Below, in pieces: positions 1 through 64,000 of a stretch of DNA of 64,000 nucleotides (positions within the stretch are counted from its first letter, which is position 1; each line of letters starts with the position of its first letter). The position numbers were made by a program, and so were the translations under genes. The notes under the pieces were generated by a model. The model was not told where the DNA came from and made no database searches. It saw only the letters and a program-made list of their open reading frames with translations. This DNA is from Tunturiibacter empetritectus (lineage in GTDB: Bacteria; Acidobacteriota; Terriglobia; Terriglobales; Acidobacteriaceae), in contig NZ_JACHDZ010000001.1 in NCBI RefSeq assembly GCF_014201375.1, positions 372,001 to 436,000 on the forward strand, written 5' to 3'.

Positions 1-549
1 GGCGATCCGCACTCTCCCCGCGATGGCAAATGGTGGTCGCACATGGGCTGGATTCTGCGCGGCTCTCTTCACAGCGAGACCACCACGCTCGCTCGCTATG
101 TCCCCGATCTGGAACGCGATCGCTTCTACCGCTGGCTGGCCGTATGGCATTGGATCCCGATCACCTTTACAGGCATTGCTTTACTCATAGGGGGCACTGC
201 ACTCGGCGGATGGAAGCTGGGCCTCTCCTGGCTGCTGTGGGGAACATTTCTTCGCATCACCATTGGCTTTCACACCACCTGGCTGGTCAACTCGGCGACG
301 CATCTGTGGGGCTCTCGCCGCTTCCAAACCCGCGACGACTCAACCAACAACTGGTGGGTCGCCCTGTTGACCGGCGGAGAAGGCTGGCACAACAACCACC
401 ATGCGCACCCTGTGTCTGCCAGCCACGGCATGGCCTGGTGGGAGCTGGACTTCAACTACTGGGGCATCAAACTATTGGAAGTGCTCGGCCTTGCGAAGAA
501 CGTAAAAGTGACGCATCTCGCGCATCCAGATCGAGTCAACGAACTTTAA
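1..549 (+). CDS. Fatty acid desaturase, C-terminal part (cut by window edge)
   Basis: The reading frame is open from base 1 and begins GDPHSPRDGKWWSHMGW, typical of the middle of acyl-CoA/acyl-lipid delta-9 desaturases, so the true start lies upstream of the window. Two hydrophobic stretches follow, then the third histidine box GEGWHNNHHAHP, which ligates the di-iron centre in this membrane family. The earlier histidine boxes are outside the window. The enzyme would introduce a double bond into acyl chains at the cytoplasmic membrane. The family call is firm; the exact regioselectivity is not visible. A strong hairpin 28 bases after the stop separates it from the convergent gene. Confidence 0.9.
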   Translation, partial: GDPHSPRDGKWWSHMGWILRGSLHSETTTLARYVPDLERDRFYRWLAVWHWIPITFTGIALLIGGTALGGWKLGLSWLLWGTFLRITIGFHTTWLVNSATHLWGSRRFQTRDDSTNNWWVALLTGGEGWHNNHHAHPVSASHGMAWWELDFNYWGIKLLEVLGLAKNVKVTHLAHPDRVNEL

Positions 550-576
550 ACCTCAAACGGCATCATCTCAACCGGC

Positions 577-615
577 GGGAACGGGTGCTCTAGTAGGTTC
601 GTGAGCACCGTTCCC
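577..615. terminator. Hairpin between convergent genes
   Basis: GGGAACGGGTGCTC pairs with GAGCACCGTTCCC across a 12-base loop, with one bulged G. It lies between the stop of the desaturase and the stop of the small minus-strand gene. There is no long T run, so it may work as a bidirectional transcript end or stabilising stem. Inference from structure only. Confidence 0.5.
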
Positions 616-645
616 GTATTGCATCGTCGACTGACTATTTACTGC

Positions 646-984
646 TCACGCCGGGTTTCCCAACGTCCCGGTATCCACGTATATTGTCCCCGGAGCTGAT
701 GTCAGACGAGGCTGTTCTACTCCGGCAGGCGTCCAGCTGAAGGTGTAGGTTTTACCGGCAGCATATGGGTTAGGCTCGGTTCCATCCGGATAATTCGTCG
801 TGTTCGGCCATGTTTCATTCTGTTTCAGAGACTTGTTATGAGGAAGATGAGGGCAGAAATACTTCGCATAGGTGCTGGCGAAGACACCCGCGACCTCAGC
901 GACAAACTGAAGGGTGTCTGTAGCTCCCACGTTGACTTCAATTGGGTCGGTTGAATCTGTAAGGGGGACAACAACGATCGACAA
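646..984 (-). CDS. Small conserved-looking protein of unknown function, TTG start
   Basis: 112 residues beginning SIVVVPLTDSTDPIEV. The start is TTG, preceded by AGGAG seven bases upstream, which makes it convincing. There is no signal peptide or membrane segment. The protein contains two cysteines or fewer and a Thr/Pro-rich C-terminal half suggestive of a small beta-rich fold. It lies 42 bases downstream of the Ser/Thr kinase gene on the same strand, so it is probably co-transcribed with it and could be a partner or substrate, but no function can be assigned from the sequence. Confidence 0.65.
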   Translation of the reverse strand: MSIVVVPLTDSTDPIEVNVGATDTLQFVAEVAGVFASTYAKYFCPHLPHNKSLKQNETWPNTTNYPDGTEPNPYAAGKTYTFSWTPAGVEQPRLTSAPGTIYVDTGTLGNPA

Positions 985-1026
985 GGTGATTCTCCTTTTG
1001 TTTCGTTGGCATTTACCGGGTTAGAG

Positions 1027-3672
1027 TTAAGGGTTGCTGCGATGAAATTCGGGGTCACTCATGACTCCCCGCATATCTGGATCATCTTCGAGTTGACTCA
1101 AAGGATAGCCTTTATGCAGAGCCATCTCAAGATAGCGCAGCGCCTGCTTGCGATCACCGCACATCTCATATACCCCTGCGACGTTGACGAGGAGGCTTGA
1201 GTCATCCGGCGAGAGTGCTATTGCAGTCTGGGCATGCTCCAGCGCCTTCTCACGCATCCCGCTCTTGGCCTGCATCACCGCCAACAGTGAGTGCGCTTGT
1301 GCATCTTGAGGCTTCAGTCTGATATTTTGCTCGAGCAACGGTATGATCCGCTCCCGCACTGTCTTTGCTTTTGAGCTGTCACCAAGCCGTTCATCAGCGA
1401 TGAGCAAGTTATTCCAAACCATATAGTCGTTTTCGTTTATTTGCAGAGCTTTCTCATTCACCTCTGCTGACTCCTTATATCTTTTCTGCGAAAGATAAAG
1501 GCTCGCCAGATTTGCATATGCCTGGTAACTTGGCTCCAGTTCGATCGATCTCTTCAGCGCCTGCTCTGCAGCGGGAAGTGCCGTAGCGTCGCCCGAATCG
1601 ATATAGACTGCGCCCAGATTGAGATAGACCTCCGCATTGTCTGGTGTCATCTCAAGCGCTCTCTGCAACGCCTTGATCGCCTCTGGATACTTACCTAGGC
1701 GATCATAGAAATGGCCGATCAGGTTATAACTCTCCCAATCGTCCGGCTTCAGCGCGACTGCCTTTTTGTAAGCAGCCTCTGCGTCGGGGATGCGGCCGGA
1801 TCGCTCATAGGCGCGTGCCAGCCCCCGCACCGCCAGCGCGTTTCGCGGATCGAGTGTGAGAGCGTGTTGAAACTCCTGCAGCGCAAGCTCGCGCTTCCCA
1901 CTCACGTCGTGGATTCGTCCCAGGGTGACGTAGGCCGCAGGCAAACTGCCGTCGAGCTGGATCGCCCTCTCCAGGTTTCCCTGGGCTTCGTCCAGCCAAT
2001 ATTGATTTTTGTCCAGTTGATATTTGATTCGATACGCCTCCCCAAGCTGACCGTAGCCAAGCGCAAACTTCGGATCGGTCTTGATCGACTCATTCAGCAG
2101 GTTAATCGCCTTATCCATGTTTCCCGCTTTGTCGTAACGCTGCATGTAGCCCAGCGCAGTCAGGTAGTTCTCATACGCCGCAGGTACAACGGATCCGCCG
2201 GTGTTGTGCAGCATCTCCGCGGACACGGGCAGGTCCATCAGATGCGCCAGTCGAGATACTGCTTCATCCTGCAGCGCAGAGAGGTCCCCAGCCTGATCCA
2301 CCACATCGACCGAGCCAATTAGGCGAAGATTCTCCGTACTGATCAGATTAAGGTTCAGGTTGATCGCTGTTCCATCGCGCCGAATGCTTCCGTTGATTAC
2401 CAGATTTGCGCCAAGTGTCTTGAGCGCAGTGGCGGGGTCCGTCACCTTGAGACGCCGGATCTCGCTCGCCGGAATCACCCACAGCGCCTTGTTGCCAACA
2501 TCGAGATTGGAGAGCTTCCCCGACAGCGTATCCACGAGGCCCTCGCTCAGAGCCTCGTTCTCCGGATTATTTCCAATGTTGGTAAAAGGAAGAACTGCGA
2601 TATGCTCTTCGCCCACTCTTATGCGGGAGCCAAACAGTTGTTCGCGAACCCGAGGAAAGAGAAACAGTGCGGCCAGGAGAACAAGCCCAGCGAGGCCGAG
2701 GCCCAGTGGCAGCCACTTGTTTCGAGGCTTCTGTGGTCTGGACCAGGTAGAGACGGAAGCCTGCTCGACATACTTGCGAATATCGTGGGAGCGATGCGTG
2801 GTCTTTCTGTCAGTCGCTTCTCTTCGGTTGGTGGAATCGTTCGCAAGCTCTGCTCGTGCGGCCCGTAGATCCGCCAGCATATCGGAGCAATGCTGGTATC
2901 GCTTCTCGGCGTCCTTCGAGAGGGCGCGATAGATGATCCCCTGCAGCGCGATGGGCAAACCATCCAGCGACTGCGGCGGCTCATTGAGGATCGCAACCAG
3001 AATCGCCGGAATCGCTCCGCGCTCAAAGGGATTTCGCCCCGTCAGCATTTCCGCCAGAACCACTCCAAGGGACCATATATCTGTTCGCTGATCGGTTCGA
3101 TGACCCAGCGCCTGCTCCGGCGAGACGTACTTGATCGATCCCACGATGCCGCTCGCGGTCGCCGTCTCGGCGCTGATCAGACGAGCCAATCCAAAGTCGA
3201 CAATCTTGACAGACCCCGCGTTGGTCAGCATCACGTTCGACGGCTTGATGTCGCGATGCACAATCTGATGCGCGTGGGCTTCGCACAGCCCGAGCGCGAT
3301 CTGAATCGCAACATCGACGGTCTCTACTGTGCTCAGCGGACCTTTGGCAATCCTTTGAGCGAGAGACAGACCGTCATAGAAGCCCATGACAATAAACGCG
3401 CGGCCATCTGCCGTCTCTTCGATCCCGTGGATGACGCCGATGTTCGGATGGTCCAGCGACGAAGCCATTCGAGCTTCGAGGACAAAGTACTCTCTCTCCC
3501 GAACGTCAGCGTTCAATAGGCTGGGGAGAAACTTGAGCGCAACCTGCCTCTCGAGCCTGGTGTCCCAGGCACGATAGACCACACCCATTCCACCGGCACC
3601 GGCGATGCCCAGAATCTCGTAGTTATTCCCAACCAGTTCTCCCACCGGGAGAGCGTTAGTAACCTCTGCCAT
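1027..3672 (-). CDS. Membrane Ser/Thr protein kinase with TolB-like and TPR domains
   Basis: 881 residues. A Hanks-type kinase domain occupies about residues 18-278. It has a Gly-rich loop GAGGMGVVY (25-33), the ATP lysine K47, the catalytic loop HRDIKPSN (139-146) and DFG (159-161), so it looks active. One membrane helix follows at about 321-340. A segment starting EHIAVLPFTN (about 356) resembles the TolB-N/FlgO-like region found in many Acidobacteriota adenylate cyclase and kinase proteins. The last ~370 residues are consecutive TPRs (about 510 onward). The predicted topology is cytoplasmic kinase with the TPR sensor or scaffold on the other side of the membrane. The small gene at 646-984 follows on the same strand. 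The substrate is unknown. Confidence 0.93.
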   Translation of the reverse strand: MAEVTNALPVGELVGNNYEILGIAGAGGMGVVYRAWDTRLERQVALKFLPSLLNADVREREYFVLEARMASSLDHPNIGVIHGIEETADGRAFIVMGFYDGLSLAQRIAKGPLSTVETVDVAIQIALGLCEAHAHQIVHRDIKPSNVMLTNAGSVKIVDFGLARLISAETATASGIVGSIKYVSPEQALGHRTDQRTDIWSLGVVLAEMLTGRNPFERGAIPAILVAILNEPPQSLDGLPIALQGIIYRALSKDAEKRYQHCSDMLADLRAARAELANDSTNRREATDRKTTHRSHDIRKYVEQASVSTWSRPQKPRNKWLPLGLGLAGLVLLAALFLFPRVREQLFGSRIRVGEEHIAVLPFTNIGNNPENEALSEGLVDTLSGKLSNLDVGNKALWVIPASEIRRLKVTDPATALKTLGANLVINGSIRRDGTAINLNLNLISTENLRLIGSVDVVDQAGDLSALQDEAVSRLAHLMDLPVSAEMLHNTGGSVVPAAYENYLTALGYMQRYDKAGNMDKAINLLNESIKTDPKFALGYGQLGEAYRIKYQLDKNQYWLDEAQGNLERAIQLDGSLPAAYVTLGRIHDVSGKRELALQEFQHALTLDPRNALAVRGLARAYERSGRIPDAEAAYKKAVALKPDDWESYNLIGHFYDRLGKYPEAIKALQRALEMTPDNAEVYLNLGAVYIDSGDATALPAAEQALKRSIELEPSYQAYANLASLYLSQKRYKESAEVNEKALQINENDYMVWNNLLIADERLGDSSKAKTVRERIIPLLEQNIRLKPQDAQAHSLLAVMQAKSGMREKALEHAQTAIALSPDDSSLLVNVAGVYEMCGDRKQALRYLEMALHKGYPLSQLEDDPDMRGVMSDPEFHRSNP

Positions 3673-3873
3673 TTAAATTCGCTCATGCTCAGAAATAGGA
3701 GGCAGTTATTCAGGCTCGAAACCCTCATAGGGTATCACTCAGGATCACGTGAGCTGCAATGGGGCCTGCCCTTGACTGTCTCTTTACAGACAGCCGCATT
3801 CCAAAATGGGCAGCGGCCGATCATCAAAAGTAAATCTTTGCGGCAAGCTCGATCTGACGTGAAGGTCGCTCTG

Positions 3874-5115
3874 CTACACCCACAGCAAGGGCTGGCGAAC
3901 CGGATAGTTGCGAATGATCTCCCGATCGGTCGGATCCGGATCTTCGGTCTTCCAAAGCGAGACATACTCCGGCTTTTCGCAAGCGAGTCCTGAAAACAAC
4001 AGACCCGGAGAGCGCACAGGCAGTGAGTCAAAGTGCTCCACGTCCTTCGGGTACGGCCACGTGCTCTTATCCTTCAAGTAGGGATAGAGAAACTCCGCTG
4101 CCCTGCAGAGCCCGCGCCCATCGGCGAGCTTGAAGGTCGGCAGATCCTGTCCGGCGCCCTTGAGCGACTGGCAGAGACAGGCCATCACGTCGAAGTTGAA
4201 GATGGAGTAGTTGTAAGGTTTGGTTCGCGCCAACTCCTTAGGAAAGGAGCCATCCGCGCCCAGCTGATTCGGAAGAAGAATATCCGTGTACTGCCGGTGC
4301 ACCTGGCTGCGCGTCTCTCCATCTCCGATCAGCCGCGCGAACTCCGCCGCCAGCAGTGCCCAGCACATCGCGTGATTGTTCAGGGCATCGCGCTCCTTCT
4401 GCCCCTTGTCGCTGGTCTTCATCCATTGGAGATAGTCGCGGAACCAACCCATGAGAGCCGTCATCTCTTCCTTGTGAAGAAACCTGGCCGCAACCAGACC
4501 AGCTGCCCGTGCCACCTCGACCAGATGAAGCGTATCGATGATTCCGTACGAGCGGCCGGTCGAGACCCCATGGACCCCCTGCGAGAACTCCAGGTTTGGA
4601 TTCATCCGCGTCTCAGGCGAGATAAACCACGCCCGCAGATGGTTGCAGGCGCTCTCGCCATAGCGGCGCTGTCCCGTCAACAGCCATGCCGAGGTCAGCG
4701 CCGGCATCTGGATCGAAAGTGCAATCATCGCCTTCCTGTGCTCGTTGAAGTTGTAGGGATTGCTCTGGCCGTCCCGGTTGATGTACGGGCCATTCGGATC
4801 TTTGGGGTTCGGCCAGAAGTAGTCCGCCTGGGAGAAAAAGTCATGAACACCCCCTGGGCTGCGATCGGAGCGGAACGAGGTGATCGTAACCGGCTTCTGC
4901 GTCAGATAAAGTGCTCCTGCCTTCAGGATCCGCGCGCGGTCGGTCTCGGCAACGAGTCGATAGGCATCACTCTTCGTCGGCCCCGCAGCAAGCCCGCGTA
5001 AGAACCCTCCCGACGAAAGAGGGCTGAGTGCGATAGCTTTGCAAAACCGGCGCCGGTCGATCCCTGAGGGGGAAATCGAGGAAGGGGAAATCGAGGGGGG
5101 ATTCGTCTTTCTCAC
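3874..5115 (-). CDS. Tat-exported alginate lyase family protein
   Basis: 413 residues from a GTG start chosen because AGGAG lies five bases upstream; the frame stays open further upstream without a comparable ribosome site. A Tat motif DRRRFCK occurs at about residues 20-26, followed by a hydrophobic stretch. The body matches the alginate lyase family (PL5 type, alpha/alpha toroid). It has the ERDALNNHAMCWALL segment with the Asn-His pair and ELARTKPYNYS with the Arg and Tyr expected for beta-elimination in this fold. It would cleave an uronate-containing polysaccharide in the periplasm; the true substrate cannot be read from sequence. A short duplicated run codes ISPSSISPS near the N-terminus. 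Confidence 0.85.
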   Translation of the reverse strand: MRKTNPPSISPSSISPSGIDRRRFCKAIALSPLSSGGFLRGLAAGPTKSDAYRLVAETDRARILKAGALYLTQKPVTITSFRSDRSPGGVHDFFSQADYFWPNPKDPNGPYINRDGQSNPYNFNEHRKAMIALSIQMPALTSAWLLTGQRRYGESACNHLRAWFISPETRMNPNLEFSQGVHGVSTGRSYGIIDTLHLVEVARAAGLVAARFLHKEEMTALMGWFRDYLQWMKTSDKGQKERDALNNHAMCWALLAAEFARLIGDGETRSQVHRQYTDILLPNQLGADGSFPKELARTKPYNYSIFNFDVMACLCQSLKGAGQDLPTFKLADGRGLCRAAEFLYPYLKDKSTWPYPKDVEHFDSLPVRSPGLLFSGLACEKPEYVSLWKTEDPDPTDREIIRNYPVRQPLLWV

Positions 5116-5332
5116 TTCATCTCCTGGTGGTAGATCAGGCAGGGCCTCACTCCTCGTTTGAAAGCATTCTTGGCAAGTAACTAACCGTTTGCTACATCGT
5201 GGAGTCGCTCTGAGTCGCAAAAAGATTATAGTTCGCACTTGGGACAAACCTTACAGATACCGTTCTCCCCCTCCTCCTCCATCAGCGATACACTAATAGT
5301 TGCATCCATTTGAGGACGCTGGAGACTCAGTC

Positions 5333-6133
5333 TTGCCCGAAACCATCACCACCGAAGCCACCACCCCCGACGTCGCACAGCAGGAGCAGGCCGAAACTCC
5401 GCTTGAGTCCCTCGCCTCCATCTGCACCGTCCTCGCCATCGGTCTCTTCGTGATGACCTTCATCTTCCAGAACTTCGAGATCCCCTCCGCCTCCATGGTG
5501 CAGACCCTGCTCATAGGCGACCACGTCCTGGTAGACCGCATCTCCCTCGCCCCACCCGCAAAGTGGGCGCCCTTCACCTTCTATCGCGACGTCCGCCGCG
5601 GCGACATCATCGTCTTCTTCAAGCCCGGCGAGCCTGACCTCTTCCTCGTCAAGCGCACCATCGGCATCCCCGGCGACCGCATCCACCTCCGCAACGGAGT
5701 CGTTTACCTCAACGGCGTCGCGCAGAACGAGCCCTACGCCGGCATGCCCACCTCCGACGGCGACCTCCAGCACGCCTTCGATCCCTACCGCGACGACTTT
5801 CCAGCCGTCCCGCCGGACAACTACGGCAACGTCACCGCCAGCTGGGCCTACGAGCTTCCCAGCCACATTCAGGATGGCGACCTCGTCGTTCCTCCCGGCA
5901 AGGTCTTCGCCATGGGCGACAACCGCACCGAAAGCCTCGACGGCCGCTACTGGGGCTTCGTCCCGCGCGAAAACATCGTAGGCCGCCCCCTCTTCGTCTA
6001 TTGGTCGTTCCAAACTCCCGCCGACCAGATCAACAAGCAGAGCATCGGCGAGCGCCTCGGATTCATGGGCCACATCCTCGTCCACATCTTCGACGAGACA
6101 CGCTGGAAGCGCACGCTTCATCTCATTAAATAG
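5333..6133 (+). CDS. lepB: Signal peptidase I
   Basis: 266 residues from a TTG start with GGAG eight bases upstream. A longer frame from TTG at 5300 lacks a ribosome site. One N-terminal membrane helix lies at about 26-46. Box B PSASM carries the nucleophile serine (S54), box D LVKRTIGIPGD carries the general-base lysine (K107), and box E MGDNRTESLDGRYWG is present. It cleaves signal peptides of exported proteins at the outer face of the inner membrane. An insert between boxes D and E (residues about 125-175) is longer than in minimal enzymes, as often seen in Acidobacteriota. It is followed by the AsmA-like gene 44 bases downstream. Third codon positions are very C-rich. Confidence 0.96.
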   Translation: MPETITTEATTPDVAQQEQAETPLESLASICTVLAIGLFVMTFIFQNFEIPSASMVQTLLIGDHVLVDRISLAPPAKWAPFTFYRDVRRGDIIVFFKPGEPDLFLVKRTIGIPGDRIHLRNGVVYLNGVAQNEPYAGMPTSDGDLQHAFDPYRDDFPAVPPDNYGNVTASWAYELPSHIQDGDLVVPPGKVFAMGDNRTESLDGRYWGFVPRENIVGRPLFVYWSFQTPADQINKQSIGERLGFMGHILVHIFDETRWKRTLHLIK

Positions 6134-6177
6134 AGGTCACTCCCGCGCGTCCTAACCACCGCGCCGGACCATCGTTC

Positions 6178-7902
6178 ATGCACGAAGCCGACCCCACCTA
6201 CGAGCCCTCCGTGTATCCCAGCGAAGCCGCCCCCAGCGACGCCGCGGACGCAGACACCGCTCCGTCCCTCAGCACGCACACGCTGCGTCGCCTCCTCTAC
6301 CTGGCCTTCGCGGTTCTTGCCGTCATGCTGCTCGTTCTGCTGCCTCCTTACATCAGCGTCAACCGCTATCAGCGCCGCATCGCCACCAGCATCGGCGACA
6401 GCCTCGGCCGCCCTGTCCACCTCGACAAGGTCTCCCTCAACCTCCTCCCCCTCCCCGGCTTTACGCTCGAAAACTTCGTCGTCGAAGAAGACCCAGCCTT
6501 CGGCTCCGAGCCGGTCATCCGCGCCAACTCCGTCCGCGCCACCCTCCGCCTCAGCTCCCTATGGAGCCGCCGCGTCGAGTTCTCCACCATCAGCTTCACC
6601 GAACCCAGCGTCAACCTCGTCCACACCTCGGACGGCAAGTGGAACCTCGAGAGCATCCTCCTCCACGCCGCCCACATCTCCGCCGCGCCCACCGCGCAGA
6701 GGCAAGCCGGCCCCGCCCCCCGCTTCCCCTACATCGAAGCCACCGGCGCCCGCCTCAACCTCAAACTCGACCGCGAAAAGTCCCCCATCTCCCTCACCGA
6801 CGCCGACTTCGCCCTCTGGCTCCCCGACCCCCAGCAGTGGCATCTCCGCCTCTCCGCCCATCCCGCCCGCACCGACACCGACGTCTCCGACACCGGCGTC
6901 TTCGAGCTCGAAGGAACCCTCAGCCGCGCCCCCTCCCTCGGCCAGGTCCCCATCAACCTGCGCGGCACCTGGCGCAACGCTCCACTCGGCGCAGCCAGCC
7001 GCTTCCTCCTCGGCCGCGACGCCGGTCTGCGTGGCGAGATGACCCTCACCGCCAACGCCCAGGGCACCATCGACAACAGCAAAGTGCAAGCCCGCCTCCT
7101 CCTCACCGACACCCGCCGCGCAGACTTCGTGCCCGCCCAGCCCATGGACATCGATCTCCAATGCCTCGGCTCCGCCACCGGCGACTTCCACTCCTTCGAG
7201 GACTTGCGCTGTAGCTGGCCGCCCGCCGGTTCCTCCGACGCTCCCATCCTTGCCCTCACCGGCACCGTTCCGGATCTCCGCAACCCCAAGTCGGCAGAAC
7301 TGCAACTCGGCACCCCCGGTCTCCCCGCCGCGACCCTCCTCGAGTGGCTCCGCGTAGCCAGCAATCGTATCCCCACCGACATCTCCGCCGCCGGCGCCCT
7401 CACCGGCAATCTCTCCTACGCGCCCAGCCCCACCGGCACCCTCCCCTGGCACGGAGATCTGGTCGTAGCCAACGCCAGCCTCATCGACCCACACGCGGGC
7501 ACCACCTCCCTGGTCACCGGCGACGTCGCCCTTCACTCCACCACGGCGCCCTCACCCAAAGCAGCACAAAGCAAACATCGCAAACCCGCTCCGCCCACAG
7601 CCGACGGCTTTCAACTGGATCCTGTCTCCTTGGCCCTCGGCGGCAAGGATCCCGCAACCCTCGAAGGCCACCTCGACGCCGCAGGCTGCACCTTTCATCT
7701 CACCGGCATGGCCTCCACCGCACGCCTGCTCACTCTGGCAACCGCGCTCCCGCAGCTAGGCGACGGCCTTGTCGAGGTACTGCCCACCAACCGCGCCACC
7801 GGACCCTACCGCATCGACCTCACCGCCACCCGCCCCTGGGGCCAACCCCAAACCTGGACCGACACCTCACCCCACACTCCAGCTCCCCGGCCTCATCGCT
7901 AG
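6178..7902 (+). CDS. AsmA family membrane-anchored protein
   Basis: 574 residues. A cytoplasmic tail rich in Ala/Pro/Ser (1-40) precedes one membrane helix (LLYLAFAVLAVMLLVLLP). This leads into the AsmA signature region YISVNRYQRRIATSIGDSLG followed by RPVHLDKVSLNLLPLPGF. AsmA/TamB-like proteins are long periplasmic beta-strand bridges linked to outer-membrane biogenesis and phospholipid transport. Most of the protein is low-complexity Pro/Ala/Thr with C-ending codons. It lies 44 bases after lepB and is likely co-transcribed. The C-terminus is short compared with large AsmA proteins and ends in a Pro/His-rich tail, so a late frameshift is possible but not demonstrable here. Confidence 0.82.
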   Translation: MHEADPTYEPSVYPSEAAPSDAADADTAPSLSTHTLRRLLYLAFAVLAVMLLVLLPPYISVNRYQRRIATSIGDSLGRPVHLDKVSLNLLPLPGFTLENFVVEEDPAFGSEPVIRANSVRATLRLSSLWSRRVEFSTISFTEPSVNLVHTSDGKWNLESILLHAAHISAAPTAQRQAGPAPRFPYIEATGARLNLKLDREKSPISLTDADFALWLPDPQQWHLRLSAHPARTDTDVSDTGVFELEGTLSRAPSLGQVPINLRGTWRNAPLGAASRFLLGRDAGLRGEMTLTANAQGTIDNSKVQARLLLTDTRRADFVPAQPMDIDLQCLGSATGDFHSFEDLRCSWPPAGSSDAPILALTGTVPDLRNPKSAELQLGTPGLPAATLLEWLRVASNRIPTDISAAGALTGNLSYAPSPTGTLPWHGDLVVANASLIDPHAGTTSLVTGDVALHSTTAPSPKAAQSKHRKPAPPTADGFQLDPVSLALGGKDPATLEGHLDAAGCTFHLTGMASTARLLTLATALPQLGDGLVEVLPTNRATGPYRIDLTATRPWGQPQTWTDTSPHTPAPRPHR

Positions 7903-8101
7903 CTTTTTCCCATTGCACGCGCACTTGCTCTTACATCTCCCACCCGACACAACCCAAAACGTGGCTGAAAAAGTCTGTTGAGCGAAGCCCGCGTTAAATG
8001 AAAAGTCGAGCTCGCGAAGTGGAAGTTGTTTTGAGATGCCTGCATTGAATCCCAGGATCGAAGTTGCCGATATCCGTTTTGCGGGAACGGGATGAGCATC
8101 G

Positions 8102-8515
8102 TCATTTTGCATAATTGGAGTACTCAACAGCGCCGCTTGGAAATCTTAGCTCCCAGATCTCATATCCCGTGACATTTAGGATTTGTAGCTTCGTGCTGCC
8201 TGTGAACGTGAAAACCAGATCGCCCGTTTCCTGATCATGTAAGGCATCCATCACGGTCTTACCAGACAACCTGTTTCGAAGTTCTTCCACGGCATCAATT
8301 GTTGCCGGTAGGCCATATTTCTGCTGATGATCGAAACTGCTGTAGCTGGCCGCACCATTCTCGATTAGTCGCCAGTATTCCGTTTGCAGCCTCGTTCCAT
8401 TGATAAACAAGAGAGATACTGACGCTTGTCCGGGTTGCGGGAAGCCGTTTCCGGGTGATACCACCACGGATGACTTCACTAGCTCGGAAAGAGCGGCTTG
8501 AAGACTTGCAGGCAT
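8102..8515 (-). CDS. Small cytoplasmic protein of unknown function
   Basis: 137 residues, with no signal peptide or membrane segment. The central part FINGTRLQTEYWRLIENG and the C-terminal part LVFTFTGSTKLQILNVTGYE look like a compact alpha/beta fold, reminiscent of small immunity-like or DUF families that carry a C-terminal beta-hairpin. I do not recognise the family with certainty. The ribosome site is weak (GAGG twelve bases upstream). It stands alone between the AsmA-like gene and the inverted non-coding element, with no partner toxin nearby, so an immunity role is only a guess. Confidence 0.7.
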   Translation of the reverse strand: MPASLQAALSELVKSSVVVSPGNGFPQPGQASVSLLFINGTRLQTEYWRLIENGAASYSSFDHQQKYGLPATIDAVEELRNRLSGKTVMDALHDQETGDLVFTFTGSTKLQILNVTGYEIWELRFPSGAVEYSNYAK

Positions 8516-8596
8516 GGGCTAACTTTACCTCACCCGATACAGAAGGACAGACTTCCTCCCGCAAAGTCCGGTCAACTTACATCTGTTTTGCTTAAG

Positions 8597-8642
8597 GGCA
8601 CGACTGGTAGCCCAAGGCTTTAGCCTTGGGTCTCCGTGCCGC
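8597..8642. repeat. REP-like hairpin
   Basis: CCCAAGGC-TTTA-GCCTTGGG (8611-8630) is a perfect 8-bp stem. It sits inside an outer GGCACG/CGTGCC pair, giving an interrupted long hairpin of the kind seen in REP elements. It lies at the distal end of copy A. Copy B has a shorter analogous GGGCTGAAGCCC stem near 14740. Confidence 0.55.
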
Positions 8643-8850
8643 AAGAGCCAACCCACGCAAGCGGTACCTCTCTGCCGAAGGCTGGAGCAAAGCCCGCAGG
8701 GCGAAGTGACAAAATATTTGCCGTTGCCCTTGTTGTTGCCTGTTCTCCTCAACCTGTCAAGCCCCAAAACCCCATAACCCAACCCCACGCAACAAGATAG
8801 GCGTGGCGTATCAGTTACCCGCCACCAGCTATACTGGAAGCAGCAAAGAA

Positions 8851-8877
8851 AAAACCCCGGCAAAGCGTCGGGGTTTT
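8851..8877 (-). terminator. Rho-independent terminator for the rlmB-peptidase operon
   Basis: AAAACCCCG and CGGGGTTTT form a 9-bp stem around a 9-base loop. On the minus strand the 3' arm is followed by a T run (GGGGTTTTTTCTTT), as expected for a transcript from the peptidase gene ending at 9030. The plus-strand T run is shorter. Confidence 0.8.
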
Positions 8878-9029
8878 CGTCTTTAAACCCATAAACCATT
8901 TGTTTTGAAGAATCTGCAGGTAACCTTTTTAGAATGACGTATTTGAAGACACAGACACCGCGTAAACCATTTAAAACAAATGACTTACACGCCGGTAATA
9001 AGGGGGGGGGCCCTCCTCAGAAAGGAGAA

Positions 9030-11021
9030 TCAGTGCGCCACAATCTGCTTGGTATGGATCGAAGCCGTCACCTCAGGCACCGTGCCGTCATTGACGATCA
9101 CCTCATCCGGCGTCCCCTCGAAGACCACGCGGGTCGACGCACTGGACCGCCCTGGAATCCGCAGCCTCTGGGTCGAGGTCAACGTCCCGGACCGCACTGT
9201 CACCGGCACCTCGGCCGCCGCGTCCCCGTCGTTCTTCACCTCCACCGACACCAGAAACCCCTTGCCCTTGTCGCCGATCTTGTCGAGAGCACGAGGCGTC
9301 ACGTTGGCGATGCTCAGGTCCGGCAGCCCTCGGTCACGATACACCCAGTCGTCGAAAAACCACGCCAGATCCCGTTTCGCGCTTCGTTCCAAAACCCGCT
9401 GGAACTCCTTCCGGTCGCTGTCCATCTTGTCGGTCCGATAGGCCTCAAGCGCCCGCTTCAACGCGTCATCGCCCACCACCGACCGCAGCATCCAAAGCAC
9501 CGCAGCAGCCTTGGTCCCGTAGTAGACCTCATCGCTGGCCAGGATCAGGCTCTGCCCCGCATCGGAGTCGGAGGAGCTAGCCGACGAACTGGACGAAGTG
9601 CCGGCAGAAGGGTTGGCGGAAGAGGCGACAGGCGAGCCGGAGGAAGGACCGGGCTCCACCAGGGCCAGCGTATTGGCCTCCTGCTGCAGTTGCTTCACCG
9701 CAGCCTCCCGCCCCTGCGCCTGCTCAATCCAAAGCAGCGAAGCGAACTGCGCCACGCCCTCGTCCAGCCACACATGCGACGAACCGAACCAGGCATGGCT
9801 CAGCGAGTGCACCAGCGAAGGAGCCAGCACCTCGGGCGTCGCGGCACGCATCGGCACCACCAGCAGAGCATCGTCCTCAAACGGCTGCCCCTCGTGGTCG
9901 AGAATGTTGAGCAGACGCAACGGACCGGCTCCCAGCCACTCGGCCAGCAGCGGCTGCACCTTCGTCGACGCTGCTCCGTAGCTCGGCAGCGCATCGTAGT
10001 GGTCGGTCACAGCCGAGATCAGGCTGTTGTCCGTCACAGTGCCCGCCCGGTCGGTGATAAACAGACTCAGCGTGCGAAATCCCAGCGGCCGCTCGGAGAA
10101 CTCAGCCGTAGCCACCCCCGGCGACTCAGCCACCGGCAGATTCTGGTTCTCGCTCACCTTCACCAGCTGCTCGCGCCGGCCACAGAAGAACGCAGCATCC
10201 GGCGCATCGCCGACGTACTCCACCGTGAGCCGCATATGCACCGTCGCCTCGGCCTGCCGCAGTTTGTTTAGCCCGACACTCTGGAACAGCTTCGCTCCAT
10301 CGCCCAGAAACACCGGAGCCGCGGCTGTCGGATACCAAAGGACATTGCCAAACCCGCGCAGCGCCGTTCGCTCCGCACCGATCTGATCCCAGTCCGCATT
10401 GGCAGCCTGGTCGAGCGGCGCGCCAATCCGCTCCAGCCGCTCCGCCGACTGCACCACTTCGCCGGAGTAGAAGCCCGTCAGCGCAAGCGTCGCACCCGGC
10501 TCGAGCGGCTGAGGCAGAGCAACCACGGCCTCTGTCGCCTTGCCTGTATGGTCGGCGTCGGTGTCGATCGCATGTTGCGTAAACGAGAGCGGCACCACGC
10601 GCCCCGCGGTCTGCCCCGTGAAGCTCTCCCAGCTCAGCGCCGAAGAGATCTGAAACACCAGCCGGGTTAGAGGCGCCTTCCCGGTGTTCTTTACGCCGAA
10701 CCTCGCATGAACCGCAAGCTTCGACTCCGCCGGCGTCAGATGCACATCGAGATCGTACGAGGTGAATGTAAGTGAGGTACGTTCCGCATCCGAGACCTCC
10801 ACCACCGTCTCGGCCACCGGAGCCTTCGCCTTCTTCTCAACCTCCGGCGAATCCTGGTCTCGACTGAACAGGACCTTGCCATGCGGTGCGGCCGGTTCGT
10901 TGGCAGGAGGAGTCTCCTGAGCCTGCGCAAAATTCATTCCGGCGTGAGCAAAACTCATTCCAAAGGCAGCCGCCAGAACCAGCCAGCGACCTCCAGCTGA
11001 TACAACAGAAAAACTCTTCAA
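9030..11021 (-). CDS. Secreted M1-type peptidase homologue with degenerate active site
   Basis: 663 residues with an N-terminal signal region. An N-terminal beta-domain (about 80-270) is followed by an M1 aminopeptidase-like catalytic domain. The zinc site reads VHSLSHAWFG (His405, His409) with WLDEGVAQF (Glu421). The catalytic Glu of HExxH is replaced by Ser406, and only 11 residues separate the second His from the Glu ligand instead of the usual 18. A Ser/Gly-rich low-complexity insert (about 455-485) follows, then a helical domain and a C-terminal beta-domain. It may be a catalytically dead or altered M1 relative. It overlaps rlmB by 4 bases (ATGA) and is translated with it. A divergent M1-like fold is the best call; peptidase activity is doubtful. 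Confidence 0.8.
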   Translation of the reverse strand: MKSFSVVSAGGRWLVLAAAFGMSFAHAGMNFAQAQETPPANEPAAPHGKVLFSRDQDSPEVEKKAKAPVAETVVEVSDAERTSLTFTSYDLDVHLTPAESKLAVHARFGVKNTGKAPLTRLVFQISSALSWESFTGQTAGRVVPLSFTQHAIDTDADHTGKATEAVVALPQPLEPGATLALTGFYSGEVVQSAERLERIGAPLDQAANADWDQIGAERTALRGFGNVLWYPTAAAPVFLGDGAKLFQSVGLNKLRQAEATVHMRLTVEYVGDAPDAAFFCGRREQLVKVSENQNLPVAESPGVATAEFSERPLGFRTLSLFITDRAGTVTDNSLISAVTDHYDALPSYGAASTKVQPLLAEWLGAGPLRLLNILDHEGQPFEDDALLVVPMRAATPEVLAPSLVHSLSHAWFGSSHVWLDEGVAQFASLLWIEQAQGREAAVKQLQQEANTLALVEPGPSSGSPVASSANPSAGTSSSSSASSSDSDAGQSLILASDEVYYGTKAAAVLWMLRSVVGDDALKRALEAYRTDKMDSDRKEFQRVLERSAKRDLAWFFDDWVYRDRGLPDLSIANVTPRALDKIGDKGKGFLVSVEVKNDGDAAAEVPVTVRSGTLTSTQRLRIPGRSSASTRVVFEGTPDEVIVNDGTVPEVTASIHTKQIVAH

Positions 11022-11803
11022 GATCCCAATCCCTTACGTTCCTTCACAGGCTTTCGTGCGGGCGGAGCTGCAGGTCGACGCCGTTGCCGCATCGCCTCGT
11101 ACATCACGATCGCGCCCGCAACCGACACATTGAGCGACGACACTTGTCCCGCCATCGGAATCCTCAGCAGGTGATCGCAGGTCTTCTTCACCAGGTCATG
11201 CAATCCCGCGCCCTCGCGCCCGAGCACCAGAACGCAGTCGCCCTTGAAGTCATACTCGGTGTAATCCGGCGTTCCGCGCTCATCCAGCCCAAGAACCCAG
11301 ACGTGCTTCTGCTTCATCTGCTCGAGCGCACGAACCAGGTTTGTCACCCGAGCGATCCGCACATGCTCGGACGCTCCAGCCGAGGTCTTGGCGACCGTCG
11401 CGGTCACCGGAGCTGAACGCCGCTCCGGCAGAATCACGCCATCGACCCCTGCTCCATCCGCGGTCCGCAGCAGAGCTCCAAGGTTGTGCGGGTCCTCGAC
11501 GCCATCGAGAGCCAGGAAGAACCTGTGTTGACCGTCCGCCTTCGGAGCCAGCAGGTCCTCGATCCCCAGGAACTTGCGCTCCCGAACCACCGCCAGCACG
11601 CCCTGATGAGCATCCGTCCGCGCCAGCCTGGTCAGCTGGTCCCGAGACTCCAACGACACCCGAACCCCAGCCGTCCCGCACAGCTCGATCAGCCTCTCCA
11701 GCCGCTCATCCCGGCGCTCCCGCGCCACACTCACATGGTCAAGCTGCCGCCCCCCCGCCCGGATAGCCTCCTCAACAGGGTGCAGCCCATAAAGAACTTC
11801 CAT
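11018..11803 (-). CDS. rlmB: 23S rRNA (guanosine-2'-O-)-methyltransferase RlmB
   Basis: 261 residues. The N-terminal substrate-binding domain MEVLYGLHPVEEAIRAG is followed by the SPOUT/TrmH catalytic domain. Motif 1 is DGVEDPHNLGALLRTADGAG, motif 2 LVLGREGAGL, and motif 3 IPMAGQVSSLNVSVAGAI, which together form the trefoil knot binding S-adenosylmethionine. RlmB methylates the ribose of G2251 (E. coli numbering) in 23S rRNA; a related TrmH-family target cannot be excluded. The Lys/Arg-rich C-terminal tail is typical. It overlaps the start of the peptidase-like gene by 4 bases. Confidence 0.93.
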   Translation of the reverse strand: MEVLYGLHPVEEAIRAGGRQLDHVSVARERRDERLERLIELCGTAGVRVSLESRDQLTRLARTDAHQGVLAVVRERKFLGIEDLLAPKADGQHRFFLALDGVEDPHNLGALLRTADGAGVDGVILPERRSAPVTATVAKTSAGASEHVRIARVTNLVRALEQMKQKHVWVLGLDERGTPDYTEYDFKGDCVLVLGREGAGLHDLVKKTCDHLLRIPMAGQVSSLNVSVAGAIVMYEAMRQRRRPAAPPARKPVKERKGLGS

Positions 11804-11898
11804 CCCTCAAGTCTACCGCCTCCACCCGGGAGAAAAGCAGCGAGGCCTTAGAATGTCTACAGTAGGGCGGCCCTGCGGATAGGACTCAGGGTCTCTCA

Positions 11899-12609
11899 AT
11901 GGAAATCTCTCTTTTTATGAACCGTGTGGGCAAAAAGCGAGTCTTATTATACCGGAAGAACGTCTCTAGCAGTGTGCAAAATGGTTCCATCTCGCTCGCG
12001 TCAACGCTCGGTGCTCAAGTCTCAAGCGAGAATGCGGCGATTGCTCAAGGGCTAAAGCGGCAGAGTCCAGAACTTCTCGATACTCTCATTGAGCTCTATC
12101 AACACCGTCTTCTCCGGTATCTGCTCTTCCTCACTGGGAAGCGCGAAGTTGCCGAGGATCTCTTTCAAGAGACCTGGATGCGGGTTCTCCTGCGAGGGGC
12201 GCAGTACAACGGCAAAGCGCGCTTCGACACCTGGCTCTTTACTATTGCCAGAAATCTGGTGATCGACCTGTCGAGAAAACGGGTGATGGCGAGTCTCGAC
12301 GAGATGAGTGAAGGGAAAGAGGACGATCGTCCGTTTGAAGTCGCGATGTCCGGGCCGTCCCCGCTCGAGCAGTTTCAATCCCGCGAAAACTGTGCCGAGG
12401 TCGGCGAGGTTTTGCTCAAACTGGAACCAAGCTATAGAGAGGTTCTGGTGCTTCGATTTTATGAAGAGCTGTCGTTGGAAGAGATCGCTACCGTAACCCG
12501 GGCCCCCTTATCGACGGTGAAGTCCAGGCTTTATCGCGGCTTGGCAGCTTTGAAGCCGGAGATGGAGCAGCTTCGATCCTCTCGTTCCATCGCAGAGGTT
12601 GGGATATGA
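11899..12609 (+). CDS. ECF-type RNA polymerase sigma factor
   Basis: 236 residues. Region 2 (about 60-130) includes LLRYLLFLTGKREVAEDLFQ and the FDTWLFTIARNLVIDLSRK segment. Region 4 (about 175-225) includes LEPSYREVLVLRFYEELSLE and the helix-turn-helix ending STVKSRLYRGLAALK. A ~50-residue N-terminal extension precedes region 2. AGGG lies seven bases before the ATG. The gene overlaps the next by 4 bases (ATGA), so the membrane protein behind it may act as its anti-sigma partner, although that protein shows no recognisable zinc anti-sigma motif. Confidence 0.93.
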   Translation: MEISLFMNRVGKKRVLLYRKNVSSSVQNGSISLASTLGAQVSSENAAIAQGLKRQSPELLDTLIELYQHRLLRYLLFLTGKREVAEDLFQETWMRVLLRGAQYNGKARFDTWLFTIARNLVIDLSRKRVMASLDEMSEGKEDDRPFEVAMSGPSPLEQFQSRENCAEVGEVLLKLEPSYREVLVLRFYEELSLEEIATVTRAPLSTVKSRLYRGLAALKPEMEQLRSSRSIAEVGI

Positions 12610-12989
12610 GCGACGCCTTCGAGAGGTCCTCGTCGCAAGACGCTCCTGGGATGTTTCCCCGGGAAGAGTTGACGGATTTGCGGATGGGAGCTCGTGCGTC
12701 GGTGGTCAATCGAACTCATCGCGTGGTCCGGGAGCGCGCGAAGACGCTTGCCGCGCGGCGTAATCGCATTCGAAGCCTCTGGATTCCGCTGGCGGTTTGT
12801 TCCTCTCTTTTTGTCATTATCTGCACCGCCGTGTGGAGCGCGCTGGATGCGTACGACGTGACTCCGAACGGTGTTCCCGATGCAAGTAATCAGTTTTTAG
12901 TCCTCTGTTTGTGGTTTTTTCCTGTGTCGATGGCTTTGCTCGCTTTGGTGTTGTTTCGCCGTGCCCGTAAGCGCGAGGTGGCTGGATGA
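12606..12989 (+). CDS. Two-helix membrane protein, possible anti-sigma partner
   Basis: 127 residues. A cytoplasmic N-terminal half with a basic helix (RVVRERAKTLAARRNRIRS) is followed by two membrane helices (about residues 60-80 and 97-117). It overlaps the sigma gene by 4 bases and the next gene by 4 bases, so it is translationally coupled to both. In Acidobacteriota such sigma-coupled membrane proteins are commonly predicted anti-sigma factors. The usual HxxxCxxC anti-sigma motif is absent, so the role is inferred from context only. Confidence 0.75.
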   Translation: MSDAFERSSSQDAPGMFPREELTDLRMGARASVVNRTHRVVRERAKTLAARRNRIRSLWIPLAVCSSLFVIICTAVWSALDAYDVTPNGVPDASNQFLVLCLWFFPVSMALLALVLFRRARKREVAG

Positions 12990-13534
12990 TGAGGTTTTGG
13001 GGTCAGGAGTCGGATCGATCGCAGGGTACCCTGGCAGGGGGTGAGGATGAGCTGAGCATGATACCGACCTGGTCGGTGGTGCTGGCCATCCTGGTGTTTG
13101 GTGCCGTGCAGTATCTGTTCCATGGCGTGTTGCCGCACCATAAGCATGAACTGCTGCCGATGCGGCTGCTGATGGGGTACTCGTGGGGGACGGCGTTTGC
13201 CAGCTATGTGCTGCTGGTGGGGTATGTGAGCCGCGATGTGCGGCGGCGGCGAATGCCGGCAGCTTTGTGGATGCTGATCGTGGTGGTGCTGCCGGGCGGG
13301 ATCGGAGCTGTGGTGTACTTCCTGCTGCGGCAGCCGATGCTGATGCCTTGTCCGCACTGCAGTACCGAGATTACCTCGAGCGTGCACTTCTGTCCGCAGT
13401 GCCAGTTCCAGCTGGCTCCTGTGTGCGGTCGCTGCTTCCGCGGGGTGCAGATTACGGATGTGTACTGCACACAGTGCGGGCATGATCTGGCTGAGGACCA
13501 TGCGCCGGCGCGGCTGCGCGTATATAGTGACTAG
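12986..13534 (+). CDS. Membrane protein with double zinc ribbon
   Basis: 182 residues. Three membrane helices lie at about 24-44, 54-74 and 83-105. They are followed by a cytosolic tail with three CxxC-type pairs: MPCPHC, HFCPQC and PVCGRC, then YCTQCGHD. This forms zinc-ribbon domains of the double-zinc-ribbon type. The DEDL/phospholipase D nuclease N-terminal-like hydrophobic segment cannot be confirmed. It overlaps the preceding gene (ATGATG) and is followed 8 bases later by the LytTR regulator. Probably a membrane signalling or scaffolding component of the same operon. Confidence 0.82.
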   Translation: MMRFWGQESDRSQGTLAGGEDELSMIPTWSVVLAILVFGAVQYLFHGVLPHHKHELLPMRLLMGYSWGTAFASYVLLVGYVSRDVRRRRMPAALWMLIVVVLPGGIGAVVYFLLRQPMLMPCPHCSTEITSSVHFCPQCQFQLAPVCGRCFRGVQITDVYCTQCGHDLAEDHAPARLRVYSD

Positions 13535-13542
13535 TTGCGAGC

Positions 13543-14346
13543 ATGTCACTGACTGCACTCATCATCGATGACGAACCTCTGGCCCGGCAGGAGCTGCAGT
13601 ATCTGCTGGAGCGCGCGGGCGGGGTTGAGGTTCTGGCACAGGGAACCAACGGGATCGAAGCGGTCGAGCTGATTCGTACACATAAGCCGGATCTGGTGTT
13701 CCTGGATGTGCAGATGCCTGGTCTTGACGGCTTTGGCGTGCTGAAGAAGCTGCTGGACCGAAAGGTTCCGATGCCTCAGGTGGTGTTTGCGACTGCGTTC
13801 AACCAGTATGCGGTGCGTGCGTTCGAGGTGAATGCCATCGACTATCTGCTGAAGCCCTTTGATCGAAAGCGGGTGATGCAGACGATCGAGAAAGCACAGG
13901 CCCGACGGATCGCTCCGCCGGAGTCGGCTGGCCTGGCGCTCGAGACCGGGGCCAAGCTGGATGCGCTGCTGCGGCTGGTCGAGGAGCAGACGCAGGCGCC
14001 GAAGGCCAGCTCCGGCAAGGTGATTGTCCGGGCGCAGAGCCGGTTGTTGCTGGTGGATCAGCGCGAGATCTGTTTTGCCTCGATCGAGGAGGGCACGATC
14101 AGCGTGGTGACGAAAGCGGTGGAAGGGCACTCAAACTGCAGGACGCTCGAGGAGCTGATGGACCAGCTCGATCCGGAGACGTTCTGGAGGGCGCACCGGT
14201 CGTATGTGGTGAATATTCAGCACATACGGGAGGTTGTGCCGTGGTTCAAGTCCAGCTATCAGCTGCGGATGGACGACGCCCAGAAGACGGAGATTCCGGT
14301 GAGCCGGGCACAAACGAAGCGGCTGCGGGAGCTGTTCAATTTGTAG
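13543..14346 (+). CDS. LytTR-family response regulator
   Basis: 267 residues. The receiver domain (3-120) has the acidic pair D9/D10 in IIDDEP, the phospho-acceptor D55 in LVFLDVQMPG and the conserved Lys in YLLKPF. A LytTR DNA-binding domain (about 160-265) includes FWRAHRSYVVNIQHI. These AgrA/LytR-type regulators bind direct repeats upstream of target promoters. No histidine kinase is adjacent; the gene instead closes a sigma factor operon. Copy B of the non-coding element starts immediately after its stop codon. Confidence 0.94.
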   Translation: MSLTALIIDDEPLARQELQYLLERAGGVEVLAQGTNGIEAVELIRTHKPDLVFLDVQMPGLDGFGVLKKLLDRKVPMPQVVFATAFNQYAVRAFEVNAIDYLLKPFDRKRVMQTIEKAQARRIAPPESAGLALETGAKLDALLRLVEEQTQAPKASSGKVIVRAQSRLLLVDQREICFASIEEGTISVVTKAVEGHSNCRTLEELMDQLDPETFWRAHRSYVVNIQHIREVVPWFKSSYQLRMDDAQKTEIPVSRAQTKRLRELFNL

Positions 14347-14790
14347 GGGTACTAACCCCCCCCCTATTACCGGCTTATAAGTCTTTTGTTTTAAGTGGTT
14401 TACGTGACATATGAGCCTCTAAAAAACTCATTCTAAAGGAGTTCCTTGCAGAATCCTGCAAACAAAGGGGTTAGCATTCTTTTTGGTTAAGCAAAAGCCA
14501 CGCATCAGGCGGGCCTCGTTGCCTCTCTTTTCATTATAGAGCTTTGGCGATAACTAATACGCCATGTGCATCTTGTTGTATTTGCTTGGTTTAGGTGGTT
14601 GTGGGGCTTGACAGAATCTTGACAGGTTGAGGAGAACAGGCAACAACAAAGGCAACGGCAATATTTTGTCGCTTCGCCCCGTTGGCGTTGCTCCAGCCTT
14701 CGACAGAGAGGTTGCCTCTTGCGCGGCTCGGGTTGGACGCGGGGCTGAAGCCCGGCTCTATCACAAAGGCGAATAGCAAAGGCAAAAGGC
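14347..14790 (+). repeat. Non-coding dispersed element, copy B (inverse of copy A)
   Basis: It starts right after the LytTR stop codon. In order it shows nine C (14356-14364) then TATTACCGGC, TTTTGTTTTAAGTGGTTTACG, CATTCTAAAGGAGTT, the small palindrome TGCAGAATCCTGCA (14448-14461), TAATACGCCA, CTTGACAGGTTGAGGAG, and GCTCCAGCCTTCGACAGAGA. All blocks recur in reverse orientation at 8590-9026. The identity is patchy, suggesting old copies of a mobile or structured RNA-type element. No coding frame is credible. This and the hairpin at 14895 account for the gap 14347-14943. Confidence 0.8.
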
Positions 14791-14894
14791 AAAAACAGAT
14801 CCCTACGGGATGACAACAAAAGGACAAGCAAGGACAACTACAAAGACGGGAGATCTTCGACTGCGTTGCTCAAAAAGCGTGAGCAACCGTTGTT

Positions 14895-14924
14895 GCGGGA
14901 GTTGGTTTGAGGACCAACTCCCGC
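14895..14924. terminator. Perfect 12-bp hairpin after BON gene
   Basis: GCGGGAGTTGGT pairs perfectly with ACCAACTCCCGC around a 6-base loop. It lies 20 bases beyond the stop of the minus-strand BON gene. T runs are poor on the minus strand, so termination there is likely but not certain. Confidence 0.6.
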
Positions 14925-14943
14925 ATCGGGAAGAGAGCGGTTT

Positions 14944-15612
14944 TTATTTTTCTTTTGATTTGGAGGCTGAGCCCTGGACGATGAGGTCGTTGTCGACGCT
15001 GAAGGCGCCGGGGGCTGAGTTGGCCTGCATTCCGGCGATGGAGGAGTCCATCTGGTTGAGGACGACGCCGTAGAGGGTGACGTTGCCGTTCTTCACGATG
15101 ATGTGAATGGCGTGGTAGCCGATGGGCGGGGTGTTCGTAATGCCGCCGGCGGCGAGTGCGATTCCTGCTCCGGGTCCGATGGCGCGGCCGATGTTGCCCT
15201 GATTGGCGTTATATTTGCGCAGCGAAGGCTGGGTGTAGATGCGGTTGTAGACGGCGGCGCGGATGCGGTCGTCCATGGGCGAGTAGGGAAGGACTTCGAT
15301 CTGATTGTCGACGGAGTCTATGCCCGGGATGTTCTTGACGGCGTTTTCGGCGTCGCTTTTGAGAACGGGGCGGGAGGCGTAGCCCTTGAGGACGAGGACT
15401 TTGCCGTGAATGCCAAAGGTGAGCCAGTCGAAGACTCCGAGGTTGGAGAGGCCGCCAAGCTTTTTCTGTACCTCCTGGACGATGCGGAGGGTATCTTCCT
15501 GCGACCAGGTGGGGCCGGGTGTGGGTTCCTGGGCGATAACTGTAGGGGCAGAAAGAGTGAAGACAAGAGATGCGGCAAGGGCCGGGAACACGCGACGGGT
15601 TAGGCGGGTCAT
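14944..15612 (-). CDS. Secreted BON-domain protein
   Basis: 222 residues with a signal peptide ending near SAPTVIAQ. Two BON domains are visible. The first (about 40-110) contains GKVLVLKGYASRP and the second (about 115-210) contains KNGNVTLYGVVLNQ. A Gly/Ala-rich linker GPGAGIALAAGGI interrupts the second. BON domains bind phospholipid or outer-membrane surfaces (OsmY-like), so a periplasmic envelope-stability role is likely. It is a single-gene unit. Confidence 0.85.
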   Translation of the reverse strand: MTRLTRRVFPALAASLVFTLSAPTVIAQEPTPGPTWSQEDTLRIVQEVQKKLGGLSNLGVFDWLTFGIHGKVLVLKGYASRPVLKSDAENAVKNIPGIDSVDNQIEVLPYSPMDDRIRAAVYNRIYTQPSLRKYNANQGNIGRAIGPGAGIALAAGGITNTPPIGYHAIHIIVKNGNVTLYGVVLNQMDSSIAGMQANSAPGAFSVDNDLIVQGSASKSKEK

Positions 15613-15761
15613 CTGTTTTCTCTCCGGTTGTTATGAATTTAGGCTTCCGGCAAAAAGATACGCTATGGGGGGAGTGGAGTCCAGAGGCTGGCGTCGATTT
15701 GAGGTGCCGATTTGAGGCTTAGGGTATCAGTTCTGAGGCCATCGGCGGCGAGGAGTGAGGT

Positions 15762-16373
15762 TTACGGGTTGTGGTGATGGTGCGGGTTGAAGTCGAAGAC
15801 GTAGACGGCGCCGAGGGTGGTGGCCTTGGGACGGATGCTGCCTGAGGGAACGGCAGGAGTGTTCCAGTGCTGGTACTGGAAGTCGACTTTGACGGCGAGG
15901 TGATGGGTGAGGCTGTAGTCGAGGCCGACTCCGGGGGAGAGGACGAGGGTGTTGGAGTTGAGGTAGCGGAAGTTGCCGAAGATATAGCCGCCCCTGAGGT
16001 AGTCGATTGCGCCGCGGCCGATGAGGAAGTCCGCGTAGGGGTGGAAGCGTCCGAGGGGATACTCGACCTTGGGGCCGAGGAGGAAGTTTTTCTGGCTGCT
16101 GATGGTGCCTTCGTCGATGGGATAAGAGCCGCGGATCTCGGCGGCGGGCCGAAAGCGGCGGAAGGCGAGGATCGTAATGTCGACGCCGGCGGTGATGTCG
16201 AGATTTTTTCCTCCCGCGAGGTTGGTGAAGGTGCCGGTGGCTCCGGCGAAGGTGTAGAGCTGAAGCTGTTGGGTCGCGGTGGGGGTGCTTTGTGCGAGTG
16301 CGTTGGGGGCCGGGTAGGTGAGGGGGAGCGCGGCAGACAGGATCAACCGGGTCAATGACTTTTTGAACTTCAT
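15762..16373 (-). CDS. Outer-membrane beta-barrel protein
   Basis: 203 residues. A signal peptide ends at ALAQ. Alternating-hydrophobicity strands typical of an eight-stranded porin-like barrel follow (GPKVEYPLGRFHPYADFLIG, GVGLDYSLTHHLAVKVDFQY). The C-terminus ends with an unusual NPHHHHNP tail, which may bind metal. The strand pattern and order GPKVEYP..FHPYA..G..PGVGLDY..KVDFQYQHW..G.IRP match the barrel protein at 24224-24793, so the two appear to be diverged paralogues. Function unknown. Confidence 0.82.
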   Translation of the reverse strand: MKFKKSLTRLILSAALPLTYPAPNALAQSTPTATQQLQLYTFAGATGTFTNLAGGKNLDITAGVDITILAFRRFRPAAEIRGSYPIDEGTISSQKNFLLGPKVEYPLGRFHPYADFLIGRGAIDYLRGGYIFGNFRYLNSNTLVLSPGVGLDYSLTHHLAVKVDFQYQHWNTPAVPSGSIRPKATTLGAVYVFDFNPHHHHNP

Positions 16374-16550
16374 TCGATCCTCTGATCTCTCTTCCTCTAA
16401 CGCAATGCTTCTCTCTTCTCTAACGCAACGCCCAGTGCTGAATGCTGGGTGGCTTACTGAGGTAAGCGGGGAGTTCGAGATCTCCCCTGTAGGGAGTTAT
16501 CGGCCTGTTTGCCGCAATGCTTACTTCTCTTCTGTGCCATACTTTGGCTG

Positions 16551-16835
16551 ATGGGACGATGGGGTGGGCGGGTGGTTCGATTGCTGGTGGCGCTGGCGGT
16601 TGCGGCGGGAGCGCTGTGGGTAGGGGATTGGGCGGTGCTGCGGGTGCGCGTCTCGCATGGGACGGCTTACCGGGTGGTGCAGGTGAACCAGTTTCTGGCT
16701 ACTCCGCTGAAGGGCAGTAAGGTGGAGTACGACTATATGGGCGCGGTGCCGGTGACGTGCAGCCGGTCTATCTTTCCGCAGCAGGGGAATCCGGCGTGCT
16801 GGTGGCTGGAGCGGCATAGCTCGCAGTGGGAGTGA
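16551..16835 (+). CDS. Small single-helix membrane protein, unknown function
   Basis: 94 residues from the internal ATG at 16551. The N-terminal helix VVRLLVALAVAAGALWVGDW is followed by a short exported domain GTAYRVVQVNQFLATPLKGS then EYDYMGAVPVTCSRSIFPQQ, with two cysteines that could form a disulfide. The pattern looks conserved rather than random (uniform composition, defined motifs), and I recall similar small proteins in Terriglobia. A longer frame starts at 16509 but has no better ribosome site. Function not known. Confidence 0.7.
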   Translation: MGRWGGRVVRLLVALAVAAGALWVGDWAVLRVRVSHGTAYRVVQVNQFLATPLKGSKVEYDYMGAVPVTCSRSIFPQQGNPACWWLERHSSQWE

Positions 16836-16940
16836 TGGCCCGCTGCGGCGCGTGCGGCTAGAGTGGGACGAAAGGCAGTCTGGCGGTTGGTGCGATGATT
16901 TTGGTTGCGGGTGGTAAGGAGGCGAGAGTATGGTGTCGCC

Positions 16941-17243
16941 ATGCTGGGTGGACGAAGTTGGGAGAGCTGGATTGCAGAGTACTCGGAGAGCCATCAGCAT
17001 CCGCTGAACAGGCTGACGCATACGTTTGGGATACCGATTATTATGTTGTCGCTGCCAGTGCTGGTGGCGACGATTGTGTGGCACCGATTGCTGTGGGTGG
17101 GAGTCGGGCTGTTCTGCTTTGGGTGGCTGCTGCAGTTTGTAGGGCATGCGATTGAAGGGAAGCCGCCGGAGTTTCTGAAGGACTGGCGATTTCTACTGGT
17201 GGGGTCGCGATGGTGGGCAGCGAAGATGCGTGGGAAGCCCTAG
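16941..17243 (+). CDS. DUF962/Mpo1-like membrane protein
   Basis: 100 residues. It contains HPLNRLTHTFGIPIIMLSLP and GHAIEGKPPEF, the conserved His motifs of the DUF962 (YGL010w/Mpo1) family. Yeast Mpo1 is an iron-dependent 2-hydroxy fatty acid dioxygenase used in fatty acid alpha-oxidation. Three membrane helices are predicted, with the His motifs near the cytosolic face. AGGAGG at 16917-16922 is too far (18 bases) from this ATG, but the frame also has a GTG at 16911 and TTG at 16905, so the start is uncertain. Confidence 0.85.
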   Translation: MLGGRSWESWIAEYSESHQHPLNRLTHTFGIPIIMLSLPVLVATIVWHRLLWVGVGLFCFGWLLQFVGHAIEGKPPEFLKDWRFLLVGSRWWAAKMRGKP

Positions 17244-17564
17244 GCCAAAAGGCAACTGGTGGTGTGACAAATTATTTATAGACAAGATGAAGCGCTACCT
17301 GGCAAAGACATCTGCCGGCCTGACGGGCGGCTAGGTCAGCGGATTCGTCTGCTCTTTCGATTTGGAAGATGAACACGTGATGGCAATCGGCGAGCATTTG
17401 TCGTAGATTTCGTGCAACTTACGGGTAATTTCCTGTTGCTCCAAACTTGCCTAAAGTCATGATTACCAAAGGGTCATGTGTGCCATCTTGCGATCTCTGG
17501 CGTTTTCCTCCCCGACTTTGGAGCCACGTCGCAACCTTATCTCCGCTGAGTTCCTGAGGTAAAC
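17244..17564. other. Intergenic region before the giant repeat protein
   Basis: 321 bases with no coding frame on either strand that has plausible composition. It presumably contains the promoter and leader of the gene at 17565. I see no clear -35/-10 pair, long repeat or strong terminator. Confidence 0.4.
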
Positions 17565-20500
17565 ATGCTCGCTCCTGTTCGATTTGATAGAAACTTTTTC
17601 TGCCGTTTCGGTGATCTGATCTTCCCAACTTGTGCACGTCGCGAGGGACGGCCGCGGCTTACCGCGATGCTATGCTTCTGCTTCGCGCTTCTATTCTCTG
17701 GTGTAGCTGCGAGTTGCGCTTACGCGTCACCTGTGACACTGCCGGGGGTGACGGCGGTTGGAAGTACGTCCGCGGTTCAGACGGTCTCCGTTGTGGTGAC
17801 GGCGATTGGTCAGTTAGGCAAGGTGAGCGCGCTAACCGGGGGAGTTGCCAATCTTGATTTTGCTATTTCGGGAGCTGGCACCTGTTTGACAGGGAGCACG
17901 CTGGTTGTGGGTCAGACGTGCAGCTTCCCGGTTACGTTCAGTCCGAAATATCCTGGACAACATATAGGTGCGGTTGCTCTATTTGATACGTCGGGATTGC
18001 CGCTGGGAGATACGTGGCTGGTGGCAACGGGTGGCGGGCCGCTCGCGTTGTTCGTTCCGGGCATCATCAGTACGGTCGCCGGCGATGTGTCGTGGATCTA
18101 CCGTGGAGACGGGCAGCCGGCTACCGCTTCTCCGATCTTTCTTCCATTCGGAGTGGCGGTGGATCCGGCTGGAAATATGTTCATTGCCGATTCGAGCAAC
18201 AATCGCATTCGGCGGGTGGATGCGGCCTCACAGCTGATGTCGACGTATGCCGGGAACGGGAGTGCCGGTAACAGCGGTGACGGAGGGCTGGCGACGCTGG
18301 CTTCTGTGAGCCTGCCGACTTCGGTTGCACTTGACGGTGCGGGCAATCTTTACTTTGCCGATAGCAATAATCATGCGATTCGTAGGGTGACAGCGGCTAC
18401 GGGAGTGATCACGACGGTAGCGGGCGTGCTGGGGACACAGGGGTACTCGGGAGACGGCGGGCTCGCGATTCTTGCTCGTCTGGATACGCCTGATTCAGTT
18501 GCGATCGATCCGGTGAAAGGCTATCTCTATATTGCGGACAGTGGAAACAATGTGATCCGGCGCGTGGATCTCTCGACCGGGATTATCTCTGTGTTTGCGG
18601 GGAACCATACCGCAGCTTATGCAGGGGATGGAGGACCGGCGGTAGGCGCGAGCCTGAACGGACCGTGGGGTGTGACGGTTGGTCCTGATGGGCAGGTTTA
18701 CATTGCCGATCAGAACAATCACAGCGTGCGCACGGTCGCGCTCAATGGGACGATTTCGACCATTGCGGGGAATGGAACTTCGGGGTTTGCCGGCGATGGC
18801 GGGCCAGCGAGCGCTGCTGTGCTGGATAGTCCGGCGGCGACGGCGATCGACGCGGCAGGAAATATTTATATTGCCGATGCAGGCAACAACAGGGTTCGTA
18901 AGGTGAATGCTGTTACAAGTGAGATCGATACTGTAGTCGGTAGCAATCAGGAATCTTTTAGTGGCGACGGTGGGCCTGCGAATGCGGCGGGCATGTATGG
19001 TCCCTATGGAATGGCGCTCGATGGATCGGGGAATCTTTATGTCAGCGACGTGTTCCACAATCGGATACGCCTGGTTAAGAGCATCAACGCGGTCTTAAAT
19101 TTTCCGACGATCCGGGTACAGCGCGTTTCGGCCACACAGGATGAAGAGCTGGAAAATGATGGGAACGCGCCGCTGAATATCTCCAGTCTGAATCCGGGTG
19201 TAAATACGCAGCTGGATCCTGTTGCTACTACCTGCTCGACCAGCGTGGCGATGGCTTCGGCTTTGAATTGCATTATCGGCGCTCAGTTTGCGCCGACGGT
19301 GATTGGCAACACGGTAACTGGAACGATTATTGTTACGTCGGATTCGCCGACCAGTCCGCAGACGATCACTCTCAGCGGTAAGGTTTTGACGCTTGATCCA
19401 TCGACTATCACGTTGAACACAAGCGGCTCTCCCTCGGCCACGGGGGCGCTTGTTACGTTCACTGTCGCGGTGACGAGCACTGGAGTGACACCGACCGGCA
19501 TTGTTACTTTTCTTGATGGGGCGGCGACGATTGGGACCGCTACGCTCAATAGCGCCGGCGTGGCGCTGTTTCCAACACAAAGCCTCGCGAGTGGGACTCA
19601 CATCATTACGGCGAGCTATGCGGGCGATTCGAATACCGCGCCGGGAACGTCTACCTCAGTAACTCAGATTGTCAAGGATGGGACGTCGGTTGCGCTGTCG
19701 TCGAGTCTCAATCCTTCGTCTCCGCAGGTCAGCGTGACTTTTTCGGCGCTTGTTGCGGGGACATCGGGGATTCCTACTGGGAGCGTCAGGTTTCTCGACG
19801 GGGGAGTTCTCCTGGGAACGGTCAATCTGAATGCAACCGGAGCGGCTAGCTTTAGTACGTCCTCGCTGAGCGTTGCGACACACCACATAACGGCGAGCTA
19901 CAGTGGCGATGCCAATTCGATCGCGAGTACTTCGCCCACGCTCAATCAGATCGTGGTTGCTTCTTCGACTGCGACCACTCTTATCACCAGTAATCCGGAT
20001 GTCTCTTATGGAACCGCTGTTACTTTTTCGGCGAGTGTGACGGGAAGCGGATCTGTAACGCCGACGGGCACAGTCTCGTTTCAGGAGGGCACTACGGTTC
20101 TGGGTACGTTGACCCTGGACATTCATGGAGCGGCTGCCCTTACTCTTTCGACCTTGTCTGTTGGGTCGCACTCGATTCGCGCCGTGTACGGGGGCGATGC
20201 GAACAATGCCGCAAGCAACTCCACGTCAGTGCAGGAGACCATCGAGCAAATTACCACCACGACGGCGGTCACTTCCAACGCAAGTACTGCGCCTGCGGGA
20301 TCGAGTATTCAACTGACTGCGACGATCACGCCGGCGTCGTCAGTACCATCGAGCCCGATCACTGGAACCGTGACGTTTATGGATGGAACGACGACTCTCG
20401 GCGCAGCGACGGTTACCGGAGGTACGGTGACGATCACTCTGAACTCGCTGTCGGTCGGGCAGCACTCGATTTTTGCGATCTACGGCGGGTCTTCCATCTA

Positions 20501-23500
20501 TGCCGGAAGTATCTCCTCTACGATCGTGCAGAAGGTACAGCAGGCGGTTACGTCGGGCACGCTGATTGCGTCTGCCAACCCTTCGATCGCGGGAAAGAGT
20601 GACACGCTCACGGTTTCGATCACGAGCAATGGAGGCGTTCCTACGGGCGTCGTGACCTTTATGGATGGTGCGACGGTGCTTGGTACGGCGGCGCTGAATG
20701 CGCAGGGTATCGCGAGCTTTACGGTGCCTTCTTTTTCCACTGGGACTCACTCGCTCACTGCCGTCTACGGAGGAGATAACAACAACCTGGGCACGACGCC
20801 TGCATTGACTCTGAACGTTCAACAGGCGACGACGGGAGTTGTGCTTTCGACTTCGGGAAGTCCGTCAACGGCGGGGTTGCCGGTTACTTTGAGCGCGACT
20901 GTCACGGGCAATGGATCCGCTCCGACGGGGTCGGTTACTTTTTATGACGGCACGGCCGCTCTTGGTACGAGTCCGATCAACGCTGCGGGACTTGGCACGA
21001 TTTCGCTGTCCTCTCTCACGGTCGGTTCTCATTCCCTGACCGCTGCGTACTCCGGAGATACCTATAACGGAACAAGTACGTCGCCTGCGATTACGCAGGT
21101 TGTCGTGAAGGCAACGACGACCACGACTCTGACGGCGAGCGCTTCGACGACACCGGTTGGCGCTCCGGTGACGTTCACTGCCACGGTGGCGGGTAGTTCG
21201 GGCGCGTTAGGTGGAACCGTGCAGTTCATGGATGGTTCGACGGTGATCGGCAGTCCTTCGCTGACGGCTAACGGAACTGCGGTGCTGAGTATCTCGACGC
21301 TGATTGTCGGACAGCACATTATTACTGCGGTTTATCTTGGCGATACGAATGATTCCGGTAGTACTTCGGCGAGCTTGACCCATATTGTTTCTCCGGTCAC
21401 CGGGGTGGCGCTTGCCTCGAGTCAGAATCCGGTAAGCGCCGGCGCCAATGTGACGTTCACTGCGGCGGTTGGGGGCTCGGAGCCTGCGCCGACCGGGGTT
21501 GTTACCTTCCATGACGGATCTGCGACTTTAGCTGCGATCACGCTGAATGCGGCGGGCGTTGCGATTTTCAACACTACGAGCCTGGCTTTGGGGACGCACT
21601 TGATTACTGCGTCGTATGGTGGAGACGCCAATAATAATGCGGCTCTATCCTCGACGTTAAGCGAGTTGGTGCAGCGCGCGACCACACAAACTTCGATGGC
21701 GGTCAGCGCGGTCACCTCGACGGTGAACTCGACAGAGACTTTGACTGTCACGGTTACAGGCTCGGGCGGTATCCCCGGTGGACAGGTTACGTTCCTTGAC
21801 GGCACCAACGTTATCGGGACGGCGAACCTTAGCGCAAACGGTTCTGCAAGCCTATCTGTCTCGAATCTTTCTCTTGGCCAACACACGCTGTCGGCTAGTT
21901 ACAGCGGAGACACGAACGATGCGCCTTCGTCGTCTCCGCCGCAGACAATCATGGTGAACAAAGGTGTGCCAGGTCTTACTCTGGTTTCAAGCAGCAACCC
22001 TTCGGTAGCCGGGCTTCAGGTTGTCTTTACAGCCAACCTTAGCGGGACTACTGTTGCTCCGACCGGCAGCGTTACGTTTACCGATGGCACTGCGGGGCTT
22101 GGTTCTTCGCCAATCGCAGCGAATGGCAGCGCAAACTTCTCGACCACCAGTCTCTCGGTGGGACAGCATACGATCGTGGCGACTTACACAGGCGATGCCA
22201 ATAACAGTGCTGCCAGTTCGCCCGGTCTTCTGGAGACGATTCAACCGTCGACGAGCGCGGTCACGCTGAGTAGCAACAACAATCCAGCGCTGATTGGAGC
22301 TGCGGTTACGTTTGCGATGACGGTGAGTGGGACGGGATCTCAACCAACCGGCACAGTGATCCTCCGCGACGGAGCGAACAGCATCGGTACGAGTGGGGTC
22401 GACGCGAACGGGCTGACTACTCTCAGTGTCTCGAATTTATCGATTGGGGCGCATACGCTGATTGCGACCTATAACGGCGATTCGAGTCATCCTGGTAGCG
22501 TGTCGGGTCCTCTTCTTCAGACGATCCTGCAGCCGACTGCCAGCACTCTGGTTTCGAGCAGCAATCCCTCTTTGTCGGGCACCTCGGTGACGTTTACGAC
22601 CGTGGTCTCGGGCAGCGGAGGCTCGCCGGTTACTGGTACTGTCGCGTTCCGTGATGGGACTGCGGTTCTCGGGACGAGCATCGTGGGGGCGTCGGGTACT
22701 TCGACGTTTACGACGAATGCTCTGAGCCCAGGGCAACACTCGATTGTTGCGACTTACAGTGGCGACAGCGTGAGCCGGACGAGCAGCAGTCCGGTGCTGG
22801 TCCAGACGGTGCAGAACAGTGGCACGACAACTGTGCTGACTACCTCGGGCACGCCGTCGATTGCGGGCGCTCCTCTCACTCTTACCGCACAGGTGACTGG
22901 AAAGGGCGCGGCTCCCGCGGGTCCGGTGAGCTTCGAAGATGGGACTACGGTTATCGGGACTGCTTCGGTGGGAGTCAATGGCATTGCGACTCTTACGACA
23001 TCTTCGCTTGCTGCCGGTCAGCATATTCTGCTCGCAATCTACGAAGGCGACAGCAATACTTTGACCAGCACCTCTAATCCTGTGTTGCAAAACATCGAAC
23101 AGCGCACCGTCGTCACGCTCACTGCGGTTAGTAGTCTGGGTACAATCAGCGGGACGAGTACGGGAGCTGCTCTGATTGGCAATCCGATTACGTTTACTGC
23201 TTCGGTGACTGGCAGCAGCGCGAACCCACCCACGGGGCTGGTCACCTTGTCTGATGGTTCCACTATTCTGGGGACGGCGAGTGTTAACAGCTCCGGGGTT
23301 GCGACATTCAGTGTTTCAACGCTTGCTCTTGGGCCACACACTTTGACTGCGACTTATGCCGGGGATACGCAAAACTTTCCGGGCACCTCGCCGGCGCTGA
23401 CGGAAGTGGTGCAGCTGCACACTTCCATGAACACGTTGACGATCTCTTCGAGCCCCGTCATAGAGAATCAACCGTTTACTCTTGTTGCGACCTTGCAGGG

Positions 23501-24227
23501 AGATGCTGCTGTGCCGCCTTCTGGTACGGTGGTCTTCAGCTCGGGAGGCAAAACGCTTGGTAGTGCGACTCTGAACGCGTCGGGCATCGCTACTCTGACT
23601 ACCAGCCTGGGGTTGGGGACCTACACTCCGATCGCTACTTATCAGGGAGACTCGCAGTATCTGGGGTCGGTGTCGAGTGCTGTGTCTTTGACGGTGATTC
23701 AGGCGACTAATTTCACGATTACTTTGAATCCTCCGACGATGCAGTTGAAGACCACGCAGCACAACACGATCCAGTTGACGCTGACCTCGATTCAGAACTT
23801 CACGGATGTCTTGTCGCTTGGGTGTGTGGGCCTGCCGCGAGCGGCGACCTGCACGTTTACTTCTGACCAGGTGTCACTCGATGCGAACGGGCACCAGACG
23901 ATCAGCCTGACGATTGATACAGGCTCGCCGCTGACTGCGGGGAGTGTTGCAAAAGTAGACGAACCGTCTGGTAGCCGGATTGCGCTGTGCTTCCTGCCGG
24001 GCGGGCTCATCCTCGGGTTGTCGCTGCTGCGTTCGCGACGTGCCGGTAAGCTTCTGAGCGGAGTTTTGCTCGCGCTGCTCTTTACTGGGGCGATGGCAAT
24101 CACGGGCTGCGGCGGACTCGATGTGCATGGAACTCCTGCAGGGACCTACGTCTTCAATGTGACTGCTATCGGCGCCAAGACGGCGGTGACACAGTCTGCT
24201 CCGATGACTTTGACGGTGACCCAGTGA
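17565..24227 (+). CDS. Giant secreted NHL and Ig-like repeat protein
   Basis: 2220 residues. A signal peptide (about 25-55) is followed by a short beta-domain. NHL beta-propeller repeats come next (about 165-500; repeated VALDGAGNLYFADSNNHAIR-type units with GDGG). A HYDIN/abnormal-spindle-like domain follows (about 510-615; VTGTIIVTSDSPTSPQTITL). Then come 15 tandem bacterial Ig-like domains of ~95 residues, each with a PTGxVTFxDG core and SLSVGxHxITAxYxGD. The C-terminus has two hydrophobic stretches around a basic LLRSRRAGK and a GCGG motif, then about 45 residues ending TLTVTQ. It is a large surface or extracellular adhesin-like protein. Its stop overlaps the GTG start of the barrel gene (GTGA), so the two are coupled. 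Confidence 0.92.
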   Translation: MLAPVRFDRNFFCRFGDLIFPTCARREGRPRLTAMLCFCFALLFSGVAASCAYASPVTLPGVTAVGSTSAVQTVSVVVTAIGQLGKVSALTGGVANLDFAISGAGTCLTGSTLVVGQTCSFPVTFSPKYPGQHIGAVALFDTSGLPLGDTWLVATGGGPLALFVPGIISTVAGDVSWIYRGDGQPATASPIFLPFGVAVDPAGNMFIADSSNNRIRRVDAASQLMSTYAGNGSAGNSGDGGLATLASVSLPTSVALDGAGNLYFADSNNHAIRRVTAATGVITTVAGVLGTQGYSGDGGLAILARLDTPDSVAIDPVKGYLYIADSGNNVIRRVDLSTGIISVFAGNHTAAYAGDGGPAVGASLNGPWGVTVGPDGQVYIADQNNHSVRTVALNGTISTIAGNGTSGFAGDGGPASAAVLDSPAATAIDAAGNIYIADAGNNRVRKVNAVTSEIDTVVGSNQESFSGDGGPANAAGMYGPYGMALDGSGNLYVSDVFHNRIRLVKSINAVLNFPTIRVQRVSATQDEELENDGNAPLNISSLNPGVNTQLDPVATTCSTSVAMASALNCIIGAQFAPTVIGNTVTGTIIVTSDSPTSPQTITLSGKVLTLDPSTITLNTSGSPSATGALVTFTVAVTSTGVTPTGIVTFLDGAATIGTATLNSAGVALFPTQSLASGTHIITASYAGDSNTAPGTSTSVTQIVKDGTSVALSSSLNPSSPQVSVTFSALVAGTSGIPTGSVRFLDGGVLLGTVNLNATGAASFSTSSLSVATHHITASYSGDANSIASTSPTLNQIVVASSTATTLITSNPDVSYGTAVTFSASVTGSGSVTPTGTVSFQEGTTVLGTLTLDIHGAAALTLSTLSVGSHSIRAVYGGDANNAASNSTSVQETIEQITTTTAVTSNASTAPAGSSIQLTATITPASSVPSSPITGTVTFMDGTTTLGAATVTGGTVTITLNSLSVGQHSIFAIYGGSSIYAGSISSTIVQKVQQAVTSGTLIASANPSIAGKSDTLTVSITSNGGVPTGVVTFMDGATVLGTAALNAQGIASFTVPSFSTGTHSLTAVYGGDNNNLGTTPALTLNVQQATTGVVLSTSGSPSTAGLPVTLSATVTGNGSAPTGSVTFYDGTAALGTSPINAAGLGTISLSSLTVGSHSLTAAYSGDTYNGTSTSPAITQVVVKATTTTTLTASASTTPVGAPVTFTATVAGSSGALGGTVQFMDGSTVIGSPSLTANGTAVLSISTLIVGQHIITAVYLGDTNDSGSTSASLTHIVSPVTGVALASSQNPVSAGANVTFTAAVGGSEPAPTGVVTFHDGSATLAAITLNAAGVAIFNTTSLALGTHLITASYGGDANNNAALSSTLSELVQRATTQTSMAVSAVTSTVNSTETLTVTVTGSGGIPGGQVTFLDGTNVIGTANLSANGSASLSVSNLSLGQHTLSASYSGDTNDAPSSSPPQTIMVNKGVPGLTLVSSSNPSVAGLQVVFTANLSGTTVAPTGSVTFTDGTAGLGSSPIAANGSANFSTTSLSVGQHTIVATYTGDANNSAASSPGLLETIQPSTSAVTLSSNNNPALIGAAVTFAMTVSGTGSQPTGTVILRDGANSIGTSGVDANGLTTLSVSNLSIGAHTLIATYNGDSSHPGSVSGPLLQTILQPTASTLVSSSNPSLSGTSVTFTTVVSGSGGSPVTGTVAFRDGTAVLGTSIVGASGTSTFTTNALSPGQHSIVATYSGDSVSRTSSSPVLVQTVQNSGTTTVLTTSGTPSIAGAPLTLTAQVTGKGAAPAGPVSFEDGTTVIGTASVGVNGIATLTTSSLAAGQHILLAIYEGDSNTLTSTSNPVLQNIEQRTVVTLTAVSSLGTISGTSTGAALIGNPITFTASVTGSSANPPTGLVTLSDGSTILGTASVNSSGVATFSVSTLALGPHTLTATYAGDTQNFPGTSPALTEVVQLHTSMNTLTISSSPVIENQPFTLVATLQGDAAVPPSGTVVFSSGGKTLGSATLNASGIATLTTSLGLGTYTPIATYQGDSQYLGSVSSAVSLTVIQATNFTITLNPPTMQLKTTQHNTIQLTLTSIQNFTDVLSLGCVGLPRAATCTFTSDQVSLDANGHQTISLTIDTGSPLTAGSVAKVDEPSGSRIALCFLPGGLILGLSLLRSRRAGKLLSGVLLALLFTGAMAITGCGGLDVHGTPAGTYVFNVTAIGAKTAVTQSAPMTLTVTQ

Positions 24228-24793
24228 TCGATCGGTCTGGTTCACGGCATCTCCAGAGATCGTTGCGGAAGCTTGTTGTACTGCTATTGCTTGCCGCTGC
24301 AACGTCGACTCTTTATGCCCAGGCGCTGCCGACGGCTACGGGGCCTGGGCCGCGGTGGATGGCTGGCGGGACGTACTCCTTCTTTGCGGCAGACTATGGC
24401 AAGCGTAACCTTGGCGGCGGGTCTGGCTTTGTCGATTACGCTCGTTCGGAGAGGATCAGCTACGAGGCTGAGGTTCGTTTTCTTACGATCAATGAGGAGG
24501 TTGGTACGCATCAGTCGACTTATCTGATCGGAGGAAAGTTTCCGTACCGCAGGCGGTGGATGACCGCATACGGAAAGGTTCTGATCGGGGATGGGCGCTT
24601 TCATTTTCCCTACGGCTACGCGGACGGCAGTTATTTTGTGCTTGCTCCGGGCGGCGGTGTCGATCTGGCGCTTGGAAGCAGCCGGTACAGCATTCGGCTT
24701 GTCGACTTCGAATATCAGTGGTGGCTCAATTTCCCATTCGGCACGTTGCGGCCATATGGAGCTAGCACTGGGATCGCTGTTCACTTTCATTAG
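24224..24793 (+). CDS. Outer-membrane beta-barrel protein coupled to the repeat protein
   Basis: 189 residues, GTG start overlapping the stop of the giant repeat gene by 4 bases. A signal peptide is followed by barrel strands with a terminal aromatic-His strand (GASTGIAVHFH) typical of outer-membrane insertion. The sequence order (YLIGGKFPYRR.., GGGVDLALGSSRYSIRLVDF, FPFGTLRPYG) parallels the protein at 15762-16373. The tight coupling suggests that it anchors or secretes the repeat protein, but an eight-strand barrel is too small to be a translocon; anchoring is more plausible. Inference from arrangement. Confidence 0.85.
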   Translation: MIDRSGSRHLQRSLRKLVVLLLLAAATSTLYAQALPTATGPGPRWMAGGTYSFFAADYGKRNLGGGSGFVDYARSERISYEAEVRFLTINEEVGTHQSTYLIGGKFPYRRRWMTAYGKVLIGDGRFHFPYGYADGSYFVLAPGGGVDLALGSSRYSIRLVDFEYQWWLNFPFGTLRPYGASTGIAVHFH

Positions 24794-24839
24794 CTCTACG
24801 TCATCGGTGTGTGTTCTGCGCAAGATAATGCGACGAGCT

Positions 24840-25379
24840 TCATCTTGCGGGGCGCTCTTTCAGGATGTAGGGAATTGCGAAGCGGCCGATTTGAAGGATT
24901 GAGTTGTTTGAGGGCGGCCAGATGCGAAAGGACTCTACACGTGATCGCGTTGCCAGACGATGAGCTGTGACGGTGCCTTGTTCTTTCCCCGTTACTGCTT
25001 CGTAGAACTTGACGACGAGGTCGTCTTCACCACGTTGCCATCCGATGACGTAGTTGCCGGCGGCGAGTGAGATGTCTCCGAAGATGATGGGGGACTGGAC
25101 TAAAAGGTAGTGAGAGTATTTTCCGTCGGCGGAGTACCCGGCTGTGATGAGAACAACCCCTGCGATGATCTTCCCGTGCGCGTCGATGATGCCGGAAGCG
25201 GTGCGCATCTCTGTTTCGATACGCTCCTTCTCGACTGGTGCGCGGGCGGGCAAGACAGCCTGTAGTTCTGAGGGAGTCGCGGCGCGCCAGGAAGACTTTG
25301 TTTGAGAGAAGACAAAAGAGGAAAAGCTGAGACATAGTAGGAGCGCTAAGAGAGAGGACTTCATCGGATGTTGTCTCAT
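24840..25379 (-). CDS. Small secreted protein of unknown function
   Basis: 179 residues with a signal peptide (internal Met MKSSLLALLLCLSFSSFVFS is probably the real start, six bases upstream of which nothing is distinctive). The core ASGIIDAHGKIIAGVVLITA then GYSADGKYSHYLLVQ, and a later YVIGWQRGED, resemble the protein at 39369-39962 (shared spacing of TAGYS, KY, YL and a G-Y-G beta-hairpin). It overlaps the response regulator by 4 bases (ATGA), so it is the third gene of the two-component operon and may be its output or an accessory sensor. Confidence 0.75.
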   Translation of the reverse strand: MRQHPMKSSLLALLLCLSFSSFVFSQTKSSWRAATPSELQAVLPARAPVEKERIETEMRTASGIIDAHGKIIAGVVLITAGYSADGKYSHYLLVQSPIIFGDISLAAGNYVIGWQRGEDDLVVKFYEAVTGKEQGTVTAHRLATRSRVESFRIWPPSNNSILQIGRFAIPYILKERPAR

Positions 25380-26002
25380 TTGAGATGTACGATACCTCGC
25401 TGGAGAGCTACGGTCGCGGCGTGAGTGCGATCGCTGACGCCGAGTTTGCCGAGCAGGCTGTTGATGTGTGACTTGACCGTGGCTTCGCTGATCTTCAAGT
25501 CGGAGGCGATCTCTTTGTTGGCGCGGCCGGCTACGATGCGCTCGAGGACCTTCAGCTCGCGATTGGTAAGAGCTTGCGTACTCATCCGTTCGGCGAGTTT
25601 CTCTGCGATGGCTGGGGAGATCAGCGTTCTTCCGCTGTGAACTGCCTGGATGGTTGAGAGGAGTTCGTCAACGGTCATTCCTTTGAGGAGGTAGGCCTTT
25701 GCGCCGGCCTGGAGGGAGCGGAAGATATCTTCGTCTCCGTCAAAAGTAGTGAGGACGATGAATCTTGCGGCGGAGTCTTCGGCACGAATCTTCAGAATGG
25801 CATCGACTCCGCCGAGATTGGGAAGCTGCAGATCCATCAGCGTGATGTCGGGTTTTAGGGTGCGATGGAGCTCGACTGCCTGGACTCCGTCGCTGGCTTC
25901 GCCAACGACTTCGATGTTGGGCATGATGCTGAGCAGAGCAACGAGGCCCTGCCGTACGACGTGATGGTCATCTACTACAAGGATTCGAATGCGTTCAGCC
26001 AT
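25376..26002 (-). CDS. NarL/FixJ-type response regulator
   Basis: 208 residues starting MAERIRILVVDDHH; a longer frame exists, but this ATG overlaps the kinase stop by 8 bases and gives a standard N-terminus. The receiver phospho-acceptor is D57 (ITLMDLQLPN) with T/K at the expected places. A LuxR-type helix-turn-helix (about 145-205; LTNRELKVLERIVAGRANKE and SEATVKSHINSLLGKLGV) binds DNA. The partner is the overlapping upstream histidine kinase. Confidence 0.95.
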   Translation of the reverse strand: MAERIRILVVDDHHVVRQGLVALLSIMPNIEVVGEASDGVQAVELHRTLKPDITLMDLQLPNLGGVDAILKIRAEDSAARFIVLTTFDGDEDIFRSLQAGAKAYLLKGMTVDELLSTIQAVHSGRTLISPAIAEKLAERMSTQALTNRELKVLERIVAGRANKEIASDLKISEATVKSHINSLLGKLGVSDRTHAATVALQRGIVHLK

Positions 26003-28991
26003 GGGTTGCTGTCTCTTTTCCTTCTGCGATGGGCGCCTCGAGGATGACGGTTGTGCCATTTTGCGGAGAGCTGTTTATCGTCAGTTGAGCATGAATTTGA
26101 GCTGCGCGTTCGTGCATGCCTTTTATGCCAAAGTGTCCGTTTGAGGGGAGATCCCCATTGAGGAGCGAAAATCCGCTGCCGTTGTCGGCGATGCTTAATG
26201 TTAATCGAGTTGAATTGTAGTTGAGCTCCGCGGATACCTGAGTCGCGTTTGCGTGGCGTGCGGCATTTGCCAGAGACTCCTGGGCGATGCGAAAGACCTC
26301 GTCTTCAAAAGACTGGGCGAGAGGCCGGTAGGTGCCGGAGATGTTGAGGCGGGTGTTGAGTTTCTTGTGGTTCCACTGTTCTGCAAGCTGTGTGAGCCGG
26401 GTGGGCAGGCTGTTCTGCGCCGTAATCGCGCGAAGATTCCAGATGCTGCGACGAGCGTCGGCAAGCCCCTCCCTGACGTAAGTTCTGGTGCGGTCAATCT
26501 GCTGGCTGGCCGCGGAGACTTGCGAGTGGGCCAGCAGTTGAGAGGTGAGTTCGAGTTGCACGGAGACACCGACGAAGCTTTGGGCCAGGGTGTCGTGAAT
26601 CTCGCGGGCCATGCGGTTTCTCTCAGCAAGAACTGCATGGAACTGCAATTCAAGTCGTCGAACGCGGAGGCGGTAGAGGAGGAGTGCGATGGTGGTGATT
26701 AGAAGAAGAAGCAGCAGGAGAAACCAGAGGGTGCGATAGAAGGGGGGACGCACCGAGAAGGCAATCTGTGCGCCGGTTTCGTTCCATACGCCATCGTTGT
26801 TTGCTGCCTGCACGCGAAAGCGATAGTGGCGCGGAGGGAGGTTGGTGTAGTAGGCGATACGGCGTGAACCGGCTTCGGTCCATTGCTTGTCGAATCCCTC
26901 GAGGATGTAGCGGTAGCGGATCTTAGCGGGAGCTACGTAACTGAGGCCGGCGTATTCGAACGCAAACCTGGTGTGGCCGGGGGTGATATTGTTCTTTGTT
27001 GCTTGCAGTGGAATGTTGACGCCGTCTACCGTGAATTGTTCGAGGACGACTGGAGGAGGAATGAGGTTCTCTATGAGGTGGCTGGGATCGGTGACGACGA
27101 CCCCTTTGCGGGTGGCGAACAGGAGTAGTCCTTCTGTGGTTTTCCACGTAGAGGGATGACCTGCGCCGAAGGCTTCCTCGGTTGGCATGCCATCGGCGCG
27201 GCCATACGAGACGGGATGAGGGTCGCAGGTTGACGACGAACCGCATTTGATAAGAGCTGAAGCTGAGACGCGCGTGATGCCTCGACCTGAAGTTAGCCAG
27301 AGGTCGCCTCGGTTGTCTTCGAGGATGGAGTCGATGGTCTGGGGTAGATCGTCTCGATGCAGCGACGTGAAGTCCGTGGTGGACATGACGCTGAGTCCCG
27401 CGGCTTTGGTTCCGATCCACAGTGTGCCGTGTGGGTCTTCTGCGAGAGAGGTGATGGTGTTGCCGGAGAGCCCATCTTTTGTGGTGAAGGTGGTGATGGT
27501 GCTGCCTCGAAGGCGCGAGAGTCCATTGAGGGTTCCGATCCAAAGATCATGTTCGGGGGAGGCATGAGAGCGGAGAAGAGCGCCTACAAGGTCACTTCCT
27601 AGACCGTCCGATTCGGTGAGAGTGACGAACTGATTGTTCTGCCAGTGCGCAAGGCCGCGGCGGGTGCCGATCCAGAGTGCACCGTCATCGTCGCTCAGGA
27701 GAGAACGAACGAGGTCGTCAGGTAGCCCGTCGGCAGAGGTGTAGGTTCGGACCTTCGCGCCGTTGATGTTGTTCAGGCCATCTGGGGTACCGACCCACAT
27801 GCTACCGTTTTCTCCTGGGGCTAAGGCCAGGATCGTTTCGCTGAGAAGGCCGGTGTGGGTGGAAAGATGCTGAACGTTTCCCGCTTGCCAGCGGTCGAGG
27901 CCGTCGCTGCTCGTGCCTGCCCATAGAGCGCCGTCCGATGCCTGTGTGATGGCTGTAACGGGGAGATCGGAGAGGGCAGGAATGGCGCGGAAGTTTTTGC
28001 GCCTCAGGATTTGGAGGCCGCTGGTCTCGGTTCCTACCCAGAGATTGCCCTCTTCATCCTGCATGAGGGAGAGGATGCTGTCGGAGCTGAAGGCCGGGAC
28101 GGGTTGTGGATGGCTGTTGATTTTGTCGAGCGTGAAGAGCCCTTTGCTGGTGCCTATCCATAGTTGCCCTTGCGAGTCGACGAGAGAAGACTGGATGCGT
28201 GCAGCTGGCAGGTCGCGGCCTATCGGAAGAGTGTGGTTCTGGCCATTTTGCAGGACTGTGATGCTGGTTCCGGTGCGCAACCAGAGGCTGCGGTCGGGGA
28301 AGAATCCGATGCCTGTAACGTCTTTTTGCGTAGGGGTAGAGCTGAGTGGTTGAGGAAGAACTCGGCCGCTTTGATAGTGAAAGATTCCGGAGTTTGATGC
28401 GATCCAGACGCTGCCGTCAGGGGCCATGGCGATTGCAGATGGGGCGGCGGAGGGCGGAAGGGGGAGGGTGGTGAAATGCTGGCCGTCAAAGCTACCGAGG
28501 CCATCTGTGGTGAGAATCAGGAGTGTGCCATCTTCTGCTGCGGCGAGGTTGGTGATGCGGCTAGTGGGCAATCCATTCGCAGCGGAGTAACGGCGAAACG
28601 CTCCCGCCGAGTATTGAAGGAGACCGTCGGAGGTTGCGATCCAGAGTGGGTTGGTGTGACTCTGGGCAAAGCAGCAGATGTCGTCGCTGGTGATTTCGTC
28701 AGTGGTTTCGTGATTGAAGACTTTGAAGTCGATGCCGTTGAAGCGGGCTACCCCGCCTTCGGTTGCGATCCAGATGTAACCGTCGGTGGATTGGAAGACC
28801 TGATGGACGCTGTTTTGCGGGAGGCCGTTTTCTGTGGACCAGGATTGATAGCCGAAGTTATCCAGAGACTGCGAGTGGGCGGTGAGAGAGAGAGCGGCGA
28901 TTCCGCATGAGATCCAGATGAGGGAAGAACACACGACGAGATGGAGGCGCGAGAGCAAGTTCATGCGGAGGGTCGATGAGTGCGAAGGCAT
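25995..28991 (-). CDS. Two-component propeller sensor histidine kinase
   Basis: 998 residues. A signal or anchor segment (internal ATG at 28964 is an alternative start) is followed by about 14 two-component-regulator propeller repeats (G-x-LWIGT type, residues 50-640) forming periplasmic beta-propellers. A Y_Y_Y domain follows (about 675-745), then one membrane helix (753-775) and HisKA_3 with phospho-acceptor His799 in RMAREIHDTLAQSF. The HATPase domain has N-box NAARHA and DNGSGF (936-941). This layout is known from Bacteroidetes hybrid sensors of polysaccharide fragments, but here the regulator is a separate overlapping gene. The ligand is likely an oligosaccharide. Confidence 0.94.
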   Translation of the reverse strand: MPSHSSTLRMNLLSRLHLVVCSSLIWISCGIAALSLTAHSQSLDNFGYQSWSTENGLPQNSVHQVFQSTDGYIWIATEGGVARFNGIDFKVFNHETTDEITSDDICCFAQSHTNPLWIATSDGLLQYSAGAFRRYSAANGLPTSRITNLAAAEDGTLLILTTDGLGSFDGQHFTTLPLPPSAAPSAIAMAPDGSVWIASNSGIFHYQSGRVLPQPLSSTPTQKDVTGIGFFPDRSLWLRTGTSITVLQNGQNHTLPIGRDLPAARIQSSLVDSQGQLWIGTSKGLFTLDKINSHPQPVPAFSSDSILSLMQDEEGNLWVGTETSGLQILRRKNFRAIPALSDLPVTAITQASDGALWAGTSSDGLDRWQAGNVQHLSTHTGLLSETILALAPGENGSMWVGTPDGLNNINGAKVRTYTSADGLPDDLVRSLLSDDDGALWIGTRRGLAHWQNNQFVTLTESDGLGSDLVGALLRSHASPEHDLWIGTLNGLSRLRGSTITTFTTKDGLSGNTITSLAEDPHGTLWIGTKAAGLSVMSTTDFTSLHRDDLPQTIDSILEDNRGDLWLTSGRGITRVSASALIKCGSSSTCDPHPVSYGRADGMPTEEAFGAGHPSTWKTTEGLLLFATRKGVVVTDPSHLIENLIPPPVVLEQFTVDGVNIPLQATKNNITPGHTRFAFEYAGLSYVAPAKIRYRYILEGFDKQWTEAGSRRIAYYTNLPPRHYRFRVQAANNDGVWNETGAQIAFSVRPPFYRTLWFLLLLLLLITTIALLLYRLRVRRLELQFHAVLAERNRMAREIHDTLAQSFVGVSVQLELTSQLLAHSQVSAASQQIDRTRTYVREGLADARRSIWNLRAITAQNSLPTRLTQLAEQWNHKKLNTRLNISGTYRPLAQSFEDEVFRIAQESLANAARHANATQVSAELNYNSTRLTLSIADNGSGFSLLNGDLPSNGHFGIKGMHERAAQIHAQLTINSSPQNGTTVILEAPIAEGKETATHG

Positions 28992-29049
28992 GATGGCCGG
29001 GTCGCTTCAGCTTGGATGATACGTCTTCCTGATCCAGGAGTGGTTCTTG

Positions 29050-29367
29050 TTACTTTCTTTTGTCGCGGCAGGAGTGAAGGTAGGCGACGAGGTCATCTAC
29101 TTCAGCTGTCTTCAGGATGTCGGCGAAAGATGGCATCTCGTGTCCACCCTGAACGATCTGCGTTCTGATCTGAATTTTGTTGAGCGTGCGTCCTACTCCG
29201 GAGAGATCGGGACCTTTTTCGCCGCCCACGTTGCGGATCGTGTGGCAGTGTTGACAGCCGTTATCTATAAACAATACTGCTCCGCGCTGCTTCGCGGACT
29301 CGGCGAATGCCGGGAGACAGGAAGCGGTTGCGAGGACAAAAAACAGTGCTGAGCGCAGCAAATTCAT
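29050..29367 (-). CDS. Small secreted mono-haem cytochrome c
   Basis: 105 residues with a signal peptide ending near AFAES. One haem site CQHCH (C38-H42) and a likely axial Met78 in GGHEMPSFADI define a class I cytochrome c. It would shuttle electrons in the periplasm. Its ATG overlaps the stop of the multihaem gene by 4 bases, making it the last gene of the 29-40 kb cluster and the probable electron-transfer partner of the five-haem protein. Confidence 0.92.
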   Translation of the reverse strand: MNLLRSALFFVLATASCLPAFAESAKQRGAVLFIDNGCQHCHTIRNVGGEKGPDLSGVGRTLNKIQIRTQIVQGGHEMPSFADILKTAEVDDLVAYLHSCRDKRK

Positions 29368-31583
29368 TGAGCAGATGTTCTGTTGTGGGCGGGCTCGGGG
29401 GCAAAATCTGTATGCGTGTGCCAGGGGACGGTCTCCGATGCGACTTCGTTGTGTTTGCGCAGAAACTCGAGCGCGTAGGTGCTGGCTGTGGGATCGTCTT
29501 TTTGATCTGCGAACATGGCGGCTTCGTGTGAGGCTTTTTCTTTCATGCCGAGACGGCGGTAGACGATGGAGAGAATGTAGTGGGCGGCGAGATCGTCGGG
29601 GTCGATGGATTGGAGCGTCTCATACTCCGCGCGAGCTTCGTCGTACTTGCGCTGCTGATAGAGGGAGAAGCCAAGCTCCCTGTGGGCGTCGCGTGAGTTT
29701 GGAAATTTTGCGATGACCTCGCGGAGATCGGCGATGGCGCTGTCGACCTGGCCCTGGTTCCGTTCGACTAATGCGAGGTAGTACAGCGCGCGCGAGTTGT
29801 GCGGGCTGAGAGCAAGAGCTTTGTTGAGGCTGACGCGGGAGGCTTCATAGCGCTCCCACTGGAAGTTGGCGACGGCGATGTTGGTGAAGGCGTCGGCGTA
29901 GTCGGGACGGAGGTGGGCGACCTGCTCGAAGGCGCGGACGCTCTCTGCGTACTGCTGCGCGTCCAGCAGGGCGATGCCGTAGTTGTTCCATCGCATCCAG
30001 AGTTTGTTGTCCTGAGGGTCGACCGCGGGGGGATTCTCGCCGAGGGTGAAGGTGCGTGTGCGCTCGGACATAGCAACGACCGGCATCTCGTAGTGCTTGC
30101 CCATTCCGAAGTCCATGAAGTGCTGATCGAATCGGCGATAGTTGACCCGTGCGGTGACGGTGAGGGGGCCGGTTGCGTCGGCGGGTACTTTGAATTGGTA
30201 GCGGACGAGCTGGGATCGGCCTGAAGCGATGGTGTTGTTGTAAGCCACAACGCGATTATCCCAGACCTGGTGGAGATCGTTGATGGTTCCTTTGGTGTTT
30301 ACGAGGCGATTGGTGAAGCTGTGTGCGCGGGGGTCGAGGTCGCCATTGGGCTGGATCGCGCCGGAGTGCATCAGGGTGCGACCGGAGGCGTCCTCGGCTT
30401 CGAATTCGACCCAGCTCTCATACATGTCGCGCTGCTCGGGTACGTGGCTGTGTGCGATGCCTTTGTTCTGAATGATGATCGTGGCGGTGAGGAGGTCGCC
30501 GGGCGAGACGGTGAAGCTATCGTTGCCGAGAGGCGCGATGATCTTGCCACTGTTTTTCTCGAGGCCGAAGATATCGACGTTGAAGACGCCTGCTTTGAGG
30601 AAGGCTACGGTCTTCTCCATCTGGGTGTCGTAGTTGTAGAACTTGGGAAGGACGGTGTTCGCGCCTAGCCATCGGTGAGAGGCCAGCTTGCCCTCTTTCG
30701 CGCCAGAGTCGGAGGTGGTGAGATCTTCGCGGGTCATGTGGCAGGTCTGGCAGGTGGAGACTTGATCCTTTACGTAGAAGGGAAGCGGCGACTGTTTTGC
30801 GAAGGAGGAGAGCTGCCATTCGTCGGAGAGGAAGATTGCGCGCTGCCATTTGTAGTCGTTCAGTTGTTTTGGAAGAGCGGCCTTGTGACACGCAGCGCAA
30901 AAGTTGCTGGTGCGATAGAAGTCTTTCATGACGGCTTTGGAGTGGCGGTCGAGATGGGCGAGGATCTCCTTGTCGGAGACCTCGCCGTAGATGGGTTGAC
31001 TGTTGTCGTCGAGCAGAGCTGCTGGCTGCGCGAGAACGTAGCTGCCTGTGCCGCGGGCGTCAACCTTCTGGATGGAGTGACAGACGGTGCAGGTGATTCC
31101 GTCTTCGTCGAACTTTCGATTTACTGGTGAGCCTTTGGTTAGTGCGCCTGAAACGAGGGCGATTGGATTGTGGCAGCCTTCGCAGTGGCGGGTATATTCA
31201 ATGCCCTTTTCCGCGGTGAGCAGGTTTGTGTTTCGGATGTACCAGGGGGCGCGAAAGGAGTTGGCATGAGCGGACTGACGCCACTCGGCGTGCGCCTCCT
31301 GATGGCAGTGACTGCAGTATTTGGCAGTGGGGAAGGCTTTGGGGTTGATGAACTGGCCGGTGTCGGTGGTTGCATTCGACGGGAGGAAGGGCTGATCGGT
31401 GCCGAATCGAAAGTTGTAATGCTGTTTGACTGATTCGGTGTAAACCTCACGTTGCGTGGGGGTAGTGAGGGCGTCAGAGGCGTGGGTCCCGTCGCCTTTC
31501 AAGGCCAGGAAAAAGGAGGCGATTGCGCCGCACAGCACGGTACAGAAAAAAATGCGAACGATCCGGCTGTAAGGCAATTTCAT
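29364..31583 (-). CDS. Five-haem cytochrome c with C-terminal TPR domain
   Basis: 739 residues from the ATG at 31583 (upstream in-frame ATGs at 31625 and 31652 are alternatives). An N-terminal export helix is followed by five CxxCH motifs at C90, C134, C165, C229 and C281 (cytochrome c554/c-prime-like layout). A beta-rich domain (about 350-530) follows, then four or five TPRs (about 565-715) with AVANFQWERYEASRVSLNKA. It is periplasmic, and the TPR tail suggests docking of a partner. In the same co-directional cluster are three CRTAC1 propellers. The redox substrate is unknown; nitrite/hydroxylamine-type enzymes have similar haem spacing but different length. Confidence 0.9.
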   Translation of the reverse strand: MKLPYSRIVRIFFCTVLCGAIASFFLALKGDGTHASDALTTPTQREVYTESVKQHYNFRFGTDQPFLPSNATTDTGQFINPKAFPTAKYCSHCHQEAHAEWRQSAHANSFRAPWYIRNTNLLTAEKGIEYTRHCEGCHNPIALVSGALTKGSPVNRKFDEDGITCTVCHSIQKVDARGTGSYVLAQPAALLDDNSQPIYGEVSDKEILAHLDRHSKAVMKDFYRTSNFCAACHKAALPKQLNDYKWQRAIFLSDEWQLSSFAKQSPLPFYVKDQVSTCQTCHMTREDLTTSDSGAKEGKLASHRWLGANTVLPKFYNYDTQMEKTVAFLKAGVFNVDIFGLEKNSGKIIAPLGNDSFTVSPGDLLTATIIIQNKGIAHSHVPEQRDMYESWVEFEAEDASGRTLMHSGAIQPNGDLDPRAHSFTNRLVNTKGTINDLHQVWDNRVVAYNNTIASGRSQLVRYQFKVPADATGPLTVTARVNYRRFDQHFMDFGMGKHYEMPVVAMSERTRTFTLGENPPAVDPQDNKLWMRWNNYGIALLDAQQYAESVRAFEQVAHLRPDYADAFTNIAVANFQWERYEASRVSLNKALALSPHNSRALYYLALVERNQGQVDSAIADLREVIAKFPNSRDAHRELGFSLYQQRKYDEARAEYETLQSIDPDDLAAHYILSIVYRRLGMKEKASHEAAMFADQKDDPTASTYALEFLRKHNEVASETVPWHTHTDFAPEPAHNRTSAQ

Positions 31584-31685
31584 AGCAATGGTGAATTCTA
31601 TTGAAGCTGTACGACTATTAGCCATCGTCCTACGGGTGGGTAGAGATCTCAATCGAAAGGTTGAGTGGCGGGGAGATGGAAGCCG

Positions 31686-33572
31686 TTAGAATCTACTTCC
31701 TTTCCCTTCTGTCAGGGTGACGATCTGGTCAACCTTGGTGACTGCGAACTTTTCTTTGGTTCCGCTTGGCCAGTGAACTTCAACGGAGTCGATGGTTGCG
31801 ATGTCGCCGAGGCCGAAGTGGACACGGGGGTCGTGGGTGGAGGCGAAGCTCCCGCCGGAGGTTACGTCTCCGCGTTGTTTCTGGCTTCCCGCGGTGAGAT
31901 AGACCGTGGAGCCGATGGCGTCTCGAGGGCTCTTTGGACCGCCTATCAGTTTCAGTTCGATCCAATGATGATTGTCTCGCGAGACGTTGCGAAGCAGGCC
32001 GGGATGGCCGTCCAGGGCGTTGATGACAACATCCAGCCTGCCGTCGTTGAAGAGGTCTCCGACGGCTATGCCGCGGCCAACGTAGAGGCTTGCGAGCGCG
32101 GTGCCTTCTACCGCAGGTTCAACATCAAACTTCTTGCCGTCGATGTTGTGAAAGAGGAGTGGGCGTTCGGCCCAGGTGGTTCCCCAGGATGTGCGATCGA
32201 CTTGAGGATACACGTGGCCGTTCGCGACCATCAGATCTTTCCAGCCATCGTTGTCGAAGTCGAGGAATGCGGTGCCCCAGCCGAGAAACGGAATTGTGGG
32301 TTCTGCGATGCCCATCTGGTAGCTGATGTCGGTGAAGTTGGCGTCGCCATCGTTGCGGTAGAGCGGGTTGTAGTCGTCGGAAAATGTGGTGTTGTAGATG
32401 TCTAGCAGGCCGTTGTTTCGGTAGTCGCCAGTGGCGATGCCCATGGAAGCTGTTTCGCGGCCATTCTCATTGAGCGCGTATCCGGAGGCGTAGCTTGCGT
32501 CCTCGAAGGTGCCGTCGCCCTTGTTGATGTAGAGGTAGTTCGGCGTTGAATCGTTCGCGACGAGAAGGTCGGGCTTGCCGTCGTTGTTGACATCGACGAA
32601 GACAGAGGCAAGACCATAGTAGCCGTTTTTGTCGGAGACACCGGCTTTCTCGCTGACGTCAGTAAAGGTGCCGTCGCCATTATTGTGAAAGAGGTGGTCT
32701 GACTCTCCTTTGAGACCTCGGGGACCGCACATTACCTTCTCGCCGCGAAACTGGCAGAAGCTGTAGGAGACTTCTTTGCCGCCAGATCCGGGCTGATTTG
32801 CGAGGTCATAGTGAACGTAGCCGGGAACGAAGAGATCGAGCCTGCCGTCGCCGTCGTAGTCGCCCCAGGTGGCGCCGGTGGACCAGTTGCCGAGAGTGAC
32901 ACCGGCTTTCTCGGCGACGTCGGTGAAGGTGCCGTCGTGGTTGTTGTGGTAGAGGCGGTTCTTGCCGAAGTTGGTGATGTAGATGTCGGGCCAGCCGTCA
33001 TTGTCGTAGTCGGCTATGGCGACGCCGATTCCCCAGCGATCATTGGTGACGTGTGCCTTCGTGGTGACGTCAGTAAAAGTGCCGTCGTGGTTGTTGTGGA
33101 AGAGAGCAGCGTGGGGTGTTGTTGCTTTGCCGCTGATGGCGTCGTAGGTGGAGCCGTTGACGAGATAGATATCGAGCCAGCCGTCGTTGTCGTAGTCGAT
33201 CAGTCCGACGCCAGAGCCGATTGTTTCGATGATGAATTTTTTTTCGGGCGTGCCCATGGTGTGGGTCCATGAGGCTAGTCCGGCTTTTGCGGCTATGTCC
33301 TGAAAGATGATGGGGCCACTCTTTACGAAGCCCCCGGCGGTGATGGGTCTCTTCTCTTCGTCGAGGACTGCGGGATGAGCGCCACCGGTGTTTGATCCTC
33401 CTGTTGCCGGCGCCTGGCCGCCCTCTTGAGGCTTGTCAGACTGTGTGTCGGTCGAATGGGAGTTTGGGGACGTGGACTGGGCGATTGATGCCGCTGCGCT
33501 CAAAAAAAGCGCGGTGTAGAGAGCAAAGGTGATGGAAGGTGAACCGTGGCGAGAACGATGGTGAACGGTCAC
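31686..33572 (-). CDS. CRTAC1/ASPIC-UnbV beta-propeller protein 3 of cluster
   Basis: 628 residues from a GTG start with AAGGA seven bases upstream; the frame is open further but would overlap the upstream gene. An export segment ends near AASIAQ, followed by a Pro/Ser/Gly linker. Seven or so FG-GAP/VCBS repeats follow (GVGLIDYDNDGWLDIYLVNG, GVAIADYDNDGWPDIYITN) with Ca-binding DxDxDG loops and DGTFTDVT turns. The C-terminal ASPIC/UnbV domain begins at about 545 (RDAIGSTVYLTAGSQKQRGD) and ends in VEVHWPSGTKEKF. These extracellular propellers are expanded in Acidobacteriota and Planctomycetota; their ligands are not known. Confidence 0.9.
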   Translation of the reverse strand: MTVHHRSRHGSPSITFALYTALFLSAAASIAQSTSPNSHSTDTQSDKPQEGGQAPATGGSNTGGAHPAVLDEEKRPITAGGFVKSGPIIFQDIAAKAGLASWTHTMGTPEKKFIIETIGSGVGLIDYDNDGWLDIYLVNGSTYDAISGKATTPHAALFHNNHDGTFTDVTTKAHVTNDRWGIGVAIADYDNDGWPDIYITNFGKNRLYHNNHDGTFTDVAEKAGVTLGNWSTGATWGDYDGDGRLDLFVPGYVHYDLANQPGSGGKEVSYSFCQFRGEKVMCGPRGLKGESDHLFHNNGDGTFTDVSEKAGVSDKNGYYGLASVFVDVNNDGKPDLLVANDSTPNYLYINKGDGTFEDASYASGYALNENGRETASMGIATGDYRNNGLLDIYNTTFSDDYNPLYRNDGDANFTDISYQMGIAEPTIPFLGWGTAFLDFDNDGWKDLMVANGHVYPQVDRTSWGTTWAERPLLFHNIDGKKFDVEPAVEGTALASLYVGRGIAVGDLFNDGRLDVVINALDGHPGLLRNVSRDNHHWIELKLIGGPKSPRDAIGSTVYLTAGSQKQRGDVTSGGSFASTHDPRVHFGLGDIATIDSVEVHWPSGTKEKFAVTKVDQIVTLTEGKGSRF

Positions 33573-33732
33573 GAGCGTGTCCTTATAGTCTTCATAGTCT
33601 TCCAGTTTCGAATTCGCGGGAGAAGCTAAGTCCCTCGTCTGTGCATCGGTTTGCCGGATGGTTGATGCAGCCTCATGTTTACCATAGACCCTGGAAGGGT
33701 GGTTGAGAGTGTTGTTTGCACTGTCGCTATTT

Positions 33733-35469
33733 TTAATTCGCCGATGGCACGCGGCCATCTCCCTCGGTCAGGTTAATGATGCGATCCAACGAAGCGGGAG
33801 GGTCAAAGATCTCCATTTGGCCGTTGGGCCAGCGAATTTGAATGCTCGTGAGGTGCGTCTCCGCGCCGAGGCCGAAGTGAAGACGGAGATCGCTTGACGA
33901 GTTGTAACTGGAGCCGCCACGAACCTCGTCTACCCAGAGGCGCTTTGCCGATTTCAAGGTGACGCGCGCGCCAATGGCATCGCGGTTGGAGGATGTACCT
34001 ATGAGATGAAGGCCGAGCCAGTGGTTCTGATTCTTCGCCAGGTTGACTAGAAGCATTGGGCGATCGCTCAGGTTGTTAATTACGGCTTCGAGGCGGCCGT
34101 CGTTGAAGAGGTCCGCGATTGCGAGGCCTCGGCTGGAGCGTGGGTCGACGAGCCCGGGGCCGGAGGTCTTGCTGATGTCGCGGAACTTTCCGTTGCCCTG
34201 GTTGTAGTAGAGGAAGCGAGGCTCGCGATAGGAGGAACCTAGTTTGGCGGAGTCGACCTCGGGATAGACGTGGCCGTTCGCAACGAGAAGGTCGGGCCAT
34301 CCATCGTTGTCGATATCGGCGAACATGGCGCCCCAGCCGAGGGCATCGGTGTTGATGCCAAGACCTGCGGCGAAGGTCATGTCGGTATAGGTGCCGTCGC
34401 CATTGTTGCGATAGAGGGTGGAGGTGTCGTCGGAGAAGTTGGTTTTGAAGAGGTCGAGTCTGCCGTCGCCGTCGTAGTCGGCCGCGGTGGATCCCATTCC
34501 GGCTTGTTCGCGGCCGTCTTCGTTGAAGGCTACGCCGGCGTCGGCGGCTGTGTCCTTGAAGGTCCCATCGTGGTTGTTTCGATAAAGGATGGCGGGTGTG
34601 GAGTCGCAGGCGACGTAGAGATCGGGCCAGCCATCGTCGTCGTAGTCGAGCGTGGTGATGGAGAAGCAGTAGTGGCCTTGTGTTCGCTCGAATCCACTGG
34701 ACTTGCTGACGTCTGCGAATTTTCCGCCGCCGAGGTTGTGGTAGAGGATGTTCGGTGCGCTCTCGAGGCCGCGTGGGCCGCACATGACGGGCACCCCCTT
34801 CCAGATGCATCCAGAGGTTTGGCCGGGTGTTGGAGTGCGAGCAAGGTCGAAGTGCACGTAGTTGGCGACGGCCAGGTCCAGCTTGCCGTCGCGATCGTAG
34901 TCGATGAAGGCGCAGCCGGTGCCCCACTCCTTGCCTGTACCGGCGACGCCTGCTTGCTCCGCAACCTCCTTGAAGGTTCCATTGCCCTGATTGTGAAAGA
35001 GGCGATTTTTGCCGTAGCCGGTGACGTAGATGTCGTCGAATCCGTCGTTGTCATAGTCTCCAACGCATGCTCCCTGGCCCCATCCAGTGGAGACCAGGCC
35101 TGCCTTTACGGTGACATCGGTGAAGGTTCCGTCGTGATTGTTGTGGAAGAGATGATTGGTGGGCTTTGCCTGGCCAGCAGCGGAGGTGGTGCCAGGCAGG
35201 TTGGTGCCGTTGACGAGAAAGATGTCGGGCCAGCCGTCGTTGTCGTAGTCGAGGATGGCGACGCCCGAGCCGGTGGCCTCGATGATGTAACGTTTGGATT
35301 CAACGCTCCCGTTGACATCGCGGACGGTGATCCCAGCCTTCAAGGCGACATCCACAAACCACGCCGGGGGAGGATGATCGGTCGATGGTGGATAGGGCTG
35401 CTGCTCTCCGAATGCGGTCACCGCAAAGAGGATGATGGCCGCGGTTTGAAGAAGGAGCCGAAGCTTCAT
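33733..35469 (-). CDS. CRTAC1/ASPIC-UnbV beta-propeller protein 2 of cluster
   Basis: 578 residues from MKLRLLLQTAAIILF, whose ATG overlaps the stop of the upstream paralogue by 4 bases. A cleavable signal peptide ends at about AFGE. The FG-GAP repeats have DYDNDGWPDIFLVNG-type calcium loops and GACVGDYDNDGFDDIYVTGY. A Cys pair (SGCIWKGVPVMCGPRG) occurs at the position conserved in all three cluster members. The ASPIC/UnbV domain (about 490-560) ends RWPNGQMEIF. It differs from its neighbours in lacking the long linker. Role as for the other members: extracellular binding or scaffold protein, otherwise unassigned. Confidence 0.92.
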   Translation of the reverse strand: MKLRLLLQTAAIILFAVTAFGEQQPYPPSTDHPPPAWFVDVALKAGITVRDVNGSVESKRYIIEATGSGVAILDYDNDGWPDIFLVNGTNLPGTTSAAGQAKPTNHLFHNNHDGTFTDVTVKAGLVSTGWGQGACVGDYDNDGFDDIYVTGYGKNRLFHNQGNGTFKEVAEQAGVAGTGKEWGTGCAFIDYDRDGKLDLAVANYVHFDLARTPTPGQTSGCIWKGVPVMCGPRGLESAPNILYHNLGGGKFADVSKSSGFERTQGHYCFSITTLDYDDDGWPDLYVACDSTPAILYRNNHDGTFKDTAADAGVAFNEDGREQAGMGSTAADYDGDGRLDLFKTNFSDDTSTLYRNNGDGTYTDMTFAAGLGINTDALGWGAMFADIDNDGWPDLLVANGHVYPEVDSAKLGSSYREPRFLYYNQGNGKFRDISKTSGPGLVDPRSSRGLAIADLFNDGRLEAVINNLSDRPMLLVNLAKNQNHWLGLHLIGTSSNRDAIGARVTLKSAKRLWVDEVRGGSSYNSSSDLRLHFGLGAETHLTSIQIRWPNGQMEIFDPPASLDRIINLTEGDGRVPSAN

Positions 35470-37355
35470 GGCTTTGAGGCCGTCGCTGGAGTGGTCAATG
35501 CTTTGGATTGCGATGAGGCTCCCATGGCAACTGTCTTCAGGATCTTTCCGCCCTCTTGAATGACATAAAGATGATTTGCCGCAAGGTCTGTGAGCTTGTC
35601 CGTTGTGCCGGAGGGCCACTTGATTTCGACTGAATCAGCTTTAGCGGAGTGATCGAGGCCGAAGTGGATTCGGAGATCGTTCTGTGAGTAGTAGCTGCCG
35701 CCGCTTCGCACTTCGTCGATTTGGATAAAAGGTTTGGCGCTGTCTGGTGTTGTGGTTGTGACGCTGATCTTTGCGCCGATGCCGGCGCGGTTCGACTTTG
35801 TGCCTACGGTGCGGATCTTGATCCAGTTGCGGCCAGTCGTCGATTCGCAGCGGAGCAGCTGAGGAAGGCTGTTGATGCAGTTGACGGCGACGTCCACTAT
35901 GCCGTCGTTGTCGTAGTCGCCGAAGGCGCAACCTCGGCCGGGGGCGGGTGTGGTGATGCCGGGGCCTCCTTGCACTGTCACCTCTTCGAACTGCCCGTTG
36001 CGCAGATTGCGGTAGAGGTATTTGTGTTCGGCGTAAGGCGCGTCGATGGCTGTTCCGTCGACCTCGGGATAGACGTGGCCGTTGCAGATGAAGATGTCGG
36101 GCCAGCCGTCGTTGTCCATGTCGAAGAAGCCGACGCCCCAACCGAGATAGCGAGTGTTGACGCCCAGTCCGGACATGTAGGTATGGTCATCGAAGTTTCC
36201 GTCACCGAGATTGACGTAGAGGGAGTCGGTGTCGCCTGCGAAGTTTGTCTTGACGATGTCGAAGCGACCGTCGCGATTGAAATCGCCAATAGAGACGCCC
36301 ATGCCGGCCTGTGGCTTGCCGTCAGGAGAGTATGCGATGCCGGCCTCGATGGCTACATCTTTAAAGGTTCCGTCTTTCTGATTCTGGTAGAAGGTGGCGG
36401 CGGTGGAGTCGTTGGCGACGTAGATGTCGGGCCAGCCGTCGCCATCGATGTCGGAGACAGCTACGGATAAGCCGTAGGTGCCGATGGTGTCCCACATGCC
36501 TGCTTTTTGTGAGACGTCGGTGAAGGTGCCGTCGCCGTTGTTGCGGTAGAGGATGTTCTTGCCGCCTTGTAGACCGGGAGGGCCGCAGGCTACCTGAATG
36601 CCTTTGTAGGCGCAGCCGGCTGCTTCGGGGAGGGGAGCTGTCTTGATGTCGAAGTCGATGTAGTTGGCGACAAAGAGGTCGAGATGGCCGTCGCGATCGT
36701 AATCGATAAAGGCACAGCCGGAGTTCCAGCGCGTCTTCGATTGGAGCAGGCCAGCCTTCTCGGTAACATCGGTGAAGGTGCCGTTGCCATTGTTGCGATA
36801 GAGAACATTTTGACCGTAGTAGCTGACGAAGAGGTCGTTCCAGCCGTCGTTGTTGTAGTCACCGACACAGCAGCTCTGTCCCCAGCCAGTTCGGCCGACC
36901 CCGGCTTTGAGGGTGACGTCAGTGAAGGTACCGTCGCGATTATTTTTGAAGAGGCGCGAGATGGGCTCCTGCCCCTTGGGAAAGCCTTCGAGCCGCGTGC
37001 CGTTGACCAGGAAGATATCGATCCAGTCATCATGATCGTAGTCGTAGAAGGCGACGCCGCAGCCGGTGGTTTCGAGGAGGTATCGATTTTTATGTTCGCC
37101 GCCGTAGATCGTCTTTGCGTTGAGTCCGGACTGGCGTGCGACGTCGATGAAGCTGATGCCGAGCGGAGTGCCTGCGACGGGAGAGGGAAGGGCTTTCGGG
37201 GCGGGACGGGGTACGGCGTCGTAGGTGGGGCGCGATCCCATCTGTTGGGCCGGCTGAGAGGTCTGCGGCGCGGCCAGAGCCAGTACATCTTCAAGCGAAA
37301 GAACCAGTGCGGTGGTCGAAAGCGAGGTAAGAAAGTTACGGCGAGACCAATTCAA
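35466..37355 (-). CDS. CRTAC1/ASPIC-UnbV beta-propeller protein 1 of cluster, Tat-exported
   Basis: 629 residues from a TTG start with AGGAG seven bases upstream; this places a Tat motif SRRNFLTS at residues 3-10. A linker is followed by FG-GAP repeats with GCGVAFYDYDHDDWIDIFLV-type loops, the Cys-containing insert AGCAYKGIQVACGPPGLQ, and an ASPIC/UnbV domain ending VEIKWPSGTTDKL. Tat export implies folding, perhaps with a cofactor or metal, before transport, unlike the Sec-type paralogue downstream. It is the closest intact relative of the remnant at 55549-56259 (GLGVNTRYLGWGVGFFDMDN versus GLGENTRLLGWGVGFFDMDN). Confidence 0.93.
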   Translation of the reverse strand: MNWSRRNFLTSLSTTALVLSLEDVLALAAPQTSQPAQQMGSRPTYDAVPRPAPKALPSPVAGTPLGISFIDVARQSGLNAKTIYGGEHKNRYLLETTGCGVAFYDYDHDDWIDIFLVNGTRLEGFPKGQEPISRLFKNNRDGTFTDVTLKAGVGRTGWGQSCCVGDYNNDGWNDLFVSYYGQNVLYRNNGNGTFTDVTEKAGLLQSKTRWNSGCAFIDYDRDGHLDLFVANYIDFDIKTAPLPEAAGCAYKGIQVACGPPGLQGGKNILYRNNGDGTFTDVSQKAGMWDTIGTYGLSVAVSDIDGDGWPDIYVANDSTAATFYQNQKDGTFKDVAIEAGIAYSPDGKPQAGMGVSIGDFNRDGRFDIVKTNFAGDTDSLYVNLGDGNFDDHTYMSGLGVNTRYLGWGVGFFDMDNDGWPDIFICNGHVYPEVDGTAIDAPYAEHKYLYRNLRNGQFEEVTVQGGPGITTPAPGRGCAFGDYDNDGIVDVAVNCINSLPQLLRCESTTGRNWIKIRTVGTKSNRAGIGAKISVTTTTPDSAKPFIQIDEVRSGGSYYSQNDLRIHFGLDHSAKADSVEIKWPSGTTDKLTDLAANHLYVIQEGGKILKTVAMGASSQSKALTTPATASKP

Positions 37356-37525
37356 ATGGACGCTCCTGAGGCAATGGCCCGGCACTGGTGTTCGAGGTTC
37401 TTTTTGCCGTGGTAATTGTAATCACAAAATCGGAAGGGATTGAAAGAGTCTTGAAATCGGTACACGGTATAGAGAAGCCTAGTCTGCAGAGAGAAAAACG
37501 GTTTGATTGCACTGTAGTACCGCCT

Positions 37526-39352
37526 CTATGGATGAGGAGAAGGATCCTCACCCGCGGAAGAAGTATTCGCGAGAAGCTTCTTGGCTTTCTGTCGTTCGAG
37601 GGCGGCATCGGCGCTTCGTCCCTGTTTGTCGAGAGCGTCGGCCAACGCGGAGTGTGCCTCGCTGTAGTTTGGGTCTGCTTCGACTGCGGTTTGCAATTGA
37701 AATATGGCATCGGCGGTCTTGCCTTGCTTGAGGAGGGTCTTGCCGCTATCGAGGGCAAAGTTGGCACGTTGGCGGCTGACGGCGATGCGGCTGAGGGATG
37801 CGGCCTTTTTGCGTTCGACTGCTGCGCCTTCGGAGTCTCCCTGCTGACTGAGGATGGCGGCAAGGCTGATGTGTGGACTGGGCTGGTTGGGCAGAAGATC
37901 GATGGCGCGTCGTAAGGCGGCTGCAGCTTTTTCGGGATCGTTGTTACTTTTGTAAACATTACCAAGGAGCGCCCAGGCTTCGCCGTTGCCGGGGCGTAGC
38001 GCGGTGGCGTTCTCCAGTTCGACCTGCGATTCTGCGAAACGTCCGAGCTGCATGTAGAGAACGCCGAGAGTGTAGGGCGGATCAGGCAGCTTGGGATCGA
38101 GTTGCTCGGCGCGCACGAACTCCGCGGCCGCTGCGGTTGGATCGTCTTTCAACTTCAACGCCAGTCCGAGATCGTAGTGGAGATGTGAGTTGTCGGGTTC
38201 GACCAGAAGACCTGCACGAAACTGCTCGACGGCGTGGTTGAGATCGCTTTGTTGAAGATAGGCGACGCCGAGATCCTGGCGCAGGGTGGGACTTTTCTCA
38301 TCCAGCGCGAGGGCTCGGAGGTAGAAGAGGATGGCTCCCTTTGCGTCGCCTGTCTGTACGAGCGCGAGTCCGAGGTTCGTGAGTACGGCGGAGTCCTGAG
38401 GTCGCGCCGCAACAACCTCTTGAAAGAGGGGTATAGCTTCGCGGGGGTTGTCGTTCGCTTGCAGGGTGAGGGCGAGTTCGTATTTGATGTCTGTCGATGC
38501 CGGATCAACGACCAGCGCATGTCGCAGTACGGTAAGTGCCTCGTCTTCCTGATCGTTCGCTCGTAGGGCACGACCAAGTTGGAGTGCATACTCGACATTT
38601 CCTTTGGACAGGTCATTCGCTTTGGTGAGTTCGCTGACTGCGTCTGCGAGGTTGCCTTGATTGAGAAAGATGGAGCCGAGGTGATAGTGCGCGGATGCCA
38701 GCGATGGCTCCAGCGAGATAGCACGCTGAAACTGAACTGTGGCATCACTGTAGGTCTGCTGTTGTGCGAGGATGGTGCCCAGACTATCGTGCAGAGCAGC
38801 GTTATCAGGCGAATTATTGAGAGCCGCCTCCAACTTTTTTTGAGCGGTGGCAGGTTGTCCCGTCGCTGCGAGGGCGGCGGCGTAGGCGATGGAGGCTTGC
38901 GGCGTGAGCGCCTGTACTGCATCGCTCTTCGTTTCGTCGAGGAGCTGAAACATCTGTACTGATCTCTGGTATTCGCGAAGCTGAGAGTAAGCGATCGCCA
39001 GGTTGAGTGTTGCATCCGAGTTCTGCGGATCGAGTTTGTGGGCCTGTTCGAGTTGATCCGCAGCGTATGCGAGGTCTCCCTCAGCAAGTAGGACTGTGCC
39101 AAAGGCACTATGGCCGGCGGCAACCTCAGGGGCTAATTTGACGACTTTGGCAAACTGAATGTGCGCGGAGAGCAGATCATTACGGAGATAGGCTGTGGAC
39201 CCGGCACGAAACGCTTGTTCAGCTTCCTTCACTCTGTCGGTCGGAGAGGTCTGTGAAGAAGCTGCCGGCGTGGAGTTCGTTTGTGCCTGCGCTAGCTGAG
39301 TAGTCGCGACGATGATACATAACAGAAACGAGCGTGTCTGGAAGTGTTGCAT
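37526..39352 (-). CDS. Secreted TPR-repeat protein
   Basis: 608 residues from the ATG at 39352 (MQHFQTRSFLLC..., signal peptide ending LAQAQ). About 14 TPRs of 34 residues run from about residue 50 to the end, for example AYLQQSDLNHAVEQFRAGLL. It lies 170 bases upstream of the first CRTAC1 gene and 16 bases downstream of a small secreted protein, all on the minus strand. It is likely a periplasmic scaffold for the propeller or cytochrome proteins. A degenerate homologue sits directly before a CRTAC1 remnant at 54.85-55.55 kb, showing that the TPR-CRTAC1 order is a recurrent pair. Confidence 0.92.
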   Translation of the reverse strand: MQHFQTRSFLLCIIVATTQLAQAQTNSTPAASSQTSPTDRVKEAEQAFRAGSTAYLRNDLLSAHIQFAKVVKLAPEVAAGHSAFGTVLLAEGDLAYAADQLEQAHKLDPQNSDATLNLAIAYSQLREYQRSVQMFQLLDETKSDAVQALTPQASIAYAAALAATGQPATAQKKLEAALNNSPDNAALHDSLGTILAQQQTYSDATVQFQRAISLEPSLASAHYHLGSIFLNQGNLADAVSELTKANDLSKGNVEYALQLGRALRANDQEDEALTVLRHALVVDPASTDIKYELALTLQANDNPREAIPLFQEVVAARPQDSAVLTNLGLALVQTGDAKGAILFYLRALALDEKSPTLRQDLGVAYLQQSDLNHAVEQFRAGLLVEPDNSHLHYDLGLALKLKDDPTAAAAEFVRAEQLDPKLPDPPYTLGVLYMQLGRFAESQVELENATALRPGNGEAWALLGNVYKSNNDPEKAAAALRRAIDLLPNQPSPHISLAAILSQQGDSEGAAVERKKAASLSRIAVSRQRANFALDSGKTLLKQGKTADAIFQLQTAVEADPNYSEAHSALADALDKQGRSADAALERQKAKKLLANTSSAGEDPSPHP

Positions 39353-39368
39353 CTGAGCCCGATTGTAA

Positions 39369-39962
39369 TCACGGATGGAGAGGAGTGGGGTTGCTTCTCT
39401 CAAGGGAAGTCTGCGCAAAGTCGACATAGTCGCGACCGACGTAAAGGCGATATCCGGTACCGCTGGGTGCGGGCAAGATCTGCAGAGGAGTCGGACGACG
39501 GAGGGTGGCGTCTTTGGCGGCAGGGGCGGAGAAGAGATCGTGGCCGCCGATGTCCATGACGACGAAGGTATTGCCGGCAACAAATCCGCAGCCATAGGCT
39601 CCTGGCTTGAGCGAATGCCCTGCGATATCGATGGATGCCTCTGTGATTAGATATGCCTGATATTTCTCCTGGACCGAACTGGAGTAGCCTGCGGTGTCTA
39701 CGAGGGCGACTAGAAGAAGCGCGTCCTTTGCGAATTGCACGCCGCCCGAGTTTCTGGATTGAATGGGCGCGCTCTGCCCACGGAAAAAGACTGTGGCGGG
39801 CAGGAGCTTCGCTGCTTCTGAGGCGGTAAGCATCTTGGTTCCAACCATGGCGGCTGAATCACTCTGGTAGCGACCGGCCGTTGGGGATGCGGCGTGCACA
39901 GAGGAGATCGCGATGGCCAGCAACGAGATGGAGAACAGGGATTTACAAACCATGTGCGGCAT
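39369..39962 (-). CDS. Small secreted protein, first gene of the CRTAC1/cytochrome cluster
   Basis: 197 residues from the ATG at 39962 (ATG 39953 is an alternative); the signal peptide ends VHAASP. Motifs include KLLPATVFFRGQSAPIQSRN, VDTAGYSSSVQEKYQAYLIT and KPGAYGCGFVAGN. The TAGYS...KY.AYL and G-Y-G-x-G hairpin resemble the secreted protein at 24840-25379. It is followed 16 bases later by the TPR gene. Its frame also stays open far upstream antisense to the glycosidase gene, but that extension is not coding. Function unknown. Confidence 0.8.
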   Translation of the reverse strand: MPHMVCKSLFSISLLAIAISSVHAASPTAGRYQSDSAAMVGTKMLTASEAAKLLPATVFFRGQSAPIQSRNSGGVQFAKDALLLVALVDTAGYSSSVQEKYQAYLITEASIDIAGHSLKPGAYGCGFVAGNTFVVMDIGGHDLFSAPAAKDATLRRPTPLQILPAPSGTGYRLYVGRDYVDFAQTSLERSNPTPLHP

Positions 39963-40040
39963 CTTATCAGTCGCATCGTACTTCGTCGTTAGAGAACACG
40001 GCAGCATGTAGACTGGTGGTCTTTTGAGGTGGAGGAGTCG

Positions 40041-42557
40041 ATGAGAGCTGCTTTTGCAGGGGTGGTCATGCTTGGGGGGATTGCGGCCGCCCAGACGGGG
40101 GCTTTGCGGCCGGTCGATGCGTTTCCTATGAACGACAGTGCGCTGGCGATTCGACGTCATGTTGAAGCCGGAAAGCCGTTTACTGTGGCGGGGACACGCG
40201 GCGTCATGGTGGGTCAGCAGGAGGGGACGTTTGAGGCGTGGGTGTTGCCGGTCAAGCTGCTTAGCCACTTCGCGATTCGAGCGGATGTTGAGGGCTATTC
40301 GGTTCCGATCGACCTGAATGGGGATGCGGCGGAGATCGAAGTTTCTCCTGACCATACTGTGATTACGTATTCGCACATTGCCTTCGCGGTACGGCAGATC
40401 ATGTTTGCGCAGGACGATGCGGAGGATGGGACGGGCGCGGTGGTGATGTTTCAGATCGACTCGACGCGGCCGATGGATTTGACCTTCAGCTTTACGCCGG
40501 AGATGCGGCCGATGTGGCCACAACGCAGCCAGGGGGTTCCGTCGGCGGAGTGGGTGAAGCAGTCGGATGGCGGGTTCTATGTGCTGCATACTGACTTCCC
40601 CAATCTCGCGGGAGCTGTGGCGATGCCGAATACGCAGCCGGGGATTCTGGCTCCTTATCAGGAGAAGCCGCGGTTTTACCCGCTGGAGCTGAAGCTGCAC
40701 TTCGATCCGAAGCGGGATACGAATCGCTACTTCCCGTTGTTGATGGCGATGGGAGATACGGTGGAGACGGCGACGAGCGCCGCGCTTCAGGGGAAGCTGG
40801 AGCGGTTGAATGCTACTTTGCCGCAGGCGTATGCGAAGCACGCGGCGCGATATGCCGGGATGAGAGAGAGCCTGACGGCGATTCGCACCCCGGATGCTGG
40901 ATTGGACGACGACTTCGCCTGGGCGGAGATGTCGATTGAGCAATTGAGGGCGAAAGCGCAACCGAGTGGGGAGATTGCATTGGTCGCGGGATATTACTCG
41001 TCGGGCGATTCGGCGAGGCCTGGATTTGGCTGGTTCTTTGGGCGCGACAGCTTGTACACGCTCTATGCGGTGAATGGCTTTGGCGACTTTGGGTTGGTTC
41101 GCGACGAGCTTGAGTTCCTGATGGAGCGGCAGCGTGATGATGGGAAGATTATGCACGAGTATCCGCAGACTGCGGCTTACTTTGACTGGAAGAACTTCTC
41201 TTACGCTTATGCTGCTGCTGATTCGACGCCGCTGTTTCTGACGGCGATGCTGGACTACGTGCGGACAAGCGGGGATTTAGATTTTCTTCGGCAGCATCGA
41301 GAGATCGTTGAGAAGGCGTGGCGTTTTGAGACGACGCATGACAGCGATGGAGACGGGATCTACGACAACTCTCAGGGGACCGGGTGGGTGGAGAGCTGGC
41401 CGACCGGGATGCCGCTCCAGGAGATCTATCTTGCGCTGCTGGATCAGCAGGCTTCGGCTGCGACGGCGAAGCTGGCTGGGCTGCTGGGGGATCAGGCGCT
41501 AGCTGATGCTGCCGATGCGCGTGGTGTTGAGTTGGCGAAGAAGATTGAGACGGAGTACTACGATGCTTCGCGGCAGGCCTATGCCTTCAGTCGGAACACT
41601 GATGGGTCGCTTGACCGCGCTGCTACGGTCTATCCGGCGATTGCGTGGTGGAACGGCGGAGAGGGGCTGGCTCATCCGCAGGCCAGCTTTCAGCGGTGGG
41701 CTTCGCATGATTTTGCTACCGACTGGGGGCTGAGGGATGTGGCCGAGAGCGATCCTATTTACGATCCGATCAGTTATCATCAGGGGTCGGTCTGGCCTTT
41801 GTTTACGGGGTGGGTGTCAGTTGCGGAGTACCGCGCGGGACATTCTCTGGCTGGCTACGCGCACTTGATGCAGAATGCGGATCTGACGACGACGCAGGAT
41901 CTGGGCGCGGTGACGGAGTTGTTGTCGGGTGCGTTCTTCCAACCTTTCGGCCGGAGTACGAGTCATCAGCTCTGGTCTTCGGCGATGGTGATTACCCCGA
42001 CGTTGCGTGGTTTGTTTGGCATTGATGTGGACGGGCTTTCGAGTTCGGTTCATCTTGATCCGCATCTTCCTGCTGACTGGGATCATGCTGCGGTTGAGAG
42101 GCTTCATGCGGGCGCGTCTGTGTGCTCACTTGAGTATCAGCGTGAGGCGCGTGGTCTTGTGGTGAAGGTGAGTACGCTCTCGGGTCCGGCGGTTCGGCTG
42201 GCCAGTGTGGTGAAGGATTCGCGGGCTTCGGCGGAGGGTTCGTCGGTGGTCTTTGCGTTGCCGGCGATTGAGGTTGCGGTGCCGCATGGGTTGCCGCTGC
42301 CGGGAGCGCGGACGGCGCAGATGAAGGTGCTGAGAGAGGTCTCGGAGGCGCACTCGTTGAAGCTGGAGCTTGAGGCAGAGGCGGGGACGGTCGTTGAGCT
42401 AATGGTTCGGCGAAATGCGGCAAAGCTGAATCTCCATGTTGAAGGCGGGACGATTGTGGGTGCGGCAGCCGGCAAAGGGGCCGGGCTGGAGAAGCTGGTG
42501 GTGAAGTTTCCGCAGGGTACCGGGTACCAGCAGAGTGCTGTGACTTTGAGTTGGTAG
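40041..42557 (+). CDS. Secreted glycosidase of the six-hairpin (GH15/63/amylo-1,6-glucosidase) type
   Basis: 838 residues from the ATG at 40041, preceded by GGAGG. A signal peptide is followed by an N-terminal beta-sandwich (about 30-270). The (alpha/alpha)6 barrel has GWFFGRDSLYTLYAVNGFGD, a central acid-rich TGWVESWPTGMPLQE and YHQGSVWPLFTGWVSVAEYR, typical of glucoamylase, glycogen-debranching amylo-1,6-glucosidase C-terminal and GH63 enzymes. A C-terminal beta-domain follows. It would release glucose or mannose-type residues from alpha-linked oligosaccharides in the periplasm. The family number cannot be fixed by eye. The divergent promoter region to 39962 is only 78 bases. Confidence 0.85.
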   Translation: MRAAFAGVVMLGGIAAAQTGALRPVDAFPMNDSALAIRRHVEAGKPFTVAGTRGVMVGQQEGTFEAWVLPVKLLSHFAIRADVEGYSVPIDLNGDAAEIEVSPDHTVITYSHIAFAVRQIMFAQDDAEDGTGAVVMFQIDSTRPMDLTFSFTPEMRPMWPQRSQGVPSAEWVKQSDGGFYVLHTDFPNLAGAVAMPNTQPGILAPYQEKPRFYPLELKLHFDPKRDTNRYFPLLMAMGDTVETATSAALQGKLERLNATLPQAYAKHAARYAGMRESLTAIRTPDAGLDDDFAWAEMSIEQLRAKAQPSGEIALVAGYYSSGDSARPGFGWFFGRDSLYTLYAVNGFGDFGLVRDELEFLMERQRDDGKIMHEYPQTAAYFDWKNFSYAYAAADSTPLFLTAMLDYVRTSGDLDFLRQHREIVEKAWRFETTHDSDGDGIYDNSQGTGWVESWPTGMPLQEIYLALLDQQASAATAKLAGLLGDQALADAADARGVELAKKIETEYYDASRQAYAFSRNTDGSLDRAATVYPAIAWWNGGEGLAHPQASFQRWASHDFATDWGLRDVAESDPIYDPISYHQGSVWPLFTGWVSVAEYRAGHSLAGYAHLMQNADLTTTQDLGAVTELLSGAFFQPFGRSTSHQLWSSAMVITPTLRGLFGIDVDGLSSSVHLDPHLPADWDHAAVERLHAGASVCSLEYQREARGLVVKVSTLSGPAVRLASVVKDSRASAEGSSVVFALPAIEVAVPHGLPLPGARTAQMKVLREVSEAHSLKLELEAEAGTVVELMVRRNAAKLNLHVEGGTIVGAAAGKGAGLEKLVVKFPQGTGYQQSAVTLSW

Positions 42558-42609
42558 GGTATGCGTGCTGCCAGCGATCTCGACAGATCGAGCAGGTGGT
42601 GGCCGGAAG

Positions 42610-43482
42610 CTAAAACAGGATGGATGGCAGCCAGGCGCCGGCGGGATCGTTATACAGCCCGGTGCTCATCAGCGTCATGGGCTGAACCACGCGGAGACCA
42701 TTCTGCAGGCACCAGCGCAGCAGCGCGCTGTTGCGGGAGGGGACGAGGATTCCGGGGCCGGCAAAAGAGTCTACGGAGGCGATCAACGCCTGCATATCCG
42801 GATTTGTCTCCGACGTGGAGTGGCCAAAGAAGCCAAGATGGGTTGTGTATCCGGTAACGCGGCCTGCTCGTTCGACGACCTGGGCTGTGCCACGCGAGAT
42901 GGCCTGTTTCAGCTCGACGGCACGGTCAAAGCCATGAACGCGATGAGAGAGCGAGTTGCAGGCATCCTCGTCGGCCGGGGTAGCGGGCCGCACCTCGCAT
43001 CCGAGAAAGCTGCGTTCGCGAGTCTGTCCCTGAAGGCAGCAGAGCGGCTCACGGACGTCGAAGCCGCAGGAGGTATAGAGGGAGAGGGAGCGATTGTGGA
43101 AGGCCGCCTGGACCAACCGTACTCCGGCGGCTCCGCGATCACGGGCGCGATTCAGCACGGCCTGCATCAGCAGACGGCCAACCCCCCTATTCTGTACTCG
43201 AGGGTGAATCGTTATGGGTCCGACGCCGCGGATGATGGAGCGCTCGTCAAGGACGTTGCTGCCGACGATCTGGCCGTCGATCTCTGCCACAACGCAATAA
43301 CAGTCAGGGTCTGAAAACATCGAGGAGATTGCACGTATCGCCATCTCAGGTTGGGGGAAGTCGGGTGGAAAACCATGAGCAGAGCTGATGGCGGTGAAGG
43401 CGTCATAATCGATCTGCCCACAGGTTACGGCATCCTCGGCTCTGGCAGGCCTGATAACGACAGACGTAGCTTTCGATGGCAT
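42610..43482 (-). CDS. Tandem GNAT-family N-acetyltransferase
   Basis: 290 residues from MPSKATSVVIRPARAED. The first GNAT domain (about 8-145) has the acetyl-CoA binding motif HPRVQNRGVGRLLMQ. A second, degenerate GNAT-like half (about 165-285) starts CEVRPATPADEDACNSLSHR, which gives the double-domain layout seen in some regulatory or Eis-like acetyltransferases. A cytoplasmic enzyme with unknown acceptor. It converges with the glycosidase gene (52-base gap). Confidence 0.85.
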   Translation of the reverse strand: MPSKATSVVIRPARAEDAVTCGQIDYDAFTAISSAHGFPPDFPQPEMAIRAISSMFSDPDCYCVVAEIDGQIVGSNVLDERSIIRGVGPITIHPRVQNRGVGRLLMQAVLNRARDRGAAGVRLVQAAFHNRSLSLYTSCGFDVREPLCCLQGQTRERSFLGCEVRPATPADEDACNSLSHRVHGFDRAVELKQAISRGTAQVVERAGRVTGYTTHLGFFGHSTSETNPDMQALIASVDSFAGPGILVPSRNSALLRWCLQNGLRVVQPMTLMSTGLYNDPAGAWLPSILF

Positions 43483-43664
43483 CGTGAAACGCCCCGCTGC
43501 TTGATGCGAGAAGTCTACCAGCGCGGCATTCAGCGTACCCGCAAGCAGAAGCAAGCTTAGTTGTTGCTCAATCGCCGATTTACACGCGAGATGGCCGACC
43601 TGAACGCACTACTTTAAACCTTCGCGGAGCGCATCGGCCTTTTGGCGTCAACTAGCGTCTTGCC

Positions 43665-44291
43665 CTAAGAGATACGGGCTTCCAGTAGACTCCGAAGTCG
43701 GATCTTCGTTGCAGGCCAGTCGTTCATCGTAAAGGAATAATTCATCGTGTCGCGAACGAAACCATCGCGCATAATCGTGTGGCAACGCAAGACTCCGTCG
43801 CACACCGCGCCGAGTCGCTCCATGGCACGTTGTGATCGAACATTTCTTGCGTCCGTATTCAGCTCGACCCTGTTTGCCAGAAGCGTTTCGAAAGCGTGGT
43901 TGAGCAATAAATATTTTGCGGCCGTGTTGATGTGTGTTCGCCGGTAAGCAGCTCCTAACCAGGACTTTCCCACTTCAAGTCTCTTATGCTCCGGTACGAC
44001 CCGGTAAAAGCTCGTTGTTCCGACTGCGGATTGACTCGTTTCGTTGATAATCGCGAAGTTCATCTCAGTGCCGCGCTCATTGGCATCCATAGCAGTGCCT
44101 ATCCAAGCCTGCAGTTCGTCTCTCGACTCAAGGCGCGCAAAAGTCATGTACCGCCATATGTCCTCCTCTCCCGACCAAAGAGAAAGCTGGTCGAGATGAG
44201 AGTAGTCGATGGGAGCAAGACGGACGGAATAGCCCTGCAGAACCACCTTTTCGAGGGGCCATTGAAAGTGTCGGTCAGAAGAACATTGCAT
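43665..44291 (-). CDS. RimJ/RimL-type GNAT acetyltransferase
   Basis: 208 residues. It has VVLQGYSVRLAPIDYSHLDQ at the start, the typical beta-strand order, and EVGKSWLGAAYRRTHINTAA followed by RVELNTDARNVRSQRAMERLGA, the hallmark of RimJ/L-type protein N-terminal acetyltransferases and close small-molecule acetyltransferases. The acceptor is unknown. It stands alone, with 248 bases upstream before the GH13 pair. Confidence 0.88.
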   Translation of the reverse strand: MQCSSDRHFQWPLEKVVLQGYSVRLAPIDYSHLDQLSLWSGEEDIWRYMTFARLESRDELQAWIGTAMDANERGTEMNFAIINETSQSAVGTTSFYRVVPEHKRLEVGKSWLGAAYRRTHINTAAKYLLLNHAFETLLANRVELNTDARNVRSQRAMERLGAVCDGVLRCHTIMRDGFVRDTMNYSFTMNDWPATKIRLRSLLEARIS

Positions 44292-44539
44292 CAGAATGTT
44301 GACGACCTCCTTTACCTTTTATCACTCCCGTTCTCGCGTTTCGCTGGACAAGACCGGAGCGTCCGTTAAGACGACAATGGATATTTGGGAAGTAGGTCAT
44401 TCCTCCCGGAGATCGATACCCATCAAACGCCCACATCGCCTGGAACATTCTTGATTCAACCATAGTCGCCGATGCACTCACTGAACAATTCGGGCTCGCG
44501 ACTGCACGAGTGCGTGCTGATGAGCATATCGGCCAGTGT

Positions 44540-46339
44540 TTATTGGACCTCTGCGATCCAGGTTGCGTAGGGGGCTAAGGTGATTGGCTTGGTGAGCGGT
44601 GGGTGGTTGAGGGATGGGTCGTTGGTTTCGAGGGTGGCGGTTGCGCCTTTGGTTAGGCCGAGGGCGGCGTAGTCGTAGTGGAGGGTTTGGGGTTTGCCGG
44701 AGAAGTTCAGCGCTACGAGGACGGAGGGTTTGCCGGGTGGGCCCTGACGCAGGTAGGAGAGGACCTCTTCGTTTGGATTGAGGACTGTCATGCTGCCTGC
44801 GTAGAGGGCTGGATTGGTGCGGCGAAGCTCAATGAGGCGCTTGTACCAGTTGAGCATGGACTCGTGGTCGGGTGACTCGATGGCGACGTTGACGGTCTTG
44901 TAGTTGGGAGCTACAGGTAGCCAGGTGGCGGCTGCGGTGCTGAAGCCTGCGTTCTTCGAGTCGTTCCACTGCATGGGAGTGCGTTCGCCGTCGCGGCCCT
45001 TTTGTTTGGGCCAGCCGGTGATGCCTTCGGGGTCTCTTACGTCTTCTACACGGGTCGGAGTTGTGGTGACCATGCCGATCTCGTCGCCGTAGTACATCTG
45101 CGGGGTTCCTCGCGAGGTGAGGAGCAGAGTTGCCATCATGCGGGCGATGCGGGCCTTCATGGCGGGGTCGGCGAAGCCGATGCTGTAGCGGTCCCAGATG
45201 CGGTCCTGATCGTGATTGCCGAAGAAGAAGTAAGGCTGGCCGTGGGCCGGGTTGTTCTCTACCTCTTTGAGGAGCTCGCGGAATTTCGATGCGTTGAGTT
45301 CGTTGACATCGGCGACCTGGAAGTCCATGGGAAGCTGGACCTCGTCGTTGTTGGCGCCGTACATCTTGGAGAGTTCGAAGATGTTGGGCTCGTCCGCTTC
45401 ACTGATGAGGACAGGATTGCCGGGGTATTGGTCGACGACCTTGCGCATCTCGCGGAGCATGTCATGAACTTCGGGGAGGTTGTCGGTGTATTTGTGAACG
45501 ATGTTGGGGTCGCCGAAGGCGTTGGTGCCGGGTAGGATGGGATCGTCGTGGAGGTTGGGATCTTCGAAGAGGCGCGAGACGGCATCGACGCGGAAGCCGT
45601 TGACGCCCTTGTCCATCCAGAAGCGGAGGACATCCATCATGGCCTTGACGACTTCGGGGTTGCGCCAGTTGAGGTCGGGCTGCTGGACGTAGAAGTGGTG
45701 GTAGTAGAACTGCTTCGTGGTGGAGTCATACTCCCATGCCGAGTGGCCAAACCAGCTCTGCCAGTTGTTGGGCGGGATGGGTTTGCCGTCGGCGGTGAAG
45801 CCCTTGGGGTCGCGCCAGATGTACCAGTCGCGTTTGGGATTGGTGCGCGAGGAGCGTGATTCCTTGAACCAGACGCTCTGGTCGGAGGTGTGGTTGGGAA
45901 CGTAGTCCATGATGACGCGGATGTTGCGGCGCTTGGCTTCGGCGGTCATGTGCTCGAAGTCGGCCATGGTGCCGTACTGGGGATCGATGGCTGTGTAGTC
46001 GGCGATGTCGTAGCCGAAGTCGATCTGCGGCGAGGGGTACATGGGGGTGATCCAGATGGCGTCGATGCCGAGTTGCTTGATGTAGTCTAGGCGGGAGGTG
46101 ATGCCTTTGATGTCGCCGATGCCGTCGCCGTCGGTGTCCTGAAAGCTGCGCGGGTAGATCTCGTAGATGACGCCGTGCTTCCACCAGGGGTCAGCGGTCG
46201 TGTTTTTTTGATCTGCTGCGGGCGGAACTTGTTGAGCGGCGCTCTGCGCACGTGCGCTCGGTATGAGAGTACCGAGCGCAAGGGCTGCACAGAGGAGATG
46301 GTTGGTGATGATTGAGGTGCGTAACCGCGTTTCGTTCAC
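44540..46339 (-). CDS. Secreted GH13 alpha-glucosidase/amylase, second of a tandem pair
   Basis: 599 residues from a GTG start with AAGGGG six bases upstream. The signal peptide ends SARAQS. The GH13 (beta/alpha)8 barrel includes MDYVPNHTSD (region I), GFRVDAVSRLF with nucleophile D252 (region II), LISEAD with acid/base E314 (III) and FGNHDQDR with D377 (IV). The order and the GERTPMQWNDSKNAGF motif fit oligo-1,6-glucosidase/alpha-glucosidase-type GH13 subfamilies. It would hydrolyse alpha-glucosides in the periplasm. It lies 26 bases after the first copy and shares the whole domain order with it, indicating tandem duplication. Confidence 0.93.
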   Translation of the reverse strand: MNETRLRTSIITNHLLCAALALGTLIPSARAQSAAQQVPPAADQKNTTADPWWKHGVIYEIYPRSFQDTDGDGIGDIKGITSRLDYIKQLGIDAIWITPMYPSPQIDFGYDIADYTAIDPQYGTMADFEHMTAEAKRRNIRVIMDYVPNHTSDQSVWFKESRSSRTNPKRDWYIWRDPKGFTADGKPIPPNNWQSWFGHSAWEYDSTTKQFYYHHFYVQQPDLNWRNPEVVKAMMDVLRFWMDKGVNGFRVDAVSRLFEDPNLHDDPILPGTNAFGDPNIVHKYTDNLPEVHDMLREMRKVVDQYPGNPVLISEADEPNIFELSKMYGANNDEVQLPMDFQVADVNELNASKFRELLKEVENNPAHGQPYFFFGNHDQDRIWDRYSIGFADPAMKARIARMMATLLLTSRGTPQMYYGDEIGMVTTTPTRVEDVRDPEGITGWPKQKGRDGERTPMQWNDSKNAGFSTAAATWLPVAPNYKTVNVAIESPDHESMLNWYKRLIELRRTNPALYAGSMTVLNPNEEVLSYLRQGPPGKPSVLVALNFSGKPQTLHYDYAALGLTKGATATLETNDPSLNHPPLTKPITLAPYATWIAEVQ

Positions 46340-46365
46340 TAGCGACCCCTTTTGCCGTGCTGGTG

Positions 46366-48216
46366 CTATTTGTTGGAGCCGATCTGTCCAATCCATGAGG
46401 CGTACGGCGGCAGTGTGATGTTTTCGAGGCTGGTGGTTTGTTTGAGACCAGGTGCATTGGTGAGGAGCGTGTTCACCGTCTTGCCGGAGATCTTCGCTTT
46501 GCTGGGATCAAGTGAGATTGTCTGCGGCTGATCGGTGAAGTTGAGCGCCACGACGATTGAAGGATGGCCAGCGACGCCCTCGCGAACGTAGGAGAGGACC
46601 GAGGGGTTTGACTCATCGAGCATCACCTGTTTTCCATCGCGGAGTGTGGGGTCGTCTCTGCGCATCGCAATTAATTGTTTGTGCCAGTTAAGGAGCGAGT
46701 CGGGTTCGAGCTCTTCCGCCTTCACGTTGATGGTTGAGTAGGTGGCAGGGACGGGAAGCCAGGTGGTGGATGATTCGCTGAACCCGGCGTTCCTGGAGTC
46801 GTCCCATTGCATGGGTGTGCGTTCGCCGTCGCGGCCTTTTTCTTTGGGCCAGCCGGTGACGCCGATGGGATCCTTTACATCTTCTTTGCGTGTGGGCGTC
46901 GAGGTGACCATGCCTAGCTCTTCGCCGTAGTACATGAGAGCTGTGGCGCGTGAGGTGAGAAGCACGGTGGCGAGAAGCCTTGCGATGGCCTGATTGTGGT
47001 CGCCGTCGCTGTAGCGATCCCAGCTGCGGACGTTGTCGTGATTATCGAAGACGAAGAGCGGTTGAGAGCCATTGAGCTGGGTCTCGGCTTCGTTGATGAA
47101 CTTGCGAAAGCTCGCGGCGTCGAGCTTGTCGTGGTCGCCGTGGAAGCCGAGGAGCATGTCCATGGGGAGTTGCAGCTCATCGTGCTCCGCGCCGCCGTAC
47201 CACTCATTCAGCGCGGCAGTGTCGGGGAGATAGGTCTCGCCGATGAGGACGCGGTTGCCGGGGTACTTCTCTACCATCGCGCGCATGCGCCGGATGACGC
47301 CGTGGACCTCGGGGAGATTGCTGGTGTAGATGTCTTTGAGGTTGGGATCACCCTGGGCATTGATGCCGCCGGTCTCGGGTTCGTTGCGGAGTTTGGGATC
47401 TTCGAAGAGGGTGGGGATGGCGTCGAGGCGGAAGCCGGCTACACCGCGGTCGAGCCAGAAGCGCATGGCGTCGAAGCAGGCTTTCTCGACGGCGGGGTTG
47501 CGCCAGTTGAGGTCAGGCTGCTGCTTGTAGAACTTGTGATAATAGAACTGATGGACGGCCGGGACCCACTCCCATGCGGAGCCGCCGAAGCCGGACACCC
47601 AGTTGTTGGGCGGGACGCGGCCTTCATGCTCGAAGCGCTTTTGATAGGCGGTGACGTTGGGGCCGTTGGCGGGGACGCCGTCGTTCCAGACATACCAGTC
47701 ATGCCTAGGGTTGGAGCGGGAGCTGGCGGAGTCGATAAACCACTGGTGCTTGTCTGAGGTGTGGTTGAGGACCATGTCGAGGATGACCCGAATGTTTCGC
47801 TGTTTGCCCTCGGCGATGAGGTGATCCATGTCGGCAACGGTGCCGTACTGTGGGTCTACGGACTCATAGTCGGAGATGTCGTAGCCGAAGTCGACCTGGG
47901 GCGAGGGGTACATGGGCGCGATCCAGATGGCGTCGACGCCGAGGCCTTTGAGGTAGTCGAGGCGCTGGGTGATGCCGTTGAGATCGCCGACGCCGTCGCC
48001 GTTGGAGTCCTGAAAGCTGCGGGGATAGATCTCGTAGAAGACGGCGTGCTTCCACCAGGGGCCGTCGTTGTGTGCGGCGGTGGCGACGGGCGAGGGCTGC
48101 GGTGTCTGACTGAGAGCGAGGCTGCCGGAGACCCAAAGAGCGCTGGTGGCAAGGATTGCGAAGAGACGCAGCCAGCCTGAAGAGGATGTGTTGGGATGGC
48201 GTAACTTGGTGGTCAA
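46366..48216 (-). CDS. Secreted GH13 alpha-glucosidase/amylase, first of a tandem pair
   Basis: 616 residues from a TTG start with GGAGG six bases upstream (ATG at 48279 is less likely). The signal segment ends LALSQ. Catalytic residues are visible: D265 in GFRLDAIPTLF, E327 in VLIGETYLP and D394 in FDNHDNVRSWD. GERTPMQWDDSRNAGF is shared with the downstream copy. The -AIPTLF versus -AVSRLF and GETY versus SEAD differences suggest slightly different specificity from the paralogue. The regulator starting at 49550 is 137 bases upstream on the same strand. Confidence 0.93.
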   Translation of the reverse strand: MTTKLRHPNTSSSGWLRLFAILATSALWVSGSLALSQTPQPSPVATAAHNDGPWWKHAVFYEIYPRSFQDSNGDGVGDLNGITQRLDYLKGLGVDAIWIAPMYPSPQVDFGYDISDYESVDPQYGTVADMDHLIAEGKQRNIRVILDMVLNHTSDKHQWFIDSASSRSNPRHDWYVWNDGVPANGPNVTAYQKRFEHEGRVPPNNWVSGFGGSAWEWVPAVHQFYYHKFYKQQPDLNWRNPAVEKACFDAMRFWLDRGVAGFRLDAIPTLFEDPKLRNEPETGGINAQGDPNLKDIYTSNLPEVHGVIRRMRAMVEKYPGNRVLIGETYLPDTAALNEWYGGAEHDELQLPMDMLLGFHGDHDKLDAASFRKFINEAETQLNGSQPLFVFDNHDNVRSWDRYSDGDHNQAIARLLATVLLTSRATALMYYGEELGMVTSTPTRKEDVKDPIGVTGWPKEKGRDGERTPMQWDDSRNAGFSESSTTWLPVPATYSTINVKAEELEPDSLLNWHKQLIAMRRDDPTLRDGKQVMLDESNPSVLSYVREGVAGHPSIVVALNFTDQPQTISLDPSKAKISGKTVNTLLTNAPGLKQTTSLENITLPPYASWIGQIGSNK

Positions 48217-48353
48217 AACAAGCCTCCGGGAGTTCGCAACACTATAGCATTTGGGATGCGAGCCGCGACCGATGGTCATGTCATTTCGATGGCGGTTTGA
48301 GCGGGGAGAACCTTCGCGACGGGGTAAAACGCAGCGCGTTTCGTTGCGGCCGG

Positions 48354-49550
48354 CTAGGTGAGTTTGTGGTTTGTCGAGGGATGGGTTCCACAGGAGCGGC
48401 GAAGGACTGTCTTCGTCTGCACGAGGATGTCGCGCGTGGGCAGGTCGGGTTTTTCGAGTCGCTGCAGCATGGTTGCGATTGCCATGGCGCCGATGTCGGC
48501 ACAGTTCTGATGTTGTGTGGTGAGCGGCACGGGGAGGAGGCTCGCGTATTTCACGTCGTCGATTCCGACGATGCGGATCTCATCCGGGACACGTATTCCG
48601 CGAGCGGCGAGGCCCTGCATGATGCGGGCTGCGGTGATGTCGTTGGCGCAGACGATGGCGTCGGGGTGGCAGTCGTTGAGGATCGTCTGTAGAAATTTGG
48701 GATCTTCCGGATCACCGATACGAACGAGGTCCTGTTGCAGGTTGACCCCTCGCGCCAGGAGAGCCTCTCGATAGCCGGCGATTCGTCCGTGAACGGTGGA
48801 GGCAGAGAGACGCCTGGCGACGAAGGCGATGCGTCTGGCTCCGTGAAGGAGCAGATGCTGGGTGATGAGAAATCCTGCGCTGCGATTGTCGATACCGACG
48901 AGGTCGTACTTAGAACGCAGAGGATAGGGGGCGTAGCACCTGTCGAGCAGCACGACGGGAATGCCTGCGCGATCGAATGCAGAGGCAATGCGGCGGTTGA
49001 CGATGTCTTTTTCGGGAGTGAATTCGAGCGGCGCGAAGAAGACTCCGGAGACCTTTTGCGCGATGTACTTGTGGCAGAGCTGTTCGGCCTCCTTCTGCTG
49101 CTGGGCGAACTCGCCCATGGAGTGTCCCCACAGGAGGGAGTGGGGCCTTGAGAGAGGCGACTGCATCATGCCGTTGCAGATGGGCTCGAAGATCTCGGTT
49201 CGGCCGAGATCGGGAATTAGAAGCCCGAAGACGTGATCGGCCGATGCAATGGGCGCGAGAACGTGGGTGCCTGAGCCGGGACGTCGCGATACGAGGCCCT
49301 GCAACTGGAGTTCATGGACGGCTTTCGCCACGGTGATGCGTGAGGCGTTGTAGCGCTTTCCGAGTTCGGTTTCACTGGGCAGACGGTCTCCGCGACGAAG
49401 GGCTCCGGTCTTGATGCCAGAGTGAAGATCCTCGAAGATCTCGCGGTACTTCGGTGTGGCGGACGACTCTTTCCTGCTGCCGGAGCTGGTTTGCGAGTCG
49501 GCGGAGGCTGACGATTTGTTCTCGGTTCGCGAGATCCCGGTGTTCTTCAT
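48354..49550 (-). CDS. GntR-LacI hybrid transcriptional regulator
   Basis: 398 residues from MKNTGISRTENKSS. A low-complexity start is followed by a winged helix-turn-helix of the GntR type (about 34-98; LPSETELGKRYNASRITVAK and LVSRRPGSGTHVL). A LacI/periplasmic-binding-type effector domain follows (about 104-398; VFGLLIPDLGR, LLHGARRIAFVARRL, PDEIRIVGIDDVKYA). This AraR-type fusion usually represses sugar-use genes until the sugar binds. It lies between the two GH13 genes and the divergent TonB receptor, and both are likely targets. A longer start at 49646 has no ribosome site. Confidence 0.92.
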   Translation of the reverse strand: MKNTGISRTENKSSASADSQTSSGSRKESSATPKYREIFEDLHSGIKTGALRRGDRLPSETELGKRYNASRITVAKAVHELQLQGLVSRRPGSGTHVLAPIASADHVFGLLIPDLGRTEIFEPICNGMMQSPLSRPHSLLWGHSMGEFAQQQKEAEQLCHKYIAQKVSGVFFAPLEFTPEKDIVNRRIASAFDRAGIPVVLLDRCYAPYPLRSKYDLVGIDNRSAGFLITQHLLLHGARRIAFVARRLSASTVHGRIAGYREALLARGVNLQQDLVRIGDPEDPKFLQTILNDCHPDAIVCANDITAARIMQGLAARGIRVPDEIRIVGIDDVKYASLLPVPLTTQHQNCADIGAMAIATMLQRLEKPDLPTRDILVQTKTVLRRSCGTHPSTNHKLT

Positions 49551-50053
49551 GCAAGTCAATTCGGTCGGTTGAAGTGTGTGGTTAATGTATAGACAAATCG
49601 ACATCCAGGCGAGCCGCGATTGGACTGACAGATCGAAGGTGGTCAACCTTTTGGTGGATATCGTTCTGCAACGAGAAGTCGAAGCGACTCTGGGAATGGG
49701 AGCTAACTGTTTGTTTTCAGATGATTTGTAGAGAAAATTTCCAGCCGTCGTGAAGTAAAGTTCTCCAGAGAGGTACGACCAATTCTAGATTTTTGTTGGA
49801 AGTCCTTCCAAAGGGTTGGTTTGTCAATAACTTGCAAAATAATAACTGTTCAAACTTATTGACATTGTCCGGGCGGCGCGAGTATTTTTCGGATCGATTC
49901 AAAAGGCCAATAGTTTTGGTTGTGACAAGGCGTTGTTGGCCTGACTTCGCGGTCAGGTTTGTATTGGTTTCGACTTTTGAAGTGATATTCGGCAGCACTT
50001 AGAGATGATTGCCAAACAAGTAAGCAAACGTGAAGCATTTTTGGAGGCTTGCA
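49551..50053. other. Divergent regulatory region of regulator and TonB receptor
   Basis: 503 bases without a gene and locally AT-rich (49735-49870). It contains a 9-bp inverted repeat TGTCAATAA (49822-49830) / TTATTGACA (49856-49864), a candidate operator. A leader hairpin CCTGAC-TTCGCG-GTCAGG (49940-49957) is followed by TTT. A second pair GATTTGT (near 49725) and ACAAATC (near 49590) is more widely spaced. These sites are consistent with control by the adjacent GntR-LacI protein, but binding is inference. Confidence 0.5.
49859..49888 (+). promoter_or_regulatory. Candidate promoter of the TonB receptor gene
   Basis: TTGACA (49859-49864) is followed 18 bases later by TATTTT (49883-49888). 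The -35 overlaps the right arm of the inverted repeat, so a bound repressor would block it. The leader would be about 160 bases and contain the hairpin at 49940-49957. Only a consensus-type match. Confidence 0.3.
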
Positions 50054-53000
50054 ATGAGATTTGTGACGCGCGCAATGGTCGGGTTGCTCTTTGCTGCATG
50101 TGTTCTGGTGTCTTCGCCAGTCGCGTATGGCCAGGCGGTCTATGGTTCGATCTTCGGATCGACCGTGGACAGCACGGGTGCTGCAGTTCCAGGCGCGACG
50201 ATTACAGTTGTCGACAACGCGAAGGGGACGTCAGTTTCCGTGCAGTCTAATGGAAGCGGCGAATTTACTGTTGAACATCTGATCCCCGACGTCTACGACG
50301 TTAAGGTTAGCGCGTCGGGTTTCAAGGGGTTTGAGCAGAAGGGCATCCTGATTACTGCTGACACCTCGATCAAGGTGGAGGCAGCGCTGACGGTTGGAGG
50401 ATCCGATCAGACGGTTGAGGTAAACGCTGATGCGATTCCCCAGTTGAAGACGGACCGTGCGGATGTATCGACGACATTTGGGGCGAAGGAGATTACAGAC
50501 CTGCCTATTCCAGACAGGAATTTTACGAATCTGCAGTTGCTTTTACCAGGCGCGCAACTGCTCGGGTGGAGTCATGCGGCGAGTGAGAATCCGCAGGGAT
50601 CGAAACAGATCGAAGTAGACGGGCAGGCGTTTGCGGGAGTTGCGTTCCAATTGGATGGAACCGACAACCAGGACCCGATTCTCGGAATTATCGTGGTCAA
50701 CCCAAACTCCGATTCGTTGTCCGAGACGAAGATCACAACGCAGAACTTCGACGCGGAGTTTGGCAAGGCAGTATCGTCGGTGGTGACGGCGCAAACGAAG
50801 TCAGGGTCCAACAACTGGCATGGATCGGCGTTCGACTATCGCGAAAGCAACGCGAACCTTGCACGCGAACCATTCTCGCAGGGCTCCGGCCAGCTTTCGG
50901 CGACGAACCCGTTCCCTCAGGGCTTGAAGAATCAGTTTGGCGGATCGATTGGTGGAAAGATCATCAAGGATAAGTTGTTCTTCTTTGGAGACTATCAAGG
51001 AGTAAGACAGAAGGTTGGTATAGCTAACGTGCAGACTGTTCCGACGGCGCACCTTGTCTCGACCTGCATTGGACAGGCCACCACCGTAACTGGACAGCCC
51101 GGATGCGATTTCAGCGAATATACTCCGGCAGTCGGACAGCTCTACCACCAAGTGAATGGCCAGTCTGTTCCGTACGCGAGCAACGTTATCCCCGCGTCGG
51201 ACGTGTCTGTGCCGGCGCGGAACTTCCTCAAGCTTCTAGTGCCTTACGCTCCGAATACGCCTGGCTCTCCGGTAGCTGGAGTCACCGGTATTAAGAATAA
51301 CTATGCAGGTAGCGGGACGGGCGGCTTCAACAGCGATCAGTGGGACGTTCGAGGTGACTGGACGGTCAACGATAGAACCCACGTTTTTGGCAGGTTCAGC
51401 CGCTTCACGGATACACTTACCGGCAAGACGATCTTTGGCGATGCTGGAGGATCGGGGTTTGGCTTGGGTGGTTACGGTGGCACCTCGCAGGGCGCAAACG
51501 ACAGCGCAGCGGCGGGCGTAGACATTGCCGTGAACTCGAAGTTGGTTACCGACGTTCGACTTGGGTACTTCCGGTACAACATTGGGACATCGAAGTACGA
51601 CGCGGGTACAAATCTGGCGACGAACATTGGAGCGCCGGGTTTGAATCTGGGAGATTCCACCACGAGTGGTTCACCGTCGTTTCAGCTAACGGAAGTGGGC
51701 AGCTTCGGACCGCCGAACAATAGCCAAACTCAAGGCCCGCAGTACGGTGCCGGGTTAAACGTGGACCGTTGCAACTGTCCGCTGACCGAGCGTGAAGACC
51801 AGTATCAGCTTGCGAACAACTGGACCAGGACGATAGGCAATCACAGCGTGAAGTTCGGTGTTGACCTCCGTTATGCACGCAACCTGAGGGTGCCGAGCGA
51901 CAACGACCGTACTGGCCTTTTGTTCTTCGGTACCGGTCCGTCGTCAAACGGGGCCAATGGAACGACTGGCTTGGGATTTGCATCGTTCGTACTTGGCAGC
52001 CCAACTCAGTTTGAGCGGTATGTGAGTACAACGACGAATGCCAAGGAGTTTCAGAAGCGGGACTTTTTCTATGCCCAGGATACGTGGCGCGTCACTCCGA
52101 AGCTGACGGTCAACCTGGGCTTACGCTATGAGCTGTACTTCCCAGAGACCGTGAATGGCAAGGGAAACGGAGCGCTATTGAACCTGAACACTGGTTTTCT
52201 CCAGGTGGCAGGTTACGGCAACATTGGCAGCAATATGAACTACAGCCTGCCGGGTAATGCGTATAACCCACGCATCGGAGTTGCGTATCAGGCCACTCCT
52301 GCGACCGTGATCCGGGCCGGATATGGACGAAGCTTCGACATTGGCGTATTCGGGTCGATCTTTGGACACGCAGCAACGCAGAACCTCCCGGTGCTGCAGA
52401 ACCAGACGATCACGGCTAGCGACACTGCCTCAGCGTTCGACCTGGCAGTAGGACCACCTCTGGCGACACCGGTTGCAGTACCAGCGAGCGGTCTGTTGCC
52501 AAATCCGGGCTCCCAGGTAACCTCACGCGCACGGCCGACAACGCTTCGTCTGCCGACACTTGATGCCTGGAATTTGAGCGTTCAGCAGTCGTTCTCCCCC
52601 ACTTTGTCGATGACGGTCGCCTACGTAGGCAATAAGGGTACCCATACTTTCGGGGACATATCTGGGAATACAACCAATCCCAATGAGGCCGCAATCTCCC
52701 TGTCGCCAAGCCAGACCTTCAACGGGCAGGCGCTTCACTGGAATCCGAATCTACCCAAGTTTCCGGATGGCACAAGCCAGTACGTCAATGGCATCGGTCC
52801 CGGAGGCGCGGTCAATAACCAGAATCTTCTACGGCGATATTACGGCGGTTCGCTGCCCGCGTGTAGCGGTCCTTGCCTATGGACGAACGATATTACGGAT
52901 TTCTCTGACAATCTCGATACTCACTACAATGCGCTGCAGATATCGGTAGCAAAGACGTATGCGCATGGTATCTCACTAAATGCCAACTATGCCTGGCAGC

Positions 53001-53656
53001 AAGCACTAAGCGACTCGGTAAACTACTCGTCCTGGGACAAGCATATCGTTGCGGGCCGGGACGGGGCGCTACGTCAGCAACAGATTATCGTTTACGGATT
53101 GTTCGAGTTACCGTTTGGCAGGAACAAGCTGTTGCTCTCGAACGCGAACCGAGTGGTCAATCAGATCGTGAGCGGGATTCAGATCAGTCCGGTGATCAAC
53201 TACTCTAGCGGCTTGCCGTTCACCTTGACCTATTCGACCTGCAGTCAGCAGGTCCCGTCTGATGCGCCCTGTCGAGTAAACGGCGACACTCGCCAATTCC
53301 ACTCCCGGGAGACAGGAATCCCGGGTAATAACCTTTTGTTTTATCAGCCTTATAATATCGATAGTGGCAACGGGCCTTTCTCGCGGCCGGGTCTCGACCA
53401 GATCGGCAATGTGGGACGGAACACGGTCTTCGGCCCGCATTTCTTCAACGCCGATCTGTCGATCCAGAAAAACTTTCTTATTCGTGAGAAGCTAACCTTC
53501 CAGTTGCGAGCGGATGGCTTCAACGCCTTCAACCATATCAATTGGGGCGCACCTGTCGGCAATGTGGACCAGGGAGGCTCGATTACGAACGGACCCTTCC
53601 CGAACAATTCGGCTAATCCGAGGCAGTTGCAGTTCTCGGGGCGTTTTCAGTTCTAG
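50054..53656 (+). CDS. Oar-like TonB-dependent outer-membrane receptor
   Basis: 1200 residues from the ATG with GGAGG six bases upstream; a GTG at 50030 is in frame but lacks a site. The signal peptide ends AYGQAV. A carboxypeptidase-regulatory/CnaB-like domain (about 30-110; STGAAVPGATITVVDNAKGT) precedes a plug domain (about 115-230) and a large beta-barrel ending FSGRFQF. This Oar-like architecture is the dominant TonB receptor type in Acidobacteriota and is expected to import oligosaccharides. The adjacent regulator and glycosidases favour a glycan ligand. A strong terminator follows 16 bases after the stop. Confidence 0.93.
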   Translation: MRFVTRAMVGLLFAACVLVSSPVAYGQAVYGSIFGSTVDSTGAAVPGATITVVDNAKGTSVSVQSNGSGEFTVEHLIPDVYDVKVSASGFKGFEQKGILITADTSIKVEAALTVGGSDQTVEVNADAIPQLKTDRADVSTTFGAKEITDLPIPDRNFTNLQLLLPGAQLLGWSHAASENPQGSKQIEVDGQAFAGVAFQLDGTDNQDPILGIIVVNPNSDSLSETKITTQNFDAEFGKAVSSVVTAQTKSGSNNWHGSAFDYRESNANLAREPFSQGSGQLSATNPFPQGLKNQFGGSIGGKIIKDKLFFFGDYQGVRQKVGIANVQTVPTAHLVSTCIGQATTVTGQPGCDFSEYTPAVGQLYHQVNGQSVPYASNVIPASDVSVPARNFLKLLVPYAPNTPGSPVAGVTGIKNNYAGSGTGGFNSDQWDVRGDWTVNDRTHVFGRFSRFTDTLTGKTIFGDAGGSGFGLGGYGGTSQGANDSAAAGVDIAVNSKLVTDVRLGYFRYNIGTSKYDAGTNLATNIGAPGLNLGDSTTSGSPSFQLTEVGSFGPPNNSQTQGPQYGAGLNVDRCNCPLTEREDQYQLANNWTRTIGNHSVKFGVDLRYARNLRVPSDNDRTGLLFFGTGPSSNGANGTTGLGFASFVLGSPTQFERYVSTTTNAKEFQKRDFFYAQDTWRVTPKLTVNLGLRYELYFPETVNGKGNGALLNLNTGFLQVAGYGNIGSNMNYSLPGNAYNPRIGVAYQATPATVIRAGYGRSFDIGVFGSIFGHAATQNLPVLQNQTITASDTASAFDLAVGPPLATPVAVPASGLLPNPGSQVTSRARPTTLRLPTLDAWNLSVQQSFSPTLSMTVAYVGNKGTHTFGDISGNTTNPNEAAISLSPSQTFNGQALHWNPNLPKFPDGTSQYVNGIGPGGAVNNQNLLRRYYGGSLPACSGPCLWTNDITDFSDNLDTHYNALQISVAKTYAHGISLNANYAWQQALSDSVNYSSWDKHIVAGRDGALRQQQIIVYGLFELPFGRNKLLLSNANRVVNQIVSGIQISPVINYSSGLPFTLTYSTCSQQVPSDAPCRVNGDTRQFHSRETGIPGNNLLFYQPYNIDSGNGPFSRPGLDQIGNVGRNTVFGPHFFNADLSIQKNFLIREKLTFQLRADGFNAFNHINWGAPVGNVDQGGSITNGPFPNNSANPRQLQFSGRFQF

Positions 53657-53672
53657 AAATAACATGGGTATA

Positions 53673-53704
53673 ACTAAAGGGGGAGCTACGGCTCTCCCTT
53701 TAGT
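53673..53704 (+). terminator. Hairpin terminator of the TonB receptor
   Basis: ACTAAAGGGGGAGC pairs with GCTCTCCCTTTAGT (one G-T pair) around a UACG loop closed by C-G, a UNCG-type tetraloop of high stability. Only a short T run (TTTCGG) follows. It separates the receptor from the TPR gene starting 28 bases on, which therefore may have its own promoter or read-through. Confidence 0.7.
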
Positions 53705-53731
53705 TTCGGTTACACTCGGTCCTGATCTTCT

Positions 53732-54835
53732 ATGCCTCGCCTGCTCAAAGTAGTGTTACCGTGCTGCCTGTCTTTCTTTGTAGCGCTACCCCTGCTATCT
53801 GGACTTGCACAGAGTCTGTCCCAAAATGTACCTAAAGTGCAGGCGCCGGAGCCACTGGTGGCCTCTCCAGGAGCTTCGGCTATTGAAGCAACGCCAAGTC
53901 TTGCGCGGCTACGGGCAATGATTGATCGCGGGCTTGCCGTAGATGCACTAAAGCAGTTGGATACGCTGGCTGCAGAAAAGCCGGTGCAGGCAGGGGTCTA
54001 TCGGGTGCGGGGGCTGGCGCTGTATTCGCTGAATGATTTTACGGATGCAGATGTTGCGCTTGCGAGTGCGTTGAAGCAGGACCCTCATGATGAAGAGTCG
54101 ACGCAACTGCGAGGCCTGACGCTGTTTCGCATGGGGCGGCCTGCGGATGCGATTCCTCTGCTCGAGTCCACGTCCAGCTGGACAGCGCTGACCAAAATCG
54201 ATCCCAACTATGTGCTCGCACTTTGTTATGTCGACACCAATCAGTTTGACAAGGCGCGTGCGGCATTCGCGACACAGTATGGGTTTGCTGCTGATTCGGC
54301 AGCGGCCTATCTTCTGGCTGCGCGAATGCTGCTGCGGAGAGATGGCCTGCCGGTGGCGCAGCAGTTTGCTGCGAAGGCGCTGGAGTTAGACCCGCAGTTG
54401 CCGCTGGCCCATTTACTACTCGGCGAAGTTGCGCTGGCCGGAGAGCATCTGGATACGGCGATTGCGGAGTTTGAGAAAGAACGGAGCCGTAATCCGCTGG
54501 ATGGGAGCATCTACGATAGGCTGGGGGACGCGTATAGCCGGTCAGGGGACTATACGAAGGCTCAACAATCGTTGCAGCGTGCGCTGTTGCTGGAGCCAAA
54601 TTCGACGGGGCCCTATATTCTGCTTGGCAAGGTTTTATTGAAGCGACAGGATGCTGCCAGCGCGTTGATGTATTTGGAACGTGCTGAAAAGATGGACTCG
54701 AACAACTACATCACGCATAGTCTGTTGGGACAGGCTTATCGATCGCTGGGCAGGACAGATGACGCGAGTCGAGAGACCGAGATCTCTCACAAGATACAGT
54801 CAGCGAACGAACCCAAACTGGAAACGCTTCATTGA
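53732..54835 (+). CDS. Secreted TPR-repeat protein
   Basis: 367 residues. A signal peptide ends LSGLAQSLS. About 7 TPR motifs occur between residues 60 and 350, for example AHLLLGEVALAGEHLDTAIA and LGKVLLKRQDAASALMYLER. TPR proteins immediately after Oar-like receptors are common in Acidobacteriota and may act as periplasmic docking factors. The gene is intact but is followed directly by the degenerate TPR remnant. The two TPR proteins share general repeat pattern only. Confidence 0.88.
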   Translation: MPRLLKVVLPCCLSFFVALPLLSGLAQSLSQNVPKVQAPEPLVASPGASAIEATPSLARLRAMIDRGLAVDALKQLDTLAAEKPVQAGVYRVRGLALYSLNDFTDADVALASALKQDPHDEESTQLRGLTLFRMGRPADAIPLLESTSSWTALTKIDPNYVLALCYVDTNQFDKARAAFATQYGFAADSAAAYLLAARMLLRRDGLPVAQQFAAKALELDPQLPLAHLLLGEVALAGEHLDTAIAEFEKERSRNPLDGSIYDRLGDAYSRSGDYTKAQQSLQRALLLEPNSTGPYILLGKVLLKRQDAASALMYLERAEKMDSNNYITHSLLGQAYRSLGRTDDASRETEISHKIQSANEPKLETLH

Positions 54836-54851
54836 AGACGAGGGTACGCTT

Positions 54852-55548
54852 GTCGTGGTTTCCTCAGGACGAGCTCGTTGCGGTGAGGGCGGCATTGATT
54901 GCATGGATGGTGCTGTCGAACGTCGCTCTTTCGCAAGAGCCACCAGATGCGTTGAAGAAGGCGGATGCGGCGTAGAGGGCAGGTCAGGCTGCGTTAGCTC
55001 AAAAAGACTTGAACGCGCGCTCAGGCTGACTTTGAACAGGTAGTCAAGCTCGCTCCGCAGGCTGAGCAGGGGCACAGTGCGCTTGGGGCAGTTCTCGTAA
55101 ATCGGGGGCTTGTAAAGGCATTTATGAGCGTCGAACGAGCGCTGGCGATAAAGAGCGACGAAAGTACTGCGCAGATGAATCTCGCGATGGCGTATGAACA
55201 GATCGGTTTGCAGGAAAGGCGATTCCGTTATTTTCCAAATATGAAGCAGAGGCGCAGCTGCAGAAGCGCACGCTGCCGTCGTACGTCCTCGCCCTATATG
55301 CACGTTCTCTTGCGGCAAATCGCCAGGTTGGGCTTGCCGTGACAAAGATGAAGGCAGCGCTTGCCACAGATTCGCAGAATGCTGAGCTTCACGACGAGCT
55401 TGGTTAGTTGTATGCGCAGCAAAAAAGATTGGACTCACGCACGAGAGGAGTTTGTAATAGCCATTGAACGTAATCCCAGTCTTGCGGTCGCGCATTTGCA
55501 TCTTGGGTTGGCGATGCGAGCTCGGGATGAAAAGGAAGGGATCTCTGG
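54852..55548 (+). pseudogene. Decayed TPR gene fragment
   Basis: Pieces of a TPR protein occur in changing frames. A signal-like AALIAWMVLSNVALSQEPP is followed by ALKKADAA then a stop. RAGQAALAQKDLNA follows, then QVVKLAPQAEQGHSALGAVL and SVERALAIKSDESTAQMNLA, and AELHDELG followed by a stop. After an A-run frameshift near 55425 comes KDWTHAREEFVIAIERNPSL. It resembles the TPR protein at 37526-39352 (VVKLAPEVAAGHSAFGTVLL; AALHDSLGTILAQQQ). The frame is lost at least three times, so no functional protein is expected. It runs directly into the CRTAC1 remnant. Confidence 0.75.
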
Positions 55549-56259
55549 GGGATGCGACGTTTGAAGACCACACCTATCCCAGCGGTCTCGGCGAGAATAC
55601 GCGACTGCTTGGATGGGGCGTTGGCTTTTTTGATATGGATAACGACGGGTGGCTCGACATCCTGATGTCGAATGCGCATGTTTATCCTGAAGTGGATAAG
55701 TCAAAGGCCGATCTAAAATACGCAGAGCATAAGTGTCTGTATCGGAACCTGCATAACGGCCGCTTTCAGGACGTCACGAATAAAGGTGGTCCGGGGATAC
55801 TGGAGGATGTGCCGGCTCGTGGCTGTGTCTTTGGCGGCTACGACAACGACGGGGATCCTGGATATCGTCGTGAACTGTATCAATGCAGGACCACAGCTTC
55901 TGCGCTGCGATTCGACACTGAATCGTAACTGGATCAAGATCAAACTGGTTGGTGTGAAGTCAAACCGTTCCGGGATTGGAAGCCGGGTGATTGTGACTGC
56001 TACAACGACACCCGATGCTGCAAAGCCTTCGAGGCAGCTTGATGAGCTACGAAGTGGAGGCAGCTATTTTTCGCAAAACGATATGCGAATGCACTTTGGA
56101 CTCGACCGGACCAAGAAGGTGGATATGGTGGAGATACGATGGCTTAGCGGGCAGGTGGATCAACTCAAAAATCTTGAGGTCAACCAGCTTTATGTCGTTC
56201 AGGAAGGCGGGAAGATCTTGAGGGCTGGCCCGCTGAAGGCGGCGAAACGGAAAGGTTAG
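55549..56259 (+). pseudogene. Decayed 3' part of a CRTAC1/ASPIC-UnbV gene
   Basis: From about 55549 the frame reads GDATFEDHTYPSGLGENTRL, then LGWGVGFFDMDNDGWLDILM and HVYPEVDKSKADLKYAEHK. The last frame switches by one base near 55850 (GDYDNDGD to DIVVNCINAGPQLLRCD) and continues through an ASPIC/UnbV domain (RSGIGSRVIVTATTTPDAAK; RSGGSYFSQNDMRMHFGLD) to KAAKRKG. The N-terminal ~60% of a normal CRTAC1 protein is missing and its place is taken by the TPR remnant, so a deletion fused the two. Closest intact relative: 35466-37355. Confidence 0.85.
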
Positions 56260-56315
56260 ACGCGGGCTTTCTTTTTGTTTGACAGCAGGGTGGAGAGAGT
56301 TCAAACTCAAGCACC

Positions 56316-56897
56316 ATGCGACTAGCTCTTCTCAGTCTTCTGACAATTGTCTTGCTGCCGACGCCAAGCAAGGCTCAAGTTCCCGTCTTCAAAACTACTC
56401 CAGAGGACAGCAGTATCAACTTTTACGTTAAAGCCTCGGTAGCTCTGGTCGGTAAATTCGATAAGTGGGATGCTTCTTTGAAGTTCACCTCTTCGGATGT
56501 GACGACGGGGGTTCTGGATATCCGGATTGCGGCGGCTACGGTGAATACCGGCAGTGGAATGAAGGACAAAAAGCTGAAGAGCAAGGATTTTTTCGACGCT
56601 GAACAATCACCGTCGATTACGTTCCACTCAACGAAGGTGGTGCAGACTGGCCCTGAATCTTTTGACGTCTTTGGGAATTTTTCCATAAGGGGCGTGTCTA
56701 AACCTGAGACTTTGAAGCTGACAGTTTCAGGTAAAGGCACGGGTACCGGCGTTATCAAAGGGGCTATGGCGTTTGATCGCAAGGACTATGGGATGACAAG
56801 CGGGATACCTTTTGTGAAGATCGCCGACCGCGTTGAAGTGGATGTGGACCTGAAAGTAGAGCAGGTCAGCGGGCCTCGACTGGTCTATAAGCAGTAG
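56316..56897 (+). CDS. YceI-family secreted protein
   Basis: 193 residues with a signal peptide ending PSKAQ. A lipocalin-like YceI fold is shown by INFYVKASVALVGKFDKWDA, KLKSKDFFDAEQSPSITFHS and FSIRGVSKPETLKLTVSG. YceI proteins bind isoprenoids or polyprenyl lipids in the periplasm. The gene stands alone between two pseudogene regions and is intact, so it is presumably still functional. Confidence 0.92.
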   Translation: MRLALLSLLTIVLLPTPSKAQVPVFKTTPEDSSINFYVKASVALVGKFDKWDASLKFTSSDVTTGVLDIRIAAATVNTGSGMKDKKLKSKDFFDAEQSPSITFHSTKVVQTGPESFDVFGNFSIRGVSKPETLKLTVSGKGTGTGVIKGAMAFDRKDYGMTSGIPFVKIADRVEVDVDLKVEQVSGPRLVYKQ

Positions 56898-57009
56898 ACT
56901 CCCAGCGTTTATCTCTGGCCTTGCCAGGGGGTAGACCTTATCCCAAGCAGATCTCGCACGCACGCAGGAAACGGAAGCCTGTTAGAGTTCTTAGTCGAGG
57001 TTTCTTCGA

Positions 57010-59204
57010 ACGGACGACCTACGAAAAATCGCGCAGCAGAGGGCTCTTACGAGACGCGCATTTCTGCGCTCTGCGGCAGTGACCGGTGCCGGCAGTCGAT
57101 TGCTTGGCTTTGCTCCATGCGCGCTGCGAGGATGCCTCGACTGCAGAAGACGGTCGTCGTCACCTTTGGAGGGGGAGCGCGTGACGGTAGCCGCTGAGCG
57201 CAACACGCTCTGGTATGCAACTGAGGCGAAACGGTGGCTGGAGGCGGTTCCCATTGGGAATGGCCGAATTGGCGGGATGGTCTTCGGGGGCGTTGGCAAA
57301 GAGCGTGTTGCCCTGACCGAAACGACTGCCTGGTCGGGAGCAGCGAGCGAATCGAACGTGAACCCTGGGGCACTCCAACATCTCGGCGAGATACGCCAGC
57401 TCCCTTTTTCGGGGCGAGTACGGTAAAGCGCGGAAGATGTGCGAAGAACACCTTCTAAGCCACACGACCTCGTTCGGAACGAATCTCCCTTTGTTTGATC
57501 TTCTTTTGGAGTTCGAGGAGCCGGGGCGTGAAACGGCTTATCGGCGAGCGTTAGACCTCGAGACCGGAATCTTAGGGATCGAATATCGAGTGGGGCCGCA
57601 TCTCTTCACGCGTGAGTCGTTCTGCTCCAACCCCGATCAAGTGCTTGTCCTGCATCTTGCAAGTCCCATCGCCGGACAGATCAGTTTTGCGGCGACATTC
57701 GATGGAATCAAGATTCCTGGTGCGGTGAATTCTCTAGGAGACGACACCCTTATCTTTCGGGGGAATGCCTTCGAGGGGCTGCATAGCAATGGGAATCAGG
57801 GCGTCTCGATAGAGTGCTATCTCCGTCTCCTGCACCAAGGGGGGAGATTTCGGCGGGAAAGGATTCGCTGCAGGTAAAAGCCGCAGATGCAGTTACGTTG
57901 CTGGTCGCAATCGCGACGAACTATGGTGGCCGCAACCCAGGGAAGATCTGTGACGAGTCTTTGCAGGCCGCAGCCGCAAAATCCTACGCTGAGCTCCGGA
58001 GGAATCATGTTGCCGATTATCGAGAACTATTTAGCAGGGTTCGGATCGATCTGGGATCTCGGAGTGATGCTGCCAATATTCCAACGGATCAGCGGCGGAG
58101 GTTGTTGGAAAGGGGAGCCAGCGATCCAGAGCTATGTGCGCTCTTTTTCCAGTATGGACGGTATCTGACGATCGCTGGCTCGCGTTTAAACTCTCCGCTT
58201 CCTCTCGCTCTGCAGGGAATCTGGAATGACGGGCTGGCGTCCAGTATGGGCTGGACCGACGACTTTCACCTGGACATCAATACAGAACAAAACTACTGGC
58301 TCGCCGAGGTAGGGAACCTCTCGGAGTCGCAAGCTCCACTCTTTGTTTTGATCGAGAAGCTGCGTCAGTCAGGCGGGAACATCCGGTATCTGGATTGCGC
58401 TTCAGATGTGGGAACACTTTCGCTTTAATCGAGATATGGAGTTTCTTCGGGAGCGTTTGTATCCCGTATTCAAAGAGTCGGCCGAGTTTGGAAGCGGAGA
58501 GGCTGCTCTCAATTGATTCCGACACTCTCCCGACGGCGCCCGGAACGCATTCTCCGATGAATCGGATGGACCAGTCACAAGCCAGCCGTGTTTTGGATGC
58601 TCCACCATATATGTAAGAAAGAACCTCGCACCTCATTGCTCTTTATCCGGAGAACCAGATATCGTCGGAAAAGACTCCGGCGTTGGCAAATGCCGCGCGC
58701 GTCACTCTGGAGCGGCGTATCCATCATCCGAAGTGGGAGGATACTGAGTGGAGCCGCGCCAATCTTGTGAACTACTACGCCAGACTCTGGGACGACGAAG
58801 CAGCCCATCAACATCTCATAGGTCTGCTCTCGAAGGCTACTGGAGACAACCTGCTGACCTACTCGCGAGCTGGCGTGGCAGGCGCGTCCCAGAATATCTT
58901 CGCGATCGACGGCAACACTGCCGGCGCTGCGGGTATCGCTGAGATGCTGCTGCAATCGCAGGGGGACTCGATCCATCTTTTGCCTGCGCTGCCATCGGCG
59001 TGGCCCACTGGCCGTGTCAGTGGTCTTTGCGCACGAGGCGGATTTGAGGTTGATATGAACTGGCGATCGAACCGGCTTACATTTGCTGCGATTCGTAGCA
59101 AACGAGGAGGAGATTGCACGGTTCGCTATGGAAAAACTTTGAAGCCAATTCACGTAGAAGCAGGTCAAACAGTACGTCTTACGGCGAGGTCGTTTGTGGC
59201 GTAG
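57010..59204 (+). pseudogene. Broken Tat-exported GH95 alpha-L-fucosidase gene
   Basis: A Tat-like TRRAFLRSAAVTGAG leads into a GH95 N-terminal domain (LWYATEAKRWLEAVPIGNGR). The frame shifts near 57400 (QLPFSG versus GEYGKARKMCEEHLL) and again at the G6 run 57839-57844. The catalytic barrel continues (PLPLALQGIWNDGLASSMGW; HLDINTEQNYWLAEVGNL) to a stop at 58426. Frames MWEHFRFNRDMEFLRERLYP and later pieces are scrambled to about 58680. A C-terminal section (FAIDGNTAGAAGIAEMLLQS; LLPALPSAWPTGRVSGL) remains. An internal segment is lost near 58405. It is not a working enzyme. Confidence 0.85.
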
Positions 59205-59286
59205 CTAAGACGATCGAGTCATGAACAGCAGGACGGTTAGGCACTTTATACGCAGACTTGGCAGCGAGAAGAGAGGGAGCGAGTCG

Positions 59287-61590
59287 ATGAAGATTTGGAA
59301 CTGGGGAATGAGAGATCTACGAAGCGACAAGGTTTTTTTCTGTGCCGCGCATTTGCTTCGAACCCGTTTTAGCTTCGGTGTCTTGATCTGGATAGCCTCT
59401 GTCAACATCGTTGCCCCAAGATTTGTCCAGGCACAGTCGAACGATGCAGCGATTCGCTTCGATAGCCGGACCCAGGTCTTTCGTATCGACGCAGCGGATA
59501 TGTCCTATGTGCTCGGTATCAACGATAAGAAGCAGGTGCAAACGTTGTATTGGGGAAAGCGGCTTAGTGCAGCGGATAACTTTGCGATGGCACACTCCGA
59601 TCCCGGGATGTCTTCTTTTGATTCCTCGATCAACACTACCCGGCAGGAGTTTGTGGCCTGGGGTGGAGATCTTTACGTTGAGCCCGATCTGAAGGTAACT
59701 TTTCCGGACGGTAATCGAGATCTGGTTCTGCAATATGTCTCCCACAATGTCGATGGGAAACGGTTGAAGATTCTGCTCAAGGACATCTCACGCGAGGTCT
59801 ACGTCGAGTTGCAGTATCAGGTAGACGCAGCGACGGGAGTTCTTCGTCGATCAGCCCAGGTGCAGAATAGGACTTCATCTTCGTTGACGATTGAACAGAT
59901 CGCTGCGGGCACCTGGGATCTGCCGCGCGGGACCGACTATCGACTGCGTTATCTGACGGGCCGTTGGGCGGGAGAGTGGAGCCTGCACGAGCAGCTGATT
60001 CAACCCGGAAAGACGATCCTTGAGAGTCGCCGAGGATCTACTGGTGATCAGAACAATCCGTGGTTTGCGATCGACCGAAATGGCTCGAACGATCAAGACA
60101 GCGGCGATGTCTGGTTTGGGGCGCTGGGATGGAGCGGTTCCTGGCAGATGAGCATCGAGCAAGACGAGATTCAGCAGATCCGCATTACGGGAGGGCCTAA
60201 CAGCTTTGATTTTGGGTATAGGCTGGCTGCAGGTGAGCACCTTCAGTCGCCTAACTTTTATGCTGGTTATTCGCACGACGGCATTGGCGGTGCGTCGAGG
60301 CTGCTGCATCGCTTCGAGATCTCCAGCATCCTTCCGCATGGGCCTGACGCGAAGCTGCGGCCGGTTCTCTATAACTCCTGGGAGGCCACGGAGTTCAAAG
60401 TGGATGAAGCTGGGCAGGATACGCTCGCTGAAAAGGCCGCAAGTATCGGGGTCGAGCGCTTCGTTGTTGACGATGGCTGGTTTGGTCAACGCGCCAGTGA
60501 TCGTGCCGGGCTGGGAGACTGGTATGTGAACCCAGTGAAGTTTCCGCATGGCTTGAGGCCTCTGATCGACAAGGTGCATTCGCTTGGCATGGACTTCGGA
60601 CTCTGGGTCGAACCTGAGATGGTGAACCCGGACAGTGATCTCTACCGCAAGCATCCCGACTGGGTTCTGAACTTCACTGGCCGGCCTCGCAGTGAGGGGC
60701 GCAATCAGTTGATGCTCAACCTGGCGAGGCCGGATGTGCGCGCGTATGTCTTTCAGTTTCTCGACAAGTTGCTTGACGAAAATGATATTGCCTTTCTCAA
60801 GTGGGACTATAACCGCAATTGGTCCGAACCGGGATGGCCTGCGGTAGCGCCCGACGATCAGAAGAAGGTCTACATCAACTACATCCAGAATCTTTATTCG
60901 ATTCTTGACGAGTTGCGCGCCAAACACCCCAAAGTAGAGATTGAAAGCTGCTCCGGCGGCGGCAGCCGAGTCGATCTGGGCATCATGCGATATACCGATG
61001 AGGTGTGGCCTTCGGATAACACGGATGCGTTTGATCGGCTGCTGATTCAGGATGGCTTCACTTATGCCTATGCGCCTGGTGTGATGATGGCTTGGGTGAC
61101 CGACTCCCCTACGTGGGTGAATCAACGATCTCTTTCTCTTGAATACCGTTTTCTCTCATCGATGCAGGGATCGCTGGGTATTGGCGCAAATCTCAACAAC
61201 TGGAAGGCTGACGATTTTGAGACGGCAAAAAGAATGGTGGAACAGTACAAGCAGATTCGGCAGACGGTGCAGCGTGGCTCGCTCTACCGGCTAATTTCCC
61301 CGCAAAAGGGAAGCGAGCAATCTGTAACCGAGACTGTATCAGAAGATCAAAACCATGCCGTGGCGTTTGCGTTTCTGCACTCCAGTCAAATGCTTTATCC
61401 CTTTCCGCGCATTTACCTTCGTGGGTTGAGGCCGGACGCTATGTATCGGATTGCGTCGCTTGATGGCAAGCTTTCGGCGGATACTCCAGCGGTGGCGAGT
61501 GGGTCTTTCTGGATGCAGTATGGGGTGGATGTGGAGTTGCGGGGGGACTTCCAGGCCGCCGCCTTCACTCTGGAAAAATTTGAGAGGTGA
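59287..61590 (+). CDS. Secreted GH36 alpha-galactosidase
   Basis: 767 residues from the ATG at 59287 (GGGAG seven bases upstream; ATG 59221 gives a longer, less likely start). An export helix ends FVQAQ. The N-terminal beta-supersandwich is followed by a (beta/alpha)8 barrel with VVDDGWFGQRASDRAGLGDW, AFLKWDYNRNWSEPG with nucleophile D507 and VWPSDNTDA with acid/base D577, and SCSGGGSRVDLGIM. GH36 enzymes release alpha-1,6-galactose from raffinose-type sugars and galactomannans. It lies 82 bases after the GH95 remnant, so it may have shared its promoter. Confidence 0.94.
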   Translation: MKIWNWGMRDLRSDKVFFCAAHLLRTRFSFGVLIWIASVNIVAPRFVQAQSNDAAIRFDSRTQVFRIDAADMSYVLGINDKKQVQTLYWGKRLSAADNFAMAHSDPGMSSFDSSINTTRQEFVAWGGDLYVEPDLKVTFPDGNRDLVLQYVSHNVDGKRLKILLKDISREVYVELQYQVDAATGVLRRSAQVQNRTSSSLTIEQIAAGTWDLPRGTDYRLRYLTGRWAGEWSLHEQLIQPGKTILESRRGSTGDQNNPWFAIDRNGSNDQDSGDVWFGALGWSGSWQMSIEQDEIQQIRITGGPNSFDFGYRLAAGEHLQSPNFYAGYSHDGIGGASRLLHRFEISSILPHGPDAKLRPVLYNSWEATEFKVDEAGQDTLAEKAASIGVERFVVDDGWFGQRASDRAGLGDWYVNPVKFPHGLRPLIDKVHSLGMDFGLWVEPEMVNPDSDLYRKHPDWVLNFTGRPRSEGRNQLMLNLARPDVRAYVFQFLDKLLDENDIAFLKWDYNRNWSEPGWPAVAPDDQKKVYINYIQNLYSILDELRAKHPKVEIESCSGGGSRVDLGIMRYTDEVWPSDNTDAFDRLLIQDGFTYAYAPGVMMAWVTDSPTWVNQRSLSLEYRFLSSMQGSLGIGANLNNWKADDFETAKRMVEQYKQIRQTVQRGSLYRLISPQKGSEQSVTETVSEDQNHAVAFAFLHSSQMLYPFPRIYLRGLRPDAMYRIASLDGKLSADTPAVASGSFWMQYGVDVELRGDFQAAAFTLEKFER

Positions 61591-62008
61591 GCTTTTGCCG
61601 GATGAGAGGTGCGATTGTTTCGTACATTTTTTTGTGGGCTGGTATGTGGACGTTTTTGCAGGGGTTTTTTGCGAAAAGCGGGTGTTTTGAAATGGTTTTT
61701 TGATGGTGAGAACGTGGTGGAATGCGTGGTAAACGTGGTGTCTTGGCAGTCACTTTTTCGGGGTGGAAAAATGTGCCAGGTTTTGGAGATTTATTTTCTT
61801 GGGCTTCCCGTTTTGGGAATGCCGGGATAGCAGGTCCGGTTGATCCTTTGAAAGTGGCTATGCTGAGCGGCGTTGAGGTGGTGCTGTTGCGGGGGGCTGC
61901 ATCGTGAATGAATGGATGGTGGCTGGTGTTACGGCACATGCTGTCTGATGTCAGGACCTTTGAATGTCATGGATCTTGATGGCCACGATGATCGTGACGG
62001 AGGTTGCG
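61591..62008. other. Intergenic region, G/T-rich, no gene
   Basis: 418 bases. The plus strand is rich in T runs (TTTTTTTGTGG, GGGGTTTTTTGCG, GGTTTTTTGATGG). It also has three close CGTGGT units (61710-61745: GAACGTGGTGGAATGCGTGGTAAACGTGGTG). A minus-strand frame here has low-complexity Pro/Thr/Lys/His composition and is not credible. The pattern suggests a degenerate dispersed sequence, but I see no second copy in the window. Confidence 0.35.
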
Positions 62009-62782
62009 ATGTTCAACATTCGTACTATGCTTTCGGCGACGTTGATCCTGGACGCTGTCCTGCTGGTTGCTTTGCCGGGGCGAGGATTGCAGGACCAGGG
62101 CAGGAATAGCATGGCTGGGATGGACATGAGTGGCGGCAAGGGCAAGATGGGGGATATGGCTGACATGAAGGACATGGGGCCGAGCATGGCTGCCATGGCC
62201 GGGCATATGGCCGTCACTCCCGTGTGGCCGGGGCAGCCGGGCGATGAGGCAAAGGCTAAGGACGTAGTGGCCCAGGCCAAGGCGGCGATGGAGCGGTACA
62301 AGGACTACCGCAAGGCTCTGGCGGATGGATACGTGATTGCGAATCCGAAGCTGGAACAGCCGCAGTACCACTTCAACAACGAGGCCAACGCGCGTGCGTC
62401 CGATCTACATTTCGATCCAAGCAGGCCGACGTCCTTGCTCTACCGACACACGGAGTACAAGCAGTACAGGCTGGAGGGGGTGATGTACACGGCGCGGCCG
62501 AACTCGACGGAGGAGGAGCTGAACGAGCGGATCCCGCTCAGCGTGGCGCGGTGGCATGAGCACATCAACTTCTGCGAGGCCCCGGCAGATCGCGTGAGGG
62601 ACTACCAGGCTGCGCGTCCAAAGTTCGGCATGTTTGGATCGATCCATACCAGAGAGGCGTGCGAGGCCGAGGGCGGAATCTTCCATCCTTATATGTTTAC
62701 CTGGATGATCCACGTCTTTCCGTATGAGAGCAACTTCAAAGACGCCTTTTCGATGAACGACGACGTGGCGCATGTGCATTGA
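62009..62782 (+). CDS. Secreted Met/His-rich protein of unknown function
   Basis: 257 residues from the ATG with GGAGG five bases upstream. A signal-type helix is followed by a Met/Gly/Asp-rich segment (SMAGMDMSGGKGKMGDMADM and GPSMAAMAGHMAV) reminiscent of copper-binding tails. The folded domain contains YHFNNEANARASDLHFDPSR, TSLLYRHTEYKQYRLEGVMY and ARWHEHINFCEAPADRVRDY, with many His and Tyr. I do not recognise the family. A periplasmic metal-related role is a guess from composition. It converges with the small ORF at 62796. Confidence 0.78.
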   Translation: MFNIRTMLSATLILDAVLLVALPGRGLQDQGRNSMAGMDMSGGKGKMGDMADMKDMGPSMAAMAGHMAVTPVWPGQPGDEAKAKDVVAQAKAAMERYKDYRKALADGYVIANPKLEQPQYHFNNEANARASDLHFDPSRPTSLLYRHTEYKQYRLEGVMYTARPNSTEEELNERIPLSVARWHEHINFCEAPADRVRDYQAARPKFGMFGSIHTREACEAEGGIFHPYMFTWMIHVFPYESNFKDAFSMNDDVAHVH

Positions 62783-62795
62783 GGCGCAGTCAGGG

Positions 62796-62972
62796 CTATT
62801 CGTTGGCGATCATCTCGCGGACTTCGGCGAGATGCTGCTGGAGCTGGGCGATCTTGTGAGGCCAGGAGCCTTCGGGGTCGGGATAGGGTTCTCCGGAGGC
62901 GTAGCGACGCTCGGCTTCGGCGAGGCCCTGGGTGATGTGGGCAAGGCGGTCTTGCAGGGTGGGGCCGCTCAT
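62796..62972 (-). CDS. 58-residue helical protein
   Basis: MSGPTLQDRLAHITQGLAEA then ERRYASGEPYPDPEGSWPHK and IAQLQQHLAEVREMIANE. Codons are strongly C/G-ending in the manner of real genes, and the sequence forms two amphipathic helices around a Pro-rich turn. The stop is 13 bases from the convergent stop at 62782. No good ribosome site is visible. Short but protein-like; function unknown. Confidence 0.6.
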   Translation of the reverse strand: MSGPTLQDRLAHITQGLAEAERRYASGEPYPDPEGSWPHKIAQLQQHLAEVREMIANE

Positions 62973-63015
62973 GAGGAAGAGCCTATCACTTTGGCTGACC
63001 GAGGATGAGAGAGTT

Positions 63016-63558
63016 CTATTTTGAAAGGACGAGGGATTTGAGGTGGCTTCCGTCGTAGTAGAACTGGTTTGCGGTGCCTACCAGTTTTTCGTAGACGAAG
63101 GACTCTCGTGAGATGGTCACTTTTTTAGAGCCGTAGAGGTTCTGGTAGCTTCCGGGGTGGAGCTTCCAGACGACCATCGGGGCTGCGACCTGGGTGGGAG
63201 GGATGACAGATACGAGGACTGGTCTGTCTTTTTTGAGGTAGACGAGGGTGAGTTGTTCGAGCTGGCTGGTCTGCTCGCTTCCCTGCGTGGGGTTGCGCTG
63301 GATGAGGGCGACGAGGTAGGAGGTCTTGCCTTTGGGGTAGAAGTTTCCGGAGGTTACTCCCGGGCATTCGCCGGGGTGGTTGCCCTTCCATCGTTGCGGG
63401 TCTGTTCCGGCGAGGTCCCGGGGTTGCAGGATGGTCCAGTTGTCCTGCTGGACTGCGGCGCGGATGGATGAAGGGAGGTTGTTCAGGCAGTCCTCTGCGC
63501 GGGCGTGCGCTGAGAGGGAGAGGAGGATTGCGAAGAGGATGCCTTTTGAGATGCTCAT
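63016..63558 (-). CDS. Secreted protein of unknown function
   Basis: 180 residues with a signal peptide ending AHARAE. Two cysteines (DCLNN and GECPGV) could form a disulfide. The body is a compact beta-rich domain (QLTLVYLKKDRPVLVSVIPP, VTISRESFVYEKLVGTANQF). It is convincing as a gene by composition and by a complete, exported N-terminus, but I do not recognise the family. Its neighbours give no functional clue. Confidence 0.75.
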   Translation of the reverse strand: MSISKGILFAILLSLSAHARAEDCLNNLPSSIRAAVQQDNWTILQPRDLAGTDPQRWKGNHPGECPGVTSGNFYPKGKTSYLVALIQRNPTQGSEQTSQLEQLTLVYLKKDRPVLVSVIPPTQVAAPMVVWKLHPGSYQNLYGSKKVTISRESFVYEKLVGTANQFYYDGSHLKSLVLSK

Positions 63559-63719
63559 GGTACTAGCTTCGTCTGCCCTGAGAGGTTTTAGCGATACTAC
63601 CTTTAGGGGAGGAGACGGTTCGCGCCTACGGACGAATGCCCACGTCTTTGGAATCGAGATCGAGACGTGAGCATGCGGATTGAGGAGAGCGGTTGAAGTT
63701 ATCCGTTCGGCCGGCCGAC

Positions 63720-63980
63720 TTAGAGGTTTCGAGCTCTGTTGCCGGTGACGAGGCGAAGGAGCAGGGTGAGAAGGACTGCGCCGACGATGGCGACGATGAC
63801 GGTGTAGATAAGGCCGCCCGATCCTGCATAGCCGAGCTTCTGCATGATGAAGCCACCAACGACGGCTCCGATGATGCCGATGACGATGTCACCGATTGCG
63901 CCGTAGCCGCTGCCCTTCATGAGCTTGCCGGTGAGAAAACCAGCGATGAGGCCAACAATGATCCACCAGATGATAAACAT
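63720..63980 (-). CDS. GlsB/YeaQ/YmgE family stress membrane protein
   Basis: 86 residues with AGGAG eight bases before the ATG. Three Gly-rich membrane helices are present (IIWWIIVGLIAGFLTGKLMK, GDIVIGIIGAVVGGFIMQKL, YTVIVAIVGAVLLTLLLRLV), characteristic of the transglycosylase-associated/GlsB-YeaQ-YmgE family found in stress-induced operons. The molecular role is unclear. Only 20 bases of window remain upstream. Confidence 0.92.
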   Translation of the reverse strand: MFIIWWIIVGLIAGFLTGKLMKGSGYGAIGDIVIGIIGAVVGGFIMQKLGYAGSGGLIYTVIVAIVGAVLLTLLLRLVTGNRARNL

Positions 63981-64000
63981 TTCGAACTCTCCTGAGAATT

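Follow-up and report, generated by a model that had tools for sequence, protein, structure and literature searches.

The window analysed here is a stretch of 64,000 nucleotides from Tunturiibacter empetritectus (contig NZ_JACHDZ010000001.1, positions 372,001 to 436,000), and the genes of interest lie within it in a minus-strand run at 24840-39962 (Table 1). An earlier note on this DNA had described a seven-gene secreted cluster at 29050-39962, made up of a small secreted protein, a TPR protein, three propellers, a five-haem cytochrome-TPR fusion and a mono-haem cytochrome c. All seven open reading frames were found there, and their domains were borne out by Pfam except for sm, which had no match in the Pfam scan of window proteins. 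The run extends past these seven genes, with hk, rr and d1 following on the same strand; d1 and sm are 28% identical over 136 aa (E 5e-6). The two four-base overlaps that had been reported are both ATGA, at 29364-29367 (mhc/cytc) and 35466-35469 (cr1/cr2). The three propellers carry the leaders ascribed to them, as judged by eye: the Tat-like motif in cr1, which starts at TTG 37355 or GTG 37385, a Sec-like leader in cr2, and a hydrophobic stretch after the GTG in cr3.

Table 1. Genes of the minus-strand run, in window coordinates
Gene	Position	Strand	Product and features
sm	39369..39962	-	Small secreted protein, 197 aa; homologue of d1
TPR protein	37526..39352	-	Pfam TPR; signal-like leader; likely start ATG 39352
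cr1	35466..37355	-	CRTAC1-type propeller, Pfam FG-GAP + UnbV_ASPIC; Tat-like SRRNFL leader
cr2	33733..35469	-	CRTAC1-type propeller, Pfam FG-GAP + UnbV_ASPIC; Sec-like leader
cr3	31686..33572	-	CRTAC1-type propeller, Pfam FG-GAP + UnbV_ASPIC; GTG start likely
mhc	29364..31583	-	Pfam Cytochrome_C554 + TPR; pentahaem domain, then beta domain, then TPR repeats
cytc	29050..29367	-	Secreted mono-haem cytochrome c (Pfam)
hk	25995..28964	-	Reg_prop/Y_Y_Y sensor histidine kinase, HisKA_3
rr	25376..26059	-	NarL-type response regulator
d1	24840..25379	-	Small secreted protein, sm homologue; 4-base overlap with rr

The kinase hk and regulator rr probably control the cluster; together with d1 they lie no more than 10 kb from mhc in 22/80 relative loci. 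Promoter and terminator scans returned four promoter-like sites, compared with 4.3 in shuffled sequence, and 18 terminator-like sites, compared with 16.6. Since these counts are close to those of the shuffles, neither a common transcript nor a transcript boundary can be argued from them.

The fusion protein mhc combines Pfam TPR repeats with five CxxCH motifs (CSHCH, CEGCH, CTVCH, CAACH, and CQTCH), as had been claimed, and has a single hydrophobic segment, at its N-terminus. Its best Foldseek match was the cytochrome c552 structure 5ze8 (E 4.5e-11, TMt 0.66, 468 columns), and profile matches were to 5ze8 (E 5.7e-9), c554 (7.9e-5), and MccSep (4.5e-4). In the structural model, strands at residues 298-481 form a beta (Ig-like) domain following the haems. 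The fold call rests on Foldseek and profiles, further structural comparison having been dominated by TPR chains. With five motifs and a c552 fold that includes the beta domain, mhc belongs to the c552/ExtKL pentahaem cytochrome (PHC) family. It is not an ExtKL equivalog: against NF040886 the window fragment scored 21.9 bits and the whole protein 21.2, relative to a cut-off of 250. The active-site haem of the nitrite reductase NrfA is bound by CxxCK, and CxxCH variants of NrfA exist; all five motifs of mhc are CxxCH and none is CxxCK, and the NrfA reading was set aside. NrfA was absent from the family matches listed, in which two of 38 members weakly matched NrfB models. A porin-cytochrome conduit of the MtrCAB kind was likewise rejected, no outer-membrane barrel gene being recognised in the run 24840-39962. 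An Oar-like barrel is encoded at 50030-53656, approximately 10 kb away on the opposite strand.

Haem ligands were examined in an alignment of 68 cytochromes chosen from 99 plus the window protein (alignment A1). The five CxxCH motifs are invariant in all 68, although invariance at the first haem is partly a matter of choice, because the set omits seven distant relatives that have four CxxCH motifs. Nine His are invariant in 68/68, five of them proximal, which leaves four non-proximal His for five haems. One haem of mhc is thus possibly open, judging from the alignment; His 385, present in 64/68, could fill the fifth position, and no haem would then be left open.

FG-GAP propeller and UnbV_ASPIC domains scored above the Pfam cut-off in all three CRTAC1-type proteins. 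The model of cr3, which is the usual cytochrome neighbour in close relatives, has a pLDDT of 94.8 and the fold of murine CRTAC1 (9etn). The CRTAC1 fold resembles lectins and integrin propellers. Neither a haem motif nor a recognised catalytic site was found in the window's CRTAC1 proteins, and their DxDxDG motifs suggest that the propellers may bind calcium. Among relatives, ten long propeller frames were encountered and eight scanned, of which seven have TPR fused to an FG-GAP propeller. Four of these fusions pass the UnbV_ASPIC cut-off and one falls below it, while two had no UnbV match at E 1e-5.

Conservation was assessed in two samples. The close set consisted of 80 loci kept from 120; flanks longer than 7.5 kb were present at both ends in 52. 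The second sample comprised 59 regions from across the phylum, hand-picked rather than random among the best matches listed; 58 came from other genomes and one is the second copy in the window's own genome. Five genomes contributed two regions each, and four regions (L112, L114, L119, and L120) repeat cytochromes of the 80, which none of the 39 most divergent regions does. Synteny was counted by tblastn or by HMMs on stop-to-stop ORFs, because in GC-rich loci a greedy longest-ORF method seemed to select antisense frames. The 400-bp adjacency distances use stop-to-stop frames and hence run short.

The principal finding is that CRTAC1 and mhc genes are neighbours far beyond this strain. A CRTAC1 gene lay within 400 bp of mhc in 34/80 close loci (33 on the same strand, 31 upstream) and in 38/59 phylum regions (37 on the same strand, 29 downstream); 46 loci and 21 regions were without one. 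In the 39 most divergent regions the adjacent CRTAC1 gene, present in 28, was downstream every time. Adjacency was seen in 14 of the 21 families sampled and was absent from seven, and of the 38 adjacent regions 12 came from one family and nine from the window's own. The window's genome itself holds a second CRTAC1-mhc pair (C1:746,991-751,277). Genome counts predict adjacency in approximately 0.28 of 59 regions, a figure that is approximate because PF07593 was counted per genome among the best 19 scored matches; against this expectation, 38/59 is not chance. The earlier note had proposed searching genomes for co-occurrence of TPR, CRTAC1 and cytochrome c554-like TPR fusions, and for mhc and CRTAC1 co-occurrence was found. 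PF07593 was matched in 142/297 Acidobacteriota genomes: in 84 of the 87 carrying mhc (E <= 1e-30), leaving three with no match, vs. 58 of the 210 without it. The Fisher value of 4e-31 overstates independence, the genomes being related.

The partners were placed in a CRTAC1 tree of 111 sequences, 60 of which were neither upstream nor downstream partners under the 400-bp rule. The tree covers matches of at least 450 bits in frames of 450-1000 aa, without loci L081-L110, and a third of the upstream cases among L001-L080. Of 34 downstream partners, 25 fell in one clade (support 1.0) and five in the cr3 clade, whereas 16 of 17 upstream partners, cr3 included, were in the cr3 clade (support 0.998). 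In the most divergent relatives, gene order is reversed, mostly with a different CRTAC1 clade.

The cytochromes themselves come in two forms. Directly downstream of the short form, which is represented in the window, a mono-haem cytochrome gene was seen in 55/80 close loci, compared with 0/39 of the most divergent relatives. Thirty-three of those 39 carry four or five additional hydrophobic helices, identified by a hydropathy window and predicted to form a membrane domain. Short forms also occur outside the family (10/43 regions examined). Helices 2 and 4 of the added domain each contain a conserved intramembrane His in 30/30 aligned sequences (without L162-L164), and one helix-4 His is invariant in 33/33 once these three are included. 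Its Pfam matches were weak (DUF4405 in 2/33, b561 in 1/33), and nothing fell below E 0.58 against PDB profiles. The added domain is predicted to bind haem b and to trade electrons with quinone; we infer that cytc fills this role in the short form.

The conservation seen for the core genes does not extend to the whole cluster. All seven genes occurred together in 3/80 relatives, each of them Edaphobacter lichenicola, although in the 28 loci with short flanks absence of the unit may reflect truncation. Conservation of the neighbours beyond this strain stands for the core of cr3, mhc and cytc, and nearly fails for cr1, cr2, the TPR protein and sm alongside it. These four are a lineage-specific addition here and plausibly contribute further substrate-binding parts. 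It is very unlikely that the seven genes together make up a single machine dedicated to oxidising a plant-derived or polymeric substrate, as the earlier note proposed. Such a machine would fit the tight minus-strand packing, the export leaders, and the glycoside hydrolase genes adjoining the cluster, as well as the homologues near mhc of the window's GntR/LacI-type regulator (17/80 loci, 16 within 5 kb) and amylases (5/80, all within 5 kb). Against it stand the rarity of the seven-gene unit and the shuffle-like promoter and terminator counts, and any of the window's four hydrolases was found in 10/80 loci. The MGH1-like hydrolase had homologues in 7/80 loci, one of them less than 5 kb from the cytochrome; GH36 had them in 1/80, and the Oar-like barrel in 15/80, nine within 5 kb. 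The GntR/LacI-type regulator near mhc hints at a sugar context that the core complex would leave unexplained, and the substrate could still be sugar-linked.

A different neighbourhood was found in 22 of the close loci, where a complex I operon is divergent from mhc (the complex I [nuo] search covers L001-L080). A CRTAC1 gene lay within 5 kb in 1/22 of these loci vs. 46/58 others, which indicates that the pair are not obligatory neighbours. The 21 complex I loci without CRTAC1 are what would be expected if mhc were an all-purpose periplasmic shuttle and CRTAC1 a structural or adhesive surface protein, the two being neighbours for regulation only, and the likeness of the propellers to murine CRTAC1, lectins and integrins points the same way. 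We nevertheless regard this explanation as improbable, given that adjacency survives both the order reversal and the clade change at a frequency far above expectation, and that TPR is fused to the cytochrome and to propellers alike.

We consider it slightly better than an even chance that the core genes cr3, mhc and cytc encode a cell-envelope respiratory complex of a CRTAC1 propeller and a pentahaem cytochrome, a reading from gene content that draws on the conserved adjacency, the co-occurrence, and the relatives in which a predicted haem-b domain is fused to the pentahaem part. The earlier note's reading is partly supported: a periplasmic or envelope redox complex is favoured for the core. 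In the proposed complex, the propeller would present or bind the substrate, and the haem lacking an invariant second His may be the reaction site. The TPR tail of mhc, as a putative dock for CRTAC1, would likely hold the cytochrome to the propeller, and mhc would pass electrons from the substrate to the respiratory chain via cytc, or in long forms to quinone through the added domain.

This direction of flow is only slightly favoured over its opposite. A complex running in reverse, from quinol or cytochrome c through the pentahaem chain to an acceptor outside the cell or in the periplasm (for example an oxyanion, a metal oxide or a humic compound), appears rather unlikely as a whole. Haem-b type membrane domains joined with multihaem cytochromes c are common among quinol-linked reductases, which would suit it, while a mono-haem cytochrome c, such as follows the short form, is more usual en route to an oxidase, and the run has no recognised outer-membrane barrel gene. 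Further points in favour of reversal come from the family: in PMC5877670, ExtKL is proposed for selenite reduction and has Fe(III)-linked abundance, and PMC11976967 terms c552 low-potential.

PMC11976967 describes the PHC family, including its immunoglobulin-like domain and its resemblance to c552. As in other members of the family (Thermochromatium tepidum c552 [5ze8], Geobacter ExtKL/Gsu2801, MccSep, and the cable-bacteria sPHC/lPHC), in mhc a beta domain comes after the five-haem domain. Unlike them, it has a C-terminal TPR tail, is a single gene, and has a CRTAC1 neighbour, and most of its divergent relatives have an N-terminal His-bearing membrane domain. PMC5877670 places ExtKL in a Geobacter gene cluster that also encodes haem b and Rieske proteins. 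Unlike murine CRTAC1, the propellers here are bacterial and adjoin multihaem cytochromes, with three copies and three different leaders. A further parallel is with hydrazine-synthase (HZS) homologues, which in PMC12758564 have a flanking CRTAC1 gene, the clade I beta-gamma homologue carrying cytochrome c554 domains. There too a CRTAC1 gene stands beside multihaem proteins; as far as that text goes, these are the HZS alpha and beta-gamma subunits, and a PHC-TPR cytochrome like the one here is not described. Among the matches listed from the open-licence literature, we found no description of the CRTAC1-pentahaem cytochrome pair.

Acidobacteriota are abundant in many soils. To our knowledge, much of their respiratory chemistry is without assignment. 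The pair may, as a tentative proposal that we hold at somewhat less than even odds, represent an unrecognised respiratory enzyme of the phylum, with a c552-type pentahaem subunit, a CRTAC1 substrate-recognition subunit docked by TPR, and a link to quinone through fused haem b in divergent families or to cytochrome c in Acidobacteriaceae. That some forms have the added membrane domain and others a cytochrome c gene of its own gives a testable prediction of the electron pool used by each form. Recurring as it does in reversed order and with different propeller clades, the pair offers a direct handle on two unassigned families, the bacterial CRTAC1 proteins and the TPR-bearing pentahaem cytochromes, and, if the proposal is true, this would be the first redox role for bacterial CRTAC1 proteins.

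CRTAC1-type genes, which encode FG-GAP propellers with a UnbV_ASPIC domain (PF07593), are recurrent neighbours of the pentahaem cytochrome gene mhc. Among 80 close mhc relatives, CRTAC1 lies within 400 bp in 34 (same strand in 33, upstream in 31), and the same spacing is found in 38 of 59 Acidobacteriota regions (same strand in 37), these being hand-picked best hits of which one is the second copy of the window's own genome. Approximately 0.28 of the 59 regions would be adjacent by chance, as calculated from CRTAC1 counts and genome sizes. Adjacency occurs in 14 of 21 sampled families, including 12/12 regions in one family and 9/16 in the organism's own. In the 39 most divergent regions (identity at most 38% among the matches listed), 28 have CRTAC1 next to mhc, downstream every time, the reverse of the window order. 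The window order itself recurs in a second pair of the window's own genome, C1:746,991-751,277. At the genome level, PF07593 is present in 142 of 297 genomes, and in 84 of the 87 with mhc (E <= 1e-30) versus 58 of 210 others, a comparison uncorrected for genome kinship.

Phylogeny indicates that the partner is not always the same. Of the 34 downstream partners in a 111-sequence CRTAC1 tree, 25 group in a single clade (28 sequences, support 1.0). A second (35 sequences, support 0.998) holds 16 of 17 upstream partners, including cr3, the propeller adjoining mhc in the window, along with five downstream partners and 14 other sequences; the remaining four downstream and one upstream partners lie elsewhere. 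mhc has therefore paired with more than one CRTAC1 lineage, in both orders. The window's three propellers (cr1-cr3) and 66 of 83 paired relatives (rows that may include partial duplicates) share a nearly invariant NGH motif and a loop that ends in CGP-x-GL and contains two conserved cysteines. Among the literature matches listed for CRTAC1, UnbV or FG-GAP together with cytochrome, only one, in its available text, places a CRTAC1 gene beside haem proteins: hydrazine-synthase homologues flanked by CRTAC1, one clade having c554 domains (PMC12758564). An ASPIC/UnbV paralogue group has been listed for Solibacter (PMC3174227).

The window (C1:372001-436000 of a 4.83-Mb assembly) belongs to an Edaphobacter-like genome, and its mhc is 95% identical to the E. 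lichenicola M8UP30 cytochrome. A second mhc locus of that strain (L030:4146-12250) has a row of a seven-CxxCH protein with weak TPR, a further CRTAC1, cr3 and mhc. The seven-gene cluster described in the earlier note is borne out, with all genes on the minus strand and the domains, leaders and two ATGA overlaps as reported. Moreover, past 29050 the run goes on along the same strand with three more genes, encoding a Reg_prop/Y_Y_Y histidine kinase, a regulator of the NarL type and a small secreted protein homologous to the product of the run's first gene (28% over 136 aa, E 5e-6). The ten genes thus have related small secreted proteins at both ends. Of the 80 loci, 52 have flanks longer than 7.5 kb at both ends; the complete seven-gene set occurs in three of the 80, every one titled Edaphobacter lichenicola, and in 22 of the 80 the kinase, regulator and small-protein genes are all present no farther than 10 kb from mhc, in either orientation. 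Elsewhere in the window is an apparent decayed second copy of the TPR-cr1 module, spread over more than one reading frame and without the N-terminal part of cr1.

Features of the window outside the ten-gene run
Feature	Position	Strand	Remark
MGH1-like glycoside hydrolase	40029-42557	+	
Two alpha-amylases and GntR/LacI-type regulator	44540-49646	-	
Oar-like outer-membrane barrel	50030-53656	+	
Apparent decayed TPR-cr1 copy, whole	54308-56253	+	
TPR pieces of decayed copy	54308-55507	+	
cr1-like piece of decayed copy	55542-55853	+	69% identity
cr1-like piece of decayed copy	55852-56253	+	62% identity
GH36 melibiase	59221-61590	+	

The plant-polymer substrate proposed in the earlier note finds thin support, with any of the window's four hydrolases present in 10/80 mhc loci. 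A link to sugars may nevertheless exist, given homologues of the GntR/LacI-type regulator (16/80) and Oar-like barrels (9/80) within 5 kb of mhc.

The mature mhc model (pLDDT 91.4, pTM 0.90) has as its top PDB match 5ze8, the pentahaem c552 of Thermochromatium tepidum (E 4.5e-11, TMt 0.66, 17% identity). With a profile built from the haem and beta parts, 5ze8 again came first (5.7e-9), followed by cytochrome c554 (7.9e-5), MccSep (4.5e-4) and MccA (1.4e-3). The ExtKL model is matched by 21 of 38 members, the window protein scoring 21.9 bits where the cut-off is 250. ExtKL is discussed as a pentahaem selenoprotein candidate for selenite reduction (PMC5877670). PMC11976967, which cites Chen et al. 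2019 on c552, unites ExtKL, Gsu2801 and proteins of cable bacteria in a PHC family whose members have an immunoglobulin-like domain, notes structural homology to c552, and names the cable-bacteria proteins as examples of cytochromes that contain pentacoordinated haems. Nine histidines are conserved in all 68 aligned mhc sequences, five of them in CxxCH motifs; because this leaves four for five haems, one haem may have no second histidine ligand. His 385, present in 64/68, could however be that ligand. In four long forms (L137, L162-L164) the first haem motif aligns as CxxxxCH, and their CxxCH counts of four therefore understate their haem number.

Long forms carry added helices: among the 39 most divergent relatives, 33 have four or five hydrophobic helices ahead of the pentahaem part. 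No more than one such helix is seen in the remaining 26 of the 59 regions, ten of which belong to families other than the organism's own. One histidine in helix 2 and one in helix 4 are invariant in 30 aligned long forms (the latter in all 33 aligned), and 24 of the 30 have a second histidine in each of these helices. The addition looks like a haem-b domain. Its Pfam matches are weak (DUF4405 in 2/33, b561 in 1/33), and a PDB profile search with it gave no match with E under 0.58. Directly downstream of short-form mhc, a mono-haem cytochrome gene is found in 53/80 loci by HMM, or 55/80 counting any small CxxCH frame, versus 0/39 in the most divergent regions. The simplest reading of this distribution is that one electron partner, membrane domain or mono-haem cytochrome, replaced the other.

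CRTAC1 and mhc are not universal neighbours. In 22 of the 80 relatives (L044, whose nuoA, nuoB and nuoD were confirmed by Pfam, and 21 others) mhc is divergent from nuoA, the first gene of a complex I operon, and CRTAC1 lies within 5 kb in 1 of these 22 loci versus 46 of the other 58. Their position next to complex I genes is, for these mhc copies, a further hint at a respiratory role.
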